A stretch of 64,000 nt of DNA from Oceanicoccus sagamiensis (GTDB taxonomy: Bacteria > Pseudomonadota > Gammaproteobacteria > Pseudomonadales > Dasaniaceae), in NCBI RefSeq assembly GCF_002117105.1, contig NZ_CP019343.1, positions 3,596,001 to 3,660,000 on the forward strand, given 5' to 3'. Shown here in pieces: positions 1 through 64,000 of this stretch. The notes under the pieces were generated by a model. The model was not told where the DNA came from. It made no database searches and saw only the letters and a program-made list of their open reading frames with translations. Within the stretch, counting starts at the first letter, position 1, and every line of letters begins with the position of its first letter. Position numbers and translations under genes: made by a program.

Positions 1-642
1 GGTGGCTTTGCCGCTGCCCGGGCTTTATCAACCCGCAATGATGATCCGCAGCGCGCCAGCCGCCCCTGGGATAAAGACCGCGATGGTTTTGTTTTGTCTG
101 ACGGTGCTGGTATGTTGGTATTAGAAGAATATGAAACCGCCAGGGCTCGTGGTGCCACTATCTACGCTGAATTGGTAGGTTTTGGCATGAGTGGTGATGC
201 CTACCATATGACATCACCTCCTGAAGATGGCCGTGGTGCAGCGGCTTCTATGCGTAATGCAATTTTGGATGCAGGTATTAATGTTGATCAGGTCAATTAT
301 ATTAATGCTCACGGCACGTCGACACAGGCAGGTGATGTGGCGGAAAGTAAAGCGGTAGAGTCAGTTTTGGGTGATGCGGCGAATAGTGTGGCGGTCAGTT
401 CAACAAAATCTATGGTTGGTCATTTGCTAGGAGCTGCTGGTGCTGTAGAAGCAGTCTTTTCCATTTTGGCCATTCGCGATCAGGTGGCTCCACCAACAAT
501 TAACCTGGATAACCCCGACGAAGGTTGTAATTTGAATTATGTGCCGTATACCGCTCAGGAAATGACAATCAACTATGCCTTATCCAATTCCTTTGGCTTT
601 GGTGGCACCAATGGCAGTTTGCTCTTTGGCAAATGTGATTAG
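1..642 (+). CDS. fabF: 3-oxoacyl-ACP synthase II (FabF), C-terminal part
   Basis: This is the last 213 residues of a beta-ketoacyl-ACP synthase; the start lies outside the window and the frame is open from base 1. The enzyme condenses malonyl-ACP with a growing acyl-ACP in cytosolic fatty-acid elongation. The visible part has the family motifs [11 protein letters not shown] (first active-site His) and [15 protein letters not shown] (Lys and second His of the Cys-His-His triad) and ends in the typical [11 protein letters not shown]. The Cys nucleophile would be upstream of the window. pabC follows after 10 bases, so the two are probably co-transcribed. FabF rather than FabB is chosen from the motif wording and the fabF-pabC-mltG-tmk order. 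Confidence 0.95.
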
Positions 643-652
643 TTGATTATCC

Positions 653-1481
653 ATGCCCGCTGATGCATTGGTTAATGGTAGTTTCTCCCGCTCTATTGAT
701 AGCCGCGATAGAGGTCTTGCCTATGGCGATGGGCTTTTTGAAACGATAAAAATCAATGCTGGTCACCCGGAGTTCTTATCGCTTCATTTAAGGCGTCTGC
801 AATGGGGGTGTGCTCGCCTTGGTATTGATTGTGATGTGTCGGTCATTGAAAGTGATATAGAAAAAATCCTCCCTGTGGCTTCTACACAAGCGGCTGTTTT
901 AAAAATTATTATTACCAGAGAGTCCGGGGGCAGGGGATATCAGCCTGATGCTAATGCAGGCTTTAACCGAATACTAAGGGTTGAAGGTTTAACCAGCGAT
1001 TACGCTGTAGAGGCAAGCCAGGGGGTTGCTGTAAGACTTTGCGATACTCGTTTGGGGATTAACCCTCAGTTAGCAGGTATCAAGCACTTATCCCGTTTGG
1101 AGAATGTGCTGGCCCGTGCTGAATGGCGTGATAAAGCAATTACAGAAGGTTTAATGTTCGATAGCGATGGCCGTTTAGTTGAAGGCACGATGTCGAATGT
1201 TTTTATCGTCAAAGATAAAGTCTTGTTAACACCCCGGTTACACCGCTGCGGTGTTAATGGTGTGATACGGCAACTGCTTATTGAGCAATTAGCACCGTCG
1301 CTAAAATTAAGTTGTGATACAGCTGATGTCGTTCTGGAGGATATTTATCAGGCCGAGGAAGTCTTTATCTGCAATAGTTTAATGGGCATAGTGCCGGTAG
1401 TGACCATAGGCTGCCATACAAAAACGATTGGCGATATCACCCGTTCACTACAGCAGTCATTGCAAGCGGTGAGAAACAGCC

Positions 1482-1489
<8 letters not shown>
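653..1489 (+). CDS. pabC: Aminodeoxychorismate lyase (PabC)
   Basis: A 278-residue PLP enzyme of fold type IV that splits 4-amino-4-deoxychorismate into p-aminobenzoate and pyruvate for folate synthesis. The N-terminus has the family pattern RGLAYGDGLFETI (about residues 20-32), the PLP-binding lysine is in GIKHLSRLE (about K144), and EGTMSNVF (about residues 177-184) is the cofactor/substrate loop. Branched-chain aminotransferases and D-amino-acid transaminases share the fold, but length and position between fabF and mltG favour PabC. It overlaps mltG by 8 bases, which suggests translational coupling. Confidence 0.93.
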
Positions 1490-3188
<1,699 letters not shown>

Positions 3189-3189
<1 letters not shown>

Positions 3190-4178
3190 TGGATTTGTCA
3201 GATACTTCGATCGCAGTAAAGCTTCCCTGGCAGGAGCAGCAATGGCAGCGTATCGATGATTTATATCAAAACAAAAAATTGCCCCATGCTTTGTTATTGG
3301 CTGGCCCCAATGGCGTTGGCAAGCAGCGCTTTGCTCTTGCTCTGGCGCACTATTTCATGTGTGAATCACCACGGCAGGGTATGGCCTGCTGCGAGTGTCG
3401 CCAATGTGGCTTTAATTTGGCTGGAACTCACCCGGACCTAAAATGGGTAGGCCCAGAAGAAAAAGCCAAGCAAATTAAAGTGGATCAGGTGCGTGCCCTG
3501 GTTGAGGCGCTCGGGCAAACAGCCCAGCAGGGTGGCTATAAAATATGCGTACTGTCCCCTGCGGAAGCGATGAATACCAACTCGGCCAATGCCTTGCTTA
3601 AGTGTCTTGAAGAGCCCACAGCGAATACCTTGTTATTACTACTGGCCGATGCCCCCAGTCAATTACTGCCGACTATTCGCTCCCGCTGTCAAACCGTTAA
3701 CTTTCCGTTACCCTCAACGGAGCAGGGCCTGGCTTGGCTCAATACCCTGGTGCCGTCTCAAACTCCGGTTGAAGAGTTATTGCATAAGGCTGCCGGTAGG
3801 CCGCTTGTTGCTCTGGATTTGCTTGAGGATAGTGGGTTGGAGCGGTTGCAGCAGTTGAATAAGGACTATCTGGCCTTAGTGACCGGCCGTGTATCCGCTA
3901 TAACATTGGCGGAAAAATGGTTAGAGCATGATTTAAACGATTTGCTGGTCTGGCTTTCAAGGCAGCTATCCTTAATGATATCTGGCCGCATGGCGGGTAC
4001 TTCTGGTATCGGTGATGAGTGGCGTCCGGTCATTGCTAATATCCCCGCACAGAATTTATTTAATCTGTTAGACCGGGTCAATCAGTTGATCAATAGCCTT
4101 AACCGGGGGGCTAACCCAAATCGTCAGTTGGCTTTAGAAGAGCTCTTACTGGAAAGTTGTGAAAAATTTCACAAGTAG
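3189..4178 (+). CDS. holB: DNA polymerase III delta' subunit (HolB)
   Basis: A 329-residue clamp-loader subunit of the replicative polymerase. An AAA+ fold is visible, with a P-loop-like GPNGVGKQRFAL (about residues 39-50), a four-cysteine zinc module (CC-x-C-RQCGF, about 66-76) and the clamp-loader motif LLKCLEEPTANTLLLLL followed by TIRSRCQ, the SRC motif. It starts at the TAATG junction with tmk. Replacement of the usual GKT by GKQ fits delta', which does not hydrolyse ATP. Confidence 0.94.
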
Positions 4179-4273
4179 AGGCGGGTTTAAAGATGGTGAA
4201 TCCCTCGCTTTAGGACTATTCTTAGTCTAACTGGATTAATAAATTATACGCTCTGACGGAGTCTGACACGGGA

Positions 4274-4633
4274 ATGAATACGGCTAGCGCGCCTCAAGGC
4301 GCAAGAAATGGCATCCTCTCGCTTACCATCAAAGATAAGGCGGTACTCTATGCAGCCTATATGCCGTTCTTGATTAATGGTGGTTTATTTATTCCTACCA
4401 ATAAACCTTATAAGGTTCATGACGAAGTCTTTATGTTATTGAACCTGATGGATGAGCCTGAGAAAATCCCAGTGGCAGGCAAGGTGGTTTGGGTTACACC
4501 GCGAGGTGCCCAGGGTAATAGAGCTGCGGGTATTGGTGTGCAGTTTAATGGCCAGGATGAAACCGCCAATAATAAGATTGAAAACTATTTGGCAGGTTCG
4601 CTGGAGTCAGATAGGCCCACTCATACCATGTAA
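4274..4633 (+). CDS. PilZ domain protein
   Basis: A 119-residue single-domain protein of the PilZ family, downstream of holB as pilZ is in Pseudomonas. It has the beta-barrel core with GLFIPTNKPY-like and VWVTPRGAQGNRAAGIGVQF segments. The N-terminal RxxxR motif needed for cyclic-di-GMP binding is not evident, which fits the type IV pilus PilZ subgroup that does not bind c-di-GMP. The role in pilus assembly comes from the family and position only. A terminator follows it closely. Confidence 0.88.
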   Translation: MNTASAPQGARNGILSLTIKDKAVLYAAYMPFLINGGLFIPTNKPYKVHDEVFMLLNLMDEPEKIPVAGKVVWVTPRGAQGNRAAGIGVQFNGQDETANNKIENYLAGSLESDRPTHTM

Positions 4634-4658
4634 TGCTTTAAGATTTTAGTTATTATGC

Positions 4659-4684
4659 GGCCCGGTTTTTACCGGGCCTTTTTG
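4659..4684 (+). terminator. Intrinsic terminator after the PilZ gene
   Basis: An 8-bp GC-rich stem (GGCCCGGT pairing with ACCGGGCC) with a short T-rich loop is followed by a run of T, 25 bases after the PilZ stop codon. It separates the holB-pilZ unit from tatD. Confidence 0.85.
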
Positions 4685-4713
4685 TATCTACTGAAAATTG
4701 TATCTACTGAAAA
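4682..4713 (+). repeat. Perfect 16-bp tandem duplication upstream of tatD
   Basis: The unit TTGTATCTACTGAAAA occurs twice in a row (4682-4697 and 4698-4713), starting in the T-run of the terminator and ending 18 bases before tatD. It looks like a recent slippage duplication and affects only the leader. Confidence 0.85.
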
Positions 4714-4731
4714 TAATTATTTGAGAATACT

Positions 4732-5505
4732 ATGTTTGTTGATTCCCATTGTCATTTAGACCGACTGGATTTAGCCCCCTATGACGGCGATCTGGCCGCC
4801 GCCATTGATGCTGCCAAAGCTCGGGGCGTTGAGCGGATGCTCTGTATTGGTGTGGATATGACCAATGCGCAAACGGTCATAGATATTGCCGCCCAGTATC
4901 AGGGGATCAATGCCTCGGTGGGGGTTCACCCGATGGATGTCGATGATAAGCTGGTTGATATCAAGGTCTTGCGGGCTTTAGCGCTGGCTCCGGAGGTTGT
5001 CGCTATAGGCGAGACGGGGCTGGATTATTACTATTCCAAAGACAGTGCTGAGCTACAGCGTGAGAGTTTTGCCCTGCATCTAAAACTGTCCAGCGAGTTA
5101 AAAAAACCGGTGATTGTCCACACTCGGGATGCTCGGGAAGATACCTTGTCGATTATCCGTCAGTACGGTGATAGCTCGGTGGCGGGGGTGCTGCATTGCT
5201 TTACTGAAAGCTGGGAGATGGCTTCCCAGGCGCTGGATGAGAATTACTATATTTCCTTCTCTGGCATTGTCACCTTTAACAATGCCTCGGCCCTGCGTGA
5301 TGTCGCTAAAAAGGTGCCTTTGGAGCGTATGTTAATTGAAACAGATTCCCCCTATCTGGCACCCGTCCCTCACCGGGGCAAAAAGAATGAGCCTAAGTAT
5401 GTGGTTGAGGTGGCTGAGTGTATCGCGCAGTTGCGGGGTATCTCAGTAGAAGAAGTTGCAGGGATCACGTCAGCCAATTTTGATAAGCTATTTTTACAGC
5501 CATAA
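4732..5505 (+). CDS. tatD: TatD family metal-dependent DNase
   Basis: A 257-residue TIM-barrel hydrolase. Metal ligands are visible in FVDSHCHLDRLD (HxH, residues 2-13), in GETGLDYYYS (Glu), in the later histidines (VIVHTRDA, VLHCFTES) and in ETDSPYLAPVPHRGK (Asp). Family members have 3'-5' DNase or D-aminoacyl-tRNA deacylase activity, so the exact activity cannot be decided here. Position after holB and pilZ matches PA2959-type TatD in Pseudomonas. No gene follows on this strand, and the next gene is on the other strand. Confidence 0.93.
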   Translation: MFVDSHCHLDRLDLAPYDGDLAAAIDAAKARGVERMLCIGVDMTNAQTVIDIAAQYQGINASVGVHPMDVDDKLVDIKVLRALALAPEVVAIGETGLDYYYSKDSAELQRESFALHLKLSSELKKPVIVHTRDAREDTLSIIRQYGDSSVAGVLHCFTESWEMASQALDENYYISFSGIVTFNNASALRDVAKKVPLERMLIETDSPYLAPVPHRGKKNEPKYVVEVAECIAQLRGISVEEVAGITSANFDKLFLQP

Positions 5506-5507
5506 AA

Positions 5508-5535
5508 AAACCGGCACTCTGGGGAGGGTGCCGGC
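5508..5535 (-). terminator. Intrinsic terminator for the K+ channel gene
   Basis: A hairpin (CCGGCAC pairing with GTGCCGG) is followed on the minus strand by seven T. On the plus strand there is no T-run after the stem, so it most likely ends the minus-strand channel transcript just before it would run into tatD. Confidence 0.7.
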
Positions 5536-5728
5536 CAAGACCATTAGGAGTGAAACCTTCCCATTATGCCAATGATTGGCCTATGGTTAGGGCTTCTGAA
5601 GATGTCGGTTGAACTTAGGGGATAAGACATCTACATCTTTAAGTATTGTAGGATTATGCTTGTTTGCCAATTTTCTTAGTGCGTTTTTTAAACAGATTCG
5701 GAATAACCTGAAATCGGCTTAGCGTGGA

Positions 5729-6529
5729 TTAGTCGAGCTTATCCTTAGAGCCGCTGGTTTGTGCGGGGTTGGCTTTTTCCTGACTAAGCAGTTGTTCTAT
5801 CCGTTCCAGTTTGTCCTCGATATTACTAAGCCGTTCCTTATAAAAAGCCTCCTTGGACTTGGTAATAAAAAACACCGAAATATTCGCCGTAATCATTGAG
5901 AACAGGCCAATACCCAATAGGATCAGAAAGCCTCCCAGAATCCTGCCGGCAGGACTTACCGGAACAATATCGCCATAACCTACCGTGGTTGCTGTAACCC
6001 AGGCCCACCAGATACCATCGGCGGGGCTGGAGATATTGGGGTCGACACCGGCAATTAAGTAGCCGGCGATAATAATAAACAGCAGGCTGACAAATAAGGT
6101 GGCACCTAAATGGTTTCTCGATAGCACGGTTCGCACACTACGGGACAATTGCAGCATTAGCCCTAGAAAGATCAGAAGCCGTAGAGAGCGAAGAACCCCA
6201 ATATAGGGCGATTGCAGCCATAGCACGGGGATGCCGCAGAGAATAATCACGAGATTGAGCCAGTTGTTTTTTAAATAGCGGGCCTTGTCATCGACTAGCC
6301 AGGTTAGCAGGCTGGTTTCGACCACAAAAAACAGCCAAAGGCTCCAGTTCAGTTGGTCGGTAAAGGGAAGGGCATGCTTGGTTGATTCCCAGTACCAGCT
6401 GACCAGTATCCATAGAGCAACGAAAAGCAGGGGGATTTCCAATCGCTTGGCCCATTGCCGTGCACGGGCGTTTTCGCTGTCATCAACGCCGGTAAGCCCA
6501 ATCCAATTGTGAAAATGCTTATCTGTCAT
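5729..6529 (-). CDS. Voltage-gated-type potassium channel
   Basis: A 266-residue membrane protein with the layout of a six-segment channel. S1 is at about residues 32-50, S2 about 61-78, S3 about 90-106, an arginine-containing S4 about 113-137 and S5 about 143-161. A pore loop carries the selectivity filter TVGYGD (residues 182-187), followed by S6 (about 197-223). A charged coiled-coil tail (about 225-253) probably drives tetramer assembly. No RCK nucleotide-binding domain is present. The arginine spacing in S4 (RSLRLL...RSVRTVLSR) suggests voltage sensing but does not prove it. Confidence 0.9.
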   Translation of the reverse strand: MTDKHFHNWIGLTGVDDSENARARQWAKRLEIPLLFVALWILVSWYWESTKHALPFTDQLNWSLWLFFVVETSLLTWLVDDKARYLKNNWLNLVIILCGIPVLWLQSPYIGVLRSLRLLIFLGLMLQLSRSVRTVLSRNHLGATLFVSLLFIIIAGYLIAGVDPNISSPADGIWWAWVTATTVGYGDIVPVSPAGRILGGFLILLGIGLFSMITANISVFFITKSKEAFYKERLSNIEDKLERIEQLLSQEKANPAQTSGSKDKLD

Positions 6530-6713
6530 GCTCTGGCTTGCCTTGGGTTTTGTCTTGTTGGAGTTTTAAGCCTGATTGCTTTAGCTTGATTACTTTAACA
6601 TAGTGTAGTTCATGTGGCTTATAGCTTATTCCGAGCATGTTACTGATTAGGCAGTTGTTTTAATGTCCTGGTTGCTTGTGTAACATGAGCTGCCAATGTG
6701 AGGGCGCTACCTG

Positions 6714-7781
6714 ATGGGCGATTTTTTTTACGGAGTAATAGAGGGCTTTTATGGCCGCCAGTGGTCCTGGCAGGCCAGGCAGGGTTATGCCGGGTTTTTA
6801 AGGCAGTACGGATATCACTGTTATATCTATGCCCCTAAAGGGGATGATTACTTGCGCGGTCGCTGGCGTGAACCCCATCAGCCCGAAGTTGCTGAGCAGC
6901 TACGCCAGCTCTCATCCCATTACCGAGCTAACCAACTGCGTTGGGGGCTGGGGCTTTCGCCTCTGGGCTTGGCAAGTGAGTATACCCCGTCCGATAAGCG
7001 CCAACTGCAGGATAAAGTAAAGCGTTTAAATGAGCTGTCTCCCGATATCTTATGTATCCTGTTTGATGATGTGCGAGGTGATATTGATGGCCTCGCCGCC
7101 AGACAGTTGGAGGTTGCAGGGGATATTATGGCGGTTAGCCAGGCATCCACTCATATCGTTTGCCCCACCTACTATTCCTTCGATCCGGTTTTGGAAGAGG
7201 TGTTTGGCAAAATGCCTGAGCGCTACCTCCACCAGCTTGGTGCAGGCTTACCAGCCGATGTCGGGGTCTTTTGGACCGGCGCTAAAGTTATCTCCAGCGA
7301 GTATACGGCTGCCGATCTGGAACCTCTGGCTGGTATACTGGGGCGCAAGCCGATTATCTGGGATAACTACCCGGTTAATGATGGCAGGCTCACCAGTAAC
7401 TTCCTGCATTTGCAGCCCTATACCGGGCGGCCCGATGAGATAGCTCAATGGTCTGGCGGGCATATCGTTAACCCTATGAATCAGGCAATATTATCCCGTT
7501 TACCTTTGCAGTCCTTGCAGGCTGTATATCAACAGCAGGCTGCGTATAATCCAGCGCAGGTTCTGGAGCAGAGCCTGGCATTGCTGGGTGATAGTGCATT
7601 GGCTGCTCAGTTGGCCGAGGATATACCTTGCTTCCAGACGGAGGGCTTGTCGAGCCTGTCCCCGCAGCAGTGTCAGCAGAAACTGCACCTCTACCAACGG
7701 TTTGACCATCCCGCGGCCCGTGAAGTGGCTGATTGGTTGGCTGGTGGTTACCGCTTTGATCCTGACTGTTTGACCGGTTAG
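6714..7781 (+). CDS. GH84-type beta-N-acetylglucosaminidase (O-GlcNAcase-like)
   Basis: A 355-residue protein matching only the catalytic barrel of glycoside hydrolase family 84. The N-terminus has GVIEGFYGRQWSW, then YIYAPKGDDYLRGRWRE, and the catalytic Asp pair is in ILFDDVRGD (D118 and D119). Further family motifs are VFWTGAKVIS, IIWDNYPVNDG and NPMNQA. Such enzymes remove beta-linked N-acetylglucosamine by substrate-assisted catalysis. No signal peptide is visible, so it should act in the cytosol. Clostridial and animal relatives have extra domains that are missing here. The PMI-like gene follows 34 bases later and is probably co-transcribed. The substrate is unknown. Confidence 0.85.
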   Translation: MGDFFYGVIEGFYGRQWSWQARQGYAGFLRQYGYHCYIYAPKGDDYLRGRWREPHQPEVAEQLRQLSSHYRANQLRWGLGLSPLGLASEYTPSDKRQLQDKVKRLNELSPDILCILFDDVRGDIDGLAARQLEVAGDIMAVSQASTHIVCPTYYSFDPVLEEVFGKMPERYLHQLGAGLPADVGVFWTGAKVISSEYTAADLEPLAGILGRKPIIWDNYPVNDGRLTSNFLHLQPYTGRPDEIAQWSGGHIVNPMNQAILSRLPLQSLQAVYQQQAAYNPAQVLEQSLALLGDSALAAQLAEDIPCFQTEGLSSLSPQQCQQKLHLYQRFDHPAAREVADWLAGGYRFDPDCLTG

Positions 7782-7815
7782 TTGTACCTATTGAGAATAA
7801 TGAGTAGATAACGCC

Positions 7816-9213
7816 TTGAAGCCTGAGTGTAAAATTGTCGAGATTGACCATAGCAACCCTGAGAAGATTGTTGATCAGGAACTTGAGCTGTTGCTGGCCA
7901 GTGGTCAGTCAGCACTAATATTGGTGGTGCATTACCCCTTTGAGCAATACTGGTTGGAACATAAGCCGGTAGTAAAGCTATCCGCTTTTTATTGCCTGAT
8001 GGCAGAGACTGGTGAGATGACGTTTACGGTTAGTGAGTCTGCGGTTGATCTTACTGCTTCTTTACAGGCTTTGGACTTTGCCGGAACTGATGACCCCGAG
8101 TCTTTTGCCCAATGGTGCGCTGAGCGCTCCTTACCGCTGCTATCGCCTCAACACCCCTTGCCGCTAAATAGCCTCAATATCCCCAAGCCCTGGGGGCAGG
8201 AAATCTGGTATACCGGTATCGAGCAGCGAGGTGTGGCCGCGGTTGGTAGTGGTCGGTGCCAGATATGGCTGCCTTATGCCTTATCCGCCTTGCCTCAGCG
8301 CTTATGCGCTGGGCAGCAGCGTACCCTGATTCTGCTTAAAATCCTCGACCCTTTGCCGGAAGAAGTACTGGGTGACCTTTACTTTGAGTTGCACCAGGAA
8401 AAGCGCGAAGTTTATGTGGTGACCCATGTCGATAAAACTGCCTGGCCGGGAGGTGAGGGTGGTATCAAATTCGGTTTTAACCAGCTTAAGCGCTCAAACT
8501 TTGCTTCTGACTCAGCCTTTAGGGAAGGTTTTACTCTGGCAGTTAAGCGCTATGAAGCCTGCCGTCGGCAGATTGATAGCCTGATCGATACTTTTAGGGC
8601 TGAGGACGGTTATGGTTTGAATGAGCCGGTGTCGGCGCAGAAACTGTCGTCATGGCTCTCAAAGGTACCAAAGCAATTGGCGAGTGAAGAGCGGGCGTTA
8701 AGGCAGGAGATGGACGCCTTTACCGATACACTGCCGCTGCGGATAGGTGATGTGGTGAAAGTCCCTTGCCTGACACCTCACTCCTTGCAGCACGGGGTCC
8801 GCACCGTCGAATTTCAAACCCCCGTCTATGAGCGCTTAATTCTGTCTTTTGCCCAGAAAGTCCTTACTCAGGGCCATTGGGATACTGAGAGTGCTGTGGC
8901 GTTGATGGATCTTGAAGCAGTAGAGCCAGATCCGCATGTGCCGCTATTTAACTCTGCGGCTGTCACTGTTGAGCGAATAGTCGATTTTGATCAATTCCAG
9001 GTACAGAGAGTCAGTTTGGAGCCGACGGGGGAGTATACCCTCCCTGAGACGGAGGACTATGGCTTGTTGATGGCCATTGAGCCCGGTTTGTTGCTGATGG
9101 ATTCGATATTGTCTCCGGAGCAGGCCGTGTTGCTACCCAGCAAGCTCAGTGACGTCACATTGGTGAATACTTCACCAGAAATAATCAGCTTTTTACTGGC
9201 TTACCCTAATTAA
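7816..9213 (+). CDS. Mannose-6-phosphate isomerase-like cupin protein
   Basis: A 465-residue protein with similarity to class I phosphomannose isomerases. After a roughly 115-residue N-terminal region comes PKPWGQEIWYTG (about 124-134, as in PMI), then LLKILDPLPEEVLGDLYFELHQEKREVY (in pieces, 173-200) and VPCLTPHSLQHG (about 316-327). The usual QVHP metal motif is replaced by FELH and the insert before the next ligand is missing. Isomerase activity is therefore uncertain, and a related sugar-phosphate or cupin function is possible. The start is TTG at 7816. It probably forms a two-gene unit with the GH84 gene, suggesting amino-sugar or glycoconjugate metabolism. Confidence 0.7.
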   Translation: MKPECKIVEIDHSNPEKIVDQELELLLASGQSALILVVHYPFEQYWLEHKPVVKLSAFYCLMAETGEMTFTVSESAVDLTASLQALDFAGTDDPESFAQWCAERSLPLLSPQHPLPLNSLNIPKPWGQEIWYTGIEQRGVAAVGSGRCQIWLPYALSALPQRLCAGQQRTLILLKILDPLPEEVLGDLYFELHQEKREVYVVTHVDKTAWPGGEGGIKFGFNQLKRSNFASDSAFREGFTLAVKRYEACRRQIDSLIDTFRAEDGYGLNEPVSAQKLSSWLSKVPKQLASEERALRQEMDAFTDTLPLRIGDVVKVPCLTPHSLQHGVRTVEFQTPVYERLILSFAQKVLTQGHWDTESAVALMDLEAVEPDPHVPLFNSAAVTVERIVDFDQFQVQRVSLEPTGEYTLPETEDYGLLMAIEPGLLLMDSILSPEQAVLLPSKLSDVTLVNTSPEIISFLLAYPN

Positions 9214-9388
9214 TCCGGTAAATAGTCATATTGTTGGTTAAACCCTTCTATAAGACTGTTGAACCAACCACAGCATTGTGGCAAAATCACGGCCCCTGTG
9301 ATTGAGGCCAGTTGCGTAAATCTTATCGATTAGCGAGAGAATTCAATTACTTAGTAGATTTAGCTCAAGTTGTTTAAAAACTGAGCAT

Positions 9389-9404
9389 ATACCGTTTTCG
9401 GTAT
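9389..9404 (+). other. Hairpin directly 5' of the tRNA
   Basis: ATACCG-TTTT-CGGTAT forms a 6-bp stem that ends at the base before the mature tRNA 5' end. It would lie in the precursor leader removed by RNase P. Confidence 0.5.
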
Positions 9405-9489
<85 letters not shown>

Positions 9490-9571
9490 TTTATTGTTAA
9501 CATCACCTATCAGTGATCATTCACCCGTTAAGACGCACATATAAGACGCTAGCGGGTCCAGAGGAATTTCC

Positions 9572-10903
9572 ATGCAAGTTTCAATACAAACAACTTCAGG
9601 CTTAGAGCGCAAATTGACAGTGGGTATTCCTGCTGAGCGTGTAGATAACGAAGTTAATGCTCGCCTGCAGAAGGCATCAAAAACCGTCCGTCTGGATGGC
9701 TTCCGCCCTGGTAAGGTTCCGATGAAGGTGATGAAGCAGCGCTTTGGTGCTGGTGTGCGCCAGGAAGTGATGCAGGAAGTGATGAACCAGAGCTTTTCAG
9801 AAGCCATTGCCCAGGAAGATTTAAAGCCTGCCGGTATGCCGTCTATTGAGCCGAAAAATATTGAAGCGGGCAGTGACCTTGAGTATGTTGCCACCTTCGA
9901 AATTTTTCCTGAGATTGAAAGCAAAGATTACAGCTCTATGGCCATAGAAAAGCCAGTCGCTGAAGTGGGCGATGCTGATATCAGTAAAATGATTGAAACC
10001 TTGCGCGAACAGCAATCTTCCTGGGAAGAGGTTGAGCGTGCTGCCGCTGAAGGTGATCAGGTCAATATTAATTTTGCCGGTACTAAAGATGGTGAAGCTT
10101 TTGATGGTGGCACCGCTGATAACTCACCGCTGGAACTGGGTTCTAATACGATGATCCCCGGTTTTGAAGATGGCATTGTTGGTATGAAGGCGGGAGACGA
10201 AAAAGTCTTATCGCTGTCATTCCCCGAAGATTACCATGCCGAAGAGCTTAAAGGCGCAGCAGTAGAGTTTGCTGTTACAGTTAACTCGGTTGCTGAGAAG
10301 AAGCTGGCTGAGCTTAATGATGAACTTTTTGAAAAGTTTGGTGTTAAAGAAGGTGGTGAAGAGAAATTCCGTGAAGACGTTGCTGAGAATATGAAGCGCG
10401 AGCTGGAAAATGCCACCAAAGCAAAAGTTAAAAACCAGGTGATGGACTCGCTGGTTGCATCCCATGATGACCTGCAAATTCCACAAGCTTTAATCAAGCA
10501 GGAAATCACGGTATTAAAGCAGCAAATGGTCCAGCAGTTTGGTGGTCAGGCAGCCTCTCTGGATGTTGACTCATTACTGCCGGATGATATGTTTACTGAA
10601 CAGGCAGATCGCCGTGTTCGTTTAGGTCTGGTGCTGAACGACTATATCAGTAAAGAAGCTCTGACCGCCGACCCTGATAAAGTCAAAGAAACAATTGAAG
10701 GCTTTGCTTCTACCTATGAAGATCCGGAAGAAGTGATTAACTATTACTACAGCAACCAACAGCAGTTGCAGGAAATCCAGTCCATGGTATTGGAAGACTC
10801 CGTAGTAGAGAAATTGATGGAACAGGCCACTGTTACCGACAAAGCCTGTAGCTACGAAGAAGTGATGGCCCCAGCGGCGCCGCCGGAAGCGGCTGAAGAC
10901 TAA
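9572..10903 (+). CDS. tig: Trigger factor (ribosome-bound chaperone and prolyl isomerase)
   Basis: A 443-residue cytosolic protein that meets nascent chains at the ribosome exit. The N-terminal ribosome-binding loop contains FRPGKVPMKV (about residues 45-54). The FKBP-type isomerase domain is at about 150-245 (GDQVNINFAGTKDGEAFDGG through GFEDGIVGM), and the rest is the helical substrate-binding domain. The length is close to the usual 430-450. AGAGGA precedes the ATG. It heads the tig-clpP-clpX-lon block that is standard in gammaproteobacteria. Confidence 0.97.
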   Translation: MQVSIQTTSGLERKLTVGIPAERVDNEVNARLQKASKTVRLDGFRPGKVPMKVMKQRFGAGVRQEVMQEVMNQSFSEAIAQEDLKPAGMPSIEPKNIEAGSDLEYVATFEIFPEIESKDYSSMAIEKPVAEVGDADISKMIETLREQQSSWEEVERAAAEGDQVNINFAGTKDGEAFDGGTADNSPLELGSNTMIPGFEDGIVGMKAGDEKVLSLSFPEDYHAEELKGAAVEFAVTVNSVAEKKLAELNDELFEKFGVKEGGEEKFREDVAENMKRELENATKAKVKNQVMDSLVASHDDLQIPQALIKQEITVLKQQMVQQFGGQAASLDVDSLLPDDMFTEQADRRVRLGLVLNDYISKEALTADPDKVKETIEGFASTYEDPEEVINYYYSNQQQLQEIQSMVLEDSVVEKLMEQATVTDKACSYEEVMAPAAPPEAAED

Positions 10904-10934
10904 GTTCTTCAATCATTTGGCAACAAATTAACAA

Positions 10935-10965
10935 CAAGCGACTATACTTTAGTCGCTTGCTTGTT
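10935..10965 (+). terminator. Probable terminator or attenuator after tig
   Basis: A 9-bp stem (CAAGCGACT pairing with AGTCGCTTG) with a 7-base loop stands 32 bases after the tig stop codon. The T-run is weak (CTTGTTT), so some transcription may continue into clpP. Confidence 0.55.
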
Positions 10966-11026
10966 TATGGCTTTCATAAATTGCGCATGTAATTCATCTT
11001 GATAAAAACGAAAGAGCGGAACCAGA

Positions 11027-11670
11027 ATGTCTAGATTTGATCATCACGGTATTAATCAGCAAGAAATTAACAACCTGGGCCTGGTGCCTATGGTAGTGGA
11101 GCAGACTGCCAAAGGTGAGCGCTCCTATGATATTTACTCGCGTCTTTTAAAAGAGCGTGTGATATTTATGGTGGGCCCGGTTGAAGATAATATGGCCAAC
11201 CTCATTGTTGCCCAGATGCTGTTTTTGGAGTCAGAAAACCCCGATAAAGATATTCATCTGTATATTAATTCGCCCGGCGGCTCAGTAACGGCTGGATTGT
11301 CTATTTATGACACCATGCAGTTTATCAAGCCTGATGTTAGCACCATGTGTATCGGTCAGGCTGCCAGTATGGGGCGTTTTTGCTGACTGGGGGTGCCAAG
11401 GGCAAGCGCTTTATACTGCCTAATGCGCGTACTATGATTCACCAGCCTAGCGGCGGTGCTCAGGGTCAGGCTACAGATATTGATATTCAGGCTAAAGAGA
11501 TCCTGATTATCCGTGAGCGTTTGAACCAGTTGATGGCCCATCACACCGGCCAGGACTTTGAAACGATTGCCCGTGATACTGAGCGAGACAATTTTATGAA
11601 TGCTCAGGCATCTAAAGAATACGGTCTTGTGGATGAGGTTATAGAGCGTAGACATAGTGCTGATGACTAG
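11027..11670 (+). pseudogene. clpP: ATP-dependent Clp protease proteolytic subunit, frame broken
   Basis: This is clpP with one base missing. Codons 1-116 (to 11374) read a normal ClpP ending in GQAASMG, with the catalytic Ser at residue 114. The frame then runs into TGA at 11384-11386. Re-reading one G at 11374 restores [13 protein letters not shown] and continues through the catalytic His (MIHQP) to a normal end at 11670, giving about 214 residues. The G-run at 11371-11374 has four G where the intact gene would have five. ClpP forms the tetradecameric peptidase that works with ClpX, encoded next. A sequencing error is most likely; a real mutation or -1 ribosomal slippage are alternatives. 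Confidence 0.9.
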
Positions 11671-11792
11671 ATTCAATGGTTCTAAACCATTAAATTTGGC
11701 TTTCAGGGCTTGCAAAATCGTCTAAAAGACAGCATCTTTAGTTCTGAGAAGTAGCAAAGATGCCAGTAAGAAGGGTAAAAAGGGTAGTTTGA

Positions 11793-13088
11793 ATGAGTGA
11801 CAATACTAAAGACACAGGTGATGATGGCGGCAAGCTGCTGTATTGTTCCTTTTGCGGCAAAAGCCAGCATGAGGTGCGTAAGTTAATTGCTGGCCCATCT
11901 GTCTTTATCTGTGACGAGTGTGTCGACCTGTGTAACGACATTATTCGTGAAGAAGTTCAGGAGAGTGCCGGCGAAGCCAGTCAGGATCGTCTACCGACTC
12001 CAGTAGAAGTTAAAGAAATCCTCGATGAGTATGTGATTGGCCAAAAGCGTGCCAAAAAGGTACTGGCTGTAGCGGTTTATAACCACTACAAACGCCTGCG
12101 CTTTGGTGATCCAAAGAAAGACGAGGTTGAGCTCGGTAAAAGTAATATCCTTCTAGTCGGCCCTACAGGTAGTGGTAAAACATTACTGGCTGAAACGCTG
12201 GCGCGCTTATTGGATGTGCCTTTTACCATCGCTGATGCAACCACCTTAACCGAAGCCGGTTATGTGGGTGAAGATGTAGAGAACATCATCCAGAAACTGT
12301 TACAAAAATGCGATTATGATGTCGATAAGGCCCAAATGGGTATTGTGTATATCGATGAGATCGACAAAATTTCCCGTAAGTCTGACAACCCTTCAATTAC
12401 CCGTGATGTTTCGGGCGAAGGTGTGCAGCAGGCCTTGCTGAAGCTGATTGAAGGTACCGTTGCCTCTGTGCCACCACAGGGCGGTCGCAAGCATCCCCAA
12501 CAAGAGTTTTTGCAGGTTGATACCTCCAATATCCTGTTTATCTGTGGCGGTGCCTTTGCCGGTCTGGATAAAGTGATTCGTGATCGCTCCGAGAAGGGCG
12601 GTATTGGTTTTAGCGCGGAAGTTAAGAGCAAAGACGAAAGCAAAAATGTGGGCGAAGTGCTGGCCGATTTGGAGCCGGAAGATCTGGTTCGTTACGGTCT
12701 TATCCCCGAATTTGTAGGTCGTTTGCCGGTTATTGCGACACTTGAGGAGTTGGATGTTGATGCCTTGATCAGCATTCTCACCGAGCCAAAGAACTCTTTG
12801 ACCAAGCAATATGCCAAATTGTTTGAAATGGAATCGGTTGAAGTGGACTTCCGCGAAGATGGCGTTCGCGCTATTGCTGAGAAGGCTATGGAGCGCAAAA
12901 CCGGTGCACGGGGTCTTCGCTCTATTCTTGAGTCTGTCTTGCTTGAAACTATGTATAAGATTCCTTCTGAGGACACGGTTTCCAAGGTTGTTATTGATGA
13001 GTCTGTGATTAAGGGTGAGTCTGAGCCGCTATTGGTTTACAAAACCCTGGAGCAGGAACCGTTGAAGTCAGCGTCTCCAGACGAATAA
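11793..13088 (+). CDS. clpX: Clp protease ATP-binding subunit ClpX
   Basis: A 431-residue AAA+ unfoldase that feeds proteins to ClpP. The N-terminal zinc-binding domain has four Cys (CSFC at about residues 18-21 and CDEC at about 40-43). Walker A is GPTGSGKT (about 123-130), Walker B is VYIDEIDK and the sensor/pore region includes [10 protein letters not shown]. The family IGF-type loop used to dock ClpP lies in [10 protein letters not shown]. It lies 122 bases after clpP and is followed by a strong terminator. AAGGG precedes the ATG. Confidence 0.97.
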
Positions 13089-13106
13089 GCTGTCTATGAT
13101 TTTTAC

Positions 13107-13133
13107 AAAAGGGCCCTGTTGGGCCCTTTTTTG
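13107..13133 (+). terminator. Intrinsic terminator after clpX
   Basis: AAAAGGGCCC pairs with GGGCCCTTTT around a TGTT loop, followed by more T. It is 18 bases after the clpX stop codon, so lon needs its own promoter. Confidence 0.9.
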
Positions 13134-13181
13134 TGGCCGGGCTTTACCGATTCATAGCTAAATAAAATAAAACTCACTTCC

Positions 13182-13209
13182 CTTGTAATCTGGGGTTATA
13201 GCCCCAAAT
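13182..13209 (+). promoter_or_regulatory. Candidate heat-shock (sigma-32) promoter of lon
   Basis: CTTGTA at 13182-13187 and CCCCAAAT at 13202-13209, 14 bases apart, resemble the sigma-32 consensus CTTGAA - 13 to 17 bases - CCCCATNT. It lies after the clpX terminator and about 130 bases before lon, a known heat-shock gene in E. coli. The match was made by eye. Confidence 0.5.
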
Positions 13210-13339
13210 ACTATTAAGCAGGCGAAAGAAGCTCTAAAACAATAGTCGTGGCTCTGGATTAACTGCCAGAACCGCCTATTATTAAGCGATTAGACGCATT
13301 TCTCTCACATCAAAAATTACAATCACTGGGTGAACCACT

Positions 13340-15778
13340 ATGAGCGAAAACATCGGCGACACAATGGAATCCATCGAATTACCATTATTGCCTTTAAGAG
13401 ATGTCGTGGTTTATCCACATATGGTTATTCCCCTGTTTGTTGGCCGGGAACGCTCAATTGAGGCGCTGGAAGAGGCGATGGCCAATGACAAGCAGATCTT
13501 GTTGGTAGCCCAGAAGAATGCCTCCATCGATGACCCAGGCGAAGAAGATATATACCGTGTAGGTACGGTTTCAACCGTACTGCAGTTACTTAAGCTGCCT
13601 GATGGCACAGTTAAAGTGTTAGTAGAGGGTGGTTATCGGGCTAAGCTTGAGGCGGTTAATGCCACTGAAAGCTTCTATACCGCTGTCACCATTGCCGATG
13701 AGCCAGAGGCGTTATCAGAGGCGGATGCTGATGCGCTGGTGCAAGCCACCATGGGGCAGTTTGATAAATATGTTAACCTCAGTAAGAAAGTCCCTTCAGA
13801 AGTCCTGAATTCCGTATCCGGTATTGATGAGCCTGGCCGTTTGGCCGATACCATTGCCGCTCATATGTCTTTGGACCTGGAGCAAAAACAAGCGATTCTG
13901 GAAGTCTCCGACGTGCAAGGGCGTATTGATCACTTAATGGGCCTGATGGAAGCTGAAATCGACCTGTTCCAGGTTGAGAAGCGCATTCGTGGGCGGGTTA
14001 AGAAGCAGATGGAAAAAAGCCAGCGTGAGTATTATCTGAATGAGCAAATGAAAGCGATTCAGAAAGAGTTGGGCGATATGGATGAAGCACCCAACGAGCT
14101 TGAAGATCTGCAAAACAAAATTAAAGAAAGCGGCATGAGCAAAGAGGCGGAAGAAAAAGCCAGTGCCGAGTTAAACAAGCTTAAAATGATGTCGCCGATG
14201 TCTGCCGAGGCCTCTGTGGTTCGCAGCTATATCGACTGGATGGTCAATGTCCCCTGGAAGAAACGCTCCAAGGTGAAGCATGACCTCAAACGCGCCTCAA
14301 AAATTCTTGAAGATGACCACTATGGTCTGGAAGAAGTTAAGGAGCGCATCCTGGAATATCTCGCGGTACAAAAGCGTGTCAAAAAGATCAAAGGCCCAGT
14401 GTTGTGTTTGGTGGGGCCTCCGGGTGTGGGTAAAACCTCTCTGGGTGAATCGATTGCCCGTTCGACCAACCGTAAATTTGTCCGTATGGCGCTGGGTGGT
14501 GTTCGTGATGAAGCAGAAATACGCGGTCACCGTCGTACCTATATCGGTTCTATGCCGGGTAAAATCCTGCAAAAGCTTTCCAAGGTTGAGGTGAAAAATC
14601 CCTTATTCCTGCTGGATGAAATCGACAAAATGGGGATGGATAACCGCGGTGACCCCGCTTCAGCACTATTGGAAGTATTGGATCCAGAGCAAAATAACAG
14701 CTTTAACGATCACTATCTGGAAGTCGATTACGACCTCTCTGATGTGATGTTCATCTGTACCTCAAACTCTATGAATATCCCTGCGCCCTTATTGGATCGT
14801 ATGGAAGTGATTCGTATTCCAGGTTATACCGAAGATGAAAAGGTCAATATTGCCCAGCGCTACCTAAAGCCCAAGGCGATGAAGAACAATGGGGTTAAAG
14901 AATCTGAGCTGACCATCACCGAAGACGCTATACGGGATCTGGTACGCTACTATACCCGTGAAGCAGGGGTTAGGAGCCTTGAGCGAGAAGTCGCCAAGCT
15001 GTGTCGGAAGGTGGTTAAAGAGTTCTCTCTGGCTGAGAAGGAGGCCCCCATTACCATTACGCCAGATGATTTGGAGCACTATAGCGGTGTGCGCAAATTT
15101 AGCTATGGTAAGGCCGAAGACGATAACCAGATAGGGCAGGTGACTGGTCTGGCCTGGACTCAGGTAGGTGGTGAATTATTAACCATTGAAGCGGTGTCGG
15201 TGGCGGGTAAAGGGCGTCAGGTTAAAACAGGGTCGCTGGGTGATGTGATGCAAGAGTCGATTCAGGCAGCGACTACCGTTGTCCGCAGTCGCTCTCAGTT
15301 ATTGGGTATTCCCGCCAAGTACCATGATGAGCACGATTTACATATCCACGTGCCAGAGGGTGCCACACCGAAAGACGGCCCCAGTGCCGGTATTGGTATG
15401 TGTACTGCTCTGGTTTCGGTGTTAACGGGTATTCCGGTCAATTCAGATGTAGCAATGACCGGTGAAATCACCCTGCGTGGCCAGGTGCTTCCTATTGGTG
15501 GTCTGAAAGAAAAATTACTGGCTGCGCACCGCGGTGGTATTAAAACGGTCATTATTCCGGATGAGAATAGCCGTGATCTAAAAGAGATACCGGATAATAT
15601 CAAAGCTGATCTGGTGATTAAGCCGGTTAAATGGATTGATGAAGTCTTGGAAGTCGCATTAGAAACCATGCCAAAACCGCTTTCGGATGATGAGTTTTTA
15701 AGCAAGTCTGAGGATAATCCCGCAGCAATAAAAGAAAAACCTAAAAAGGGCGGAAAAACTCAGGCAAAGGCCCATTAA
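13340..15778 (+). CDS. lon: ATP-dependent protease Lon
   Basis: An 812-residue cytosolic AAA+ serine protease that degrades misfolded and regulatory proteins. The N-terminal substrate-recognition domain begins at PLLPLRDVVVYPHM. Walker A is GPPGVGKT (about residues 358-365) and Walker B is LFLLDEIDK. The protease domain has the catalytic Ser in DGPSAGIGM (S682), with the dyad Lys later in GGLKEKLLAAHRGG. The length is close to E. coli Lon (784) with a short Lys-rich C-terminal extension. It is followed by hupB, as is usual. Confidence 0.98.
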   Translation: MSENIGDTMESIELPLLPLRDVVVYPHMVIPLFVGRERSIEALEEAMANDKQILLVAQKNASIDDPGEEDIYRVGTVSTVLQLLKLPDGTVKVLVEGGYRAKLEAVNATESFYTAVTIADEPEALSEADADALVQATMGQFDKYVNLSKKVPSEVLNSVSGIDEPGRLADTIAAHMSLDLEQKQAILEVSDVQGRIDHLMGLMEAEIDLFQVEKRIRGRVKKQMEKSQREYYLNEQMKAIQKELGDMDEAPNELEDLQNKIKESGMSKEAEEKASAELNKLKMMSPMSAEASVVRSYIDWMVNVPWKKRSKVKHDLKRASKILEDDHYGLEEVKERILEYLAVQKRVKKIKGPVLCLVGPPGVGKTSLGESIARSTNRKFVRMALGGVRDEAEIRGHRRTYIGSMPGKILQKLSKVEVKNPLFLLDEIDKMGMDNRGDPASALLEVLDPEQNNSFNDHYLEVDYDLSDVMFICTSNSMNIPAPLLDRMEVIRIPGYTEDEKVNIAQRYLKPKAMKNNGVKESELTITEDAIRDLVRYYTREAGVRSLEREVAKLCRKVVKEFSLAEKEAPITITPDDLEHYSGVRKFSYGKAEDDNQIGQVTGLAWTQVGGELLTIEAVSVAGKGRQVKTGSLGDVMQESIQAATTVVRSRSQLLGIPAKYHDEHDLHIHVPEGATPKDGPSAGIGMCTALVSVLTGIPVNSDVAMTGEITLRGQVLPIGGLKEKLLAAHRGGIKTVIIPDENSRDLKEIPDNIKADLVIKPVKWIDEVLEVALETMPKPLSDDEFLSKSEDNPAAIKEKPKKGGKTQAKAH

Positions 15779-15793
15779 ATAAGGCTTTTCAGC

Positions 15794-15822
15794 TTGACCG
15801 GCATGGGCGCAATTGGTATAAA
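15794..15822 (+). promoter_or_regulatory. Sigma-70 promoter of hupB
   Basis: TTGACC at 15794-15799 and TATAAA at 15817-15822 are separated by exactly 17 bases. They start 16 bases after the lon stop codon. Transcription would give a leader of about 150 bases for hupB. Confidence 0.65.
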
Positions 15823-15898
15823 TTGCGTCCTGCATTAATTGAAGCCGAATTATTAGAAATAATAAAACGGAAAACCAAATTCTTGGCTTTAGTTTTTG

Positions 15899-15938
15899 TT
15901 ATCACTGACTACAGAGTGTGCAGGCTGTCAGTTGATAA
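15899..15938 (+). repeat. Imperfect inverted repeat in the hupB leader
   Basis: TTATCACTGAC (15899-15909) and GTCAGTTGATAA (15927-15938) are inverted copies differing by one extra base, 17 bases apart. It could be an operator or an mRNA hairpin about 40 bases before the hupB start. Confidence 0.5.
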
Positions 15939-15980
15939 TAACGATGGGACTAAAGACGAATATTCTTAAAGGGGATAAGT

Positions 15981-16253
15981 GTGAATAAATCTGAGCTGAT
16001 TGAAGCAATTGCGGCATCTGCCGACCTACCTAAAGCGGCTGCTGGTCGTGCATTGGATGCGATGGTTGATACCATCACTGGTGCGTTAAAAGAAGATGAT
16101 CAGGTTGTATTAGTAGGCTTTGGTACTTTCTCTGTAAAAGACCGTGCAGCACGTACGGGTCGCAACCCACAAACGGGTGCGGAAATCCAGATTAAAGCGG
16201 CTAAAGTACCTGGCTTTAAAGCGGGTAAAGCGTTAAAAGACGCTGTTAATTAA
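15981..16253 (+). CDS. hupB: DNA-binding protein HU-beta
   Basis: A 90-residue nucleoid protein that bends and compacts DNA as a dimer. The full HU pattern is visible: [11 protein letters not shown] at the start, [21 protein letters not shown] for the beta arm with the DNA-intercalating Pro, and [12 protein letters not shown] at the end. The start is GTG with AAGGGG about 7 bases upstream. It follows lon, as hupB does in most gammaproteobacteria. Confidence 0.97.
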
Positions 16254-16352
16254 TTGTCTTTTCGGCCTGCTGTTGCAACAGCCGTTGAGACAGTAGGTCA
16301 ATCCAAAAGAAAGCGACAATAATTACAAAATAGAAGTTAATATTTGAATTTT

Positions 16353-16382
16353 AAAAGGCGCATCTTACGATGCGCTTTTTTT
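16353..16382 (+). terminator. Intrinsic terminator after hupB
   Basis: A 7-bp stem (GCGCATC with GATGCGC, loop TTAC) with flanking A and T runs, about 100 bases after hupB and 29 bases before ppiD. Confidence 0.85.
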
Positions 16383-16410
16383 GGTTAAGGAATGCTCATT
16401 GGGGGCTTAA

Positions 16411-18291
16411 ATGCTGCAAAATATTCGAGATAATAGTCAGGGGTTAGTGGCCAAATTTATTATAGGTTTGATCATTATACCGTTTGCCTTATTTGGTATT
16501 GATAGCCTGGTAGGTGGAGGCGGGCCGATTAAGGCCGCTACCGTTAATGGCGAAGATATCACCGCTCAGGAATTGGATCAGGCCCTCAACCTGGAGCGCC
16601 GCAGGCTACTTAACCGTATGGGCGAAAATGCAGACCCCTCAGTGCTGACCGATCAACTACTGCGTGGCCCCGTACTTGAGCGCCTTATCCAACAGCGTCT
16701 ACTGATGCAAGCGGCTGCAGATGAGTCTGTAGTGGTATCCCCCGCGGCTATCGATCAGGCGATCGTTAGTATGAGCCAATTCCAGGAAAATGGTCAGTTT
16801 TCACCCCAGCTCTACCAGAATGTTTTGCGTAGCAATGGCTATACCTCCGCTTATTTCAAAGAACTGATGTCCAGCGATATGGCCAACAACCAGCTTAATG
16901 CCGGTATTGCCGGTTCCGCTTTTGTCACCAATGCAGAGTTGGCCCAGGTGGCAGCTATTGTGGGGCAGCAGAGAAGCTTTCGTTATTTTATTCTGCCTAA
17001 AGCCAAGGTTGCAGCTCAGGTCACTATTGATGACGAGCAGGTACAGGCTTACTACGAGGCTAATATTGATAGCTTCCAATCAGATGATCAGGTCAAGCTT
17101 GAGTATATTGAGCTGAAGCAGCAGGATTTCTTTAAGCCCGTTGCAGATGAAGAACTACAGTTAGCCTATGAGCAGGATATGGAGTCTTTTGCTGCGGATG
17201 AAGAGCGCAGAGTGTCTCATATTCTGGTAGAAATTAGCGACGATCGCGATGAGTCTGAAGCCAGAGTTCGGGCTGATTCGCTGGTCGCCAAGCTGGCTAA
17301 CGGTGATGCCTTTGAAGAGTTGGCTACCGAGTTTTCCGATGATAGAGGCTCGGCCCGTAACGCGGGTGATCTGGGTTATACCCAGGGTGATACCTTCCCG
17401 GCAGAGTTTGAACAAGCTCTGGCTGAGTTGGAGTTGGGGCAGGTATCAGCGCCGGTACTCACCGATGCGGGTTACCACTTGATCAAAGCCACAGAAATTA
17501 AGCAGGCAGACAAACCTTCTTTTGAAGACCGTAAGCCCGTATTGGCCCAGCGCCTGCAACTGGCCGCTGCTGAGGCGGATTTTATAAAGGCAGTTGAAGA
17601 TTTGCGTGATCTGGTATTTAACTCAGAGGGCCTGTCATCTCCCGCTAAAGAGCTTTCGTTAACGGTTAGTCAATCGGGCCTTATCAGTCGTTCCAGCGCT
17701 ACCGGCATACTGGCTAATAGCCAGGTTCTGGCGGCAGCTTACAGTACGGATGTATTGGAAGACGGCAATAATAGTGAAGTGATAGAGATTGCCTCGGACC
17801 AGTTTATTGTTGTCAATGTGCTTGAGCACCAACCACCTGCAGCCAAGCCCTTAGCTGATGTTAAAGCGACGATTGTGGACAGTCTGGCTGCCAGTCAGTC
17901 TACCGAGCTTGCCTTACAGCTGGCGCAGGAGTCTATTGCAGCTCTCGCTTCGGGCAGTTCCCTGCAAGAAGTGGCAAAAGCCGGTGGCTATGAGTGGCAG
18001 GTACAACAGAATGTTAATCGTAACAACAGTAGCGTAGATCGCAGCTTAATGTCTGCAGTATTTGCTCTGCCTGCTGCCGCTGGTGATGCAGTGGTTACTG
18101 AAGCTATTAGCCTCTCTAATGGCGATGTGGCGGTGGTCCAGCTTGAAGAGGTTGAGAATGGTGATTGGGCACAATTTTCCATTGCTGAACAGCGTGGCTT
18201 AAAAACAGAACTGGAGCGTAATTCCAGTACGCGCAGCATGACTGACTTTATCAACTTGCTGAGAGACAACGCAGAAATCACTATTTTATAA
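16411..18291 (+). CDS. ppiD: Periplasmic folding chaperone PpiD (SurA-N / parvulin domains)
   Basis: A 626-residue protein anchored in the inner membrane by one N-terminal segment (about residues 12-31) with the typical MLQNIRDNSQGLVAKFIIG start. The bulk is periplasmic: a SurA-type N-terminal chaperone region, then a parvulin isomerase domain at about residues 265-375 (RVSHILVEI, FSDDRGSARNAGDLGY, GYHLIKATE), then a C-terminal chaperone region. In E. coli, PpiD works near the SecYEG translocon. The length matches E. coli PpiD (623). It lies directly after hupB, as in E. coli. Confidence 0.93.
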   Translation: MLQNIRDNSQGLVAKFIIGLIIIPFALFGIDSLVGGGGPIKAATVNGEDITAQELDQALNLERRRLLNRMGENADPSVLTDQLLRGPVLERLIQQRLLMQAAADESVVVSPAAIDQAIVSMSQFQENGQFSPQLYQNVLRSNGYTSAYFKELMSSDMANNQLNAGIAGSAFVTNAELAQVAAIVGQQRSFRYFILPKAKVAAQVTIDDEQVQAYYEANIDSFQSDDQVKLEYIELKQQDFFKPVADEELQLAYEQDMESFAADEERRVSHILVEISDDRDESEARVRADSLVAKLANGDAFEELATEFSDDRGSARNAGDLGYTQGDTFPAEFEQALAELELGQVSAPVLTDAGYHLIKATEIKQADKPSFEDRKPVLAQRLQLAAAEADFIKAVEDLRDLVFNSEGLSSPAKELSLTVSQSGLISRSSATGILANSQVLAAAYSTDVLEDGNNSEVIEIASDQFIVVNVLEHQPPAAKPLADVKATIVDSLAASQSTELALQLAQESIAALASGSSLQEVAKAGGYEWQVQQNVNRNNSSVDRSLMSAVFALPAAAGDAVVTEAISLSNGDVAVVQLEEVENGDWAQFSIAEQRGLKTELERNSSTRSMTDFINLLRDNAEITIL

Positions 18292-18333
18292 ACGTCTTCA
18301 GTCAGATTATATTTTTATTTAGGAGTTTTATCC

Positions 18334-19515
18334 GTGTACAAGGTACTCACATTAAATCAAATTTCCCTTAAGGGGCTGGACCGCTTACCTCGCGATAGCT
18401 ATGAAATCGCCAGTGAATTCTCCAGCCCGGATGCCGTATTACTAAGAAGTCATAAATTAAAGCCGGAAGATATTCCAGCTTCAGTCTTAGGCATAGGTCG
18501 CGCAGGTGCTGGTTATAACAATATTCCAGTGGATTACTGTACCGAGCAGGGCATTCCAGTTTTTAATACGCCAGGCGCTAATGCCAACGCAGTAAAAGAG
18601 CTGATTGTATCTGCATTGACCTTGGGCTCACGGGGTATTCTAGAGGGTATTGAATACGTTAGTACCTTATCAGATATGACTGACGGCCCTGAAATGAGCA
18701 AGCTGTTAGAGAAAGAGAAGAAACGCTTTAAAGGTAATGAATTAGCCGGTAAAACCTTGGGTGTTATTGGTTTGGGTGCTATCGGTTCAATGGTGGCAGA
18801 TACGGCTCTTAGCTTGGGTATGAATGTGGCGGGTTATGATCCGGCACTGTCGGTGGATGCGGCCTGGCGTTTATCCAGTGATATCAAAAAGGTAGATAAT
18901 ATCGCCTCATTGGTTTCGCGTTCAGATTACATTACCTTGCACCTGCCGGTATTAGATGCCACGCGTAATATGGTCAACAGTGACTTACTGTCTAACCTGA
19001 AAGAAGGCGCAATTTTATTAAACTTCGCGCGTGAAGAAATTGTTGATACCTCAGCCGTTGTCACTGCGTTGGAATCTGGCAAACTGGCCAAATATATTGC
19101 TGACTTCCCATCGCCGGAATTAATTGGGGTTAGAGGGGCTGTATTGACGCCGCATATTGGCGCCAGTACCGATGAAGCAGAAGAGAACTGTGCCGTTATG
19201 GCGGCAAACCAGTTAAAAGATTTTCTTGAGAATGGCAATATCAAAAACTCTGTTAACTTCCCGCCATTAAACCTTGAACGCACACCGGGTTGTGAGAGTG
19301 TTCGCCTGTCGATCAGTAACCGGAATGTACCCAAAATTCTGGGTAATATTCTTTCTATTCTGGCTGATGAAAATATCAACGTCGTGGATATGCTGAATAA
19401 AAGCCGCGATGAAATCGCTTATAACCTGATTGATGTGGATACCGCACCACCGGAAAGCGTACTAAAACAGATGGCTGAGATTGAAGGTGTAGTTAATGTG
19501 CGCCTGATTGGCTAA
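18334..19515 (+). CDS. serA: D-3-phosphoglycerate dehydrogenase-type enzyme with ACT domain
   Basis: A 393-residue D-2-hydroxyacid dehydrogenase. It has a catalytic domain, an NAD-binding Rossmann domain (GKTLGVIGLGAIGSMVAD, in pieces, at about residues 137-153), the catalytic Arg in NFAREEIVD, the later Glu, and the His in LTPHIGAST. A C-terminal ACT domain (about 320-393) is the usual serine-binding regulatory unit. It likely oxidises 3-phosphoglycerate in the first step of serine synthesis. The start is GTG with TAGGAG upstream. A different 2-hydroxyacid substrate cannot be excluded from sequence alone. Confidence 0.85.
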   Translation: MYKVLTLNQISLKGLDRLPRDSYEIASEFSSPDAVLLRSHKLKPEDIPASVLGIGRAGAGYNNIPVDYCTEQGIPVFNTPGANANAVKELIVSALTLGSRGILEGIEYVSTLSDMTDGPEMSKLLEKEKKRFKGNELAGKTLGVIGLGAIGSMVADTALSLGMNVAGYDPALSVDAAWRLSSDIKKVDNIASLVSRSDYITLHLPVLDATRNMVNSDLLSNLKEGAILLNFAREEIVDTSAVVTALESGKLAKYIADFPSPELIGVRGAVLTPHIGASTDEAEENCAVMAANQLKDFLENGNIKNSVNFPPLNLERTPGCESVRLSISNRNVPKILGNILSILADENINVVDMLNKSRDEIAYNLIDVDTAPPESVLKQMAEIEGVVNVRLIG

Positions 19516-19534
19516 TAGCCTTGGCCGATTGCTC

Positions 19535-19564
19535 TAAAGGGGTTCTTTCGAGAGCCCTTTTTTG
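19535..19564 (+). terminator. Intrinsic terminator after serA
   Basis: AAAGGG-TTCT pairs with AGAG-CCCTTT across a TTCG-type loop, with one bulged base, and is followed by T6. It ends the serA transcript about 20 bases after the stop codon. Confidence 0.8.
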
Positions 19565-19648
19565 TGCCCGCTGATTAACGGCACTGTTGACAAGGTAGGG
19601 CTGGTGGCTCTACTGTTTATTGTAAGCAATGATTATAAGGGGTGGTTT

Positions 19649-20239
19649 ATGAATGTGTTCACTGGGCTAAAGGGCGTTCTACTTATTGGACTGGCGATGC
19701 TATTGCAGGCTTGTCAGCCAAGCTATACCGCTGAGCAGACAGAACACTATTCAAGAAAAATTGGCATCATCAACCAGTTTGAAATCAGTCGTTGGCACAA
19801 CCGGGTTATTACCGCCGATAACCGATTAAGTGTCGTTAGTGATAATGTTGAAAATGTTGATGTCATTATGTTGAGCCAAGTGGTAGCTCATGGCTTGTCG
19901 CCCTATTTTAAACATGTGGTGGGAGGTGAGTCCAAAGATACCCTGCCTGCTGCTATGGCTTTAACCAAAATACAGAACAATAATTATTTGGTGTATATAG
20001 AGATTGCTGAAAAGGATGCCATTATCGAACCGGATGAAGCTGAACCAACCACTAATTATAGTCGTATGAAGTTAATACTGACCGTTGTTGATGTGGTCAG
20101 TGAAACCACAGTCGACAAAATTACGTTAACTGCAGAAACCTCGAACTTTAATTTTTGGGGTAATGAGTTGCCGGAGTTATTAGCCAAACCCATTGCTTTT
20201 GTCGGCGAGAATCTAACGGATACACCAACCGGTAGTTAA
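19649..20239 (+). CDS. Putative lipoprotein of unknown function
   Basis: A 196-residue protein starting MNVFTGLKGVLLIGLAMLLQAC, with a lipobox-like LLQAC that would place the lipidated Cys at residue 22. An upstream start in the same frame (19562) lies inside the serA terminator and is rejected; AAGGGGTGG stands just before the ATG at 19649. The mature part has alternating beta strands without a motif I recognise. It overlaps the DUF1285 gene by one base and is probably co-expressed with it. Export to the envelope is inferred from the signal only. Confidence 0.75.
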   Translation: MNVFTGLKGVLLIGLAMLLQACQPSYTAEQTEHYSRKIGIINQFEISRWHNRVITADNRLSVVSDNVENVDVIMLSQVVAHGLSPYFKHVVGGESKDTLPAAMALTKIQNNNYLVYIEIAEKDAIIEPDEAEPTTNYSRMKLILTVVDVVSETTVDKITLTAETSNFNFWGNELPELLAKPIAFVGENLTDTPTGS

Positions 20240-20784
20240 TGATGGCAGGTGGATTAAACGATTTAGAACAGCACTTACAGGGGCAGTCGGGCAAGCCGCC
20301 GTTACACCTTTGGCACCCTGAACTCAGTGGCGATATGGATATTGTGATTAAAGCCAATGGCGATTGGGTACATGAAGGTACTGCGATTAAACGTAAACCT
20401 CTGGTTAAATTATTTGCGTCAATTTTGCGCCGTGAAGAAGATGGCGAATATTACTTGCTAACGCCAGTAGAGAAGTGGCGTATTCAGGTGGAGCAAACGG
20501 CATTAACGATTGTAGATATGGATATCATTGAGCCGGGGCGGGTCGATCAAAAAATACGATTTACCAGCAATGTCGACGAGCAATATACCCTTGGAAAAAA
20601 ATACCCGTTAACCGTTTCTTCCACAGACAGTGGTCGTGAGCCTTTGCCGGTTTTGGCCTTGGATCAACAGCTAACAGCGAAATTAAATCGCGCGGTATTT
20701 TATCGGCTGGCAGATTTGGCGGTAGAAAAAGAAGGGGGTTTTTACGTGACTAGTGATGGGGTTGAATTTAAGCTGGATGCTTAA
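20239..20784 (+). CDS. DUF1285 family protein
   Basis: A 181-residue soluble protein of the DUF1285 family, recognised by HLWHPELSGDMDIVIKANGDW (in pieces) and by GTAIKRKPLVKLFASILRRE with YYLLTPVEKWRIQVE. Family structures show two small beta domains, and no function is established. It is joined to the lipoprotein gene through a TAATG overlap. The gene ends 41 bases from the convergent ETF-QO gene. Confidence 0.85.
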   Translation: MMAGGLNDLEQHLQGQSGKPPLHLWHPELSGDMDIVIKANGDWVHEGTAIKRKPLVKLFASILRREEDGEYYLLTPVEKWRIQVEQTALTIVDMDIIEPGRVDQKIRFTSNVDEQYTLGKKYPLTVSSTDSGREPLPVLALDQQLTAKLNRAVFYRLADLAVEKEGGFYVTSDGVEFKLDA

Positions 20785-20790
20785 GTCTGT

Positions 20791-20812
20791 CGCCCCCGCG
20801 AAGGCGGGGGCG
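20791..20812. repeat. GC-rich REP-like hairpin between convergent genes
   Basis: CGCCCCCGC pairs perfectly with GCGGGGGCG around a GAAG loop. It has no T-run on either side and resembles the CCCGCGAAGGCGGG core of repetitive extragenic palindromes. It could still act as a bidirectional barrier between the DUF1285 and ETF-QO genes. Confidence 0.6.
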
Positions 20813-20825
20813 CAGAAAGAATACA

Positions 20826-22466
20826 CTACATATTCGGGTAATTCGGTCCACCCAGACCTTCAGGTGTTACCCAAACAATATTCTGTGCAGGGTCTTTAAT
20901 ATCACAGGTCTTGCAGTGGACACAGTTCTGGCCATTAATCTGGAAACGCTTTTCACCACTTGCTTCTTCAACGATTTCATAAACACCGGCAGGGCAGTAG
21001 CGCTGGGCGGGCTCATCATACATTGGCAGGTTTTTCTGCAAGGGTATATCAGCATCTTTTAAGGTTAAGTGACAAGGTTGGTCTTCTTCGTGATTTGTAT
21101 TCGAAAGGAATACGGAAGACAACTTATCAAAGCTGATAACGCCATCGGGTTTGGGGTATTCAATTGTGGGCATATCAGCGGATGGCTTTAGTGTTGCATA
21201 ATCCGGTGTTTTGTCACGCAGGGTAAATGGAAGTTTACCCTGGAAAATACCTTGATCGATAAACGCCAAACCTGCACCAATAATGCCACCAAATTTATGC
21301 AGCAATGGTCCAAAGTTACGCCACTTTTGCAATTCATCATTCAGCCATGAACCATTAAACCGATTAGCGTAATCCACCAGATCAGCGCCAGCAGAAGCTC
21401 CTTCTGCTGTTAGTGCAGCATGCAGTGTGTCGCCGGCCAGCATGCCTGATTTCATTGCGGTATGGCTGCCTTTGATTCTTGCGAAGTTCAGTGTGCCAGC
21501 GTCATCACCGACTAATAAACCACCGGGGAAACTCATTTTAGGGCGAGACTGAGGGCCACCTTTGATCAGCGCTCTGGCACCATAAGAAATACGGGTGCCA
21601 CCTTCTAGATAGCTTTTGATCTTTTCATGCTGTTTCCACTGCTGAAATTCATCGAATGGGGAAACAGAAGGATTGTCATAGCTGAGTGGTACCACATAGC
21701 CAATCGCGATCTGATTACCTTCAGAGTGGTACAAGTAGCTACCAGAAGCTGTACCTTTGGAGGCGGGCCAGCCGGTCGTATGAATAACCAATCCCGCCTT
21801 ATGCTTGGATTCGTCAATTTCCCAGATTTCTTTAAAGCCGATACCGTAATGCTGTGGGTCACAGCCTTCATCGAGATTAAACTTCTCAATCAACTGTTTG
21901 CCTAAGTGGCCTCGACAGCCCTCTGAAAATACGGTGTATTTGGCGTGTAGCTCCATACCGGGCATATAAGCGTCTTTGTGGCTGCCATCAGCGGCAACCC
22001 CCATATCACCGGTGGCAATACCTTTAACACTGCCATCGTCGTTATACAGGACCTCAGCGGCGGCAAAACCGGGGTAGATCTCAACACCCATTGCCTCAGC
22101 TTGTTCTGCCAACCAGCGGCAGACATTGCCCAGGCTAACGACATAATTGCCATCGTTATGAAAGCCGGGGGCAAACAGCAGGGGAACGCCAATCGCGCTG
22201 GACTGGCTATTCATCAACATCACCTTATCTTCAGTGACGGGAACATTTAGCGGGGCACCACGCTCTTTCCAGTCTGGAAACAGCTCAGCAATAGCCTTGG
22301 GGTCCATCACGGCACCGGATAGGATATGTGCACCGACTTCTGCGCCTTTTTCTACCACACAGACTGTGATGTCTTCACTTAGCTGGCGAATACGGCAGGC
22401 AGCTGACAGGCCCGCAGGGCCAGCACCGACGATAACAACGTCGAACTCCATAGATTCACGTTCCAC
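20826..22466 (-). CDS. Electron transfer flavoprotein-ubiquinone oxidoreductase
   Basis: A 546-residue membrane-associated enzyme that passes electrons from reduced ETF to ubiquinone, linking acyl-CoA dehydrogenases to the respiratory chain. The FAD-binding start is FDVVIVGAGPAGLSAACR. The C-terminal 4Fe-4S ligands are in NCVHCKTCDIKDP. I chose GTG at 22466 because AGGA stands 7 bases before it and the resulting VERESMEFDVV start is typical of the family; the frame is open 36 codons further upstream. It is divergent from etfBA, its electron donor, across 339 bases. Confidence 0.94.
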   Translation of the reverse strand: MERESMEFDVVIVGAGPAGLSAACRIRQLSEDITVCVVEKGAEVGAHILSGAVMDPKAIAELFPDWKERGAPLNVPVTEDKVMLMNSQSSAIGVPLLFAPGFHNDGNYVVSLGNVCRWLAEQAEAMGVEIYPGFAAAEVLYNDDGSVKGIATGDMGVAADGSHKDAYMPGMELHAKYTVFSEGCRGHLGKQLIEKFNLDEGCDPQHYGIGFKEIWEIDESKHKAGLVIHTTGWPASKGTASGSYLYHSEGNQIAIGYVVPLSYDNPSVSPFDEFQQWKQHEKIKSYLEGGTRISYGARALIKGGPQSRPKMSFPGGLLVGDDAGTLNFARIKGSHTAMKSGMLAGDTLHAALTAEGASAGADLVDYANRFNGSWLNDELQKWRNFGPLLHKFGGIIGAGLAFIDQGIFQGKLPFTLRDKTPDYATLKPSADMPTIEYPKPDGVISFDKLSSVFLSNTNHEEDQPCHLTLKDADIPLQKNLPMYDEPAQRYCPAGVYEIVEEASGEKRFQINGQNCVHCKTCDIKDPAQNIVWVTPEGLGGPNYPNM

Positions 22467-22805
22467 AACAAATGTCCTCATAATCATCAATTTAGATAGC
22501 GCGGGGGGGTTATATCCGGGGCGCTCGAAGGGCGCTAAGTATATAAGTTCATTCACAAAAGTGCCAACAGCCATAGGAAGATTGACCTGCTAAACCCATA
22601 ACAGGGGTGAATATGGCCAATTCATTGGCTAAATAAGCTTTTAGAAGCCGCTGTTTGGCAGTTTATGTATGTTTGAGTGTCAGAAAAAGCTATTGACCTT
22701 CGGGGCCACAAGCGTCAACATACGCGCGTTTTTTCGGGGCTATTCGCTATTTATCGGGTTTTACCGGCGACTGGCCAAATTCATGACTTCAAAACGGAGA
22801 ATCTT
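22467..22805. other. Divergent intergenic region between ETF-QO and etfB
   Basis: This 339-base region must hold promoters for both directions. I see TTGAC...GTCAA (22693-22718) as a spaced inverted repeat, but no promoter pair good enough to call. The open frame running into etfB from 22677 is judged non-coding. Confidence 0.4.
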
Positions 22806-23555
22806 ATGAAGGTTCTTGTTCCTGTTAAGCGTGTTGCTGACGCTAACGTAAAAGTGCGTGCCAAGTCTGATGGTACTGGCGCTGATCTGAACAATGTAAA
22901 AATGGCTATCAATCCATTCTGTGAAATTGCAGTTGAAGAAGCTGTTCGCTTAAAAGAAGCGGGCACCGTTACTGAAATCATCGCGGTATCCCTGGGTGAT
23001 AAGTCCTGCCAAGAGCAGATTCGTACTTCTTTAGCTCTGGGAGCTGATCGCGGTATTCAGGTAGAAACCGATGCTGAATTACAGCCTCTGGCTATTGCCA
23101 AACTCCTCAAAGCCATTGTCGATAAAGAACAGCCAGATATGGTTATTCTGGGTAAGCAGTCCATTGATGGTGATAACAACCAGACTGGCCAAATGCTGGC
23201 TGCCTTAGCGGGCATGCCTCAGGGTACTTTTGCCTCTGAAGTAGTTGTTGCTGACGGTAAAGTGAATGTTACTCGTGAGATTGATGGTGGTTTACAGACT
23301 GTTGCTTTAAACCTGCCGGCGATTGTTACTACCGATCTTCGTTTAAACGAGCCTCGTTATGCTTCTCTGCCGAATATTATGAAGGCCAAGAAAAAGCCAT
23401 TAGATGTAATGACACCGGAAGAGTTGGGTGTTGATGTTGCTCCTCGTTTGACCACCGTTAAAGTTGAGCCACCTGCAGAACGTGCAGCGGGTATCAAGGT
23501 TGAGTCAGTCGAAGCGCTTGTCGATAAACTGAAAAATGAAGCGAAGGTGATCTAA
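22806..23555 (+). CDS. etfB: Electron transfer flavoprotein beta subunit
   Basis: A 249-residue small subunit of the FAD/AMP-containing ETF heterodimer. It starts [17 protein letters not shown] and contains the family signature region with [20 protein letters not shown] and the recognition-loop region [21 protein letters not shown] (in pieces), where dehydrogenases dock. The ATG at 22806 is preceded by ACGGAG, and an upstream in-frame extension lacks family similarity. It overlaps etfA by one base (TAATG). Confidence 0.96.
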
Positions 23556-24484
23556 TGAGTATTTTAATTTTAGCTGAACACGATAATGCTTCTATCAAAA
23601 GCGCTACCTTAAATGTGGTAACAGCTGCGGCAGCCATCGGCGGTGATATCACTGTTTTGGTTGCTGGCTCTGACTGTGCTGCTGCGGGTGAAGCTGCTGC
23701 AAAAATTGCCGGTGTTAGTAAAGTACTGGTAGCTGATAATGCCGCCTATGCTAATCAGTTAGCTGAAAACGTTGCCCCGCTGGTCACTGAATTAGCCAGT
23801 GATTACGGTTATATCCTGGCGCCTGCGACCACAACGGGTAAAAACGTTGCTCCTCGCATTGCCGCTTTATTAGATGTTGCTCAAATCTCTGACATTATTG
23901 CTGTTGAGAGCGCTGATACATTTAAGCGTCCTATTTATGCAGGCAATATTATTGCAACCGTGCAATCGGCTGATGCTATTAAAGTGATTACCGTTCGTGG
24001 TACTGCTTTTGATGCGGCTGCAGCTGAAGGTGGTTCTGCTGCGGTTGAAGCCATTGCCTCTGCCCATGATGCAGGTATTTCAAGCTTTGTTGGCGAAGAG
24101 GTTGCTGTGAGTGACCGTCCTGAACTAACGGCTGCTGGCGTCATCATCTCTGGTGGTCGTGGTATGCAAAATGGTGAAAACTTCGCCATGCTGGAAAAAG
24201 TTGCCGATAAGCTCGGTGCTGCTGTAGGTGCATCACGTGCTGCGGTTGATGCGGGTTTTGTACCTAACGATATGCAAGTCGGTCAAACGGGTAAAATCGT
24301 TGCGCCAGATCTGTATATTGCTGTGGGTATCTCCGGTGCTATCCAGCATTTGGCAGGTATGAAAGACAGTAAAATCATTGTTGCCATCAACAAAGACGAA
24401 GATGCTCCTATCTTCCAGGTAGCAGACTACGGTCTGGTTGCTGATTTGTTTGATGCAGTTCCTGAGCTGGATGCAGCGCTGTAA
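23555..24484 (+). CDS. etfA: Electron transfer flavoprotein alpha subunit
   Basis: A 309-residue FAD-binding large subunit. The N-terminal part is Ala-rich, as in other bacterial EtfA. The C-terminal FAD domain begins at [15 protein letters not shown] and includes [23 protein letters not shown] and [14 protein letters not shown], both standard EtfA motifs (in pieces). With EtfB it collects electrons from acyl-CoA dehydrogenases and passes them to the ETF-QO encoded opposite. Confidence 0.96.
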
Positions 24485-24498
24485 CTGGATTTTAGTAC

Positions 24499-24529
24499 AA
24501 AAAAACCCGGCATTAGCCGGGTTTTTTTA
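24499..24529. terminator. Bidirectional terminator between etfA and the antiporter
   Basis: AAAAAAACCCGGC pairs with GCCGGGTTTTTTT around ATTA. It has A and T runs on both sides and so serves both convergent genes. Confidence 0.9.
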
Positions 24530-24569
24530 TGCCTGTTAGTCAGGCTAAGCTATGAGTTGTATGGTTGGA

Positions 24570-25739
24570 TTAGTCTCGCCGTAATTTATCTGAGACAGCA
24601 ATAGGTGTCATGCAGTTAAAGATAACTATATAAGAAGAAATAACAAAGGTAATAATCGCCGTGGCCTGGATCAGGTGCGAGGCCTCTGTGCCTATCAGTG
24701 ATGCGCCGGTTGCTACATAGGCTATTAATAATGAGAACTCACTGATTTGCCCCAGGCGAAAGCCAATATCCCAGGCCAGCGGTTTTCGTTCGCTGACATT
24801 GCGTAGCAGACCGTAATAGATGACGGGTTTTAGGCCAATAATTAATAAAGCCAGAATAGCGGCGGGTAATAAAATACTACCCAGTAAACTTAAGTCAAAA
24901 CGTGCGCCCAGCGAGAAAAAGAACAATACCAAAAAGAAGTCTCTCAAGGGTTTTAGATTGACCGCAATATATTGGGAGATAGGGCTGGTTGCCAAAGAGA
25001 TTCCTGCGATAAATGCACCAATTTCCGCAGAGAGTCCAACCATATGGGCCGCTTCTGCCATCCCTAAACACCAGCCAATAGCGAGTAGGAAAATATATTC
25101 ATGGAAGCGATCAAAGGTTTGAATCAGTTTCAGTAAGATATATTTAACAAAGCCAATCGCAAAAAGGATAAACAAGGGCAGGGCGATAATGGTTTTACCC
25201 AGTAACATTAAATCAAACTCACCCAGATCACCGCTAAGCAATATCAGCAGTACAAAGATGGCGATAACATCCTGAATTAATAGTAGGCCGATCATCATCT
25301 CACCCATATGGCGGTGGTGAAGCACGGTGGTAGGTAATAATTTAATCCCAATAATGGTACTGGAAAACATCATTGCGGCACCGACAATAATGGATTCGGT
25401 ATGGGTAAAGTTAAAGCTCCAGGCAACGGAGTAACCGATAGCGGCAAAGGCAATCGAGCTGATAATGGCTACCCAGGAGGCTTTCTTCATTGTTGAAAGC
25501 AGGGCCTGGGGTTGCATATCCAGACCGAGCAAAAATAATAAGAAAATAATGCCGAAGTGGGCGATATCGGATAACAGTTTTAAATCGGTAACATAGCCCA
25601 TGCCATAAGGGCCTATAAGTGCGCCTAAAGCAATATAAGCGATGATCATAGGCTGGCGGGTATAGAGGGCAACCGAGGCAAGCACGGCGGCACCTGAGAA
25701 TATCAGGAAAAAAGCAAAGGTAATGCTGTTTGGGTCCAT
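24570..25739 (-). CDS. Cation:proton antiporter (CPA2/KefB-type, membrane domain only)
   Basis: A 389-residue integral membrane protein with about 12 segments. It has the CPA2 features YIALGALIGPYGMG near the start, LFLLGLDMQPQALL, and the ion-site region SAEIGAFIAGISL with the adjacent acidic residues. Unlike KefB/KefC it ends right after the last segment and has no TrkA-N (RCK) domain. It probably exchanges K+ or Na+ for H+; ion specificity cannot be read. It stands alone and shares the terminator with etfA. Confidence 0.88.
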   Translation of the reverse strand: MDPNSITFAFFLIFSGAAVLASVALYTRQPMIIAYIALGALIGPYGMGYVTDLKLLSDIAHFGIIFLLFLLGLDMQPQALLSTMKKASWVAIISSIAFAAIGYSVAWSFNFTHTESIIVGAAMMFSSTIIGIKLLPTTVLHHRHMGEMMIGLLLIQDVIAIFVLLILLSGDLGEFDLMLLGKTIIALPLFILFAIGFVKYILLKLIQTFDRFHEYIFLLAIGWCLGMAEAAHMVGLSAEIGAFIAGISLATSPISQYIAVNLKPLRDFFLVLFFFSLGARFDLSLLGSILLPAAILALLIIGLKPVIYYGLLRNVSERKPLAWDIGFRLGQISEFSLLIAYVATGASLIGTEASHLIQATAIITFVISSYIVIFNCMTPIAVSDKLRRD

Positions 25740-25790
25740 GATAATGATTAGCCGATTATAGTCTTTACAGGATTATTACGTTAAACCAAT

Positions 25791-25815
25791 AAAAAGGCCA
25801 CTGAATAGTGGCCCT
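25791..25815 (-). terminator. Terminator of the cysI-DUF934 unit
   Basis: GGCCACT and AGTGGCC form a perfect 7-bp stem with loop GAAT. On the minus strand it is followed by T5. It stands 53 bases after the DUF934 stop codon. Confidence 0.75.
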
Positions 25816-25833
25816 TAACGAATTATTCAAGCG

Positions 25834-25857
25834 TCATTCCCACGGAGGCGGGAATGA
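25834..25857. repeat. REP-like palindrome
   Basis: TCATTCCC pairs with GGGAATGA around ACGGAGGC. This wording (GTCATTCCC...GGCGGGAATG) is typical of repetitive extragenic palindromes in many proteobacteria. Confidence 0.6.
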
Positions 25858-25867
25858 GAGGGCTATT

Positions 25868-26350
25868 TTAACGCCTTTTAAATAATGGTTCGGGCTGGTC
25901 AATGGCCGCCTGATAAGCATCACTAAAATCAGCGAAGCTATCCAGAGCTTTATCGAGGTCAACACCGTCGAGGGCAAAGGCATTAAAGCCACAGCGATTC
26001 AGAAAGTATAGCTGGTCCCGAATAAAGCCACCAATCGCTCTTACTTCACCCTGATAGCTATGTTGCTCACGCAATTCACGGCCATAAGTAAAACCACGGC
26101 CATCCGCAAAGGCGGGGAAGTTAATGGCAACAACCTCAAAGCTGTCCAGGCTATCGGCAATAAGTTGTGGTGACTCATCGCTATTTAACCAAACGCCTAG
26201 TTGACCTCGCTGGGCCAGAGTGTCTTTTTGCTGGTTCCATAAAGCGAGTGGAATAATCACTGCACCTTCAGGAACTTCGGTCGCTTCATTATCCAAAACC
26301 TGCCAGCTATCATCGACAACAGCGCCGTCTTTAATCATTTTATTTGGCAT
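25868..26350 (-). CDS. DUF934 family protein, sulfite-reduction partner
   Basis: A 160-residue soluble protein of the DUF934 family, often encoded directly after cysI-type reductases, as here. The central block has VVAINFPAFADGRGFTYGREL, with RAIGGFIRDQLYFLNRCGFNAF after it (in pieces). I start it at ATG 26350, where AAGGAG stands about 7 bases upstream; this overlaps cysI by 11 bases. The frame is open further upstream, but only through cysI coding sequence. A role with sulfite reductase is inferred from constant gene pairing, and the mechanism is unknown. Confidence 0.88.
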   Translation of the reverse strand: MPNKMIKDGAVVDDSWQVLDNEATEVPEGAVIIPLALWNQQKDTLAQRGQLGVWLNSDESPQLIADSLDSFEVVAINFPAFADGRGFTYGRELREQHSYQGEVRAIGGFIRDQLYFLNRCGFNAFALDGVDLDKALDSFADFSDAYQAAIDQPEPLFKRR

Positions 26351-27998
26351 AGACTTTCTCCTTAAACGGATCAATGCCGACACGTCGGTAAGTGTCGAGG
26401 AAGCTTTCTTCTGCGGTGCGCAGACCCACATAAGTATCGAGAATTTTTTCGACGACATCGGGAACATCGGCAGCGGAGAAAGAAGGACCAAGGATTTTAG
26501 CTAGCGAGGCATCTTTATCCTGACTGCCACCCAGGGATATTTGGAAAAACTCCTGGCCTTTTTTATCTACTCCCAAGATACCAATATGACCGATATGGTG
26601 ATGACCGCAGGCATTCATACAGCCCGAGATATTCAGATCAATAGGGCCAAGGTCATAGAGATAATCAAGATCATCAAACTTTCGCTGGATAGCCTCAGAG
26701 ACGGGTAGCGACTTGGCGTTAGCCAAGGCGCAGAAATCACCACCGGGGCAGCAAATCATATCCGTTAGATAATTGATATTAGCCGTCGCAAAATTCTGTG
26801 CCTGTGCTTGCTCGAAGACAGCTAGCAACTGGTCTTTACGCACATGGGCCAAAATAAGGTTTTGCTGATGGCTGGCGCGTATCTCTCCAAAGGAAAACTG
26901 GTCTGCCATATCGGCAACGGCTTCCATCTGCTTATCCGTTAAATCACCGGGTGCATAGCCTGTAGCTTTAAGTGATAAGGTCACCATGGCGTAGCCGGGA
27001 GCCTGATGGGCGTCGACGTTACGTTTTAGCCAATTAGAAAATGCCGGGTTTTGCGCAGCTTGCTCTGCTAATGCAGTTTCAGCGGCGGCATCATCAATAG
27101 TGGCGTAATCCGGTGAGCGGAAAAACGACTTGGCGCGATCAAATTCGGCCTCTGTTAGCGTAGAGGGACCATCTTTGATGGCTGCCCACTCTTGCTCAAC
27201 TTTCTCACGGAAGGCATCAATGCCCATGGCGCGAACAAGAATCTTGATTCTTGCTTTGTATTTATTATCACGACGCCCCAGCTGGTTATATACCCGTAAG
27301 ATCGACTCCAAATAAGTGATCAAGTGCTGCTTCGGTAAGAAATCAACAATCTCGGTAGCAATCACCGGCGTGCGGCCCAGGCCGCCACCCACTAATACTC
27401 GGAAGCCTGTTTCACCGGCAGCGTTATGAACAACTTCAACACCAATATCGTGCATCTGCGTTGCTGCGCGATCCGCTTCTGAAGCGCAAACAGCGATTTT
27501 GAATTTACGGGGCAAAAAGGCAAACTCAGGATGGAAGGTAGACCATTCCCGGATAATCTCACAATAGGGGCGAGGGTCTTCCAGTTCATCCGCTGCGGCA
27601 CCGGCAAATTGGTCAGTGGTGGTATTACGGATACAGTTGCCACTGGTTTGGATGGCATGCATCTGCACTGAGGCCAGCTCTTCCAGAATATCGGGGACTT
27701 CTTCCAGTTTGGGCCAGTTTAGCTGTAAGTTCTGGCGGGTACTGAAATGGCCATAGCCTTTGTCATAGTGACGGCTGATATGGGCTAGCTTTCGCATCTG
27801 GGTGCTATTAAAGGTGCCGTAGGGAATGGCAATACGCAACATAGGTGCTAAACGCTGCACATAGAGGCCATTTTGCAGGCGTAAAGGCAGGAATTGCTCA
27901 TCGGTGATTTCGCCGGCCAGGTAGCGCTCTGTCTGGCCGCGATACTGTTTTACCCGTTCATCTACCAGGCGCTGGTCGTGTTCGTCGTATATATACAT
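26340..27998 (-). CDS. cysI: Sulfite/nitrite reductase hemoprotein (CysI type)
   Basis: A 552-residue siroheme and 4Fe-4S enzyme that reduces sulfite to sulfide in cysteine synthesis. The two ferredoxin-like repeats are seen at YGTFNSTQMRKLAHI and GDLTDKQMEAVADMADQF. Siroheme-loop arginines are in HFSTRQNLQLNW. The cluster and siroheme cysteines are in ICCPGGDFCALANAKS and NISGCMNACGHHHIGHIG. Length and the DUF934 partner match the Pseudomonas CysI type; a nitrite substrate cannot be ruled out by sequence alone. Confidence 0.9.
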   Translation of the reverse strand: MYIYDEHDQRLVDERVKQYRGQTERYLAGEITDEQFLPLRLQNGLYVQRLAPMLRIAIPYGTFNSTQMRKLAHISRHYDKGYGHFSTRQNLQLNWPKLEEVPDILEELASVQMHAIQTSGNCIRNTTTDQFAGAAADELEDPRPYCEIIREWSTFHPEFAFLPRKFKIAVCASEADRAATQMHDIGVEVVHNAAGETGFRVLVGGGLGRTPVIATEIVDFLPKQHLITYLESILRVYNQLGRRDNKYKARIKILVRAMGIDAFREKVEQEWAAIKDGPSTLTEAEFDRAKSFFRSPDYATIDDAAAETALAEQAAQNPAFSNWLKRNVDAHQAPGYAMVTLSLKATGYAPGDLTDKQMEAVADMADQFSFGEIRASHQQNLILAHVRKDQLLAVFEQAQAQNFATANINYLTDMICCPGGDFCALANAKSLPVSEAIQRKFDDLDYLYDLGPIDLNISGCMNACGHHHIGHIGILGVDKKGQEFFQISLGGSQDKDASLAKILGPSFSAADVPDVVEKILDTYVGLRTAEESFLDTYRRVGIDPFKEKVYAK

Positions 27999-28128
27999 TG
28001 GAACCTTGCGTGTTAGCTAAAAATGACGCGGGATTGTACTAAATTTGATGGCGTTGGGCGAGATAAGTTTTTGAAATTGCTTGGTATATTTGTTCCTGTT
28101 CCTCCGGGCCATCACAGTGTTATTCCTG

Positions 28129-28310
28129 CGCAGGCGCATGGCTGCTAGGGAGGCCTATTGTGGCGTCGGCGTTTTAAGTCAAAAAGCCTTCAAGGCTCAG
28201 CATATAGTAGGGTGGATTATAATCCACCAAACCCAGCCCGGAGCCGTCATAACCGGTGGATTATAATCCACCCTACGTTATCTGGAGTATTTTACAGCCA
28301 TGCGCCTGCG
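28129..28310. repeat. Nested inverted-repeat element (MITE/REPIN-like)
   Basis: A 182-bp block is bounded by 16-bp perfect inverted repeats (CGCAGGCGCATGGCTG at 28129-28144, its inverse at 28295-28310). Inside are two further inverted 22-bp arms, 28207-28228 and 28255-28276, each containing the perfect palindrome GGTGGATTATAATCCACC. No protein is encoded. Together with flanks it explains the 411-base gap between cysI and the small membrane gene. Confidence 0.7.
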
Positions 28311-28351
28311 GTCAGTGAGTGATCAAATTCCCTTTTGATTTAAAGAGATGC

Positions 28352-28360
28352 TGCTATAAT
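28352..28360 (+). promoter_or_regulatory. Extended -10 promoter of the small membrane gene
   Basis: TGCTATAAT is a full extended -10 element, 50 bases before the ORF start. The -35 region (TTTTGA, 16 bases upstream) is poor, which extended -10 promoters tolerate. Confidence 0.65.
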
Positions 28361-28410
28361 GCCGCCCAGAAAATATACCCACCCAACCGTATTACCTGAG
28401 GACAAGCAGT

Positions 28411-28524
28411 ATGTCAGATCAAGAAAAGTATAATGATGGCTTAAACGATGCCTTTGCCGCCACCGCAGTGATTGCCCTTGTGGTCGGTACCGTTGTATTT
28501 TGGTTGAGCGGAATGCCCGTTTAA
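28411..28524 (+). CDS. 37-residue single-span membrane peptide
   Basis: A short ORF begins MSDQEKYNDGLNDAFAATAV, has one hydrophobic segment (about residues 14-34) and ends WLSGMPV. It has a GAGGAC ribosome site about 8 bases before its ATG, a good promoter upstream and a hairpin after the stop codon, so a real gene is likely. The acidic N-terminus is probably cytoplasmic. I do not recognise the family; it stands alone between cysI and metH, both divergent from it or convergent with it. Confidence 0.65.
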   Translation: MSDQEKYNDGLNDAFAATAVIALVVGTVVFWLSGMPV

Positions 28525-28534
28525 CAAACGATTT

Positions 28535-28556
28535 AAGGCGCTCGAATGAGCGCCTT
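28535..28556. terminator. Hairpin between the small membrane gene and metH
   Basis: AAGGCGCTC pairs with GAGCGCCTT around GAAT. The T-runs are short on both sides, so termination may be partial. It could serve both converging transcripts. Confidence 0.6.
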
Positions 28557-28578
28557 GGTCAAGCCTCTCTAGCTGCGC

Positions 28579-31500
28579 CTAGCGGTCATAATCCAATACC
28601 GGCGACAACCAGCGCTCCAGTTCCTTCTCCGTCATCCCCTTACGTTCTGCCAGGCTATCTACCTGATCTTTGCTGATTTTGCCGGTGGCAAAATAACTGG
28701 ATTCCGGGTGAGAGTAGTAAAAACCACTCACTGCTGCAGCTGGCGTCATCGCGTAATGTTCGGTTAATGAAACGCCGATATTCTGTTCTGCCGATAGCAG
28801 CTTAAAGAGCGTGCCTTTTTCGGTGTGGTCAGGGCAGGCAGGGTAGCCCGGTGCAGGGCGGATACCGTGGTAACGCTCTTTAATCAGCTCTTCATTGCTT
28901 AAAGCTTCTTCTCCGGCATAGCCCCAGAATTCCTTGCGGACACGCAGGTGCATATGCTCGGCAAAAGACTCTGCCAAACGGTCGGCCAAGGCTTTAACCA
29001 TAATCGCACTGTAATCATCACCGGCGGCTTCATACTGTTGGGCCAATTCTTCGGCACCAATACCAGCGGTAACCACAAAGCCACCAATATAATCTTCAAG
29101 CCCCGTGCTCTTGGGGGCAATAAAGTCAGCCAGGCTGAAATTGGGCTTGCGGTTGGGTTTTGCGGTTTGTTGGCGAATATGATGCAAGGTAGTGGCTTGG
29201 TCGTCGCCGGTCAGCACTTCAATATCATCGCTATTGACTTGGTTGGCTGGCCAGAAACCAATCACAGCTTTGGCTGTTAGCAGCTTTTCATCAATAAGCT
29301 TGCCAAGCAGGGTTTGGGCGTCATCAAACAAGGTGCGTGCAGCTTCGCCAACGACTTTATCATCAAGAATTTTGGGGTATTTGCCGGCTAAATCCCAGCT
29401 GATAAAAAACGGAGTCCAGTCGATAGTGTCGACCAAATCCGCTAGCGGATAATCGTCAAACACTTTAATACCTTCAAAGCTGGGTTTCGGTGGAGTGTAA
29501 TTATCCCACTCAATTTTGGGGGCATTGGCTTTTGCCGCTTCATAGCTTAAAGGCTTGGCTTTAGGTTGACGGTTTTTAACCCGCTCGCGCACAACGGCAT
29601 ACTCATCTTTGCGTTCCTGCCAAAAATTATCAAACAGACTCTCGCTAAGCAGTGTGCTGGCCACCGAAACACTGCGAGAGGCATCGGGGACATAAACAAT
29701 AGGCGCCTGATCATATTGCGGTTCAATTTTAACCGCGGTATGTGCTTTAGATGTGGTTGCACCGCCAATCATTAAGGGAATAGAAAATCCCTGTTCTTTC
29801 ATCTCGCGGGCGACATGGACCATTTCATCCAGTGAAGGAGTAATCAAGCCGCTAAGGCCAATAATATCGGCCTTTTCTTCTTTGGCGACGCGGAGGATTT
29901 CATCACAGGCAACCATTACCCCAAGGTCAACGACCTCGTAGTTATTACACTGTAAAACCACCCCGACAATATTTTTACCAATATCGTGCACATCACCTTT
30001 AACCGTGGCCATAATGATTTTGCCATTGCTGGTAGCGCCATCATCTTTTTCTTCTTCAATAAAAGGCTGTAAATGAGCCACGGCCTGTTTCATTACCCGG
30101 GCGCTTTTAACGACCTGTGGCAAAAACATTTTACCGTCACCAAATAAATCACCGACCACATTCATACCGTCCATTAGCGGGCCTTCGATGACTTCGATAG
30201 GGCGTTTGGCATTAACGCGGGCTTCTTCGGCATCTTCAGTAATAAACGTGGTAATGCCTTTAACTAAGGCGTGTTCGATACGTTTTTCAACGGGCAGTTC
30301 CCGCCACTCTAAATTCTCGACCTGTTTTTTAGCGCCGTCACCGGCATAATCACCGGCAATATCCAGCAGTCTTTCGGTGCTGTCGTCACGACGGTTAAGA
30401 ATAACGTCTTCAACCGCTTCTTTAAGTTCAGCGGGAAGGTCGTCATAAACTGCAAGCTGGCCGGCATTAACAATACCCATGTCCAGCCCGGCTTTAATGG
30501 CGTGATATAAAAATACGGAGTGGATGGCTTCTCGTACCGGGTTGTTACCGCGGAAAGAGAAGGACACATTGCTGACTCCACCGGAAATCATAGCGTGGGG
30601 CAGGTTGGTTTTAATAAACCGACAAGCTTCAATAAAATCCACGGCATAGTTATTGTGTTCTTCAATCCCGGTGGCAACGGCAAAAATATTGGGATCGAAA
30701 ATAATATCCTGTGGCGGCAGACCAACAGTCTCTACCAGAATGTTATAAGAGCGTTCGCAAATTTCATTTTTACGGGCGAGGGTGTCCGCCTGGCCTTCTT
30801 CATCAAACGCCATAACCACAACGGCAGCGCCGTAGTCCAAACACAGTTGTGCCTTTTCAATAAACTCTGCTTCGCCTTCTTTAAGGCTGATAGAGTTCAC
30901 CACGGCTTTACCCTGGATGCATTTTAAACCCGATTCAATAATTTCCCATTTAGAGGAATCGACCATAATCGGGACGCGAGAAATATCAGGCTCAGAAGCA
31001 ATCAGGTTTAAAAATGTCACCATGGCTTTTTCGGCGTCCAGCATGCCTTCATCCATATTGATATCGATAACCTGCGCGCCGTTTTCAACTTGCTCTCTGG
31101 CTACATCAAGGGCTGTGTCGTAATCGCCGTCGATAATAAGACGCTTAAACTTGGCTGAGCCGGTAACGTTACAGCGCTCGCCGACGTTTACAAATAACGA
31201 ATCAGGGCTAATCGTAAAAGGCTCTAAACCACTTAAGCGACAGGCGGCAGCTGGCGTTTTTACTTCTCTGGGCTTGGCGTTATCAGCGATGGTGGCAAGG
31301 GCGGCAATATGGTCTGGCGTGGTGCCACAGCAACCCCCGACCAGATTTAAAAAGCCTCGATCCGCAAAGCCCTGTAAATCGTCCAGCATATCTTCCGGTG
31401 TTTCATCGTACTCACCAAAAGCGTTGGGCAAGCCAGCATTAAAGTGGCCGCTAAAATAACAGTCAGCTGCGTTGGCTAACTCTTCAACAAAGGGGCGTAT

Positions 31501-32286
31501 CTCTTTAAAGCGGCGGCCACAGTTGGTCCCAACAATTAAGGGCTTGGCGTGGGCGATAGCATTCCAGAAAGCTTCCGGGCTTTGTCCGGATAAAACGCGG
31601 CCACTAATATCTGGGAAGGTGACCGATACCATAATCGGTAATTCAATCCCTAAATCTCTAAAGCAGCGTTTTACTGCGTAGATAGCAGCTTTGGCATTGA
31701 GCGTATCAAAGATAGTTTCGATCATAATCAGATCGACATCGCCTTCGATTAAGCCTTTGGTGGATTGGTAATAATCCTCGGCGAGTTGATCGAAGGTAAT
31801 ATTGCGAGCGCCCGGGTCATTTACATCGGGAGAAATAGAAGCTGTTCTAGGGGTGGGGCCAAGTACACCGGCGACAAAGCGGGGCTTATCGGGTGTGGCT
31901 GCAGTGGCCTTATCGGCGGCGGCGCGGGCTACATTGGCTGCCGCGACATTGATTTCGTAGGCGTATTCTTCGAGTTTGTAGTCGCCCTGAGCTACACGGG
32001 TAGCATTGAAACTGTTGGTTTCAATAATATCGGCGCCAGCATCCAGGTATGCGGTATGGATCTCTTCAATAATATGGGGTTGGGTGATCGATAACAGGTC
32101 ATTATTACCTTTGATATCAATCGTGTAGTCAGCCAGACGCTCGCCACGGTAATCCGCTTCCTCAAGCCCATAGGATTGAATCATGCTGCCCATGGCTCCA
32201 TCTATAATCAGGATGCGCTCTTTAAGGGCTTGCTTAAGTTGGGCGATACGGGGGGTTGCTGCTGTCATTTGGAGCCTGTCTACCAT
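28579..32286 (-). CDS. metH: Cobalamin-dependent methionine synthase
   Basis: A 1235-residue four-module enzyme that methylates homocysteine with methyltetrahydrofolate. The order is a homocysteine/zinc domain (about 10-340, Cys ligands in GTNCGRR and [10 protein letters not shown]), a pterin-binding domain (about 360-640, [12 protein letters not shown]), a B12 domain (about 660-900, with the cobalt-ligating His in GDVHDIGKN) and a C-terminal AdoMet activation domain ([15 protein letters not shown]). All modules are intact. The start may be 32286 or the ATG at 32268; E. coli MetH similarity fits either. I found no cobalamin riboswitch motif in the leader. Confidence 0.97.
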
Positions 32287-32380
32287 AAATTGCCGTTAGC
32301 CCTTATAAATCAAAGGGTTTAGAGCGTGTAAATACAAAATTAACTGACTTGTTTGCTTCTCTATAGCGCTGCAATCACAG

Positions 32381-32405
32381 TATAATAGCGGACTAAGTCG
32401 CGTAT
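32381..32405 (+). promoter_or_regulatory. nfuA promoter -10 with overlapping palindrome
   Basis: TATAAT (32381-32386) overlaps the near-palindrome ATAGCGGACT-A-AGTCGCGTAT (32385-32405). The -35 region is weak. The arms carry GACT/AGTC and ATA/TAT like a type 1 IscR site, but the central spacing is one base rather than five, so the identity of the regulator is open. Confidence 0.45.
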
Positions 32406-32439
32406 GCAGGTATAGCTATAGCGTCAAAAAACGCATCTT

Positions 32440-32473
32440 AAACTATATTGAAATATTTTGATATAGTTTTTTT
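32440..32473 (+). terminator. Terminator-like hairpin in the nfuA leader
   Basis: AAACTATAT pairs with ATATAGTTT around a 12-base loop and is followed by T-rich sequence, 45 bases before the nfuA start. Being AT-rich it may be weak. It could attenuate read-through into nfuA. Confidence 0.45.
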
Positions 32474-32517
32474 AGGGCATTAAAACGATCAATTATTGAG
32501 TCAGAGGTTTATCACTC

Positions 32518-33135
32518 ATGTCAGAAGTAGCCGAGCAGGCAACAGCAGAATTAAAGATGACTATCACTGAGTCAGCACAGGATTACCTGGCTGAGTTGCT
32601 GGAAGGTCAGGACGATGATGTATTGGGTATTCGCATGTTTGTGAATGCGCCCGGTACTCCTAAAGCAGAGACCTGCATTGCCTATTGCCGTGAAGCTGAT
32701 ATTGACGAAGAGGATACTCTGGTTAGCTATGAGAAGTTTACCGCCAGATTTGAAGCTCGCAGTATTCCCTTTCTGGAAGATGCATTGGTTGATTATGCTA
32801 AAGACCGTATGGGTGGTCAGCTAACGATTAAGGCCCCGAATGCCAAGTTGCCGCAAGTTAATGCCGATAGCCCAATTGAAGATCGCATCAACTATGTCTT
32901 GTTTAATGAGGTAAACCCTTCCTTGGCAGCCCATGGTGGTGAGGTTTCGCTGCTAGAGGTGACTGACGAGAATATTGCTATATTGCAGTTTGGTGGCGGT
33001 TGTCAGGGCTGTGGCATGGTTGAATCCACCCTGAAAGATGGTGTTGAGAAAAGCCTGTTAGAACAGGTGCCAGAGCTTAGTGCGGTGATGGATATGACGG
33101 ATCATACCGACCGTTCACATGCTTATTTCAAGTAA
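32518..33135 (+). CDS. nfuA: Iron-sulfur cluster carrier NfuA
   Basis: A 205-residue protein with an N-terminal degenerate A-type domain (about residues 14-105) and a C-terminal Nfu domain. The cluster-binding CxxC is in GGGCQGCG (C162 and C165), where two subunits share a 4Fe-4S cluster. It delivers clusters to client enzymes and protects them under oxidative or iron stress. It is divergent from metH. A palindrome at its promoter suggests regulation by Fe-S status, by inference only. Confidence 0.96.
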
Positions 33136-33154
33136 TTGTTCCCGTCTGTATTTC

Positions 33155-33183
33155 AAAGGTTGCCAATTTGGCAGCCTTTTTTT
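33155..33183 (+). terminator. Intrinsic terminator after nfuA
   Basis: AAGGTTGCC pairs with GGCAGCCTT (one G-T pair) around AATTT, followed by T7, about 20 bases after the stop codon. Confidence 0.85.
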
Positions 33184-33271
33184 AACATTTTTGACCAGCT
33201 TTTCCTTTTCAAACTATCTAACGCACTGATTTCGCAGCAGTTAGCCCTTAGAAAAAAATTGTATAAAGTGA

Positions 33272-33299
33272 TTGACGGGCCTTATAAAGTGGTTACAAT
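33272..33299 (+). promoter_or_regulatory. Promoter of the cold-shock gene
   Basis: TTGACG (33272-33277) and TACAAT (33294-33299) are 16 bases apart. Transcription would give a leader of about 180 bases before the cold-shock ORF, as is typical for cspA-type mRNAs. Confidence 0.7.
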
Positions 33300-33328
33300 C
33301 TACTCAGCTTGAAAATACGGCTTGTTTT

Positions 33329-33451
33329 ATGTTCAATCATTACGATGCTCCATCTGCAGTAGTTCGTCCTGTTCATCATAATCAACACCAAATTTCCCAG
33401 CTAGATTGCTCTACATGCATCCGTGTGTATGGGTTAAATATTGAATGTTAA
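33329..33451 (+). CDS. Possible 40-residue leader ORF
   Basis: An ATG at 33329 opens 40 codons (begins MFNHYDAPSAVV, ends YGLNIEC) inside the long leader of the cold-shock gene. It has several His and two Cys close together (CSTC). No clear ribosome site precedes it, and I do not recognise the product. It may be chance or a regulatory leader peptide. Confidence 0.25.
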   Translation: MFNHYDAPSAVVRPVHHNQHQISQLDCSTCIRVYGLNIEC

Positions 33452-33489
33452 ATGTTAGCAAATGCTAATAAGTAAAATAGGATTGTAAT

Positions 33490-33699
33490 ATGTCTGATCA
33501 AACTACTGGCACCGTTAAGTGGTTCAACGAAAGCAAAGGTTTTGGTTTCATCGAGCAAGAGTCTGGCCCTGATGTGTTTGTACACTTTAGTGCGATTAAC
33601 TCTTCAGGTTTCAAAACTTTGGCTGAAGGCCAGAAAGTTGAGTTCACAGTAACTCAGGGCCAAAAAGGCCCACAAGCTGAGAACGTAGTACCTTTATAA
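33490..33699 (+). CDS. Cold-shock domain protein (CspA family)
   Basis: A 69-residue single cold-shock domain that binds single-stranded RNA and DNA. RNP1 (KGFGFIEQ, about residues 17-24) and RNP2 (DVFVHFSAI, about 31-39) are intact, with the usual start [14 protein letters not shown]. Which paralogue it is cannot be told. The long leader suggests post-transcriptional control, as in cspA. Confidence 0.96.
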
Positions 33700-33820
33700 G
33701 TTTTTTATAAGTACGCTGAATTTGCTTGGGATTAAGGCTCTTGCAGTACCTTTTTCCTGATGACGGGTTAATTTTTTAGCCTGTTATATCACGCTTTGCT
33801 CACCTGTGTGAGTAGGGTTG

Positions 33821-33846
33821 AAAGCCGCGCTTGTCGCGGTTTTTTT
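33821..33846 (+). terminator. Intrinsic terminator downstream of the cold-shock gene
   Basis: AAGCCGCG pairs with CGCGGTTT around CTTGT and runs into T7. It is 121 bases after the stop codon, leaving a long 3' untranslated region. Confidence 0.8.
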
Positions 33847-34007
33847 GTGCCTGAAAGAAAGTGACAGCCGTTAGATTGATCCTGGATCTGGCGCTAAGGT
33901 GGGTCAGCCAGATCAATAAGATAAGATTTTATATTAAGTATTTACTTTATAATTGATCTATAACTATCTGTTTAATAAATATTTTATATAAAATAATGCG
34001 TATATAA

Positions 34008-34025
34008 ACCAAGCAAGCGCTTGGT
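34008..34025 (+). promoter_or_regulatory. TetR-type palindromic operator before the acyl-CoA cluster
   Basis: ACCAAGC-AAGC-GCTTGGT is an 18-base palindrome with 7-bp arms. It is followed by a -10-like TATGAT (34049-34054) and, just before the first start codon, by the perfect palindrome AACCAGCTGGTT (34068-34079). Such operators are typical of TetR repressors that sense acyl-CoA, but no regulator gene lies in the window. The remainder of 33847-34087 is AT-rich with no other feature. Confidence 0.55.
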
Positions 34026-34087
34026 ATAGAATAAATTGCTAATCCCTGTATGATAGTGAGCTCTATTAACCAGCTGGTTGTTGTTCT

Positions 34088-35620
34088 ATGTTTCAATGCC
34101 TTCATCAGTTTCTCGATTATCATGCCCGAGTGCATGGTGATTCGCCGTTTCTGGTTGAGGGTAAGGTCAGCCTAAGCTTTGCCGACTTTGAGGCCCGGGT
34201 TGACCGTGCCGTTGATCGCCTCCGGCTAATGTCCTTAAGCCGGGGTGACCGTATCGCCTTGCTGGGTAAAAACTCCATTAACTTTTTTACGATGATATTA
34301 GCCTGCAGTAAATTGGGCGTTGTGCCGGTGGCGGTCAATTATCGGCTAAGTCCCTCGGAAGCGGCCTTTATTATTGCTGATGGCACTAGCCAGTGTTTAT
34401 TGATTGATGCTGAATTTATTGATGAAGTGGCGGAGCACTGTTCAGGCTTGCCTGTTATCGGCTTGTTTGGCTCTCATCCAGCTTATCCTGATTTTGAGCA
34501 ATGGCTAGGTGACGGTGAGCAGGCAGTCTCTGACTCTCTTCCTGTTATCGCTGCCTCCGATATTCTTTCCCAAATGTATACCAGTGGCACAACCGGTATG
34601 CCCAAAGGCGTGCTGCTAAGCCATGCTAATGTGATTGCCAATGTTTACCAGACAGCCATGGCATCAGAATATACCTTTGGACTGGGTGAGCAGATGTTAT
34701 TAGTGGCCCCTATGTACCATGCGGCGGGGATTATGACGGCCTATACCGGATTGATTCAGGGCTTAACCCTGATTATTCACCGTGACTACAGCCCGGAGCG
34801 GGTGGTGGAGGCCTTATCCAGTCAGCCTATTGTGGCGGCAACGCTGGTACCCGCCATGCTGCAATTTATCCTTAATCATGTGCCCGATATACATCGTCAA
34901 TCCTTTCCATCGCTACAGCTTATTTATTACGGCGCCTCGCCCATGTCGGTGGACTTGCTTAAGCGGGCTATTGAAGTGTTTGATTGTGACTTTGCTCAGG
35001 GCTATGGCCAAACCGAAGCTAACTCCATTGTTGCTATGCTGTCGCCTTCGGATCATCGCTATGCGCTGGCATCAGCCCCGGATTTATTAAGTGCCTGTGG
35101 TCGCGCGACCTTTGATACCCGGCTGCGTTTGGTCAGTGAGGGTAAAGATGTAGAGCAGGGTGAGGCCGGAGAGATTGTGGCGAGCGGCCCGCAAGTGATG
35201 CAAGGCTATTGGAATAACCCCGAAGCGACCGCCGCAACCATTAAGGATGGCTGGTTATATACCGGTGATATCGGCAGGATGGATAAGCAAGGTTATCTCT
35301 ATATTGTGGGCCGGGTAAAAGACATGATTATTTCGGGGGGCGAAAATATCTATCCGGCGGAAATTGAAACCGTCTTGGCAAGACATCAACAGATCAATGA
35401 AGTGGCTGTGGTCGGTATCCCTGATGCCCGCTGGGGTGAAGTGCCTTTGGCTGTATTGGTGGGCAATCAATCACTCGATAGTGATGAGTTACGAGCCTTC
35501 TGTGCCGATCATTTGGCTAAATTTAAAATACCGGCTCGCTTTGAGTGGCTTGGTGCGTTGCCCAGAAACCCCAGCGGTAAAATACTTAAGCAGCAATTAC
35601 GAGAACAGTTTTCTAACTAG
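34088..35620 (+). CDS. Acyl-CoA ligase (AMP-forming)
   Basis: A 510-residue adenylating enzyme that would activate a carboxylic acid to its CoA thioester, the entry step of this cluster. Motifs in order are the P-loop MYTSGTTGMPKGV (about residues 162-174), GYGQTEA, YTGDIGRMD (ATP ribose), KDMIISGGENIYPAEIE (hinge) and the C-terminal catalytic Lys in NPSGKILK. It is nearest to medium/long-chain FadD-like ligases; the acid cannot be named. No good ribosome site precedes the ATG at 34088, but the start fits the family. Confidence 0.88.
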   Translation: MFQCLHQFLDYHARVHGDSPFLVEGKVSLSFADFEARVDRAVDRLRLMSLSRGDRIALLGKNSINFFTMILACSKLGVVPVAVNYRLSPSEAAFIIADGTSQCLLIDAEFIDEVAEHCSGLPVIGLFGSHPAYPDFEQWLGDGEQAVSDSLPVIAASDILSQMYTSGTTGMPKGVLLSHANVIANVYQTAMASEYTFGLGEQMLLVAPMYHAAGIMTAYTGLIQGLTLIIHRDYSPERVVEALSSQPIVAATLVPAMLQFILNHVPDIHRQSFPSLQLIYYGASPMSVDLLKRAIEVFDCDFAQGYGQTEANSIVAMLSPSDHRYALASAPDLLSACGRATFDTRLRLVSEGKDVEQGEAGEIVASGPQVMQGYWNNPEATAATIKDGWLYTGDIGRMDKQGYLYIVGRVKDMIISGGENIYPAEIETVLARHQQINEVAVVGIPDARWGEVPLAVLVGNQSLDSDELRAFCADHLAKFKIPARFEWLGALPRNPSGKILKQQLREQFSN

Positions 35621-35629
35621 AGAAAGGCT

Positions 35630-36463
35630 ATGTCAGATCATTCAGCAGATAACGAAGCAAAAGTCCTCTATAGCGTACAAGACCACATTGCAGTGATAAC
35701 GCTAAATCGACCCAGGCAGCGCAATGCCCAGGATTTAGATCTTATCCAGCAGCTTGACCGTTGCTGGGAAAAAGCAGCGGATGATAAAAACGTCAAAGTG
35801 ATTGTATTGAATGCTAATGGTCCGCACTTTTCTGCCGGCCATGACATTTCCAGGCAGGCCATGGAGCAGGTCCCTGATGTCGATTGGCAAGGTGAAGTCA
35901 TTGCTGATTTATACCATTACGAAAAAAAACACTTTGTCGAGTTCTGCCGTAAGTGGCGCAATATCCCCAAGCCCTCTATTGCTGTAGTGCAGGGTGCCTG
36001 TATTGCAGCGGGTCTTATGTTGATTTGGCCCTGCGATCTGATTGTTGCGGCTGATAATGCCCGGTTTAGCGACCCTGTTGTGCATATGGGGATTGGCGGC
36101 GTTGAATATCATGGCCACACCTGGGAGTTGGGTGCACGCAAAGCTAAGGAGCTGCTATTTACCAGCGATTCGCTGGATGCTTACCAGGCCGAGCAGCTAG
36201 GCATGGTTAACAAGGTCGTGCCTATAGAGGCATTGAATAACGAAGCGATGGCCATGGCTAAAAAAATAGCCCAAAAACCAGCCTTTGGTTTGGCAATGGC
36301 CAAGCGTGCGGTTAATCGTACGCTGGATATTCAGGGGCAGGCGAATGCCATTGAGAGTGTGTTTGATATTCATGAACTGGGCCATGGTAATAGCCAGGCT
36401 GCCACCGGTGAGCCCGTTATGGTTTATCTGGATGGTATGAAAAAAGCCAAGCAAGAGAGTTAA
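35630..36463 (+). CDS. Enoyl-CoA hydratase/isomerase (crotonase family), first copy
   Basis: A 277-residue crotonase fold. The oxyanion-hole segments are HFSAGHDIS (about residues 67-75) and VVQGACIAAGLMLIWPCDL (about 118-136), the substrate pocket is in ADNARFSDPVVHMGI, and NKVVP marks the C-terminal region. It probably hydrates an enoyl-CoA made from the acid activated by the preceding ligase. The second catalytic Glu position is unclear because GGVEYHGH is unusual, so a hydrolase or isomerase role is possible. AAAGG stands before the ATG. Confidence 0.85.
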   Translation: MSDHSADNEAKVLYSVQDHIAVITLNRPRQRNAQDLDLIQQLDRCWEKAADDKNVKVIVLNANGPHFSAGHDISRQAMEQVPDVDWQGEVIADLYHYEKKHFVEFCRKWRNIPKPSIAVVQGACIAAGLMLIWPCDLIVAADNARFSDPVVHMGIGGVEYHGHTWELGARKAKELLFTSDSLDAYQAEQLGMVNKVVPIEALNNEAMAMAKKIAQKPAFGLAMAKRAVNRTLDIQGQANAIESVFDIHELGHGNSQAATGEPVMVYLDGMKKAKQES

Positions 36464-36498
36464 TCGTTTTACCTTCAATCAATCATGAGAGTCTCGCA

Positions 36499-36723
36499 AT
36501 GGCAGTGATCAATATAGTCGCAGAAGTTACCGGTAAAGTATGGCAGGTCGATATCCAGCAAGGGCAGTCTGTTACAGAGGACGATACCCTGATGATTATC
36601 GAAAGTATGAAAATGGAAATTCCTGTAGACGCACCGGAAGATGGGCGGATCGTTGAAATACTGGTGGCTAAAGATGAGGCCGTTGTAGAGGGTCAGATTT
36701 TGGCCAGACTGGACATTCAGTGA
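36499..36723 (+). CDS. Stand-alone biotin carboxyl carrier protein
   Basis: A 74-residue biotinyl/lipoyl domain with the biotin attachment motif ESMKMEIPV (Lys38). It carries carboxybiotin between a biotin carboxylase and a carboxyltransferase. The biotin carboxylase of this cluster already has its own carrier domain, so this free one is an extra. Its stop codon overlaps the start of the AtuA-like gene (ATGA), suggesting coupled translation. Confidence 0.9.
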   Translation: MAVINIVAEVTGKVWQVDIQQGQSVTEDDTLMIIESMKMEIPVDAPEDGRIVEILVAKDEAVVEGQILARLDIQ

Positions 36724-38548
36724 TGAGTAAACAGATGATTCGCATTGGTGGCGCCAGTGGTTATTGGGGGATTCCTCCGTAGCCACACCGCAGTTATTAG
36801 ATGGTGGGGAGCTGGACTATATCGTTTACGACTACCTCGCCGAAGTCACTTTGTCGATTATGGCCAGAGCTCGGGCCAAAGATGCCAATATGGGTTATGC
36901 CACTGACTTTATAAGCAGTGCTTTAAAGCATAATCTACCCGCTATCGCAAAGCAGGGAGTCAAAGTGATTTCGAATGCTGGCGGTGTTAACCCCAAAGCC
37001 TGTGGTGAAGCGGCCAGAGTTTTAATTGCTGAGATGGGGCTGGATTTAACGGTTGCAGTCGTTACCGGTGATGACTTGCTGGATGCTAATGATCTGGACT
37101 TGAGTAATAGCAAAGAAATGTTTTCTGGCGAAGCTTTCCCGAAGGCTGAATCTGTCGTTAGTATCAATGCCTATCTCGGAGCTTTTCCCATTGCCCAAGC
37201 ATTGGCGGAGGGCGCGGATATTGTGATTACGGGTCGCAGTGTGGATAGTGCCGTCACTCTGGCTGCCTGTATTTATGAGTTCGGCTGGCAGCCTAACGAT
37301 TGGGATCAGCTATCAAGCGGTACACTGGCTGGCCATATTATTGAGTGTGGCACTCAGGCCACTGGCGGTAACTTTACCGATTGGCAGCAGGTCGTCGATA
37401 GTCTTGATCGGGCGGGCTACCCCATTGCGGAAGTTAAAGTGGATGGTAGTTTTGATATTGTTAAGCCAGCTAACACTGGCGGTATGGTGAGTGTCGGCAC
37501 CGTGTCTGAGCAAATGCTGTATGAAATCGGTGATCCGCAGGCCTACCTAATGCCGGATGTGGTTTGTGATTTCTCCCAAGTGCTTATTAGTCAGCTTGCG
37601 GAGGATAGAGTGAATGTGTCGGGGGCTATCGGCTATCCCGCTACAGACAGTTATAAAGTGAGTGCAACCTATGCGGATGGTTGGCGCGGCGGTTCTCTGT
37701 ATAACTTTTGCGGTATCGATGCAGATAAAAAAGCCGAGGCCTTTGCTGAGCTGGTATTAAAGCGTGTGCGTTCAGTCTTTCAAGCGCGGCAAATGGAAGA
37801 TTTTAAAGAGGTCAGCATTGAAGTGATGGGGGCTGAAACACATTACGGAGATTTCCAGCAATTGGAAAGCTCCCGTGAAGTTGTGCTGAAGTTGGCTGCG
37901 CGCCATGCCGATGCTAAAGCGATTGCTATATTGCTAAAAGAAGTGACCGGCCTGGCATTATCGGCTCCACCGGGTTTGTCGATTTTTGCCGGTGCTCGCC
38001 CAAAGCCGTCACCTGTTGTGCGTTTATTTTCTTTTTTAATCCCTAAACACAAGCTGTCTATACAGATTGATAATGGGCAAGAACTTACAGAATTTCAGCC
38101 CTTATCGATTGAACATTCCGCTAAGAAAAAAATTCAAATTAAGCCTGTCCCAGCGGTGGATTGTCAGGACCTTAAAGGTATGGCCGTTGTGCCGCTGGTT
38201 ACACTGGCTTGGGCTCGCAGTGGTGATAAGGGTGATAAAGCCAATATTGGTGTAATTGCCCGCCAGCCAGAGTTCCTGCCTTATATTATTCAGTCTTTAA
38301 CAGTAGATAGTGTTGCCAAGCGCTTTGCGCATTTTATGGAAAAAGGTGGTAGTGAAGAGCCTGTCGAGTGTTTTTTACTGCCGGGTTCCAATGCCATCAA
38401 CTTTCTAATCCATCATGTGTTGGGCGGTGGCGGTATGGCAAGCCTGCGCAGCGATGCTCAGGGAAAAGCCTATGCACAAATTTTACTGGATCACCCCATA
38501 GTTATTCCTGAGCAGCTACTAGACCCATCAGCGGAGACACTTAAATGA
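36723..38548 (+). pseudogene. AtuA family protein (DUF1446), frame broken near the start
   Basis: The normal AtuA start MSKQMIRIGGASGYWG is encoded from ATG 36723 and then hits a stop at 36777. Re-reading one G at 36770 continues as DSSVATPQLL and runs intact to 38548, giving about 608 residues. The G-run at 36766-36770 has five G where six are expected. AtuA is required for growth on citronellol/geraniol in Pseudomonas, but its biochemical role is not settled. The N-terminal domain (about 1-450) and a C-terminal AtuA-type domain (from VPLVTLAWARSGDKGDKANIG, in pieces) are both present. A TTG at 36764 could give an almost full-length protein. Confidence 0.85.
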
Positions 38549-40167
38549 GTGCGTTTGTTTCAAGCTTAACGACCGATAGCGAGAGCTTTGCCGAGAACCG
38601 GCAGGAGATGTTGTCGCTGATTGATGATTATCACGATATCAAACAGCGTGCCGTTGAGTTGTCGGCTAAACGTAAACCGCGTTTTGATGAGCGTGGACAG
38701 CTGCTACCCAGAGAGCGTTTATTGCGTTTGCTGGACCCGGGTATGCCGTTTTTAGAAATGTATGGTTTGGCCAATTTCTTAGTGGATACCCCGGACCGGG
38801 AAAAATCCGTTGCCGGTGCCAGTAACCTGAGCGGTATTGGTTTTATCAGTGGCATACGTTGTTTTGTTATGGTGGACGATAGCGGTATTAATGCGGGAGC
38901 AGCCACGCCAAAATCCGGTGAGAAAATCCAGGCCTGCCTTGATGTCGCATTGCGCCACAAACTACCTTTTGTACATTTGGTTGAAAGTGCTGGGGCTAAC
39001 TTAATGGAATACCGTGTAGAAGGGTGGGCTCATGCTGGCGGGATGTTTTATCGCCGGGCTAAACTTAGCGCGGCGGGCATTCCAACCATTACTGTATTGC
39101 ACGGGCCTGCCACTGCTGGTGGCGCTTATATGCCCGGACTTAGCGATTATGTGATCAGTGTAAGGGGTAGGGGGCGCGCTTCATTGGGCGGTGCTGCTTT
39201 GGTGCAGGCTGCCACCGGTGAAATGTCCAGTGATGAAGAGCTGGCCGGTACCGAAATGCATGCCACAGTGTCCGGTCTGGTGGAATATACCGCAGAAGAC
39301 GATGCCCATGGCTTATTACTGGCTCGTAACCTTATCGAACGTATCGATTGGAATAAATCCTGCGCCAAACCGGAAAAGTCTTTATTTAAAGCTCCAGTGT
39401 ATTCCAGTGATGACATTGCTGGTCTGGTACCCGTGGATTATCGCAAGCCCTATGATGTCCGCGAGTTAATTTGCCGTTTGGTAGATGGCTCTGATTTTGA
39501 TGAATTTAAACCCCGCTATGGAGTCACCACTGTCTGCACCCATGCCAGTATTTTTGGCAATGCCTGTGGCATTATCGGCAATAATGGCCCCATCGATCCT
39601 GACGGGGCCACCAAGGCCGCTCAGTTTATGCAGCTTTGCGACCAGTCCAACATACCGCTGATCTTTCTTGGCAATATCACCGGCTTTATGGTGGGTAAAG
39701 AGTATGAGCGCAACGGCATGATAAAGCATGGCTCAAAAATGATTCAGGCCGTATCAACCGTCAGTGTACCTAAAATCACCTTATATATTGGCGCCAGTTT
39801 CGGTGCTGGCAACTACGGTATGTGCGGTATTGGTTATGAGCCTGATTTTCTATTTACCTGGCCCAATGCGGTTACCGGTGTTATGGGTGGTGAGCAAGCT
39901 GCCTCTACCATGGATTTTGTGGCCAGAGCCGGTGCTGCTCGAAAAGGTATCGAGGTAGATGAAGCGCTAATGGAAAAACAGCAGCAATCGATTATTCAAT
40001 ATTTTGATGATCAGTCCAGCGCCTTTTACACCTCAGGCCTAATGTTAGATCAGGGCATGATTGACCCAAGAGATAGCCGAAAAGTATTGGGCTTTGCCTT
40101 ACAAACCTGTTGGGAGTCACGGCACCGTGAGCTAAACCCCAATAGCTTTGGTGTAGCCAGATTGTAA
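38545..40167 (+). CDS. Acyl-CoA carboxylase carboxyltransferase subunit (AtuC/LiuB-like)
   Basis: A 540-residue biotin-dependent carboxyltransferase that moves CO2 from carboxybiotin to an acyl-CoA. The two crotonase-like halves are seen at HLVESAGANLMEYRV, GPATAGGAYMPGLSDY, and FLGNITGFMVGKEYERNGMIKHG, GASFGAGNYGMCG (in pieces). The wording is that of 3-methylcrotonyl- or geranyl-CoA carboxylases rather than acetyl-CoA carboxylase. It overlaps the AtuA-like gene by 4 bases, as expected of an atu-type operon. The acyl substrate is not certain. Confidence 0.9.
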   Translation: MSAFVSSLTTDSESFAENRQEMLSLIDDYHDIKQRAVELSAKRKPRFDERGQLLPRERLLRLLDPGMPFLEMYGLANFLVDTPDREKSVAGASNLSGIGFISGIRCFVMVDDSGINAGAATPKSGEKIQACLDVALRHKLPFVHLVESAGANLMEYRVEGWAHAGGMFYRRAKLSAAGIPTITVLHGPATAGGAYMPGLSDYVISVRGRGRASLGGAALVQAATGEMSSDEELAGTEMHATVSGLVEYTAEDDAHGLLLARNLIERIDWNKSCAKPEKSLFKAPVYSSDDIAGLVPVDYRKPYDVRELICRLVDGSDFDEFKPRYGVTTVCTHASIFGNACGIIGNNGPIDPDGATKAAQFMQLCDQSNIPLIFLGNITGFMVGKEYERNGMIKHGSKMIQAVSTVSVPKITLYIGASFGAGNYGMCGIGYEPDFLFTWPNAVTGVMGGEQAASTMDFVARAGAARKGIEVDEALMEKQQQSIIQYFDDQSSAFYTSGLMLDQGMIDPRDSRKVLGFALQTCWESRHRELNPNSFGVARL

Positions 40168-40196
40168 TTGATTATCTACCTGACAAGAGAAGCATA

Positions 40197-41009
40197 GTGA
40201 AAATACTACCCGATACAGACAAGCTGTTGTTAGAGCAAAGCGACAACTGGCTAACCATTTGGTTTAACCGTCCTGAAAGCCGCAATGCCTTATCCGAAGG
40301 GCTTACCGATGATCTCTGCGCGGTATTAAATGCCGTGCGCGATGATCAGGGCTGCCGGGGTATTACCCTGCGTGGCAAAGGTGGAGTGTTTTGTGCCGGT
40401 GGTGATTTAAAAAACTTTAAAGCGGGATTTCAGGGCGGTGAGCAATCACAGGCTGATATAGAAGCGGCTAGCCGTGCAGCAGGTGAGATGTTTGACCTGA
40501 TCAATGAAATGCCACAAGTCGTAGTGATTTTGGTGGAAGGTGCCGCTATGGCCGGTGGCCTTGGTATGGTGTGTATCGCCGATATTGTTGCTGTCACCCG
40601 TGATGCAAAATTTGCCATGACGGAAACCACATTGGGTATTCCTCCCGCGCAGATAGCACCGTTTGTGGTGCAGCGTTTGGGTTTAAGTAGTGCCAGGCGA
40701 TTAATGTTAACGGCCTCTCGGTTTAATGGTGAAGAAGCAGGGCGCTTGGGCTTGGCTGATTTTGTGGTCGATGATGCATCAGGCTTGGATCAAGTCGAGG
40801 CGGATATTAAGCAACAAGTTAAACGCTGCGCTCCCGGTGCCAATGCGGTTACCAAAGAAGTGGTGCTGGCCACGCGTCATTTAAACCGTGAAGAGATGGT
40901 GGACTTTGCTGCCAAAGGTTTTGCCGCTTGTATGCTTTCCGATGAAGGGCGTGAAGGTGTCGCCTCGTTTTTTGAAAAACGCAAACCCTATTGGTCGGTA
41001 AAACACTAA
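40197..41009 (+). CDS. Enoyl-CoA hydratase (crotonase family), second copy, AtuE-like
   Basis: A 270-residue crotonase. Oxyanion-hole segments are VFCAGGDLKNFKA (about residues 65-77) and VEGAAMAGGLGMVCIADI (in pieces, about 115-132), and the catalytic Glu is likely in FAMTETTLGIPP. Position between carboxyltransferase and biotin carboxylase matches atuE, the isohexenylglutaconyl-CoA hydratase, or liuC, the 3-methylglutaconyl-CoA hydratase. It would hydrate the carboxylated enoyl-CoA. The start is GTG, with AAGAGAAG before it. Confidence 0.87.
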   Translation: MKILPDTDKLLLEQSDNWLTIWFNRPESRNALSEGLTDDLCAVLNAVRDDQGCRGITLRGKGGVFCAGGDLKNFKAGFQGGEQSQADIEAASRAAGEMFDLINEMPQVVVILVEGAAMAGGLGMVCIADIVAVTRDAKFAMTETTLGIPPAQIAPFVVQRLGLSSARRLMLTASRFNGEEAGRLGLADFVVDDASGLDQVEADIKQQVKRCAPGANAVTKEVVLATRHLNREEMVDFAAKGFAACMLSDEGREGVASFFEKRKPYWSVKH

Positions 41010-41024
41010 GACTTGGATAAAATT

Positions 41025-43013
41025 ATGAGACGCTTTAATAGCATATTGGTCGCCAATCGTGGCGAAATAGCCGTCAGGGTAATATCGACCGCGAAGCAGC
41101 TTGGTTATCGTACCGTAGCGGTTTACTCAGAAGCAGATGCCGACGCCATCCATGTAAAAATGGCGGACGATGCCATTGCCATTGGTCCTTCGCCAGCCAA
41201 TGAAAGTTATTTGGTGATCGATAATATTTTAGCAGCAGCCAAGGCGGCCGGTGCTGAAGCGATTCACCCCGGCTATGGCTTTTTGTCAGAGAATGCTGAG
41301 TTTGCCAAAGCTTGTGAGCAGGCAGATTTGGTTTTTATTGGTCCCAGTGCTGAATCCATTGCATTGATGGGTAATAAGGCTGAAGCCAAGCGCCACATGA
41401 TTAAAGCGCAGGTTCCCTGTGTGCCGGGTTATGAAGAAAAGGATCAAACGGACGAGGTGTTGATGGCTGCGGCTGAGAATATTGGCTATCCCATTATGGC
41501 AAAAGCGGCTGCCGGTGGTGGTGGCCGTGGGATGAGTCTGGTACATAAAGCCGAAGATTTAGTCGAAGCGTTACGCTCGGCACGCTCAGTGGCGTTAAAT
41601 AGTTTTGGCTCCGACGAGATGATTTTGGAAAAAGCCATTATCAATCCCCGCCATGTTGAAATTCAGATATTCGCCGATACCCAAGGCAATGTGATTCATT
41701 TAGGTGAGCGTGATTGCTCGGTACAACGTCGCCACCAGAAAGTTGTTGAAGAAGCACCGTGCCCGGTAATGAGCGACAAATTACGTGAATCCATGGGAGC
41801 GGCGGCGGTAGAGGCAGCGAGGGCGATTAATTATCGCGGTGCAGGTACCGTCGAATTTTTACTGGATGATCAGGGTCATTTTTATTTTCTGGAAATGAAT
41901 ACCCGCTTGCAGGTTGAACACCCGGTCACGGAGCTGATTACCGGCCAGGATTTGGTAGCGATGCAAATTCAGGTAGCGCAGGGTCAGGCCCTGTCGCTAT
42001 CGCAGCAGGATATTCAATTCAATGGCCATGCTATGGAAGTGCGCCTGTATGCAGAAGATCCGGCCAAGGGCTTTTTACCCCGTACCGGCCAGATCGCTCT
42101 CTGGCAGGCAGCTGTGGGTGAAGGGGTGCGTATTGATAGCGGCATCGATAGTGGTCAGGCAATATCCCCTTACTATGATCCCATGTTGGCCAAGGTGATT
42201 GCCTGGGGGCCAGATCGTGAAACGGCCAGACATCGTTTAATGGCCGCATTAAAGAATACCCTGCTGTTCGGTACCACCAGTAATAAGCGTTTTTTGATTG
42301 ATATACTGGAACGAGAAACCTTTGCTAAAGGGCTGGCCACCACGGCCTTTATTGATCAGGAATTTTCCAAGGCTGATTTAAAAAACTCATCTGTCAGTAC
42401 TAACACCGCCGCTATAGCTGCGGTGATTCAGTATGCTCTGGAGCAGCAGCAGGCAATGCAGGCTAGCCTGAATGTGGCCGATGATTTATTAAATTGGTCA
42501 AGTACCGGGCATATGGCTAGCCGCTATGTTTATCAGTTTGCCAAGCAGTCCTTTGATCTATTGGTAAGTCCTACAGCCACTAATTGCTATCAGGTTGCGC
42601 TTAATGATCAGGCGCTAGTCTTAGAGTTACTTAATCTCGGAGAGAACACTGCCAGGCTGCGGATTAATGGCGTGGGTCAAACGGTTTATTTTCTAATGCC
42701 GGAGCCGGGTGTGTTATTACTCTCAGTTGAAGGGGCGAATATTGAATGTCGCAATGAGTTGGCCTTCTCTGCCAGTGCGGAAGCAGTTGCTGGTGACGGT
42801 CAATTACTGGCCCCTATGCACGGGGTTATGCAGGAGTTGCTGGTTAGCGTTGGCGATGCCGTTAAACAGGGCCAGCGTGTTGCCGTAGTAGAAGCCATGA
42901 AAATGCAGCATGATATAGTGGCAGATATCGATGGTACGATAGAGGCAGTGGCCGTGGCGGAAGGCAGTCAGGTTGCTGCTAACGATATATTAATAGCGAT
43001 TGCCGGCTGCTAA
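41025..43013 (+). CDS. Acyl-CoA carboxylase biotin carboxylase/carrier subunit (AtuF/LiuD-like)
   Basis: A 662-residue two-activity subunit. The biotin carboxylase part (about residues 1-450) has ILVANRGEIAVRVI, the ATP-grasp loop KAAAGGGGRGM, HLGERDCSVQRRHQK and FLEMNTRLQVEHPVTE. The C-terminal carrier domain has the biotin site EAMKMQH with Lys626. It charges biotin with bicarbonate for the neighbouring carboxyltransferases. I prefer ATG 41025 over the TTG at 41013 because the family starts at about RRFNSILVANRGE. Confidence 0.93.
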   Translation: MRRFNSILVANRGEIAVRVISTAKQLGYRTVAVYSEADADAIHVKMADDAIAIGPSPANESYLVIDNILAAAKAAGAEAIHPGYGFLSENAEFAKACEQADLVFIGPSAESIALMGNKAEAKRHMIKAQVPCVPGYEEKDQTDEVLMAAAENIGYPIMAKAAAGGGGRGMSLVHKAEDLVEALRSARSVALNSFGSDEMILEKAIINPRHVEIQIFADTQGNVIHLGERDCSVQRRHQKVVEEAPCPVMSDKLRESMGAAAVEAARAINYRGAGTVEFLLDDQGHFYFLEMNTRLQVEHPVTELITGQDLVAMQIQVAQGQALSLSQQDIQFNGHAMEVRLYAEDPAKGFLPRTGQIALWQAAVGEGVRIDSGIDSGQAISPYYDPMLAKVIAWGPDRETARHRLMAALKNTLLFGTTSNKRFLIDILERETFAKGLATTAFIDQEFSKADLKNSSVSTNTAAIAAVIQYALEQQQAMQASLNVADDLLNWSSTGHMASRYVYQFAKQSFDLLVSPTATNCYQVALNDQALVLELLNLGENTARLRINGVGQTVYFLMPEPGVLLLSVEGANIECRNELAFSASAEAVAGDGQLLAPMHGVMQELLVSVGDAVKQGQRVAVVEAMKMQHDIVADIDGTIEAVAVAEGSQVAANDILIAIAGC

Positions 43014-43037
43014 CAACAATAATAATCAGGATTGGCT

Positions 43038-44636
43038 ATGGTTTATGACCCGCGCATCCCAGCAAAAGAACAGTGTGTACTGGCCTACCAGTTAGAGCGG
43101 TGGGCTAGCGAGCGCCCTGAGCAAACGGCGGTGGTGTTCTATGGCGGTGAAAGTTGGTCTTGGCAAACTCTGTTAGCCATGACCCAGCGCACAGCCTGCG
43201 CCCTGCAATCTTTAGGCGTCAGCAAAGGTGATCATGTACTCAGTTGGCAGCCTAATAATAAGCAGGCGTTGCTGACCTGGTTTGGTTTAAATTATCTGGG
43301 CGCTGTCTATGTTCCGATTAATACCGCTTACAAAGGTAGTTTGTTGCAGCATGTGGTTCAACTGTCAGATGCACGGCTAATGATTTGTCATGCTGATTTA
43401 GCACCGAGACTTAATGCGATTGAAACGGGTGGATTACAGGATGTGATTGTCACTCACGATAAGGTTGATTTAACCGCGCTTAATACTTTGCCGGAATCTG
43501 CCCTAATCGCTCACCAACCGCTCTCACAGCCCCCTGAGCTTATTGAACCCTGGGATACGCAATATATTATTTTTACTTCGGGCACCACCGGGCCCTCTAA
43601 AGCGGTTTTATCCTCGTATTTGCAAGGCTATTCAATGGGTCCCGAGGCTCACCCTTATGTGGATAGTGATGATCGCTCTCTGATTAATATGCCGCTGTTT
43701 CATGCTGGCGGTACCATCTATGTCATTATGACTCTGGCCAATGGTGGCTCCTGTTTTATTGATAGCCATTTTAAAACCGATGAATTCTGGTCGACCATTA
43801 ATGATTATCAAATTACCTCGACCTGTTTAGTAGCCGCTATGATTCCTTTTTTATTAAAACTACCTCCTAGCGATAAGGACAAAAACCATAGCTTGAAAAA
43901 AGCCCTCTGCGTACCCTGGAATGACGATGGTCGTGCGGTTGGTTTGCGTTACGGTATTGATATGCGTACTTGTTTTAATATGACGGAAATATCAGGTCCT
44001 TTAGTATCTGATTCTTTTCCTGAAAAAAACGGTACCTGCGGTAAAGTTCGGGCAGGTGTTGAAGCGCGTGTCGTTGATGAAAATGATTGTGAAGTCGCGC
44101 CGGGTGTCACAGGGGAATTGGTATTGCGCACCGACCGCCCCTGGTCGATGAATCATGGCTATTATAAAAATCCGCCAGCGACTGCTGAGGCCTGGCGCAA
44201 TGGCTGGTTTCATACCGGTGATGGCTTTAAATACGATAAAGAGGGCTACTTTTACTTTGTTGATAGAATCAAGGATGCTATCCGTCGGCGCGGTGAAAAT
44301 ATTTCTTCCTTTGAAGTCGAGAATGAAGTCACCGCTTTTCCTCAGGTAAGGGAAGCTGCTGCGATAGCAGTGCCCAGTGAGTTAAGTGAAGATGATGTTA
44401 TGATTGTGGTGTCAGCGCTAGCGGGTAATACGGTAGAGCCGCTGGCATTATTTGAGTTTCTGCAGCAGCGAGTGGCCTATTTTATGTTGCCGAGATTTAT
44501 TCGTATTGTTGATGAGTTGCCAAAAACCCCAACCCAAAAAATAAAAAAACATCTGCTGAAAGAAGCGGGTGTGACCGACGATACCTGGGACCGTGAAGCA
44601 GCAGGTATTGTGGTTAAACGAGATCAGTTGTCCTAG
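43038..44636 (+). CDS. Acyl-CoA ligase (AMP-forming), second copy, CaiC-like
   Basis: A 532-residue adenylating enzyme. Motifs are IIFTSGTTGPSKAVLSS (about residues 175-191), FNMTEISGP, FHTGDGFKYDKEGY, the hinge RIKDAIRRRGENISSFEVE and the C-terminal Lys region TPTQKIKKHLL. It is closer to crotonobetaine/carnitine-CoA ligases and similar enzymes than to the first ligase of the cluster, so it probably takes a different acid. ATG 43038 is preferred, with AGG 8 bases before it, over the TTG 6 bases upstream. Confidence 0.87.
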   Translation: MVYDPRIPAKEQCVLAYQLERWASERPEQTAVVFYGGESWSWQTLLAMTQRTACALQSLGVSKGDHVLSWQPNNKQALLTWFGLNYLGAVYVPINTAYKGSLLQHVVQLSDARLMICHADLAPRLNAIETGGLQDVIVTHDKVDLTALNTLPESALIAHQPLSQPPELIEPWDTQYIIFTSGTTGPSKAVLSSYLQGYSMGPEAHPYVDSDDRSLINMPLFHAGGTIYVIMTLANGGSCFIDSHFKTDEFWSTINDYQITSTCLVAAMIPFLLKLPPSDKDKNHSLKKALCVPWNDDGRAVGLRYGIDMRTCFNMTEISGPLVSDSFPEKNGTCGKVRAGVEARVVDENDCEVAPGVTGELVLRTDRPWSMNHGYYKNPPATAEAWRNGWFHTGDGFKYDKEGYFYFVDRIKDAIRRRGENISSFEVENEVTAFPQVREAAAIAVPSELSEDDVMIVVSALAGNTVEPLALFEFLQQRVAYFMLPRFIRIVDELPKTPTQKIKKHLLKEAGVTDDTWDREAAGIVVKRDQLS

Positions 44637-44659
44637 TGGGCCGTAGAGAGGAATAGTGT

Positions 44660-46231
44660 ATGTCTGATGAAATAACATCACGGGACTTACTACAACAGTT
44701 AGAGGAAGCGCGTGCCTCAATAACAGACCAGCAAAGACCGGATGCGGTGGCTAAGCGCCGCGAGCAGGGTATGGGGACCGCAAGAGAGCGTGTGCAGCAA
44801 TTGTTGGACGCCGATAGCTTTCGGGAAGTCGGTGGTTTGGTCGGCCCTGATCGCAGCAATGCCCTAAGTCGAGATTTAGAGGCTCCTGCTGATGGGGCGG
44901 TGACGGGTAGCGGCAAGATTGGTGGGCGCGAGGTTTCAGTCGTGTCTCAGGATTTCACTGTACTAGGTGGCAGTATTGGTACCCATGCCGACCATAAGAT
45001 GGGGCGCCTGATTAACCGTGCTGCGGATCGGGGTCAACCTTTGGTAATGATGTTAGAGGGTGGCGGTCACCGCATTCAAGACGGAATGAATGCCGCGCAT
45101 TTTGCTGCGGCTTCACCGGTCTTTCATTTAATCAGCAGACTTTCTGGCTGGGTGCCGAATGTCACCGCCATCATGGGGCAGGGCTTTGCTGGGCCGACGG
45201 CCTATGCATCACTGTCTGATTTTGTCGTTTTGGTGCGGGAAAAATCGACCATGGGTATTGCCGGCCCTGCGTTAGTTAAAGCGGGTACAGGGCAGGAAAT
45301 TTCAAAAGAAGCATTGGGCGGTGCCAGGCGCCAGGCCGACCAGCAAGGTATTGCTGATTTGGCTGTGGATACTGAAGAAGAATGCCTACAGGCCATTCAG
45401 CAATTTCTATCCTATTTGCCCAGCAATGCGGGTGAGCCTTTGCCAATCATTCCCTGTGACGATCCGATCGATCGTCGTGATGATAAGCTATTGGATTTGG
45501 TGACTGCCAATAGCCGTAAAGTTTACGATATGCGCAAAGTGATTAAAGTGATTGCAGATAAAGGCAGTGTCTTTGAGATAAAGCCGGGCTTTGCCAAAAA
45601 TATGCTGACCTGCTTGGCGCGGATGAATGGTCGGCCGGTCGGTTTTTTTGCTAACCAGCCGATGCAAAAAGGCGGCATACTCGATGCGGCCGCCTGTGAA
45701 AAGGCTGCACATTTTATTGCGCTATGTGATGCATTTGGGGTTCCTTTAGTGTCCTTGATAGATATTCCCGGTATAGCCATTGGTCCCGCCGCTGAAGATA
45801 CCGGGTTGGGGCGTCGCAGTGGCCGGCTGTTTTATGAAATGGGCATTGCCACCGTACCTTTGATCTCGGTGGTACTGCGCAAAGGTTATGGTGGAGGCTA
45901 TTATGCTATGGGAGGTGGTCGAGGCTTTGATGCTGATGCGGCCTTTGCCTGGCCCACGGCAGAGATTTGTGCCATGTCTATCGAAGGGGCGGTGGATGTT
46001 GCCTATAAGAAAAAATACCAGTCAGCCGATGACCCGGACACTGAACGGCAGCACATGATTGACGATATCAAAGGTCAAACCGGCGCATTAGACGCGGCCC
46101 ATGATTTTGGTATTGATGACGTGATTGATCCAAGAGAAACCCGTCAGCGCATTATTGAAGTGCTGGCATCCTGTCTACCCAGAAGACCAGATCGCAGCCC
46201 GCCCAGAGTGCGTTCTATTTCACCTGTCTAG
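44660..46231 (+). CDS. Second acyl-CoA carboxyltransferase subunit
   Basis: A 523-residue carboxyltransferase clearly different from the one at 38545. It has the family start RREQGMGTARERVQQLLD and ADGAVTGSGKIGGREVSVVSQDFTVLGGS (in pieces), MLEGGGHRIQDG and GKGYGGGYYAMGGGRGF-type glycine loops in the C-terminal half. It looks like a propionyl-CoA carboxylase-beta-like protein of unsettled specificity. Only one biotin carboxylase is encoded nearby, so it must share it or use the free carrier. AGAGGA precedes the ATG. Confidence 0.85.
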   Translation: MSDEITSRDLLQQLEEARASITDQQRPDAVAKRREQGMGTARERVQQLLDADSFREVGGLVGPDRSNALSRDLEAPADGAVTGSGKIGGREVSVVSQDFTVLGGSIGTHADHKMGRLINRAADRGQPLVMMLEGGGHRIQDGMNAAHFAAASPVFHLISRLSGWVPNVTAIMGQGFAGPTAYASLSDFVVLVREKSTMGIAGPALVKAGTGQEISKEALGGARRQADQQGIADLAVDTEEECLQAIQQFLSYLPSNAGEPLPIIPCDDPIDRRDDKLLDLVTANSRKVYDMRKVIKVIADKGSVFEIKPGFAKNMLTCLARMNGRPVGFFANQPMQKGGILDAAACEKAAHFIALCDAFGVPLVSLIDIPGIAIGPAAEDTGLGRRSGRLFYEMGIATVPLISVVLRKGYGGGYYAMGGGRGFDADAAFAWPTAEICAMSIEGAVDVAYKKKYQSADDPDTERQHMIDDIKGQTGALDAAHDFGIDDVIDPRETRQRIIEVLASCLPRRPDRSPPRVRSISPV

Positions 46232-46267
46232 TCATCCGATTATCCGACTTAATCGTAGGAAACCTTT

Positions 46268-47079
46268 ATGTCATCGCGTCTGTTAATAGAAAAACAAGAG
46301 ACAGTCTGGATTGCCCGATTTAATAATCCGCCACACAGTTATATGGATCATCTAACGGGCGAAGCCCTGACGCAATTATTAGATGAGGTGGATGGCGATA
46401 GCGTGGTGCGGGCGGTAATTTTTACCGGTAGTGAAGAGGGTGTATTTATTCGTCATTATGATGTGGCTGTGTTGTTAGAGCGCAGTCAGGGGATGGCGGA
46501 GCGCGGTTTACGTTTTTCGCTGGACCGCTTAATTCCCGAATCGCAATTACATCAATGTTTAGCACGAATGGAGTCAATGCCAATCGCTTTTATTGCTGCA
46601 ATTAATGGCACTGCTATGGGTGGGGGTTTGAAATTACTCTGGCCTGTGATTTTCGTTTGGTGCAACAGGGTGATTATGATTTGGGTCTGCCAGAAATTAA
46701 TCTCGGTTTACTGGGCGGTGCCGGGGGTACTCAGCGTCTGCCACGGTTAATAGGCCAATCAAAAGCTTTGGAGATGGAGTTATTAGGGCAAACGATTTCA
46801 CCAGCACAAGCCGTGCAATGGGGTATTGCCATGGAATGTGTAGAGGGTGATGTTGTCGCCAGATCCATAGAGATTGCCAATAAGCTGGCCACTAAAGACC
46901 CCCGAGCCTCGGCACATATTAAACAGTTAATCAGAGGTTCTGCCGATTGGGAACTTGAAGAAGGTCTTGCTAAGGAGCGAACCTTATTTTGTGATTTAAT
47001 GGTTGCCCCTGATAGCTTGCAAGCGATGAAAGATTTTGTAGAAAACGATGGCGATATTCGCGACGAAGATTGCCGCTAA
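46268..47079 (+). pseudogene. Enoyl-CoA hydratase/isomerase, third copy, frame broken
   Basis: The first part runs from 46268 through MPIAFIAAINGTAMGGG, then the frame turns to nonsense ending at 46750. Adding one T to the run at 46627-46629 restores FEITLACDFRLVQQGDYDLGLPEINLG (in pieces) and leads to 47079, a complete crotonase of about 270 residues. The break lies within the conserved GGGFELALACD motif. Oxyanion segments (FIRHYD and NGTAMGGG) are present in the first part. The second part has GGAGGTQRLPRLIG, as in FadB-type hydratases. Confidence 0.85.
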
Positions 47080-47100
47080 TCATTATTTTAGGATTGAACC

Positions 47101-48345
47101 ATGTCTAGCCCCCAATATGATGTTGTTATTTTTGGTGCCACCAGCTTTGTTGGTCAAATTATTGTGCGTTACTTTTGTGAACAGTTTTCCACCGCTGATG
47201 CGGCCGAGCAAGTCAGTTGGGCCATTGCCGGTCGATCAGAGGCCAAGCTCAATGAAGTAAAAGCCTTGATGGCAGATAAGGTTGATGATATTCCCACCAT
47301 TGTTGCCAATGCTGATGACCTTGAAGCGATGCGCGCTATGTGTGAGCAAACACTGGTGGTGATGTCCACGGTTGGGCCCTATGCTTTATATGGCGATACG
47401 CTGATTCAAGCTTGTGTAGAAACCGGCACCGACTACTGTGATCTGGCGGGTGAAATCCAGTGGATTAAACGTATGCAGGACAAATATTCAGAAGCTGCTT
47501 TAAACAGCGGTGCGCGTATTGTTCATAGCTGCGGCTTTGATTCGATTCCTTCTGATATGGGTGTGTACTACTTGCAACAGCAAGCCAAAGCAAAACTGGG
47601 GCAGGTCTGCTCGGAGGTGGCTCTGCGGATTAAAGCTGCATCAGGAGGTTTTTCCGGTGGTACTTTTGCCAGCATGGTTAATGCCAATGATGAAATGGCA
47701 GCCGATCCGGAGTTACAGGCGCTGTTGGAAGATAGTTATGCGATTTGCCCTGAGGATTATCCCAAGCAGGCAAAGCAGCACAGTATTCTCAGTCACCACT
47801 ATGACGAAAATTTTGCCAGCTGGTCTGCGCCATTTATGATGGCACCGATTAACGAGCCAGTGGTGCTGCGCTCCAATGCCTTAAGCGACTATAGCTATGG
47901 TAAAGACTTTCACTATAATGAAGCCATCCTGACTGCCCCCGGCACTGGCGGTAAAATTGCTGCGGTGATGGTGGACAAAGTGATGAAAATATTTGTAGCC
48001 GCCACTGCTATGCCGTTGTTTAAACCGTTAATTATGAAAATAATGCCTGCGCCTGGTGAGGGCCCCAGCCCTGAAGCGCAGGCCAAGGGTTTTTATGATA
48101 TTCGCTTTTTGGGTAAAACCAACGATGGGCAGCGGATACAAACTAAACTAACCGGTGATCGTGACCCAGGTTACGGTTCAACGGCTAAAATTATTGCTCA
48201 ATCTGCGGTCTGTCTGGCCAAGGATATAAGTCAGCAAGAAAAGGGCGGTGGTTTTTGGACCACGGCCACTGTTTTTGACCAGCGTTTAATTGACCGCTTA
48301 TGTCAATATGCCGGTTTGACCTTTGAAGTGATTGATGACGACTAA
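47101..48345 (+). CDS. Saccharopine dehydrogenase-like NAD(P)-binding protein (trans-acting enoyl reductase type)
   Basis: A 414-residue protein with an N-terminal Rossmann fold (VIFGATSFVGQIIVRYF, about residues 8-24), followed by WAIAGRSEAKL and STVGPYALYGDTLIQAC. HSCGFDSIPSDMGVYY is typical of the group that includes mycobacterial trans-acting enoyl reductases and lipid-linked SDH-like proteins. True saccharopine dehydrogenase is unlikely in this setting. It may reduce an unsaturated acyl intermediate with NADPH. AGGA precedes the ATG. Confidence 0.8.
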   Translation: MSSPQYDVVIFGATSFVGQIIVRYFCEQFSTADAAEQVSWAIAGRSEAKLNEVKALMADKVDDIPTIVANADDLEAMRAMCEQTLVVMSTVGPYALYGDTLIQACVETGTDYCDLAGEIQWIKRMQDKYSEAALNSGARIVHSCGFDSIPSDMGVYYLQQQAKAKLGQVCSEVALRIKAASGGFSGGTFASMVNANDEMAADPELQALLEDSYAICPEDYPKQAKQHSILSHHYDENFASWSAPFMMAPINEPVVLRSNALSDYSYGKDFHYNEAILTAPGTGGKIAAVMVDKVMKIFVAATAMPLFKPLIMKIMPAPGEGPSPEAQAKGFYDIRFLGKTNDGQRIQTKLTGDRDPGYGSTAKIIAQSAVCLAKDISQQEKGGGFWTTATVFDQRLIDRLCQYAGLTFEVIDDD

Positions 48346-48385
48346 AATAGACTGTTATGCTAGCGCCGCGCTGTTGCTATCAAAG

Positions 48386-48452
48386 CAAGTACTATAAATA
48401 CAAGTACTATTAAAACAAGATAAGCCAAAAGCAAAACAAGATAAGTCAAAAG
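48386..48452 (+). repeat. Two short tandem duplications upstream of the luciferase-like gene
   Basis: CAAGTACTAT occurs at 48386-48395 and 48401-48410. A 20-base AAAACAAGATAAG(C/T)CAAAAG unit occurs at 48412-48431 and 48433-48452, with one mismatch and a 21-base period. They fill most of the leader before the ATG at 48463. Confidence 0.8.
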
Positions 48453-48462
48453 AAGTTTTATT

Positions 48463-49442
48463 ATGTCTGTTACTTTGTCCGTACTCGATCAATCGATGTC
48501 ACGTTCTGCCAATCATGCCGCGCAAGCCTTGCAGGAAACCCTGCAAATGGCCCAGTTCTGTGAGCAATTGGGTTATCAACGTTTCTGGGTGTCGGAGCAC
48601 CATGCCTTCCGTTCGGTGGCCGGTAGTGCGCCGGAAGTTTTGTTGGCGGCTCTGGGTGCGGCCACTCGTACTATCCGCTTAGGGTCTGGTGGCATTATGC
48701 TGCCACATTACAGTGCCTATAAAGTCGCTGAAGTATTTTCTCTGCTGGCTAATCTATATCCTGGCCGCATTGATCTGGGAGTAGGGCGAGCCCCGGTGCT
48801 GATATGTCCACGGCTAAAGCTCTGGCGACGGATGGTCAGCCCAAATTTGCCCGTTTTCCGCAATTGGTTGAAAGTCTGAGTGAGTATCTATGGCAACCAG
48901 TAACTCAGCCGGTCGTTAGCCCAAAACCACCACCGGGTATTCCATTATGGATGTTGGGTTCCAGTGCCGATAGCGCCTTGCTGGCTGCTCAGCGCGGTCT
49001 GCCTTATAACCTGGCGGCGTTTATCAATCCTCAGGCTGACCCAGCTTTGATTCAGTATTATAAAGAGCGCTTTCAGCCCAGCGAGTTGCAGCAGCAGCCC
49101 TATGCGATTCTTACCATGAGTGTGTTTTGTGCCGATACCGAAGAACAGGCGGCTAAGCTGGCCCATACCCATGATATTAATTTCTTCCGCTTTGTTACAG
49201 GGCAGGCAGGCGAGGTTTCACTAACCCCTGCGGAGGCTGCGGAATTTCCGATGACGCCACAGTTGCAGAGTTTTATTCAGGACCGTTCCAGATTAAGGGC
49301 GACGGGGACAGTAGAGCAGGTAAAAGAAAAAATTACCCGACAGGCGGAAGTATTTTCTGCCGATGAAATTATGGCGGTAACCAATATGCATTATTTTGAA
49401 GATCGCAAACGCTCGTTCGAGTTACTCAAACAAGCTTTCTAA
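48463..49442 (+). pseudogene. Luciferase-like (LLM) flavin-dependent monooxygenase, frame broken
   Basis: The first part (from 48463) is a normal LLM start, with WVSEHHAFRSVAGSAPEVLL and GSGGIMLPHYSAYKVAEVF (in pieces), up to GVGRAP. The frame then goes wrong. Re-reading one G at 48795 gives GADMSTAKALA and a normal C-terminal half to 49442, about 326 residues in all. The G-run (48795-48796) has two G where three are expected. The family uses reduced flavin to oxidise organic substrates. Its place at the end of the acyl-CoA cluster suggests a related hydroxylation or Baeyer-Villiger step, by inference. Confidence 0.85.
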
Positions 49443-49451
49443 TCTAACGAT

Positions 49452-49775
49452 TTAGTAAAGGTCGTCTAACACACCGTTAACAATGTCGGTTTCTATCATG
49501 CTGACCGGGCCATTCCAGTCCTCAGGGTAGATAGTATCGTCGGGGTTAAGGTAATCTTCACTGCTGAGTTCATAGGCATTGCGCCAATCCTCAGGTTCTT
49601 CCACCTCTTCCAGTAGCATTTCATTCCAGTTCTCAAGGTCGTATTCCGTTACAGCGCCATCGATAAGTTGGGTTTCTATCGTGCGGGTGTTTTCGTCCAC
49701 AGCCACGACTTCAAATATCAGCCCTTGCTGGATTTCCCTATACCAGCTGCCAACTTGAGGTGTAGTACTTTTCAT
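49452..49775 (-). CDS. Small acidic protein (DUF6763-like)
   Basis: A 107-residue very acidic protein beginning MKSTTPQVGSWYREIQQGLI, with FEVVAVDENTRTIETQLIDG and a C-terminal stretch rich in Glu, Asp and Trp (EPEDW, PEDWNGP). It resembles small conserved gammaproteobacterial proteins I believe are called DUF6763; the function is unknown. It is convergent with the luciferase-like gene, with a 9-base gap and no visible terminator between them. Confidence 0.7.
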   Translation of the reverse strand: MKSTTPQVGSWYREIQQGLIFEVVAVDENTRTIETQLIDGAVTEYDLENWNEMLLEEVEEPEDWRNAYELSSEDYLNPDDTIYPEDWNGPVSMIETDIVNGVLDDLY

Positions 49776-50129
49776 TTCACGCCCTCTGGTTATCCCATGC
49801 TGTTACTTATACTTAATGTTCAAAGTACCATGTAAAACGGCGCTGTCCATAGGTGATTAAACGGATGGTATAAAGTCTTAATCTGCATCAACAATTCTTA
49901 CACTTTGGAAAACTCAATGAGATTCAATGGCTTATGATTTGTAAATTCGGGGGCGATGTTTTATAAAGGGTTTCTTATAGGCTTTTAATATAAAAATGAC
50001 TTTGATCAAGATAAAATTGTATAAATTTTTCGATCAAAATGATCATTTTTTAACGATTCAGTTTCAGTTAGCCATTGGCTCAACTATTTTAGTACTAAAA
50101 CATCACTTGATCCGACTGTGTGACACTTT
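49776..50129. other. AT-rich intergenic region with a possible ANR/FNR box
   Basis: No gene is seen in these 354 bases. TTGAT-CAAG-ATAAA at 50002-50015 matches the FNR/ANR consensus TTGAT-N4-ATCAA in nine of ten positions. AAAATGATCATTTT at 50036-50049 is a perfect 14-base palindrome. Both lie 80-130 bases before the MscS-type channel gene. No clear promoter could be called. Confidence 0.4.
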
Positions 50130-51251
50130 ATGAATACACCGACTATCGATACCACCTTTTTTGGCCTTAATCTGGCGGAGTACCCATGGCTGTGGGATGT
50201 TTTCGTGCTGGTACTACTGACGTTGCTGGCTCGTTATGTGGTTGGCATGTTATTAAGAAAACTGGAACAGCAACTGAAGAAAACCCATACCCTGTGGGAT
50301 GATGCTTTGTTAGAGGCGGGCCATGCCCCCGCGGGCTGGCTGGTTTGGCTGGTAGGTTTTAGCTGGGTGCTGGAGGTGTTGGTGGTAGAGTCGCAAGCCT
50401 TTGTCTTCACCAGCCTTGGGCCAGTACGGGAGTTGTCGGTAGTACTGCTGTTAGCCTGGTTTATGATTCGGCTGATTAAGCAGGTAGAAATCCGCTTAAT
50501 GTCCGATGAATATTCCTCAGAGCCGGTGGATGCCACGACGGTGCTGGCTGTGGGTAAATTGGTCCGGGCCGCAGTGATTATCACCGTTGCCTTGGTGGTT
50601 CTGCAAACACTGGGCTATAGCATTTCTGGTGTGCTGGCTTTTGGGGGTATTGGCGGAATAGCCGTGGGGTTTGCCGCCAAAGATTTACTGGCCAACTTTT
50701 TTGGTGGCCTTATGGTCTATCTGGATCGACCCTTTGCTGTGGGTGACTGGATTCGCTCCCCAGACCAGGAGATAGAAGGGACTGTTGAGCATATTGGCTG
50801 GCGGCAGACCTGTATTAGGACCTTTGATAAGCGTCCACTCTATATTCCTAATGCAACCTTTAGCCATATCTCGGTGGAAAACCCGTCGCGTATGCTCAAC
50901 CGTCGTATCTATGAAACTATTGGTATTCGCTATGAGGATGCAGGCAAGCTCAAGGCAATTGTCACTGATGTGACTGAACTGCTTAAGCAGCACGAAGAGA
51001 TCGATCAGAACCAGACCATAATTGTTAACTTTAATAGCTTTGCCCCGTCATCGTTGGACTTCTTTGTTTACACCTTTACCAAGACCACCGACTGGGTGAA
51101 ATACCATGAAGTAAAGCAGCGAGTATTGCTGGAAATTCTGGACATTATTTTTAAGCATGATGCGGATGTTGCTTTCCCAACCTCAACCGTCCATATCCCG
51201 GAGGGTATAGGGCTAAACGGCTCGATAGAGCAGCCAGGACCGGTGGTTTAA
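50130..51251 (+). CDS. Mechanosensitive channel of the MscS family
   Basis: A 373-residue inner-membrane protein with about four N-terminal segments. The pore-lining helix and its Gly/Ala-rich packing are seen in GVLAFGGIGGIAVGFAAKDLLANFFGG (in pieces, about residues 170-196). The beta domain follows with VGDWIRSPDQEIEGTVEHIGWR and IRTFDKRPLYIPNATF, standard MscS signatures. It probably releases solutes on hypo-osmotic shock. mtnP begins two bases after its stop codon, so they are probably co-transcribed though not functionally linked. Confidence 0.93.
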   Translation: MNTPTIDTTFFGLNLAEYPWLWDVFVLVLLTLLARYVVGMLLRKLEQQLKKTHTLWDDALLEAGHAPAGWLVWLVGFSWVLEVLVVESQAFVFTSLGPVRELSVVLLLAWFMIRLIKQVEIRLMSDEYSSEPVDATTVLAVGKLVRAAVIITVALVVLQTLGYSISGVLAFGGIGGIAVGFAAKDLLANFFGGLMVYLDRPFAVGDWIRSPDQEIEGTVEHIGWRQTCIRTFDKRPLYIPNATFSHISVENPSRMLNRRIYETIGIRYEDAGKLKAIVTDVTELLKQHEEIDQNQTIIVNFNSFAPSSLDFFVYTFTKTTDWVKYHEVKQRVLLEILDIIFKHDADVAFPTSTVHIPEGIGLNGSIEQPGPVV

Positions 51252-51252
51252 C

Positions 51253-51984
51253 ATGCTGGCGATTATTGGCGGGACTGGCCTTAACGAGTTCAGTGAAGGG
51301 GAGGTTGTGGGGGAGCGCCATAATCATTATGGCTATACCTCAGCGGCCATTGTTCAATCAGAGGTGGCTGGGCGCTCGGTCTGCTTTTTGGCCCGCCATG
51401 GCAATCCCCATACCATAGCACCTCATCAAGTTAATTACCGCGCCAACTTGTGGGCGCTAAAACAGTTGGGTGTTAGCCAAATACTGGCGGTTAATGCCGT
51501 TGGTGGTATTAGTCCAGCGATGGTGGCTGGTGCGTTAGTCTCGCCGGATCAGCTGATTGATTATACCTATGGCCGCGAACATACTTTGTACGATGGCAGT
51601 GATGATAAGCTGGAGCATATTGATTTTAGTTTCCCTTTTGCTGAAAATCTACGCGGCGCATTGAGTCGTGCGGCTGATAGCTGTGCACTACCTTTGTTAG
51701 ATAAAGCAGTTTACGGTGTGACTCAGGGGCCGCGATTAGAAACCGCCGCAGAGATTGACCGGATGGATCGTGACGGCTGTGATATTGTTGGAATGACGGC
51801 TATGCCGGAAGCAGGCTTGGCCAGAGAGTTAGCAATGGATTATGCCAGCCTGTGTTTAGTGGTAAATCCGGCGGCGGGGCGCAGTGATCGTTTGATCACC
51901 ATGGATGATATTCACCGAGTGGTGGATACCGGTATGGTTAAGGTTAGGGCGCTGCTGACGGCTGCGCTGGCTGAGCTTCAATGA
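51253..51984 (+). CDS. mtnP: S-methyl-5'-thioinosine phosphorylase
   Basis: A 243-residue purine nucleoside phosphorylase of the MTAP family. It has IIGGTGLNEF at the start, FLARHGNPHTIAPHQVNYRAN, NAVGGIS, QGPRLETAAEIDRMDRDGCDIVGMTAMPEA (in pieces). The wording resembles Pseudomonas PA3004, which prefers methylthioinosine, rather than adenosine-specific MTAP. It would salvage the by-product of polyamine or quorum-signal synthesis after deamination. Its last 41 bases overlap the convergent csiV gene. Confidence 0.85.
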   Translation: MLAIIGGTGLNEFSEGEVVGERHNHYGYTSAAIVQSEVAGRSVCFLARHGNPHTIAPHQVNYRANLWALKQLGVSQILAVNAVGGISPAMVAGALVSPDQLIDYTYGREHTLYDGSDDKLEHIDFSFPFAENLRGALSRAADSCALPLLDKAVYGVTQGPRLETAAEIDRMDRDGCDIVGMTAMPEAGLARELAMDYASLCLVVNPAAGRSDRLITMDDIHRVVDTGMVKVRALLTAALAELQ

Positions 51985-53059
51985 GCTCTGTATTGCTGCC
52001 CCCAGCTTCGTTAAATTCCGTTTCGACCGTTTCAGGAAATTCATAGGGTGTAATTCTCACCAGCAAGCCCATTAATGGGTGATCAATATAGTGCAGTTCA
52101 TTACTCCGCATTCTCCGTGACTGACGCATGGTGGCGGTTTGTTCAACGGCATATTGATTACCGGCTAAATCGAGAAACGGGTTTTCCATATCATTATTGT
52201 TAACAAATAGCGTGCCTGAGTTGGCAGCTAAGTTGCTCTGGTTAAACACGTCCTGATTGCTGTCGTTAGTCTCAGCTATACCAGAACTGGCACTGGAAGT
52301 TACAGGGGCTTTGGGCAATACCGGCCATGGGTTTTGCAGGCGGCCCGCATTGCTAACAAAAGTGCTTAGCCACAAATCGGTGGTGATATGCAGATAGCGC
52401 TCCAGACCCAGACTAATTGAACCTTCTAACTCAAAATGATTGTCGAATTGATCGCCACCGCGGATAAGCAGGCTTTCAGAGTCATTGCGCTTGCCGATGG
52501 GTTGTCGCCAGGCACCGTGAAATAATTGGCGCAGATCTCTTTGGCGCAATAGTTTTTGCTTGATCTCGGCAAAGCTAAGTTCATCCTTGGCTAGCAGTGT
52601 AAAAGGCTGTTCCTGCAAAGTAACCATAATCGGTTCGGGCAGTAGTATTTGTTCAGCGGCTGCTTCAGCTATGGGGGCGAGAGCCTCTGTTGCTGGGGTC
52701 TGTGTTGCTGATGTGTTAGTTGCTGAGGTATTAGTTGCAGAGCTCTCTGCTTCAGGCAGTACTTCAGTCGTTGCGTCTGTATGCCCTGACCAATCATTAA
52801 GTAGGACTTCAGTTTGTGCGGCCTGCTTCAACTCAACAATACGTTGCGGATATTTTAAGCCCATTTCCTTGGGCCAGACTTCAGTATTGCTGGCGGCAGC
52901 TTCCTGATAGGCAAAAATAAACACCTCAATTTGGTACCATTTTTGTTCGCTATCTTCCTGGCTGCTATCTTGCGCCAGTGCTGTGCCAGTGGCCATTAAT
53001 AAGGTAGTCAGCCCCATCATCGCTAATGAGGCCACTCTCTGTGTTAGTCCGTATTTCAA
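51944..53059 (-). CDS. csiV: CsiV-type peptidoglycan-binding periplasmic protein
   Basis: A 371-residue protein with a Sec signal peptide (cleavage near ALA-QD, about residue 29). The mature N-terminus WYQIEVFIFAYQ is typical of CsiV, a cell-shape factor found next to mfd. The central part has low-complexity SATNTSATNTSATQT (about residues 110-124), and the C-terminal part has YLHITTDLWLS and HYIDHPLMGLLVRITPYEF. It overlaps mfd by 4 bases (ATGA) and runs 41 bases into mtnP at its 3' end. Confidence 0.8.
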   Translation of the reverse strand: MKYGLTQRVASLAMMGLTTLLMATGTALAQDSSQEDSEQKWYQIEVFIFAYQEAAASNTEVWPKEMGLKYPQRIVELKQAAQTEVLLNDWSGHTDATTEVLPEAESSATNTSATNTSATQTPATEALAPIAEAAAEQILLPEPIMVTLQEQPFTLLAKDELSFAEIKQKLLRQRDLRQLFHGAWRQPIGKRNDSESLLIRGGDQFDNHFELEGSISLGLERYLHITTDLWLSTFVSNAGRLQNPWPVLPKAPVTSSASSGIAETNDSNQDVFNQSNLAANSGTLFVNNNDMENPFLDLAGNQYAVEQTATMRQSRRMRSNELHYIDHPLMGLLVRITPYEFPETVETEFNEAGGSNTELIEAQPAQPSAAP

Positions 53060-56000
53060 GCTACCGCCTTGTTTGAGCTGTCAGGGGTTAATAGTTCCAA
53101 TAGCTTATCAATAAAATCAAACCGTTGTTCGGTTTCTTCCAGTGATTCACTAAATTTTAAGGCCGTCGCGCCAGCTAACTGGTAGGTGGCGGGTTGGCTT
53201 TGCACCAATTTAACCAGCGCTATCGGTTCGACCTGAGTATCGTCGGCAAATTCCAATTTACCTCCGGTGGCAGAGCCCTCTACTTTAACAATACCAATTG
53301 CCTGGGCTCGTAGTTTCAGTTCAGTGGCTCTAAACAGGTTTTTAACCGGATCAGGCAATAGGCCAAAGCGATCAATCATCTCAACCTGCAATTCTCTTAA
53401 GTCATTGCTGCTTTCGGCATTGGCAATCCGTTTGTATAAGATCAGACGAGTGTGTACATCGGGTAAATAGTCATCCGGTATTAACGCCGGTAACCTCAGG
53501 TTTACTTCGCTGCCCGGTTTAAAGGCATCTTCAATATTGGTTTCTTTACCTTCCTTAATGGCCTTGACCGCACGTTCAAGCATTTCCATATAGAGCGTAA
53601 AACCAATGCTATGAATTTGACCGCTTTGATCGTCACCCAGCAATTCACCGGCACCACGAATTTCAAGGTCATGGGTGGCGAGGGTAAAGCCCGAGCCAAG
53701 GTCTTCGGCCTGGCTGATCGCATCCAGGCGTTTTTCTGCATCCTTGGTCATATTTTTAATGCCGGGTGTTAGCAGGTAGGCATAGGCCTGATGGTGAGAG
53801 CGGCCAACCCGTCCACGCAATTGGTGTAACTGTGCCAGGCCAAACTTATCGGCCCGATCAATAATAATGGTGTTAGCGCTAGGGACGTCAATACCTGTTT
53901 CTATAATGGTGGTACAGAGCAAGACATTAAAACGTTTATGATAAAAGTCCGACATCACTTGCTCAAGTTGTCGCTCAGGCATTTGGCCGTGGCCAATACC
54001 GATGCGCAATTCGGGTACTAGTTCCTGTAACTCTCTAGCCGTTTGCTCAATGGTTTTTACTTCATTGTGCAGATAATACACCTGACCACCCCGTAAAATT
54101 TCACGCAGCATCGCTTCTTTGATAATGCCTTTATCGGTTTGCCGGACAAAGGTTTTTACCGATAGGCGGCGGGCCGGTGGTGTGGCGATAATCGATAGAT
54201 CGCGCATACCCGACATCGCCATATTTAAGGTACGAGGAATTGGTGTTGCGGTTAAGGTCAGAATGTCGACTTCCGAACGCAGGGATTTCAGCTTCTCTTT
54301 TTGTCTCACACCAAAGCGATGTTCTTCGTCGATAATCAATAAGCCCAGATTATGGTATTTAACATCGCCCTGTAGCAGCTTATGGGTGCCAATTAAAATA
54401 TCCACCTTGCCGGCGGCTACTTTGGCCAGTACTTGTTCGGCTTCCTTGTTGCTGCGGAAACGGGATAATACTTCAACGGTGACCGGCCAGTCGGCGAAGC
54501 GATCCTTAAAGGATTCATAGTGTTGTTGGGCGAGTAGGGTGGTGGGCACTAAAATTGCTACTTGCTTACTATTATGCACGGCAACAAATGCTGCCCGCAT
54601 AGCCACTTCGGTTTTACCAAAGCCCACATCGCCACAGACCAGGCGATCGGTTGCGGTTGGGGCTTCAAGGTCAGAGAGAACCGCAGCAATTGCGGTTTCC
54701 TGATCCGGTGTTTCTTCAAAGGGAAAGCCCGCTGCAAATTTCTCATAGGCTTGCTTGGGGTTGGATAGGGCTTCACCAGGGCGTGCCGCTCTGCGGGCGT
54801 AGATATCCAGTAATTCGGCCGCAACATCGCGAATTTTTTCCGCCGCTTTACGTTTGGCTTTGGACCATTGGTCACTGCCAAGCCGATGCAATGGAGCGTG
54901 TTCTTCATCGGCACCGCTATAGCGGCTGATCAGATGCAGCGATGAAACCGGCACATAGAGTTTGGCGCCGTCGGCATATTCCAGTGTTAGAAATTCCGTG
55001 GTTTCACCCTCAACCCCAATCTCTTGCAAGCCGCGATAACGGCCTACGCCATGATCAAGGTGAACGACTGGCGCACCCATACGTAATTCTGTCAGGTTTT
55101 TAATCACCGCATCGCTATTGTCCTGAGTCTTGCGACGGCGGCGGCTTTGCATCACGCGCTGGCCAAAGAGTTGTGGCTCAGCGATCACGATGGTGTCACT
55201 CAGTTGCAGGCCAGCTTCCAGTGGTCCAATGGCAATCGCCAGGGTTTCATTACCGTCGATAAAGGCCTGCCAGCTTTCACAGCTTTCCGGTTTGATCGAG
55301 TGACGCTGTAATAAATCTAATAAGCTTTCCCTGCGCCCGGCGCTTTCTGCGCAAAATAAAATACGGGCATTGCTGTTACTGATAAGGTCTTCAATCTCTT
55401 TTAATGGATTTTCTGCCTGACTATCGATGGATAAAAAGGCCGGTGGCTGGCAGTCGAAGTTGCTGTTGCCGACTTTTTCTTCCAGCACATCCCGGTGCAT
55501 TACAATACGCGGGTAATTTTTCAGGGCGGCGAATAATTGCTCATTAGGAATAAATAACTGTTGCGGGCTGAGCAATGGCCGTTGGGCGTCGATATTGCGA
55601 TCTTCATAACGGGTATGCAGGTCGCGCCAAAATTGATCGGCGGCGCCTTCCAGGCCTTCAAGGTTAACGATCAGGCTATCTTTGGGTAAAAAATCAAACA
55701 GGGTGCTGGTGCTTTCAAAAAACAGTGGCAGATAATATTCGATACCGGCAGGGGCAATACCTTCACTGACATCCTGATAAATGGAACAGCGGCGATGGTC
55801 TACATCAAACTGTTCATGCCACTGGTTGCGAAAGCGGCGGATCCCCGCTTCATCCAGCGGGAACTCTTTACCCGGCAACAGATTAACGGATTGGATTTGC
55901 TCGACGGTGCGTTGGTTTTCAGGGTCGAAGGTGCGCAGGGTATCAACCTCGTCACCGAACAGGTCAACCCGAAAGGGCATGCTGCTACCCATGGGGAAGA

Positions 56001-56520
56001 TATCCATAATAGAGCCGCGCAGGGCGAACTCACCGTGTTCATAGACGGTGTTGACGCAGCGGTAGCCATTGCCTTCCAGTGTTAGGCGCATGGCTTCAAT
56101 ATCAAACTGCTGACCTATTTCGATGACTAAGCTGTGTGCCTGAAGATACTCGCTGGGCAGTAAGCGGTGCATCAGCGTGGAAACTGGCACCACTAAAATC
56201 CCGCCTTTCATCTGTGATAGGCGATGAAGGGTGTGTAAGCGCTCTGAAATAATATCCTGATGGGGCGAAAACGTATCGTAGGGCAGGGTTTCCCAGTCGG
56301 GAAAGTGCACCACGTCCAGTTCGTTGCCATAAAAGCTCAGTTCCTGCTCATAACGCAGTGCGCTGGCCGTGTCATTACAGATTAATACGGTTAATTGGCC
56401 TGATTGATTGGCGGCATTGGCTATCGCCAGGCTGGCAGCGCTGCCAAATAGGCTGCCCCATCGTTGGCGGTCGCCCGCTTTAGTGCTGATGGCGGGAGAG
56501 AAGAGAGACTTGTGGCTCAT
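53056..56520 (-). CDS. mfd: Transcription-repair coupling factor Mfd
   Basis: An 1154-residue DNA translocase that removes RNA polymerase stalled at lesions and recruits UvrA. The N-terminal UvrB-like module is at about 1-340 and the RNA polymerase-interaction (CarD-like) domain at about 480-550 (GAPVVHLDHGVGRYRGLQ). The helicase motifs are GDVGFGKTEVAMRAAF (Walker A), DEEHRFGV and LTATPIPRTLNMAMSG. LRGRVGRSHHQAYAYLL is motif VI. All domains are intact and the length is normal. csiV follows with overlapping codons. Confidence 0.97.
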   Translation of the reverse strand: MSHKSLFSPAISTKAGDRQRWGSLFGSAASLAIANAANQSGQLTVLICNDTASALRYEQELSFYGNELDVVHFPDWETLPYDTFSPHQDIISERLHTLHRLSQMKGGILVVPVSTLMHRLLPSEYLQAHSLVIEIGQQFDIEAMRLTLEGNGYRCVNTVYEHGEFALRGSIMDIFPMGSSMPFRVDLFGDEVDTLRTFDPENQRTVEQIQSVNLLPGKEFPLDEAGIRRFRNQWHEQFDVDHRRCSIYQDVSEGIAPAGIEYYLPLFFESTSTLFDFLPKDSLIVNLEGLEGAADQFWRDLHTRYEDRNIDAQRPLLSPQQLFIPNEQLFAALKNYPRIVMHRDVLEEKVGNSNFDCQPPAFLSIDSQAENPLKEIEDLISNSNARILFCAESAGRRESLLDLLQRHSIKPESCESWQAFIDGNETLAIAIGPLEAGLQLSDTIVIAEPQLFGQRVMQSRRRRKTQDNSDAVIKNLTELRMGAPVVHLDHGVGRYRGLQEIGVEGETTEFLTLEYADGAKLYVPVSSLHLISRYSGADEEHAPLHRLGSDQWSKAKRKAAEKIRDVAAELLDIYARRAARPGEALSNPKQAYEKFAAGFPFEETPDQETAIAAVLSDLEAPTATDRLVCGDVGFGKTEVAMRAAFVAVHNSKQVAILVPTTLLAQQHYESFKDRFADWPVTVEVLSRFRSNKEAEQVLAKVAAGKVDILIGTHKLLQGDVKYHNLGLLIIDEEHRFGVRQKEKLKSLRSEVDILTLTATPIPRTLNMAMSGMRDLSIIATPPARRLSVKTFVRQTDKGIIKEAMLREILRGGQVYYLHNEVKTIEQTARELQELVPELRIGIGHGQMPERQLEQVMSDFYHKRFNVLLCTTIIETGIDVPSANTIIIDRADKFGLAQLHQLRGRVGRSHHQAYAYLLTPGIKNMTKDAEKRLDAISQAEDLGSGFTLATHDLEIRGAGELLGDDQSGQIHSIGFTLYMEMLERAVKAIKEGKETNIEDAFKPGSEVNLRLPALIPDDYLPDVHTRLILYKRIANAESSNDLRELQVEMIDRFGLLPDPVKNLFRATELKLRAQAIGIVKVEGSATGGKLEFADDTQVEPIALVKLVQSQPATYQLAGATALKFSESLEETEQRFDFIDKLLELLTPDSSNKAVA

Positions 56521-56787
56521 AAAGGCTATTGCTAATGCTGGTCGCTGTATTTTGAGGGCGCTTATTGTAGCGTGACAAGAGGGTTTTTACAGCGCTGTTT
56601 TACGGCAATTTGCTGAGTGGCAGGGGCAATTGCCGCTAAAGATATACCATTATGGCCAATGCAGTGGTTTTATTCGGGCAATTTGTCTCGAAAAGCTCTG
56701 CAAGTGGTTGAACTTGGCGGGGTGAATGAACATAATACGCGCTTTTTTGGCAGGCCCAAATTTTCACATCGATAAAGGTATCCAACC

Positions 56788-58251
56788 GTGAGCACTGATA
56801 ACAGTACCCGTAGCCGTCCTGATGACTATTTTAGTGATTGGAAAGAGCGTGAAGCCTTAGCCGAAGGTATGATTCCTTTGGTTGGTAAGCTCTACCGTAA
56901 TAGCGTTAAAACTTATGTCTATGGCCAAAATTTAGTCAACCTGTCTGTATTGGATATTATGAAGGCTCACCGTGCAGTGCGTCAGGTTGAGGGCAATGAG
57001 TTGTCAGAGTTTGAAACCTTCCCGGTGATTAAGGCGCTGGCTGAATTAAACCTGGGTATTGCCCATATAGATGCTGGCCGTATTGCGGTGAAGTATGAAG
57101 AGACGGCTAAAGCCAATGGCGTTAGTGTTGAAGATTTTGTTCGTGAGGAAGTGGCTGAGTTAATCAATGATACGACGCCTGCACCTGAACCCCGTGATGT
57201 AGTGTTGTACGGCTTTGGTCGAATTGGTCGTTTAATGGCTCGCTTACTGATTGAGAAAACCGGTGGTGGTGACAACCTTCGCCTTAAGGCGATTGTTGTT
57301 CGTCAGGGCGGCGCCAAGAATGACTTGGTTAAGCGTGCCAGCCTATTACGTCGCGATTCGGTGCACGGTCCGTTCAACGGTACTATCCGTGTTGACGAAG
57401 AGCGCAGCTCCTTTGTGGCCAACGGTAATGAGATTAAAGTGATCTATGCCGGTTCTCCAGAAGAAGTGGACTACACCGAGCACGGTATCAATGATGCGAT
57501 CGTTATTGATAACACCGGTATCTTTAAAGATGCAGAGGGCTTATCTCGCCACCTGCGCCCAGGTGCTTCCAAGGTTATCCTGACGGCTCCTGGCTCTGAT
57601 GTCCCCAATATTGTTTATGGTATTAACAATGATGTGATCCGCGATGAAGATCGTATTATTTCAGCCGCAAGCTGTACCACCAATGCTATCTCGCCACCTT
57701 TGTATGCGATGGATGAGAAGTTCGGTATTGTGTCTGGCCATATTGAAACCATTCATGCTTATACCAATGACCAGAACCTGATCGATAACTATCACAAGGC
57801 AGACCGTCGTGGTCGTAGCGCGCCTTTGAATATGGTTATTACTTCTACCGGTGCCGCTAAGGCGGTTGCTAAAGTCTTGCCAGTAATGAAAGGCAAGCTG
57901 ACGGGTAATGCGATTCGTGTTCCTACCCCCAATGTTTCTATGGCTATTTTAAAGCTGACTCTGGCTAAAGAGACCAGCGTAGAAGAAGTGAATGAATATA
58001 TGCGTACTGTCTCGCTGCATTCACCGCTGCGTAAGCAGGTGGCTTACTCCAATTCTCCTGAAGTGGTTTCCAGTGACCTTGTAGGCTCAAGAGAAGCCTG
58101 TATCTATGATTCAGTGGCTACCATTGTTAATGGCAATCAGGTCATTATGTACTGCTGGTACGATAATGAATTTGGCTATAGCTGTCAGGTACACCGTGTA
58201 CTTGAGCAGATGGCTGGGGTTGATTACCGGGTATTCCCTAAAGAAAACTAA
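56788..58251 (+). CDS. gap: Glyceraldehyde-3-phosphate dehydrogenase, long form
   Basis: A 487-residue GAPDH with an extra N-terminal region of about 125 residues. The NAD-binding start is VVLYGFGRIGRLMARLL (about 132-148). The catalytic Cys is in SAASCTTNAISP (Cys296), with the His in the later HAYTNDQ. WYDNEFGYSCQVHRVLEQM closes the fold. Long GAPDHs of this type are common next to mfd and nqr in Pseudomonas relatives and may act in gluconeogenesis; cofactor preference is not readable. The start is GTG. Confidence 0.92.
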   Translation: MSTDNSTRSRPDDYFSDWKEREALAEGMIPLVGKLYRNSVKTYVYGQNLVNLSVLDIMKAHRAVRQVEGNELSEFETFPVIKALAELNLGIAHIDAGRIAVKYEETAKANGVSVEDFVREEVAELINDTTPAPEPRDVVLYGFGRIGRLMARLLIEKTGGGDNLRLKAIVVRQGGAKNDLVKRASLLRRDSVHGPFNGTIRVDEERSSFVANGNEIKVIYAGSPEEVDYTEHGINDAIVIDNTGIFKDAEGLSRHLRPGASKVILTAPGSDVPNIVYGINNDVIRDEDRIISAASCTTNAISPPLYAMDEKFGIVSGHIETIHAYTNDQNLIDNYHKADRRGRSAPLNMVITSTGAAKAVAKVLPVMKGKLTGNAIRVPTPNVSMAILKLTLAKETSVEEVNEYMRTVSLHSPLRKQVAYSNSPEVVSSDLVGSREACIYDSVATIVNGNQVIMYCWYDNEFGYSCQVHRVLEQMAGVDYRVFPKEN

Positions 58252-58276
58252 GTTTGGCTTAGTGATCTTGTTAGAG

Positions 58277-58300
58277 AAGCCGCCTTTGGGCGGCTTTTTT
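58277..58300 (+). terminator. Intrinsic terminator after gap
   Basis: AAGCCGCC pairs with GGCGGCTT around a TTTG loop and is followed by T6, about 25 bases after the stop codon. Confidence 0.9.
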
Positions 58301-58333
58301 GTGGGTGTGAGTTATTTCTAGTGTGGTAACGAG

Positions 58334-58478
58334 CTGAGGGGCCGATAGCGGGTTTTGCGACAACCTTCAATCCATCTCTATACCCAAAGCACTCCCTGCG
58401 GGCGCGGGGCAGGCTCGGCGCTCGATAGAAAGCATCCCTGCATTTTGATGGTCTCAAAACCTGCTACCAGCCTCTCAG
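58334..58478. repeat. 145-bp block bounded by 28-base imperfect inverted repeats
   Basis: 58334-58361 and 58451-58478 are inverted copies matching at 23 of 28 positions (cores CTGAG-GGC and GGTTTTG). The interior contains a GC-rich hairpin (CCTGC...GCAGG). No protein is encoded. It may be a decayed non-autonomous repeat element. Confidence 0.6.
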
Positions 58479-58556
58479 TTGTTGGCATCACGTTTACACT
58501 TTCTTTCGGGGGATTTGAGTCAGATTCTCAGGTTTAAAGAGTTGCGCGACCTTGAG

Positions 58557-58665
58557 GGGTGAGTGAGGTTTGGGTTTTCAGGGGCGTAAAAATGCATGGG
58601 TGCATTTTTACGAGCGCCCACGGATGGCTTGCAGCGTCCCCTGAAAACCCACACCTTGCTCACCC
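58557..58665. repeat. 109-bp nested palindrome
   Basis: Outer arms 58557-58584 and 58638-58665 match inversely at 25 of 28 positions (core GGGTTTTCAGGGG). Inside is a perfect 12-bp hairpin, CGTAAAAATGCA-TGGG-TGCATTTTTACG (58585-58612). It lies in the 708-base gap between gap and nqrA; apart from this, the neighbouring repeat and the terminator, I see only AT-rich sequence there and no convincing nqr promoter. Confidence 0.7.
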
Positions 58666-58959
58666 GGTTCCACACCAAAACCAACCACCATTCTTCCCCT
58701 GAATAACGAAAATCCCCACAATCCAGCTCAATTCAATAAAAAACGCCTTTTAAATCAACCAAATGCGGCCAGTACCTATGGCATTTGCGCCCCCAGATCT
58801 TTATACTTGCGCCATTTTTAGGGGTGTGCCCTTGCTGGGCCAAAATATCAACGGAAACTGTACGATTCTTAGTCTATCCTTAGGCTTAGAATTTGTTCTT
58901 CTGTTGAGTCTGTTCCTTAAAACTCAAAGTTTTTTAACTATCAAGTGTCAGGCATATCT

Positions 58960-60288
58960 ATGATTAAGATCAGTCGTGGTTTGGACTTGCCTATCTCTGG
59001 TGCACCGGTGCAGGTTATTAGTGAGGGGGCGAAAACACGCTCTGTTGCTTTAGTCGGCTTTGACTATGTAGGCATGAAGCCCACAATGTCCGTGCAAGTT
59101 GGAGATCGCGTCAAGACCGGTCAGCTACTATTTACCGATAAGAAAACCGAAGGGGTGAAATATACTTCGCCTGCTACTGGTACCGTATCGGCCATTAACC
59201 GAGGTGATAAGCGTGTATTTCAGTCGATTGTAATCGATGTGGAAGACGACGAGTTTGAAACCTTTGAATCAGGCGATGTAAACGCCATGGATCGACAGCA
59301 GATTGTCGATACCCTGATTAACTCCGGCCAGTGGACAGCTCTGCGCACGCGTCCCTATAGCCGTGTTCCTGCTCCAGATTCAACAGCGACTGCGATTTTT
59401 GTTACGGCGATGGATACCCACCCATTGGCAGCTGACCCGGCAGTGATTATTGCTGAGCAAGCGGCAGCGTTTGAAGGTGGCCTAACAGCATTAAGCAAGC
59501 TGAGCGATAAAGTTTTTGTTGCTACCGCTCCTGGCGCCAATATCCCAACCGGTTCTGCCAAGGTAGAAACCGCTGAGTTTGCTGGCCCACATCCAGCAGG
59601 CCTGGTTGGTACTCATATGCATTACCTGAACCCGGTTAGCGCTAATAAAGTTGCCTGGTCGATTGCTTATCAGGATGTTATCGCCATCGGTAAGTTATTT
59701 GCTGAAGGCAAACTATCGGTTGAGCGGGTTGTTGCTCTGGCGGGACCCCAGGTCGATAAGCCTGGGCTGGTTAGAACCCGTTTAGGTGCCAATCTGGAAG
59801 AGTTAACCGCCGGTAAGGTTAAGCCTGACAATAACCGTGTTATCTCCGGCTCGGTTTTAGGCGGTCGCACTGCTCGTGGCGCGGTTTCATACCTTGGCCG
59901 TTACCACTCACAAGTGAGCGTATTGCTGGAAGGTGATGAGCGTGAATTTATGGGTTGGATGTCACCAGGTGCTGGCAAACACTCAAACCTGGCCATCTAT
60001 ATCTCCCAGTTTACCAAAAGCAAGCTGTTGGATTTCACCACCACCACAAACGGTAGTGAAAGAGCAATGGTCCCCGTAGGCAGCTACGAAAAAGTGATGC
60101 CGCTGGATATTTTGCCCACCCAATTGTTGCGTTCATTGATTGTTGGCGATACCGCCATGGCGCAAGATCTTGGTTGTTTAGAATTAGATGAGGAAGACCT
60201 GGCGTTGTGTACTTACGTCTGCTCAGGTAAGTACGAGTATGGCCCAATACTCCGCGATAACCTCACTCGCATAGAGAAGGAGGGTTAA
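58960..60288 (+). CDS. nqrA: Na+-translocating NADH:quinone reductase subunit A
   Basis: A 442-residue subunit of the Nqr complex, the Na+-pumping alternative to complex I. It begins [16 protein letters not shown], has [30 protein letters not shown] (in pieces) and ends [30 protein letters not shown] (in pieces), typical of NqrA. This cytoplasmic subunit binds quinone in related enzymes. I prefer ATG 58960 over an upstream TTG at 58945 because the family begins MIKI. It heads the nqrABCDEF operon. Confidence 0.96.
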
Positions 60289-60290
60289 TC

Positions 60291-61505
60291 ATGGCGGTCA
60301 AATTCCCCGCACTGCGTAAAATACTCGACGATATGGAACCGCACTTCCATAAAGGCGGTAAATACGAAAACTGGTTTGCGCTCTATGAAGCCGCAGACAC
60401 GATTTTCTACTCTCCCGGTTCTACCACTAAAACCACAGCTCACGTCCGTGACGGTGTTGATCTTAAGCGTATTATGATCACTGTTTGGTTGTGTGCTTTC
60501 CCTGCGATGTTTTTTGGTATGTGGAATGTTGGTTTTCAAGCCAATACCATTCTTGCCGAAACTGGCTTGGCAATGACTGATGACTGGCGTGTTGGCCTGA
60601 TCACAGCCTTCGCTGGCAACGATCCTGCAAGTATGTGGGATAACTTCTGGTATGGCCTGTGGTACTTTGTGCCGGTTTATGCCGTCACCTTTATTGTGGG
60701 TGGCTTCTGGGAAGTCTTGTTTGCCATGAAGCGTGGCCATGAAGTTAACGAAGGTTTCTTTGTTACCTCTATCTTATTTGCTTTGATTTGCCCACCGTCG
60801 ATTCCGCTATGGCAGGTTGCCCTGGGTATCACCTTTGGTGTGGTTATCGGTAAAGAAGTGTTCGGTGGTACGGGTAAAAACTTCCTTAACCCGGCTTTAA
60901 CCGGTCGTGCTTTCTTATTCTTTGCTTACCCAGCTTCTATGTCGGGTGATGCAGTATGGACAGCGGTGGATGGTTACACCGGTGCAACGGCCTTATCGGT
61001 GGTTGCTTCTGATGGTGTGGCTGCTCTGCAAAATTCACTGACTTGGTGGGATTCGTTTGCCGGCTTTGAAGCGGGCTCAATGGGTGAAACCTCTACCTTG
61101 GCAATTCTGTTAGGTGGTGTGGTTCTGCTTTGGACGCGAATTGCTTCCTGGCGCATTGTGACCGGCGTTATGCTGGGTATGGTGGCTCTAACGACCTTAC
61201 TAAACCTTATCGGTTCCGAGACCAACCCGATGTTTGCCATGCCCTGGTACTGGCATTTAACCATTGGTGGTTTTGCCTTCGGTATGATCTTTATGGCGAC
61301 TGACCCTGTGTCAGCTTCAATGACCAATACCGGTAAATGGTGGTTTGGTGCTTTGATCGGTGTAATGGTGGTACTGATTCGTGTTGTAAACCCTGCATTC
61401 CCGGAAGGTATGATGCTGGCCATTCTATTTGCCAACTTATTCTCTCCTGTGATCGACCACTTTGTGGTGCAAGCTAACATTAAACGGAGGCTCGCCCGTG
61501 GCTAA
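60291..61505 (+). CDS. nqrB: Na+-translocating NADH:quinone reductase subunit B
   Basis: A 404-residue membrane subunit with about ten segments and a long N-terminal cytoplasmic part. The FMN attachment site is in [10 protein letters not shown] (Thr233, covalent phosphoester FMN). [23 protein letters not shown] and [16 protein letters not shown] are family motifs (in pieces). It carries part of the Na+ pathway. AAGGAGG stands before the ATG; its last 8 bases overlap nqrC. Confidence 0.97.
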
Positions 61506-62274
61506 TAAAGAAACTACCTCCAAAACGATTATCGTTGCGCTGGTTCTATGTATTGTGTGTTCGCTGGTTGTATCCAGTGCGGCAGTACTGTTAAAAGACC
61601 AGCAGGACGCCAATAAAAAACTGGACCGCTATAGCAATATCCTGGCTGCCGCTGGTTTGTTGAATGAAGACGAAAGTATTGAAGATCAATACCAGCGTCT
61701 GATTACTGCCAGAGTTGTCGATCTTGATACCGGTCGTTATACCGATGCGGTAGACGCTGCTACCTTCGACCAGCGTCGCGCTGCTAAAGACAATGATTTG
61801 TCTGAAGCCTTAAGTAGCGCAGATGATTTGGCAAAGATTTCACGCCGTGAAAACTATTCCATGGTTTATCTGGTGCTCTCTGAAGGTGAGCTACAGAAAA
61901 TTATCCTGCCGGTTCGCGGCTATGGTCTGTGGTCAACTATGCGTGGCTTTATCGCGCTGGAAAATGATGGCAATACCATCGCTGGTTTAGGCTTTTCTGA
62001 GCACGGTGAAACACCGGGGCTGGGTGGGGAAATTGATAACCCCAAGTGGAAGTCGCTATGGCCGGGTAAAAAGGTTTATCAAAACGGTGAAGTTGAAGTC
62101 GGTTTGATCAAAGGCTCAGTAACCCCGGGCAGCGCTAATGCCGACTATGAAGTCGATGGTCTGGCCGGTGCTACCTTAACCAGCCGCGGTGTGACCAATC
62201 TGGTGCACTTCTGGTTGGGTGAGAAGGGCTTTCAGAAGTTCCTCACTAATTTACGTTCAGGGGAGGCAGGATAA
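61498..62274 (+). CDS. nqrC: Na+-translocating NADH:quinone reductase subunit C
   Basis: A 258-residue subunit with one N-terminal membrane segment (about residues 9-28) and a periplasmic domain. The covalent FMN site is in [10 protein letters not shown] (Thr226); the usual Ser before GAT is Ala here, a mild departure. [15 protein letters not shown] and [14 protein letters not shown] are family motifs. The start is GTG at 61498, preceded by GGAGG, rather than the open upstream frame. Its stop codon overlaps the nqrD start. Confidence 0.95.
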
Positions 62275-62939
62275 TGTCTACAGTTAAGGATTCGCTAGTC
62301 GATCCCATCTTTAAAAATAACCCGATCGCCTTACAGGTATTGGGTATCTGTTCTGCTCTGGCGGTAACTTCCAGCTTAAAAGTTACTTTAGTTATGTGTA
62401 TGTCGGTGATCGTGGTGTGTGCTTGTTCAAACACCGCTATCTCAGTTATCCGCAACGTAATCCCGAACAGCATCCGTATTATTGTACAGATGGTAATTAT
62501 CGCTTCATTGGTAATCGTGGTTGACCAAATACTGAAGGCTTATTTCTACGAAATCAGCAAACAGTTGTCAGTATTTGTTGGCTTGATTATAACTAACTGT
62601 ATCGTCATGGGCCGTGCTGAAGCCTTTGCGATGAAGAACTCGCCGCTGCCAAGCTTTTTTGATGGTGTCGGCAATGGTTTGGGTTACTCAGCCATTTTGG
62701 TTGCTATCGCGATTGTGCGTGAGCTATTTGGTTCAGGCAAGTTAATGGGTATTGAAATTCTGCCACTGGTTAACGATGGCGGTTGGTATCAGCCTAACGG
62801 TTTATTACTGTTGCCACCTAGTGCCTTCTTCCTGATTGGTCTGTTTATCTGGGCACTGCGCTCATGGAAAAAAGACCAGGTGGAAGAGCCGGAGTTTAAA
62901 ATTACTTCGAATACCACTAACGCGCAGGAGGCAGTGTAA
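62274..62939 (+). CDS. nqrD: Na+-translocating NADH:quinone reductase subunit D
   Basis: A 221-residue six-segment membrane subunit, paralogous to NqrE and RnfE. Motifs [23 protein letters not shown] and [21 protein letters not shown] (in pieces) are diagnostic; the Cys in the TNCIVMGR motif is thought to hold an iron site together with NqrE. GGGAGG precedes the ATG. It overlaps both neighbours by one base. Confidence 0.96.
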
Positions 62940-63553
62940 TGGAAGAGTTACTGAGTTTATTTGTTCGCTCTGTCTTTATCGACAATATGGCTTTGGCCTT
63001 CTTTTTGGGCATGTGTACTTTATTGGCACTGTCCAAAAAAATGCAGGCTGCTATTGGTCTGGGTATCGCCGTTATCGTAGTGCTGGGTATTACTGTCCCA
63101 GTTAACTATATGATCTATACCTACTTGCTCAAAGAGGGTGCGCTGGTTTGGCTAAGCCCTGACTTTGCCACGGTTGATTTAAGTTTCCTAGGCTTGTTGA
63201 GTTATATCGGTGTTATCGCTGCACTGGTACAGATTCTGGAAATGTTTCTGGATAAATTTGTACCGGCGCTTTATAACGCTCTGGGTGTGTTTCTACCGTT
63301 AATCACGGTTAACTGTGCCATTATGGGTGCTTCTCTCTTTATGGTTGAGCGCGACTATGGTTTAGGTGAGTCAGTGGTCTTCGGTTTGGGTTCCGGTGTA
63401 GGTTGGGCGCTAGCCATTATCTTACTGGCCGGTATCCGCGAGAAAATGAAATACAGCGATGTACCCGACGGTCTGCAAGGCTTGGGTATTACGTTTATTA
63501 CTGTTGGCTTGATGTCGTTAGGCTTTATGTCTTTCGGCGGCATTGATCTATAA
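62939..63553 (+). CDS. nqrE: Na+-translocating NADH:quinone reductase subunit E
   Basis: A 204-residue six-segment membrane subunit, inverted in topology to NqrD. It has [20 protein letters not shown] near the start and [16 protein letters not shown], whose Cys pairs with that of NqrD around iron, and ends SFGGIDL. AGGAGG precedes the ATG. nqrF follows 13 bases later. Confidence 0.96.
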
Positions 63554-63566
63554 GAGGCGCTTTAGT

Positions 63567-64000
63567 ATGAATCAGGTAATTGTCCTCGGCGTAGGCATGT
63601 TTACAGTTGTCGTCCTCACTTTGGTGGCGGTAATTTTATTTGCCCGTGCTCGTATGGTGAGTTCAGGTAACGTCAATATTGAAATCAATGGCCAGAAAAC
63701 CATCTCCGTTCCGGCGGGTGATAAGTTGCTGCAAACTTTGGCATCTAACGATATCTTCTTGGCTTCGGCCTGTGGTGGCGGTGGTAGTTGTGCGCAATGT
63801 AAGTGTATTGTGAATGACGGTGGTGGCTCTATGCTACCAACGGAAGAACCACACTTTACACCTCGCGAATCTCGCGAAGGCTGGCGTCTGTCATGTCAGG
63901 CTCCAGTTAAGCAGGATATGAAAATTGAAGTACCCGAAGAGGTGTTTGGTATTAAGCAGTGGGAGTGTACTGTTGAAAGTAACCCCAATGTGGCCACCTT
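63567..64000 (+). CDS. nqrF: Na+-translocating NADH:quinone reductase subunit F, N-terminal part
   Basis: The first 144 residues of NqrF, cut by the window end. There is an N-terminal membrane segment (about residues 5-26) and then a 2Fe-2S ferredoxin domain with cysteines in [13 protein letters not shown] (C69, C75, C78) and in RLSCQAP (about C110). The FAD/NADH-binding reductase domain would follow outside the window. It takes electrons from NADH into the complex. GAGG stands before the ATG. Confidence 0.96.

Follow-up and report, generated by a model that had tools for sequence, protein, structure and literature searches.

A twelve-gene acyl-CoA carboxylation block in Oceanicoccus sagamiensis as the probable carboxylation half of a two-locus AtuR-type regulon

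This study was concerned with a cluster of twelve genes in the window, which is the whole 64,000-nucleotide stretch of Oceanicoccus sagamiensis DNA that was analysed. The question raised by this locus is whether it belongs to the known atu pathway or to an undescribed one, as a preliminary description had it. The ORF list and profile searches confirmed that description as to the twelve genes, their order and their single (plus) strand between 34088 and 49442. Ten of the genes are open frames, but two that had been counted as entire, crotonase 3 and the LLM gene, are each split over two frames. Intergenic gaps calculated from the ORF ends range from -4 to 40 bp, with the exception of 117 bp before the LLM gene. 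The features are as follows:

33861..49455, no strand: whole present/absent block, its flanks joined in two congeners
34008..34025, plus: predicted AtuR-type operator ACCAAGCAAGCGCTTGGT, 62 bp upstream of ligase 1
34088..35620, plus: acyl-CoA ligase 1, 510 aa (PF00501; NF004837 481 bits, cut-off 476)
35630..36463, plus: crotonase 1, PRK08290 subfamily, 277 aa (NF006140 380 bits, cut-off 280)
36499..36723, plus: free biotin carrier protein, 74 aa, motif ESMKME (PF00364, translation)
36764..38548, plus: AtuA-type lyase with C-terminal AtuA_ferredoxin domain, 594 aa (PF07287 462 bits, PF23544 93 bits)
38545..40167, plus: carboxyltransferase 1 (CT1), geranyl-CoA carboxylase beta (AtuC) type, 540 aa (matches, selectivity residue, tree)
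40197..41009, plus: crotonase 2, AtuE-like hydratase (LGIPPAQIAPFV), 270 aa (gene order, alignment)
41013..43013, plus: biotin carboxylase with its own C-terminal biotin domain, AtuF type, 666 aa (family profiles, gene order)
43032..44636, plus: acyl-CoA ligase 2, 534 aa (family profiles)
44660..46231, plus: carboxyltransferase 2 (CT2), propionyl/acetyl-CoA-carboxylase-beta type, 523 aa (sequence matches, motif)
46268..46750, plus: crotonase 3, first piece (family profile)
46657..47079, plus: crotonase 3, second piece (family profile)
47101..48345, plus: saccharopine-dehydrogenase-like (SDH-like) NADP-binding protein, 414 aa (PF03435)
48463..48879, plus: MsnO8-family LLM protein, first piece (TIGR03558 profile positions 1-107)
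48804..49442, plus: MsnO8-family LLM protein, second piece (TIGR03558 profile positions 112-325)

The block is either present or absent as a whole. In two congeners (G005, locus L121, and G004, locus L123) window base 33860 is joined to 49456 with 9 bp between them. Because exactly 33861..49455 is absent from both, with the flanks joined, the grouping of the genes is beyond chance, and the earlier view of the twelve as one unit is borne out. A mobile element was considered and dropped, since the block contains no tRNA, no notable terminal repeats and no integrase among the families found. A promoter and terminator scan identified sites no more numerous than in shuffles.

Genes 4 to 7 are, as judged by sequence, an AtuA/AtuC/AtuE/AtuF-type set, for several reasons. 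First, the AtuA-type gene is single-copy and full-length, with both of its Pfam domains above cut-off; its ORF is listed with a TTG start. Secondly, CT1 matched geranyl-CoA carboxylase beta (5ikl) at 584 bits, while its next-best matches were 446 bits (9tps) and 443 bits (P. aeruginosa methylcrotonyl-CoA carboxylase beta). Third, the position MCC-Phe191/GCC-Gly162, given as the carboxylase selectivity residue in the portion of PMC4673880 available to us, is Ala in CT1, Gly in all nine atu-type loci and Phe in the genome's own LiuB type. In a 40-row tree CT1 was placed on the same side as the AtuC rows of atu type, away from the genome's own LiuB-type row; however, it fell outside the AtuC clade itself, in a separate 26-row clade (support 100/99), which counts against an atu reading. 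Lastly, crotonase 2 shares the stretch PAQIAPFV with five aligned atu-type AtuE rows. Against the Pseudomonas gamma-carboxygeranoyl-CoA hydratase model of NCBIfam it scored 143 bits, below the cut-off of 426, and the genome's own LiuC-type protein scored higher (289 bits).

The neighbourhood of AtuA was compared using 28 other places listed in the order sample where the protein is 53-61% identical over most of its length; 27 of these were fetched, all but a 5-kb contig (G071), and a partial match (G344, 57%) was likewise left out. The order atuA-CT1-crotonase-biotin carboxylase, with gaps of 159 bp or less, was found in 19 of these 27 loci, in all of which AtuA is 52% or more identical. The conserved-neighbourhood search suggested earlier upheld the core; across the 40 AtuA loci compared, nothing matching the free biotin carrier, CT2, SDH-like or LLM genes lay next to it. 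The proposal that a methyl branch is carboxylated, hydrated and cleaved is supported for genes 4 to 7 by family, and the cleavage would be a loss of acetate. The available part of PMC12016498 cites unpublished results according to which the AtuA-like ThnQ/ThnS cleave a tertiary-alcohol acyl-CoA.

The carboxylate-hydrate-cleave logic and the enzyme superfamilies are common to the block and the liu operon with its 3-methylcrotonyl-CoA carboxylase, but the block was rejected as a liu copy because CT1 has Ala rather than Phe at the selectivity position and a liu-type operon lies elsewhere in the genome (L091). L091 contains an HMG-CoA lyase above its NCBIfam cut-off and an acyl-CoA dehydrogenase in the position of isovaleryl-CoA dehydrogenase; thus the liu markers reported as absent are indeed not in the block, but are present in the genome. 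A sterol C24-branch carboxylation pathway was also dropped, as no sterol-specific family occurs in the block. Literature listings contained nothing tying AtuA-type genes to that carboxylation and nothing relevant on isoprenoid degraders.

The regulatory site carries the argument further. The published 13-bp AtuR half-site (PMC9973270) has a single exact copy in the window, at 34012-34024, upstream of ligase 1. Its 12-bp core, scanned for exact copies only, is present at just two places in the 4.47-Mb genome, with none for the reversed control. The other copy lies 1.8 Mb away (locus L131), between atuD-like and atuR-like genes, and the 18 bp at 34008-34025 are identical at that site and in eight atu-type loci. 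The 13-mer was exact in eight of nine atu-type loci, with one mismatch in the ninth, in a scan of the fetched stretches of relatives that allowed at most one mismatch. L131 contains an AtuD-type dehydrogenase (70% identical to the AtuD of L071), a TetR gene of AtuR type divided between two frames (pieces 66% and 61% identical to the TetR beside atuA in L074), two SDRs and a ligase.

Because the operator core is shared and the missing AtuD-type and SDR genes lie at its second site, we infer a single atu-type regulon over two loci. The block is very probably the carboxylation half of this AtuR-controlled regulon for acyclic terpenes, i.e. beta-methyl-branched isoprenoid acids, with an added acyl-CoA carboxylase module. 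The claim that it is not the known atu system was therefore not sustained, given its AtuA/C/E/F-type core, the half-site at its head and the atu-type genes at the other copy; citronellyl-CoA dehydrogenase and SDR genes are, as described, not in the block, but their types are found at L131.

The regulon would work as follows. An AtuR-type repressor would bind the operator upstream of ligase 1 and control the block, presumably as one transcript. A ligase, either the block's or that beside the AtuD-type gene, would make the CoA ester of a citronellate-like acid, which the AtuD-type enzyme encoded 1.8 Mb away would desaturate. CT1 and the biotin carboxylase would carboxylate the beta-methyl group of the resulting geranyl-type enoyl-CoA, crotonase 2 would hydrate the product, and AtuA would remove acetate to give a beta-ketoacyl-CoA for beta-oxidation, ending in the liu pathway. 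A second, propionyl-CoA-carboxylase-like module would be made up of ligase 2, CT2 and the free biotin carrier, with crotonase 3 as a possible further member.

Compared with atuRABCDEFGH of Pseudomonas aeruginosa and P. citronellolis, the AtuA, AtuC, AtuE and AtuF-type genes keep the same relative order, a half-site stands at the head, and AtuD, AtuR, SDR and ligase types occur elsewhere under the same operator. However, there are two loci 1.8 Mb apart rather than one atuABCDEFGH operon, neither AtuB nor AtuD types lie between the core genes, and CT1 is of a separate clade. In addition, the atu promoters described in the literature contain a pair of half-sites separated by about 40 bp, whereas the block has one exact copy. 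Eight genes lie beyond the four of the core, among them a free biotin carrier and a second gene each for a carboxyltransferase and a ligase; seven of the twelve have no place in the published atu pathway. In Thauera linaloolentis 47Lol, according to the available part of PMC4847356, the atu genes also depart from the Pseudomonas order and the AtuR-like repressor gene is distant; in that organism the atu genes adjoin those for linalool isomerase and geraniol oxidation, and that part does not mention a second carboxylase module. For O. sagamiensis, the operator sequence can link two distant loci as one catabolic regulon, so that genes seemingly missing from a pathway are elsewhere and not absent.

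A different interpretation is that the likeness to atu is merely at the family level and that the block serves an undescribed pathway for another branched acid. The separate CT1 clade and the eight genes beyond the core are in line with this, as is the behaviour of the clade in other genomes, where SCP2, FMN-reductase, dehydrogenase and other regulator genes accompany it. The 17-bp operator was found in only one of 35 whole genomes (26 with AtuA of the window's clade and nine of the same family), and a strong AtuD match, with up to four candidates scored per genome, in only ten of the 26. The clade therefore appears to work mostly outside AtuR and AtuD. However, the one genome with the operator, G272, has an AtuA of this clade (58%) as the last gene of an operon of AtuC, AtuD, AtuE, AtuF and SDR types with the operator at its head (just beyond the fetched stretch L046, and found by the whole-genome scan). 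This, together with an exact half-site that the genome has only at the block's head and at the atuR/atuD-type locus, makes a non-atu pathway very unlikely. The comparison also places beside the atu pathway a clade of geranyl-CoA-carboxylase-like gene sets that mostly lack an AtuR operator.

Part of the two-locus regulon may be decaying, since three of its genes, the AtuR-type gene, crotonase 3 and the LLM gene, are split. In crotonase 3 and likewise in the LLM gene, the part of a family profile matched by one overlapping frame complements the part matched by the other. A working LLM monooxygenase, as assumed earlier, is doubtful with its frame broken, and so is a working third crotonase. That the whole is an island losing its function seems improbable to us. 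No other clear split gene appears in the window's ORF list and the block is absent from two congeners, but the ten other genes of the block (the core four, ligases 1 and 2, CT2, crotonase 1, the biotin carrier and the SDH-like gene) have open frames, and single-base assembly errors would give the same picture of split frames. The SDH-like protein, which had been proposed as an added enoyl reductase, was dropped as a pathway-specific enzyme: the only relative whose surroundings were examined (52%, Burkholderia pyrrocinia) has no carboxylation genes there.

CT2 resembles propionyl/acetyl-CoA carboxylase beta subunits over its whole length (best match 7w5u, 392 bits; 1vrg, 367 bits), but has the motif AGPTAYASL instead of an AGG type, such as the AGGAYMPGL of CT1. 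With up to three candidates scored per genome, relatives at E <1e-120 were found in one of 389 other genomes in the order sample and one of 397 in the phylum sample; a search of genome contigs gave one uninformative match (Streptomyces, 40%). CT2 as the housekeeping propionyl-CoA carboxylase was dropped because L090 fits better: there, another carboxyltransferase occurs with methylmalonyl-CoA epimerase, mutase and MeaB, each above its NCBIfam cut-off, while no mutase or epimerase gene lies next to CT2 in the block. In L089 and L096 the ligase-2-like and CT2-like genes are at most one gene apart, and in L125 a ligase-2-like gene lies beside a 1100-aa carboxyltransferase protein. Because the two adjoin in some other bacteria, a second acyl-CoA carboxylase is probably encoded in the operon. 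This rare carboxyltransferase/ligase pair is now named and can be assayed.

It may be that two pathways share one operon, with genes 1 to 7 as the atu half and ligase 2, CT2, crotonase 3 and the free biotin carrier acting on a different acid; we give this somewhat less than an even chance. For example, G560 has two places, and R. opacus pRoPD630_1 another two, where the ligase-2 and CT2 types are at most one gene apart; one of those in G560 reads TetR, free biotin carrier, ligase, CT2, and one of those on pRoPD630_1 has a fused biotin carboxylase-CT2. The Acuticoccus ligase 2 precedes the 1100-aa carboxyltransferase protein, and no AtuA was seen in any of these stretches. However, the halves are not separated by a second operator or, up to the LLM gene, by any gap above 40 bp, seven other ligase-2 relatives have no carboxyltransferase in the stretch examined, and nothing matching ligase 2 accompanies the CT2 relatives in G234 (L086) and R. 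qingshengii (L095).

Within the two-locus atu regulon, a more specific proposal is offered tentatively, as we consider it rather unlikely. One AtuR-controlled operon would encode two isoprenoid-acid acyl-CoA carboxylases, a gamma-carboxylating geranyl-CoA type and an alpha-carboxylating CT2 whose active-site motif is altered and which is served by its own ligase, the free biotin carrier and the shared biotin carboxylase, and crotonase 1 might isomerise trans- to cis-geranyl-CoA. If true, the atu pathway would extend to substrates beyond the reach of the Pseudomonas pathway. Around two crotonase-1 relatives (55-56%, Sphingobium and Streptomyces), the annotated stretch includes neither an AtuA nor a carboxyltransferase gene. 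Crotonase 1 lacks a Glu present in the other aligned crotonase rows, and a paralog 80% identical to it lies near the atuD-type gene; for these two reasons it is a candidate geranyl-CoA isomerase.

In Oceanicoccus sagamiensis an atu-type (acyclic terpene utilisation) regulon appears from sequence comparison to be split over two loci, the window holding its carboxylation half together with a second carboxylase module. The preliminary description had set the block apart from atu, and this is contradicted by an AtuR half-site at the block that is shared with an atuD/atuR-type locus at 1813409 of the same genome. The half-site of this TetR-type repressor is given as AGCAAGCGCTTGG in the part of PMC9973270 that was available, and an exact copy of that published form lies at window 34012-34024. 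The 12-bp core of the half-site has exactly two exact copies in the genome, one in the window and one at 1813409, and the reversed control has 0. The two sites are identical over 20 bases, 18 of which recur, in at least one copy each, in eight atu-type loci. Of nine atu-type stretches, eight contain the 13-mer exactly and the remaining one contains it with a single mismatch.

The site at 1813409 lies between an acyl-CoA dehydrogenase gene and a TetR gene. The dehydrogenase shares 70% identity with its counterpart within the atu-type locus L071. The TetR gene consists of two pieces in different frames, which share 66% and 61% identity with the TetR adjoining atuA in locus L074. Beyond the TetR gene are an SDR, a ligase, an acetoacetate-decarboxylase-like gene and another SDR. 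The frame break in the TetR gene, at L131:10941-11587 (L131 being this locus, ~1.813 Mb), may reflect either a defective repressor or an error in the assembly. L131 also contains, at 6125-6937 and ~3 kb from the atuD-type gene, a crotonase with 80% identity to crotonase 1 of the window. Between the two are ArsR-family, LMWPc, SBF-transporter and FMN-reductase genes, which resemble an arsenic-resistance (ars) set.

The block itself was confirmed by the ORF list and family profile searches. Its twelve genes are present at 34088-49442 on the plus strand, in the order and families first named: ligase 1, crotonase 1, free biotin carrier, AtuA, carboxyltransferase 1 (CT1), crotonase 2, biotin carboxylase (BC), ligase 2, carboxyltransferase 2 (CT2), crotonase 3, SDH-like and LLM. 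Ten of the twelve have uninterrupted reading frames. For crotonase 3 and the LLM protein the coding sequence is divided over two overlapping frames, and the two pieces of each align with different, complementary portions of the same family profiles. Measured between ORF ends, the gaps run from -4 to 40 bp as far as the SDH-like gene and widen to 117 bp before the LLM gene; the start codon of AtuA is TTG. Family profile searches identified no regulator or transporter family among the twelve genes.

The block is one unit, because the flanks are continuous without it in two congeners. Window bases 33860 and 49456 are only 9 bp apart in G005 (stretch L121) and G004 (L123), where the flanking NfuA and MscS-like genes are 96% and 86% identical. 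The empty-site comparison rests on these two genomes, G001-G003 and G006-G009 being uninformative on flank joining: the two flank genes are on the same contig and >100 kb apart in G001, G002, G006 and G007, they are on separate contigs in G003 and G008, and NfuA was not found in G009. A search of the block for signs of a mobile element turned up neither a tRNA nor an integrase family, and no notable repeats at its ends.

The proposed chemistry, in which a methyl branch of a branched or isoprenoid acid is carboxylated, hydrated and cleaved, was right in outline. AtuA of the block has both family domains and is the sole copy in the genome. The AtuA-like proteins ThnQ and ThnS cleave tertiary-alcohol acyl-CoA, given as unpublished results in the part of PMC12016498 that was available, and this activity supports a putative lyase role for AtuA. 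The closest PDB match of CT1 is the geranyl-CoA carboxylase beta subunit (584 bits; the next two score 446 and 443). According to mutants described in the available part of PMC4673880, substrate size is set by Phe191 in methylcrotonyl-CoA carboxylase versus Gly162 in geranyl-CoA carboxylase. The residue at this position is Ala in CT1, Gly in all nine atu-type loci and Phe in the liu-type carboxyltransferase (LiuB type) of the same genome; among 25 other rows of the window clade in the tree it is Gly in 22 and Phe in three (L057, L066, L067). Crotonase 2 contains a PAQIAPFV stretch common to five aligned atu-type AtuE rows. It scores 143 bits on the NCBIfam Pseudomonas hydratase model, below the cut-off of 426; this model is not decisive, since on it the genome's own LiuC-type protein outscores crotonase 2 with 289 bits.

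An AtuA match at E 0.001 was found in 164 of 390 genomes of the order sample, own genome included. Forty loci were compared: 27 whose AtuA shares 52% identity or more with that of the window, and 13 with a weaker match. Of the 27, 19 carry the series atuA, CT1, crotonase, BC, in which no gap exceeds 159 bp; five others have it without the crotonase, one is cut by a contig end, one is rearranged (L046) and one has atuA alone (L068). A carboxyltransferase tree (40 rows, midpoint root) places the window in a 26-row clade (100/99) separate from a nine-row atu-type clade, and the own LiuB type is separate from both. The free biotin carrier, CT2, SDH-like and LLM genes have no match in any of the 40 AtuA loci. 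Near the core of these loci, likeness to the ligases and crotonases of the block is weak. The ligase in the AtuH place of L070, L072, L073, L076 and L077 matches ligase 2 at 24-26%; in L080, from a congener whose AtuA set is of a different kind, ligase 1 is matched in two parts (28 and 42%) ~2 kb from atuA; crotonase matches are scattered (26-32%). The preliminary description had named one-to-one alignment with a characterised pathway as telling against an undescribed system. Such agreement was found for the core (AtuA, CT1, crotonase 2, BC) and not for the other eight genes. No published description of this gene arrangement was found in the open-access literature searched.

The 13-mer has no exact copy in 27 window-clade stretches; one-mismatch copies occur in three of them (L063, L064, L066), >6 kb from the atuA start. 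Among 35 whole genomes (26 with a window-clade AtuA and nine of the same family), a 17-bp form of the operator was identified in one, G272, where it heads an operon (L143:5246-13748) of AtuC, AtuD, AtuE, AtuF and SDR types whose last gene is an AtuA 58% identical to that of the window. By its gene content this is a hybrid atu operon, with atu-type genes and a window-clade AtuA. A strong AtuD match (1e-125) is absent in the block-less congeners G004 and G005 and is present without AtuA in G006. The window clade does not depend on AtuD, since only 10 of the 26 genomes with a window-clade AtuA have a strong match.

In the small-genome family f42 (L048, L050, L051, L054, L055, L059, L060, L064), the core occurs with SCP2, MFS, GST, FMN-oxidoreductase and acyl-CoA-dehydrogenase genes and an AraC regulator. 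The family names come from L054 and L060, genes of the other loci being assigned by clustering, and the full set is not in every locus. Two of the acyl-CoA-dehydrogenase genes are pimeloyl-CoA-dehydrogenase-like. On a conjugative plasmid of Sphingobium sp. WTD-1 (L094), the order ligase-carboxyltransferase-hydratase-BC-AtuA is followed by a methylmalonyl-CoA-mutase-family set, apparently another AtuA module with added chemistry.

CT2 of the second module is of the propionyl/acetyl-CoA-carboxylase beta type. Its relatives at E <1e-120 number one among 389 further genomes in the order sample and one among 397 in the phylum sample, in scans that scored no more than three candidates for each genome; the best plasmid relatives are ~49% identical (Rhodococcus). 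CT2 has AGP in place of the AGG motif of CT1 and the Streptomyces relative, and other aligned CT2-like rows have AGP, AGH, AAM or AGN. The Gly-Gly pair of AGG presumably forms an oxyanion hole. Ligase-2 and CT2 types lie at most one gene apart twice in the sampled genome G560, once with a binding-protein gene between them, the other copy having the order TetR, free biotin carrier, ligase, CT2. The same spacing occurs twice on Rhodococcus opacus pRoPD630_1, where the two are once fused and once separated by a biotin carboxylase, and in Acuticoccus a ligase-2 type just precedes the gene for a 1100-aa carboxyltransferase protein. No carboxyltransferase is present around seven other ligase-2 relatives whose surroundings were read, and no ligase-2 match is present in the stretches with the CT2 relatives of G234 and R. 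qingshengii. The free biotin carrier of the block probably serves CT2. Both modules in G560 (L089) adjoin branched-chain-amino-acid-type ABC transporter genes and TetR regulators.

The liu-type operon of the genome (L091) holds a MerR-family gene, LiuB, LiuC and LiuD types, an acyl-CoA dehydrogenase in the place of isovaleryl-CoA dehydrogenase and an HMG-CoA lyase (458 bits against a cut-off of 246). The published atu route is described in the available part of PMC4847356, and the atu set given there likewise has a gene order that is not that of Pseudomonas. The central route begins with cis-geranyl-CoA, from oxidation or isomerisation, according to the available part of PMC8637051. Elsewhere in the genome, a further CT2-like carboxyltransferase (33%; L092:9414-10991) adjoins an old-yellow-enzyme-type flavin oxidoreductase gene.
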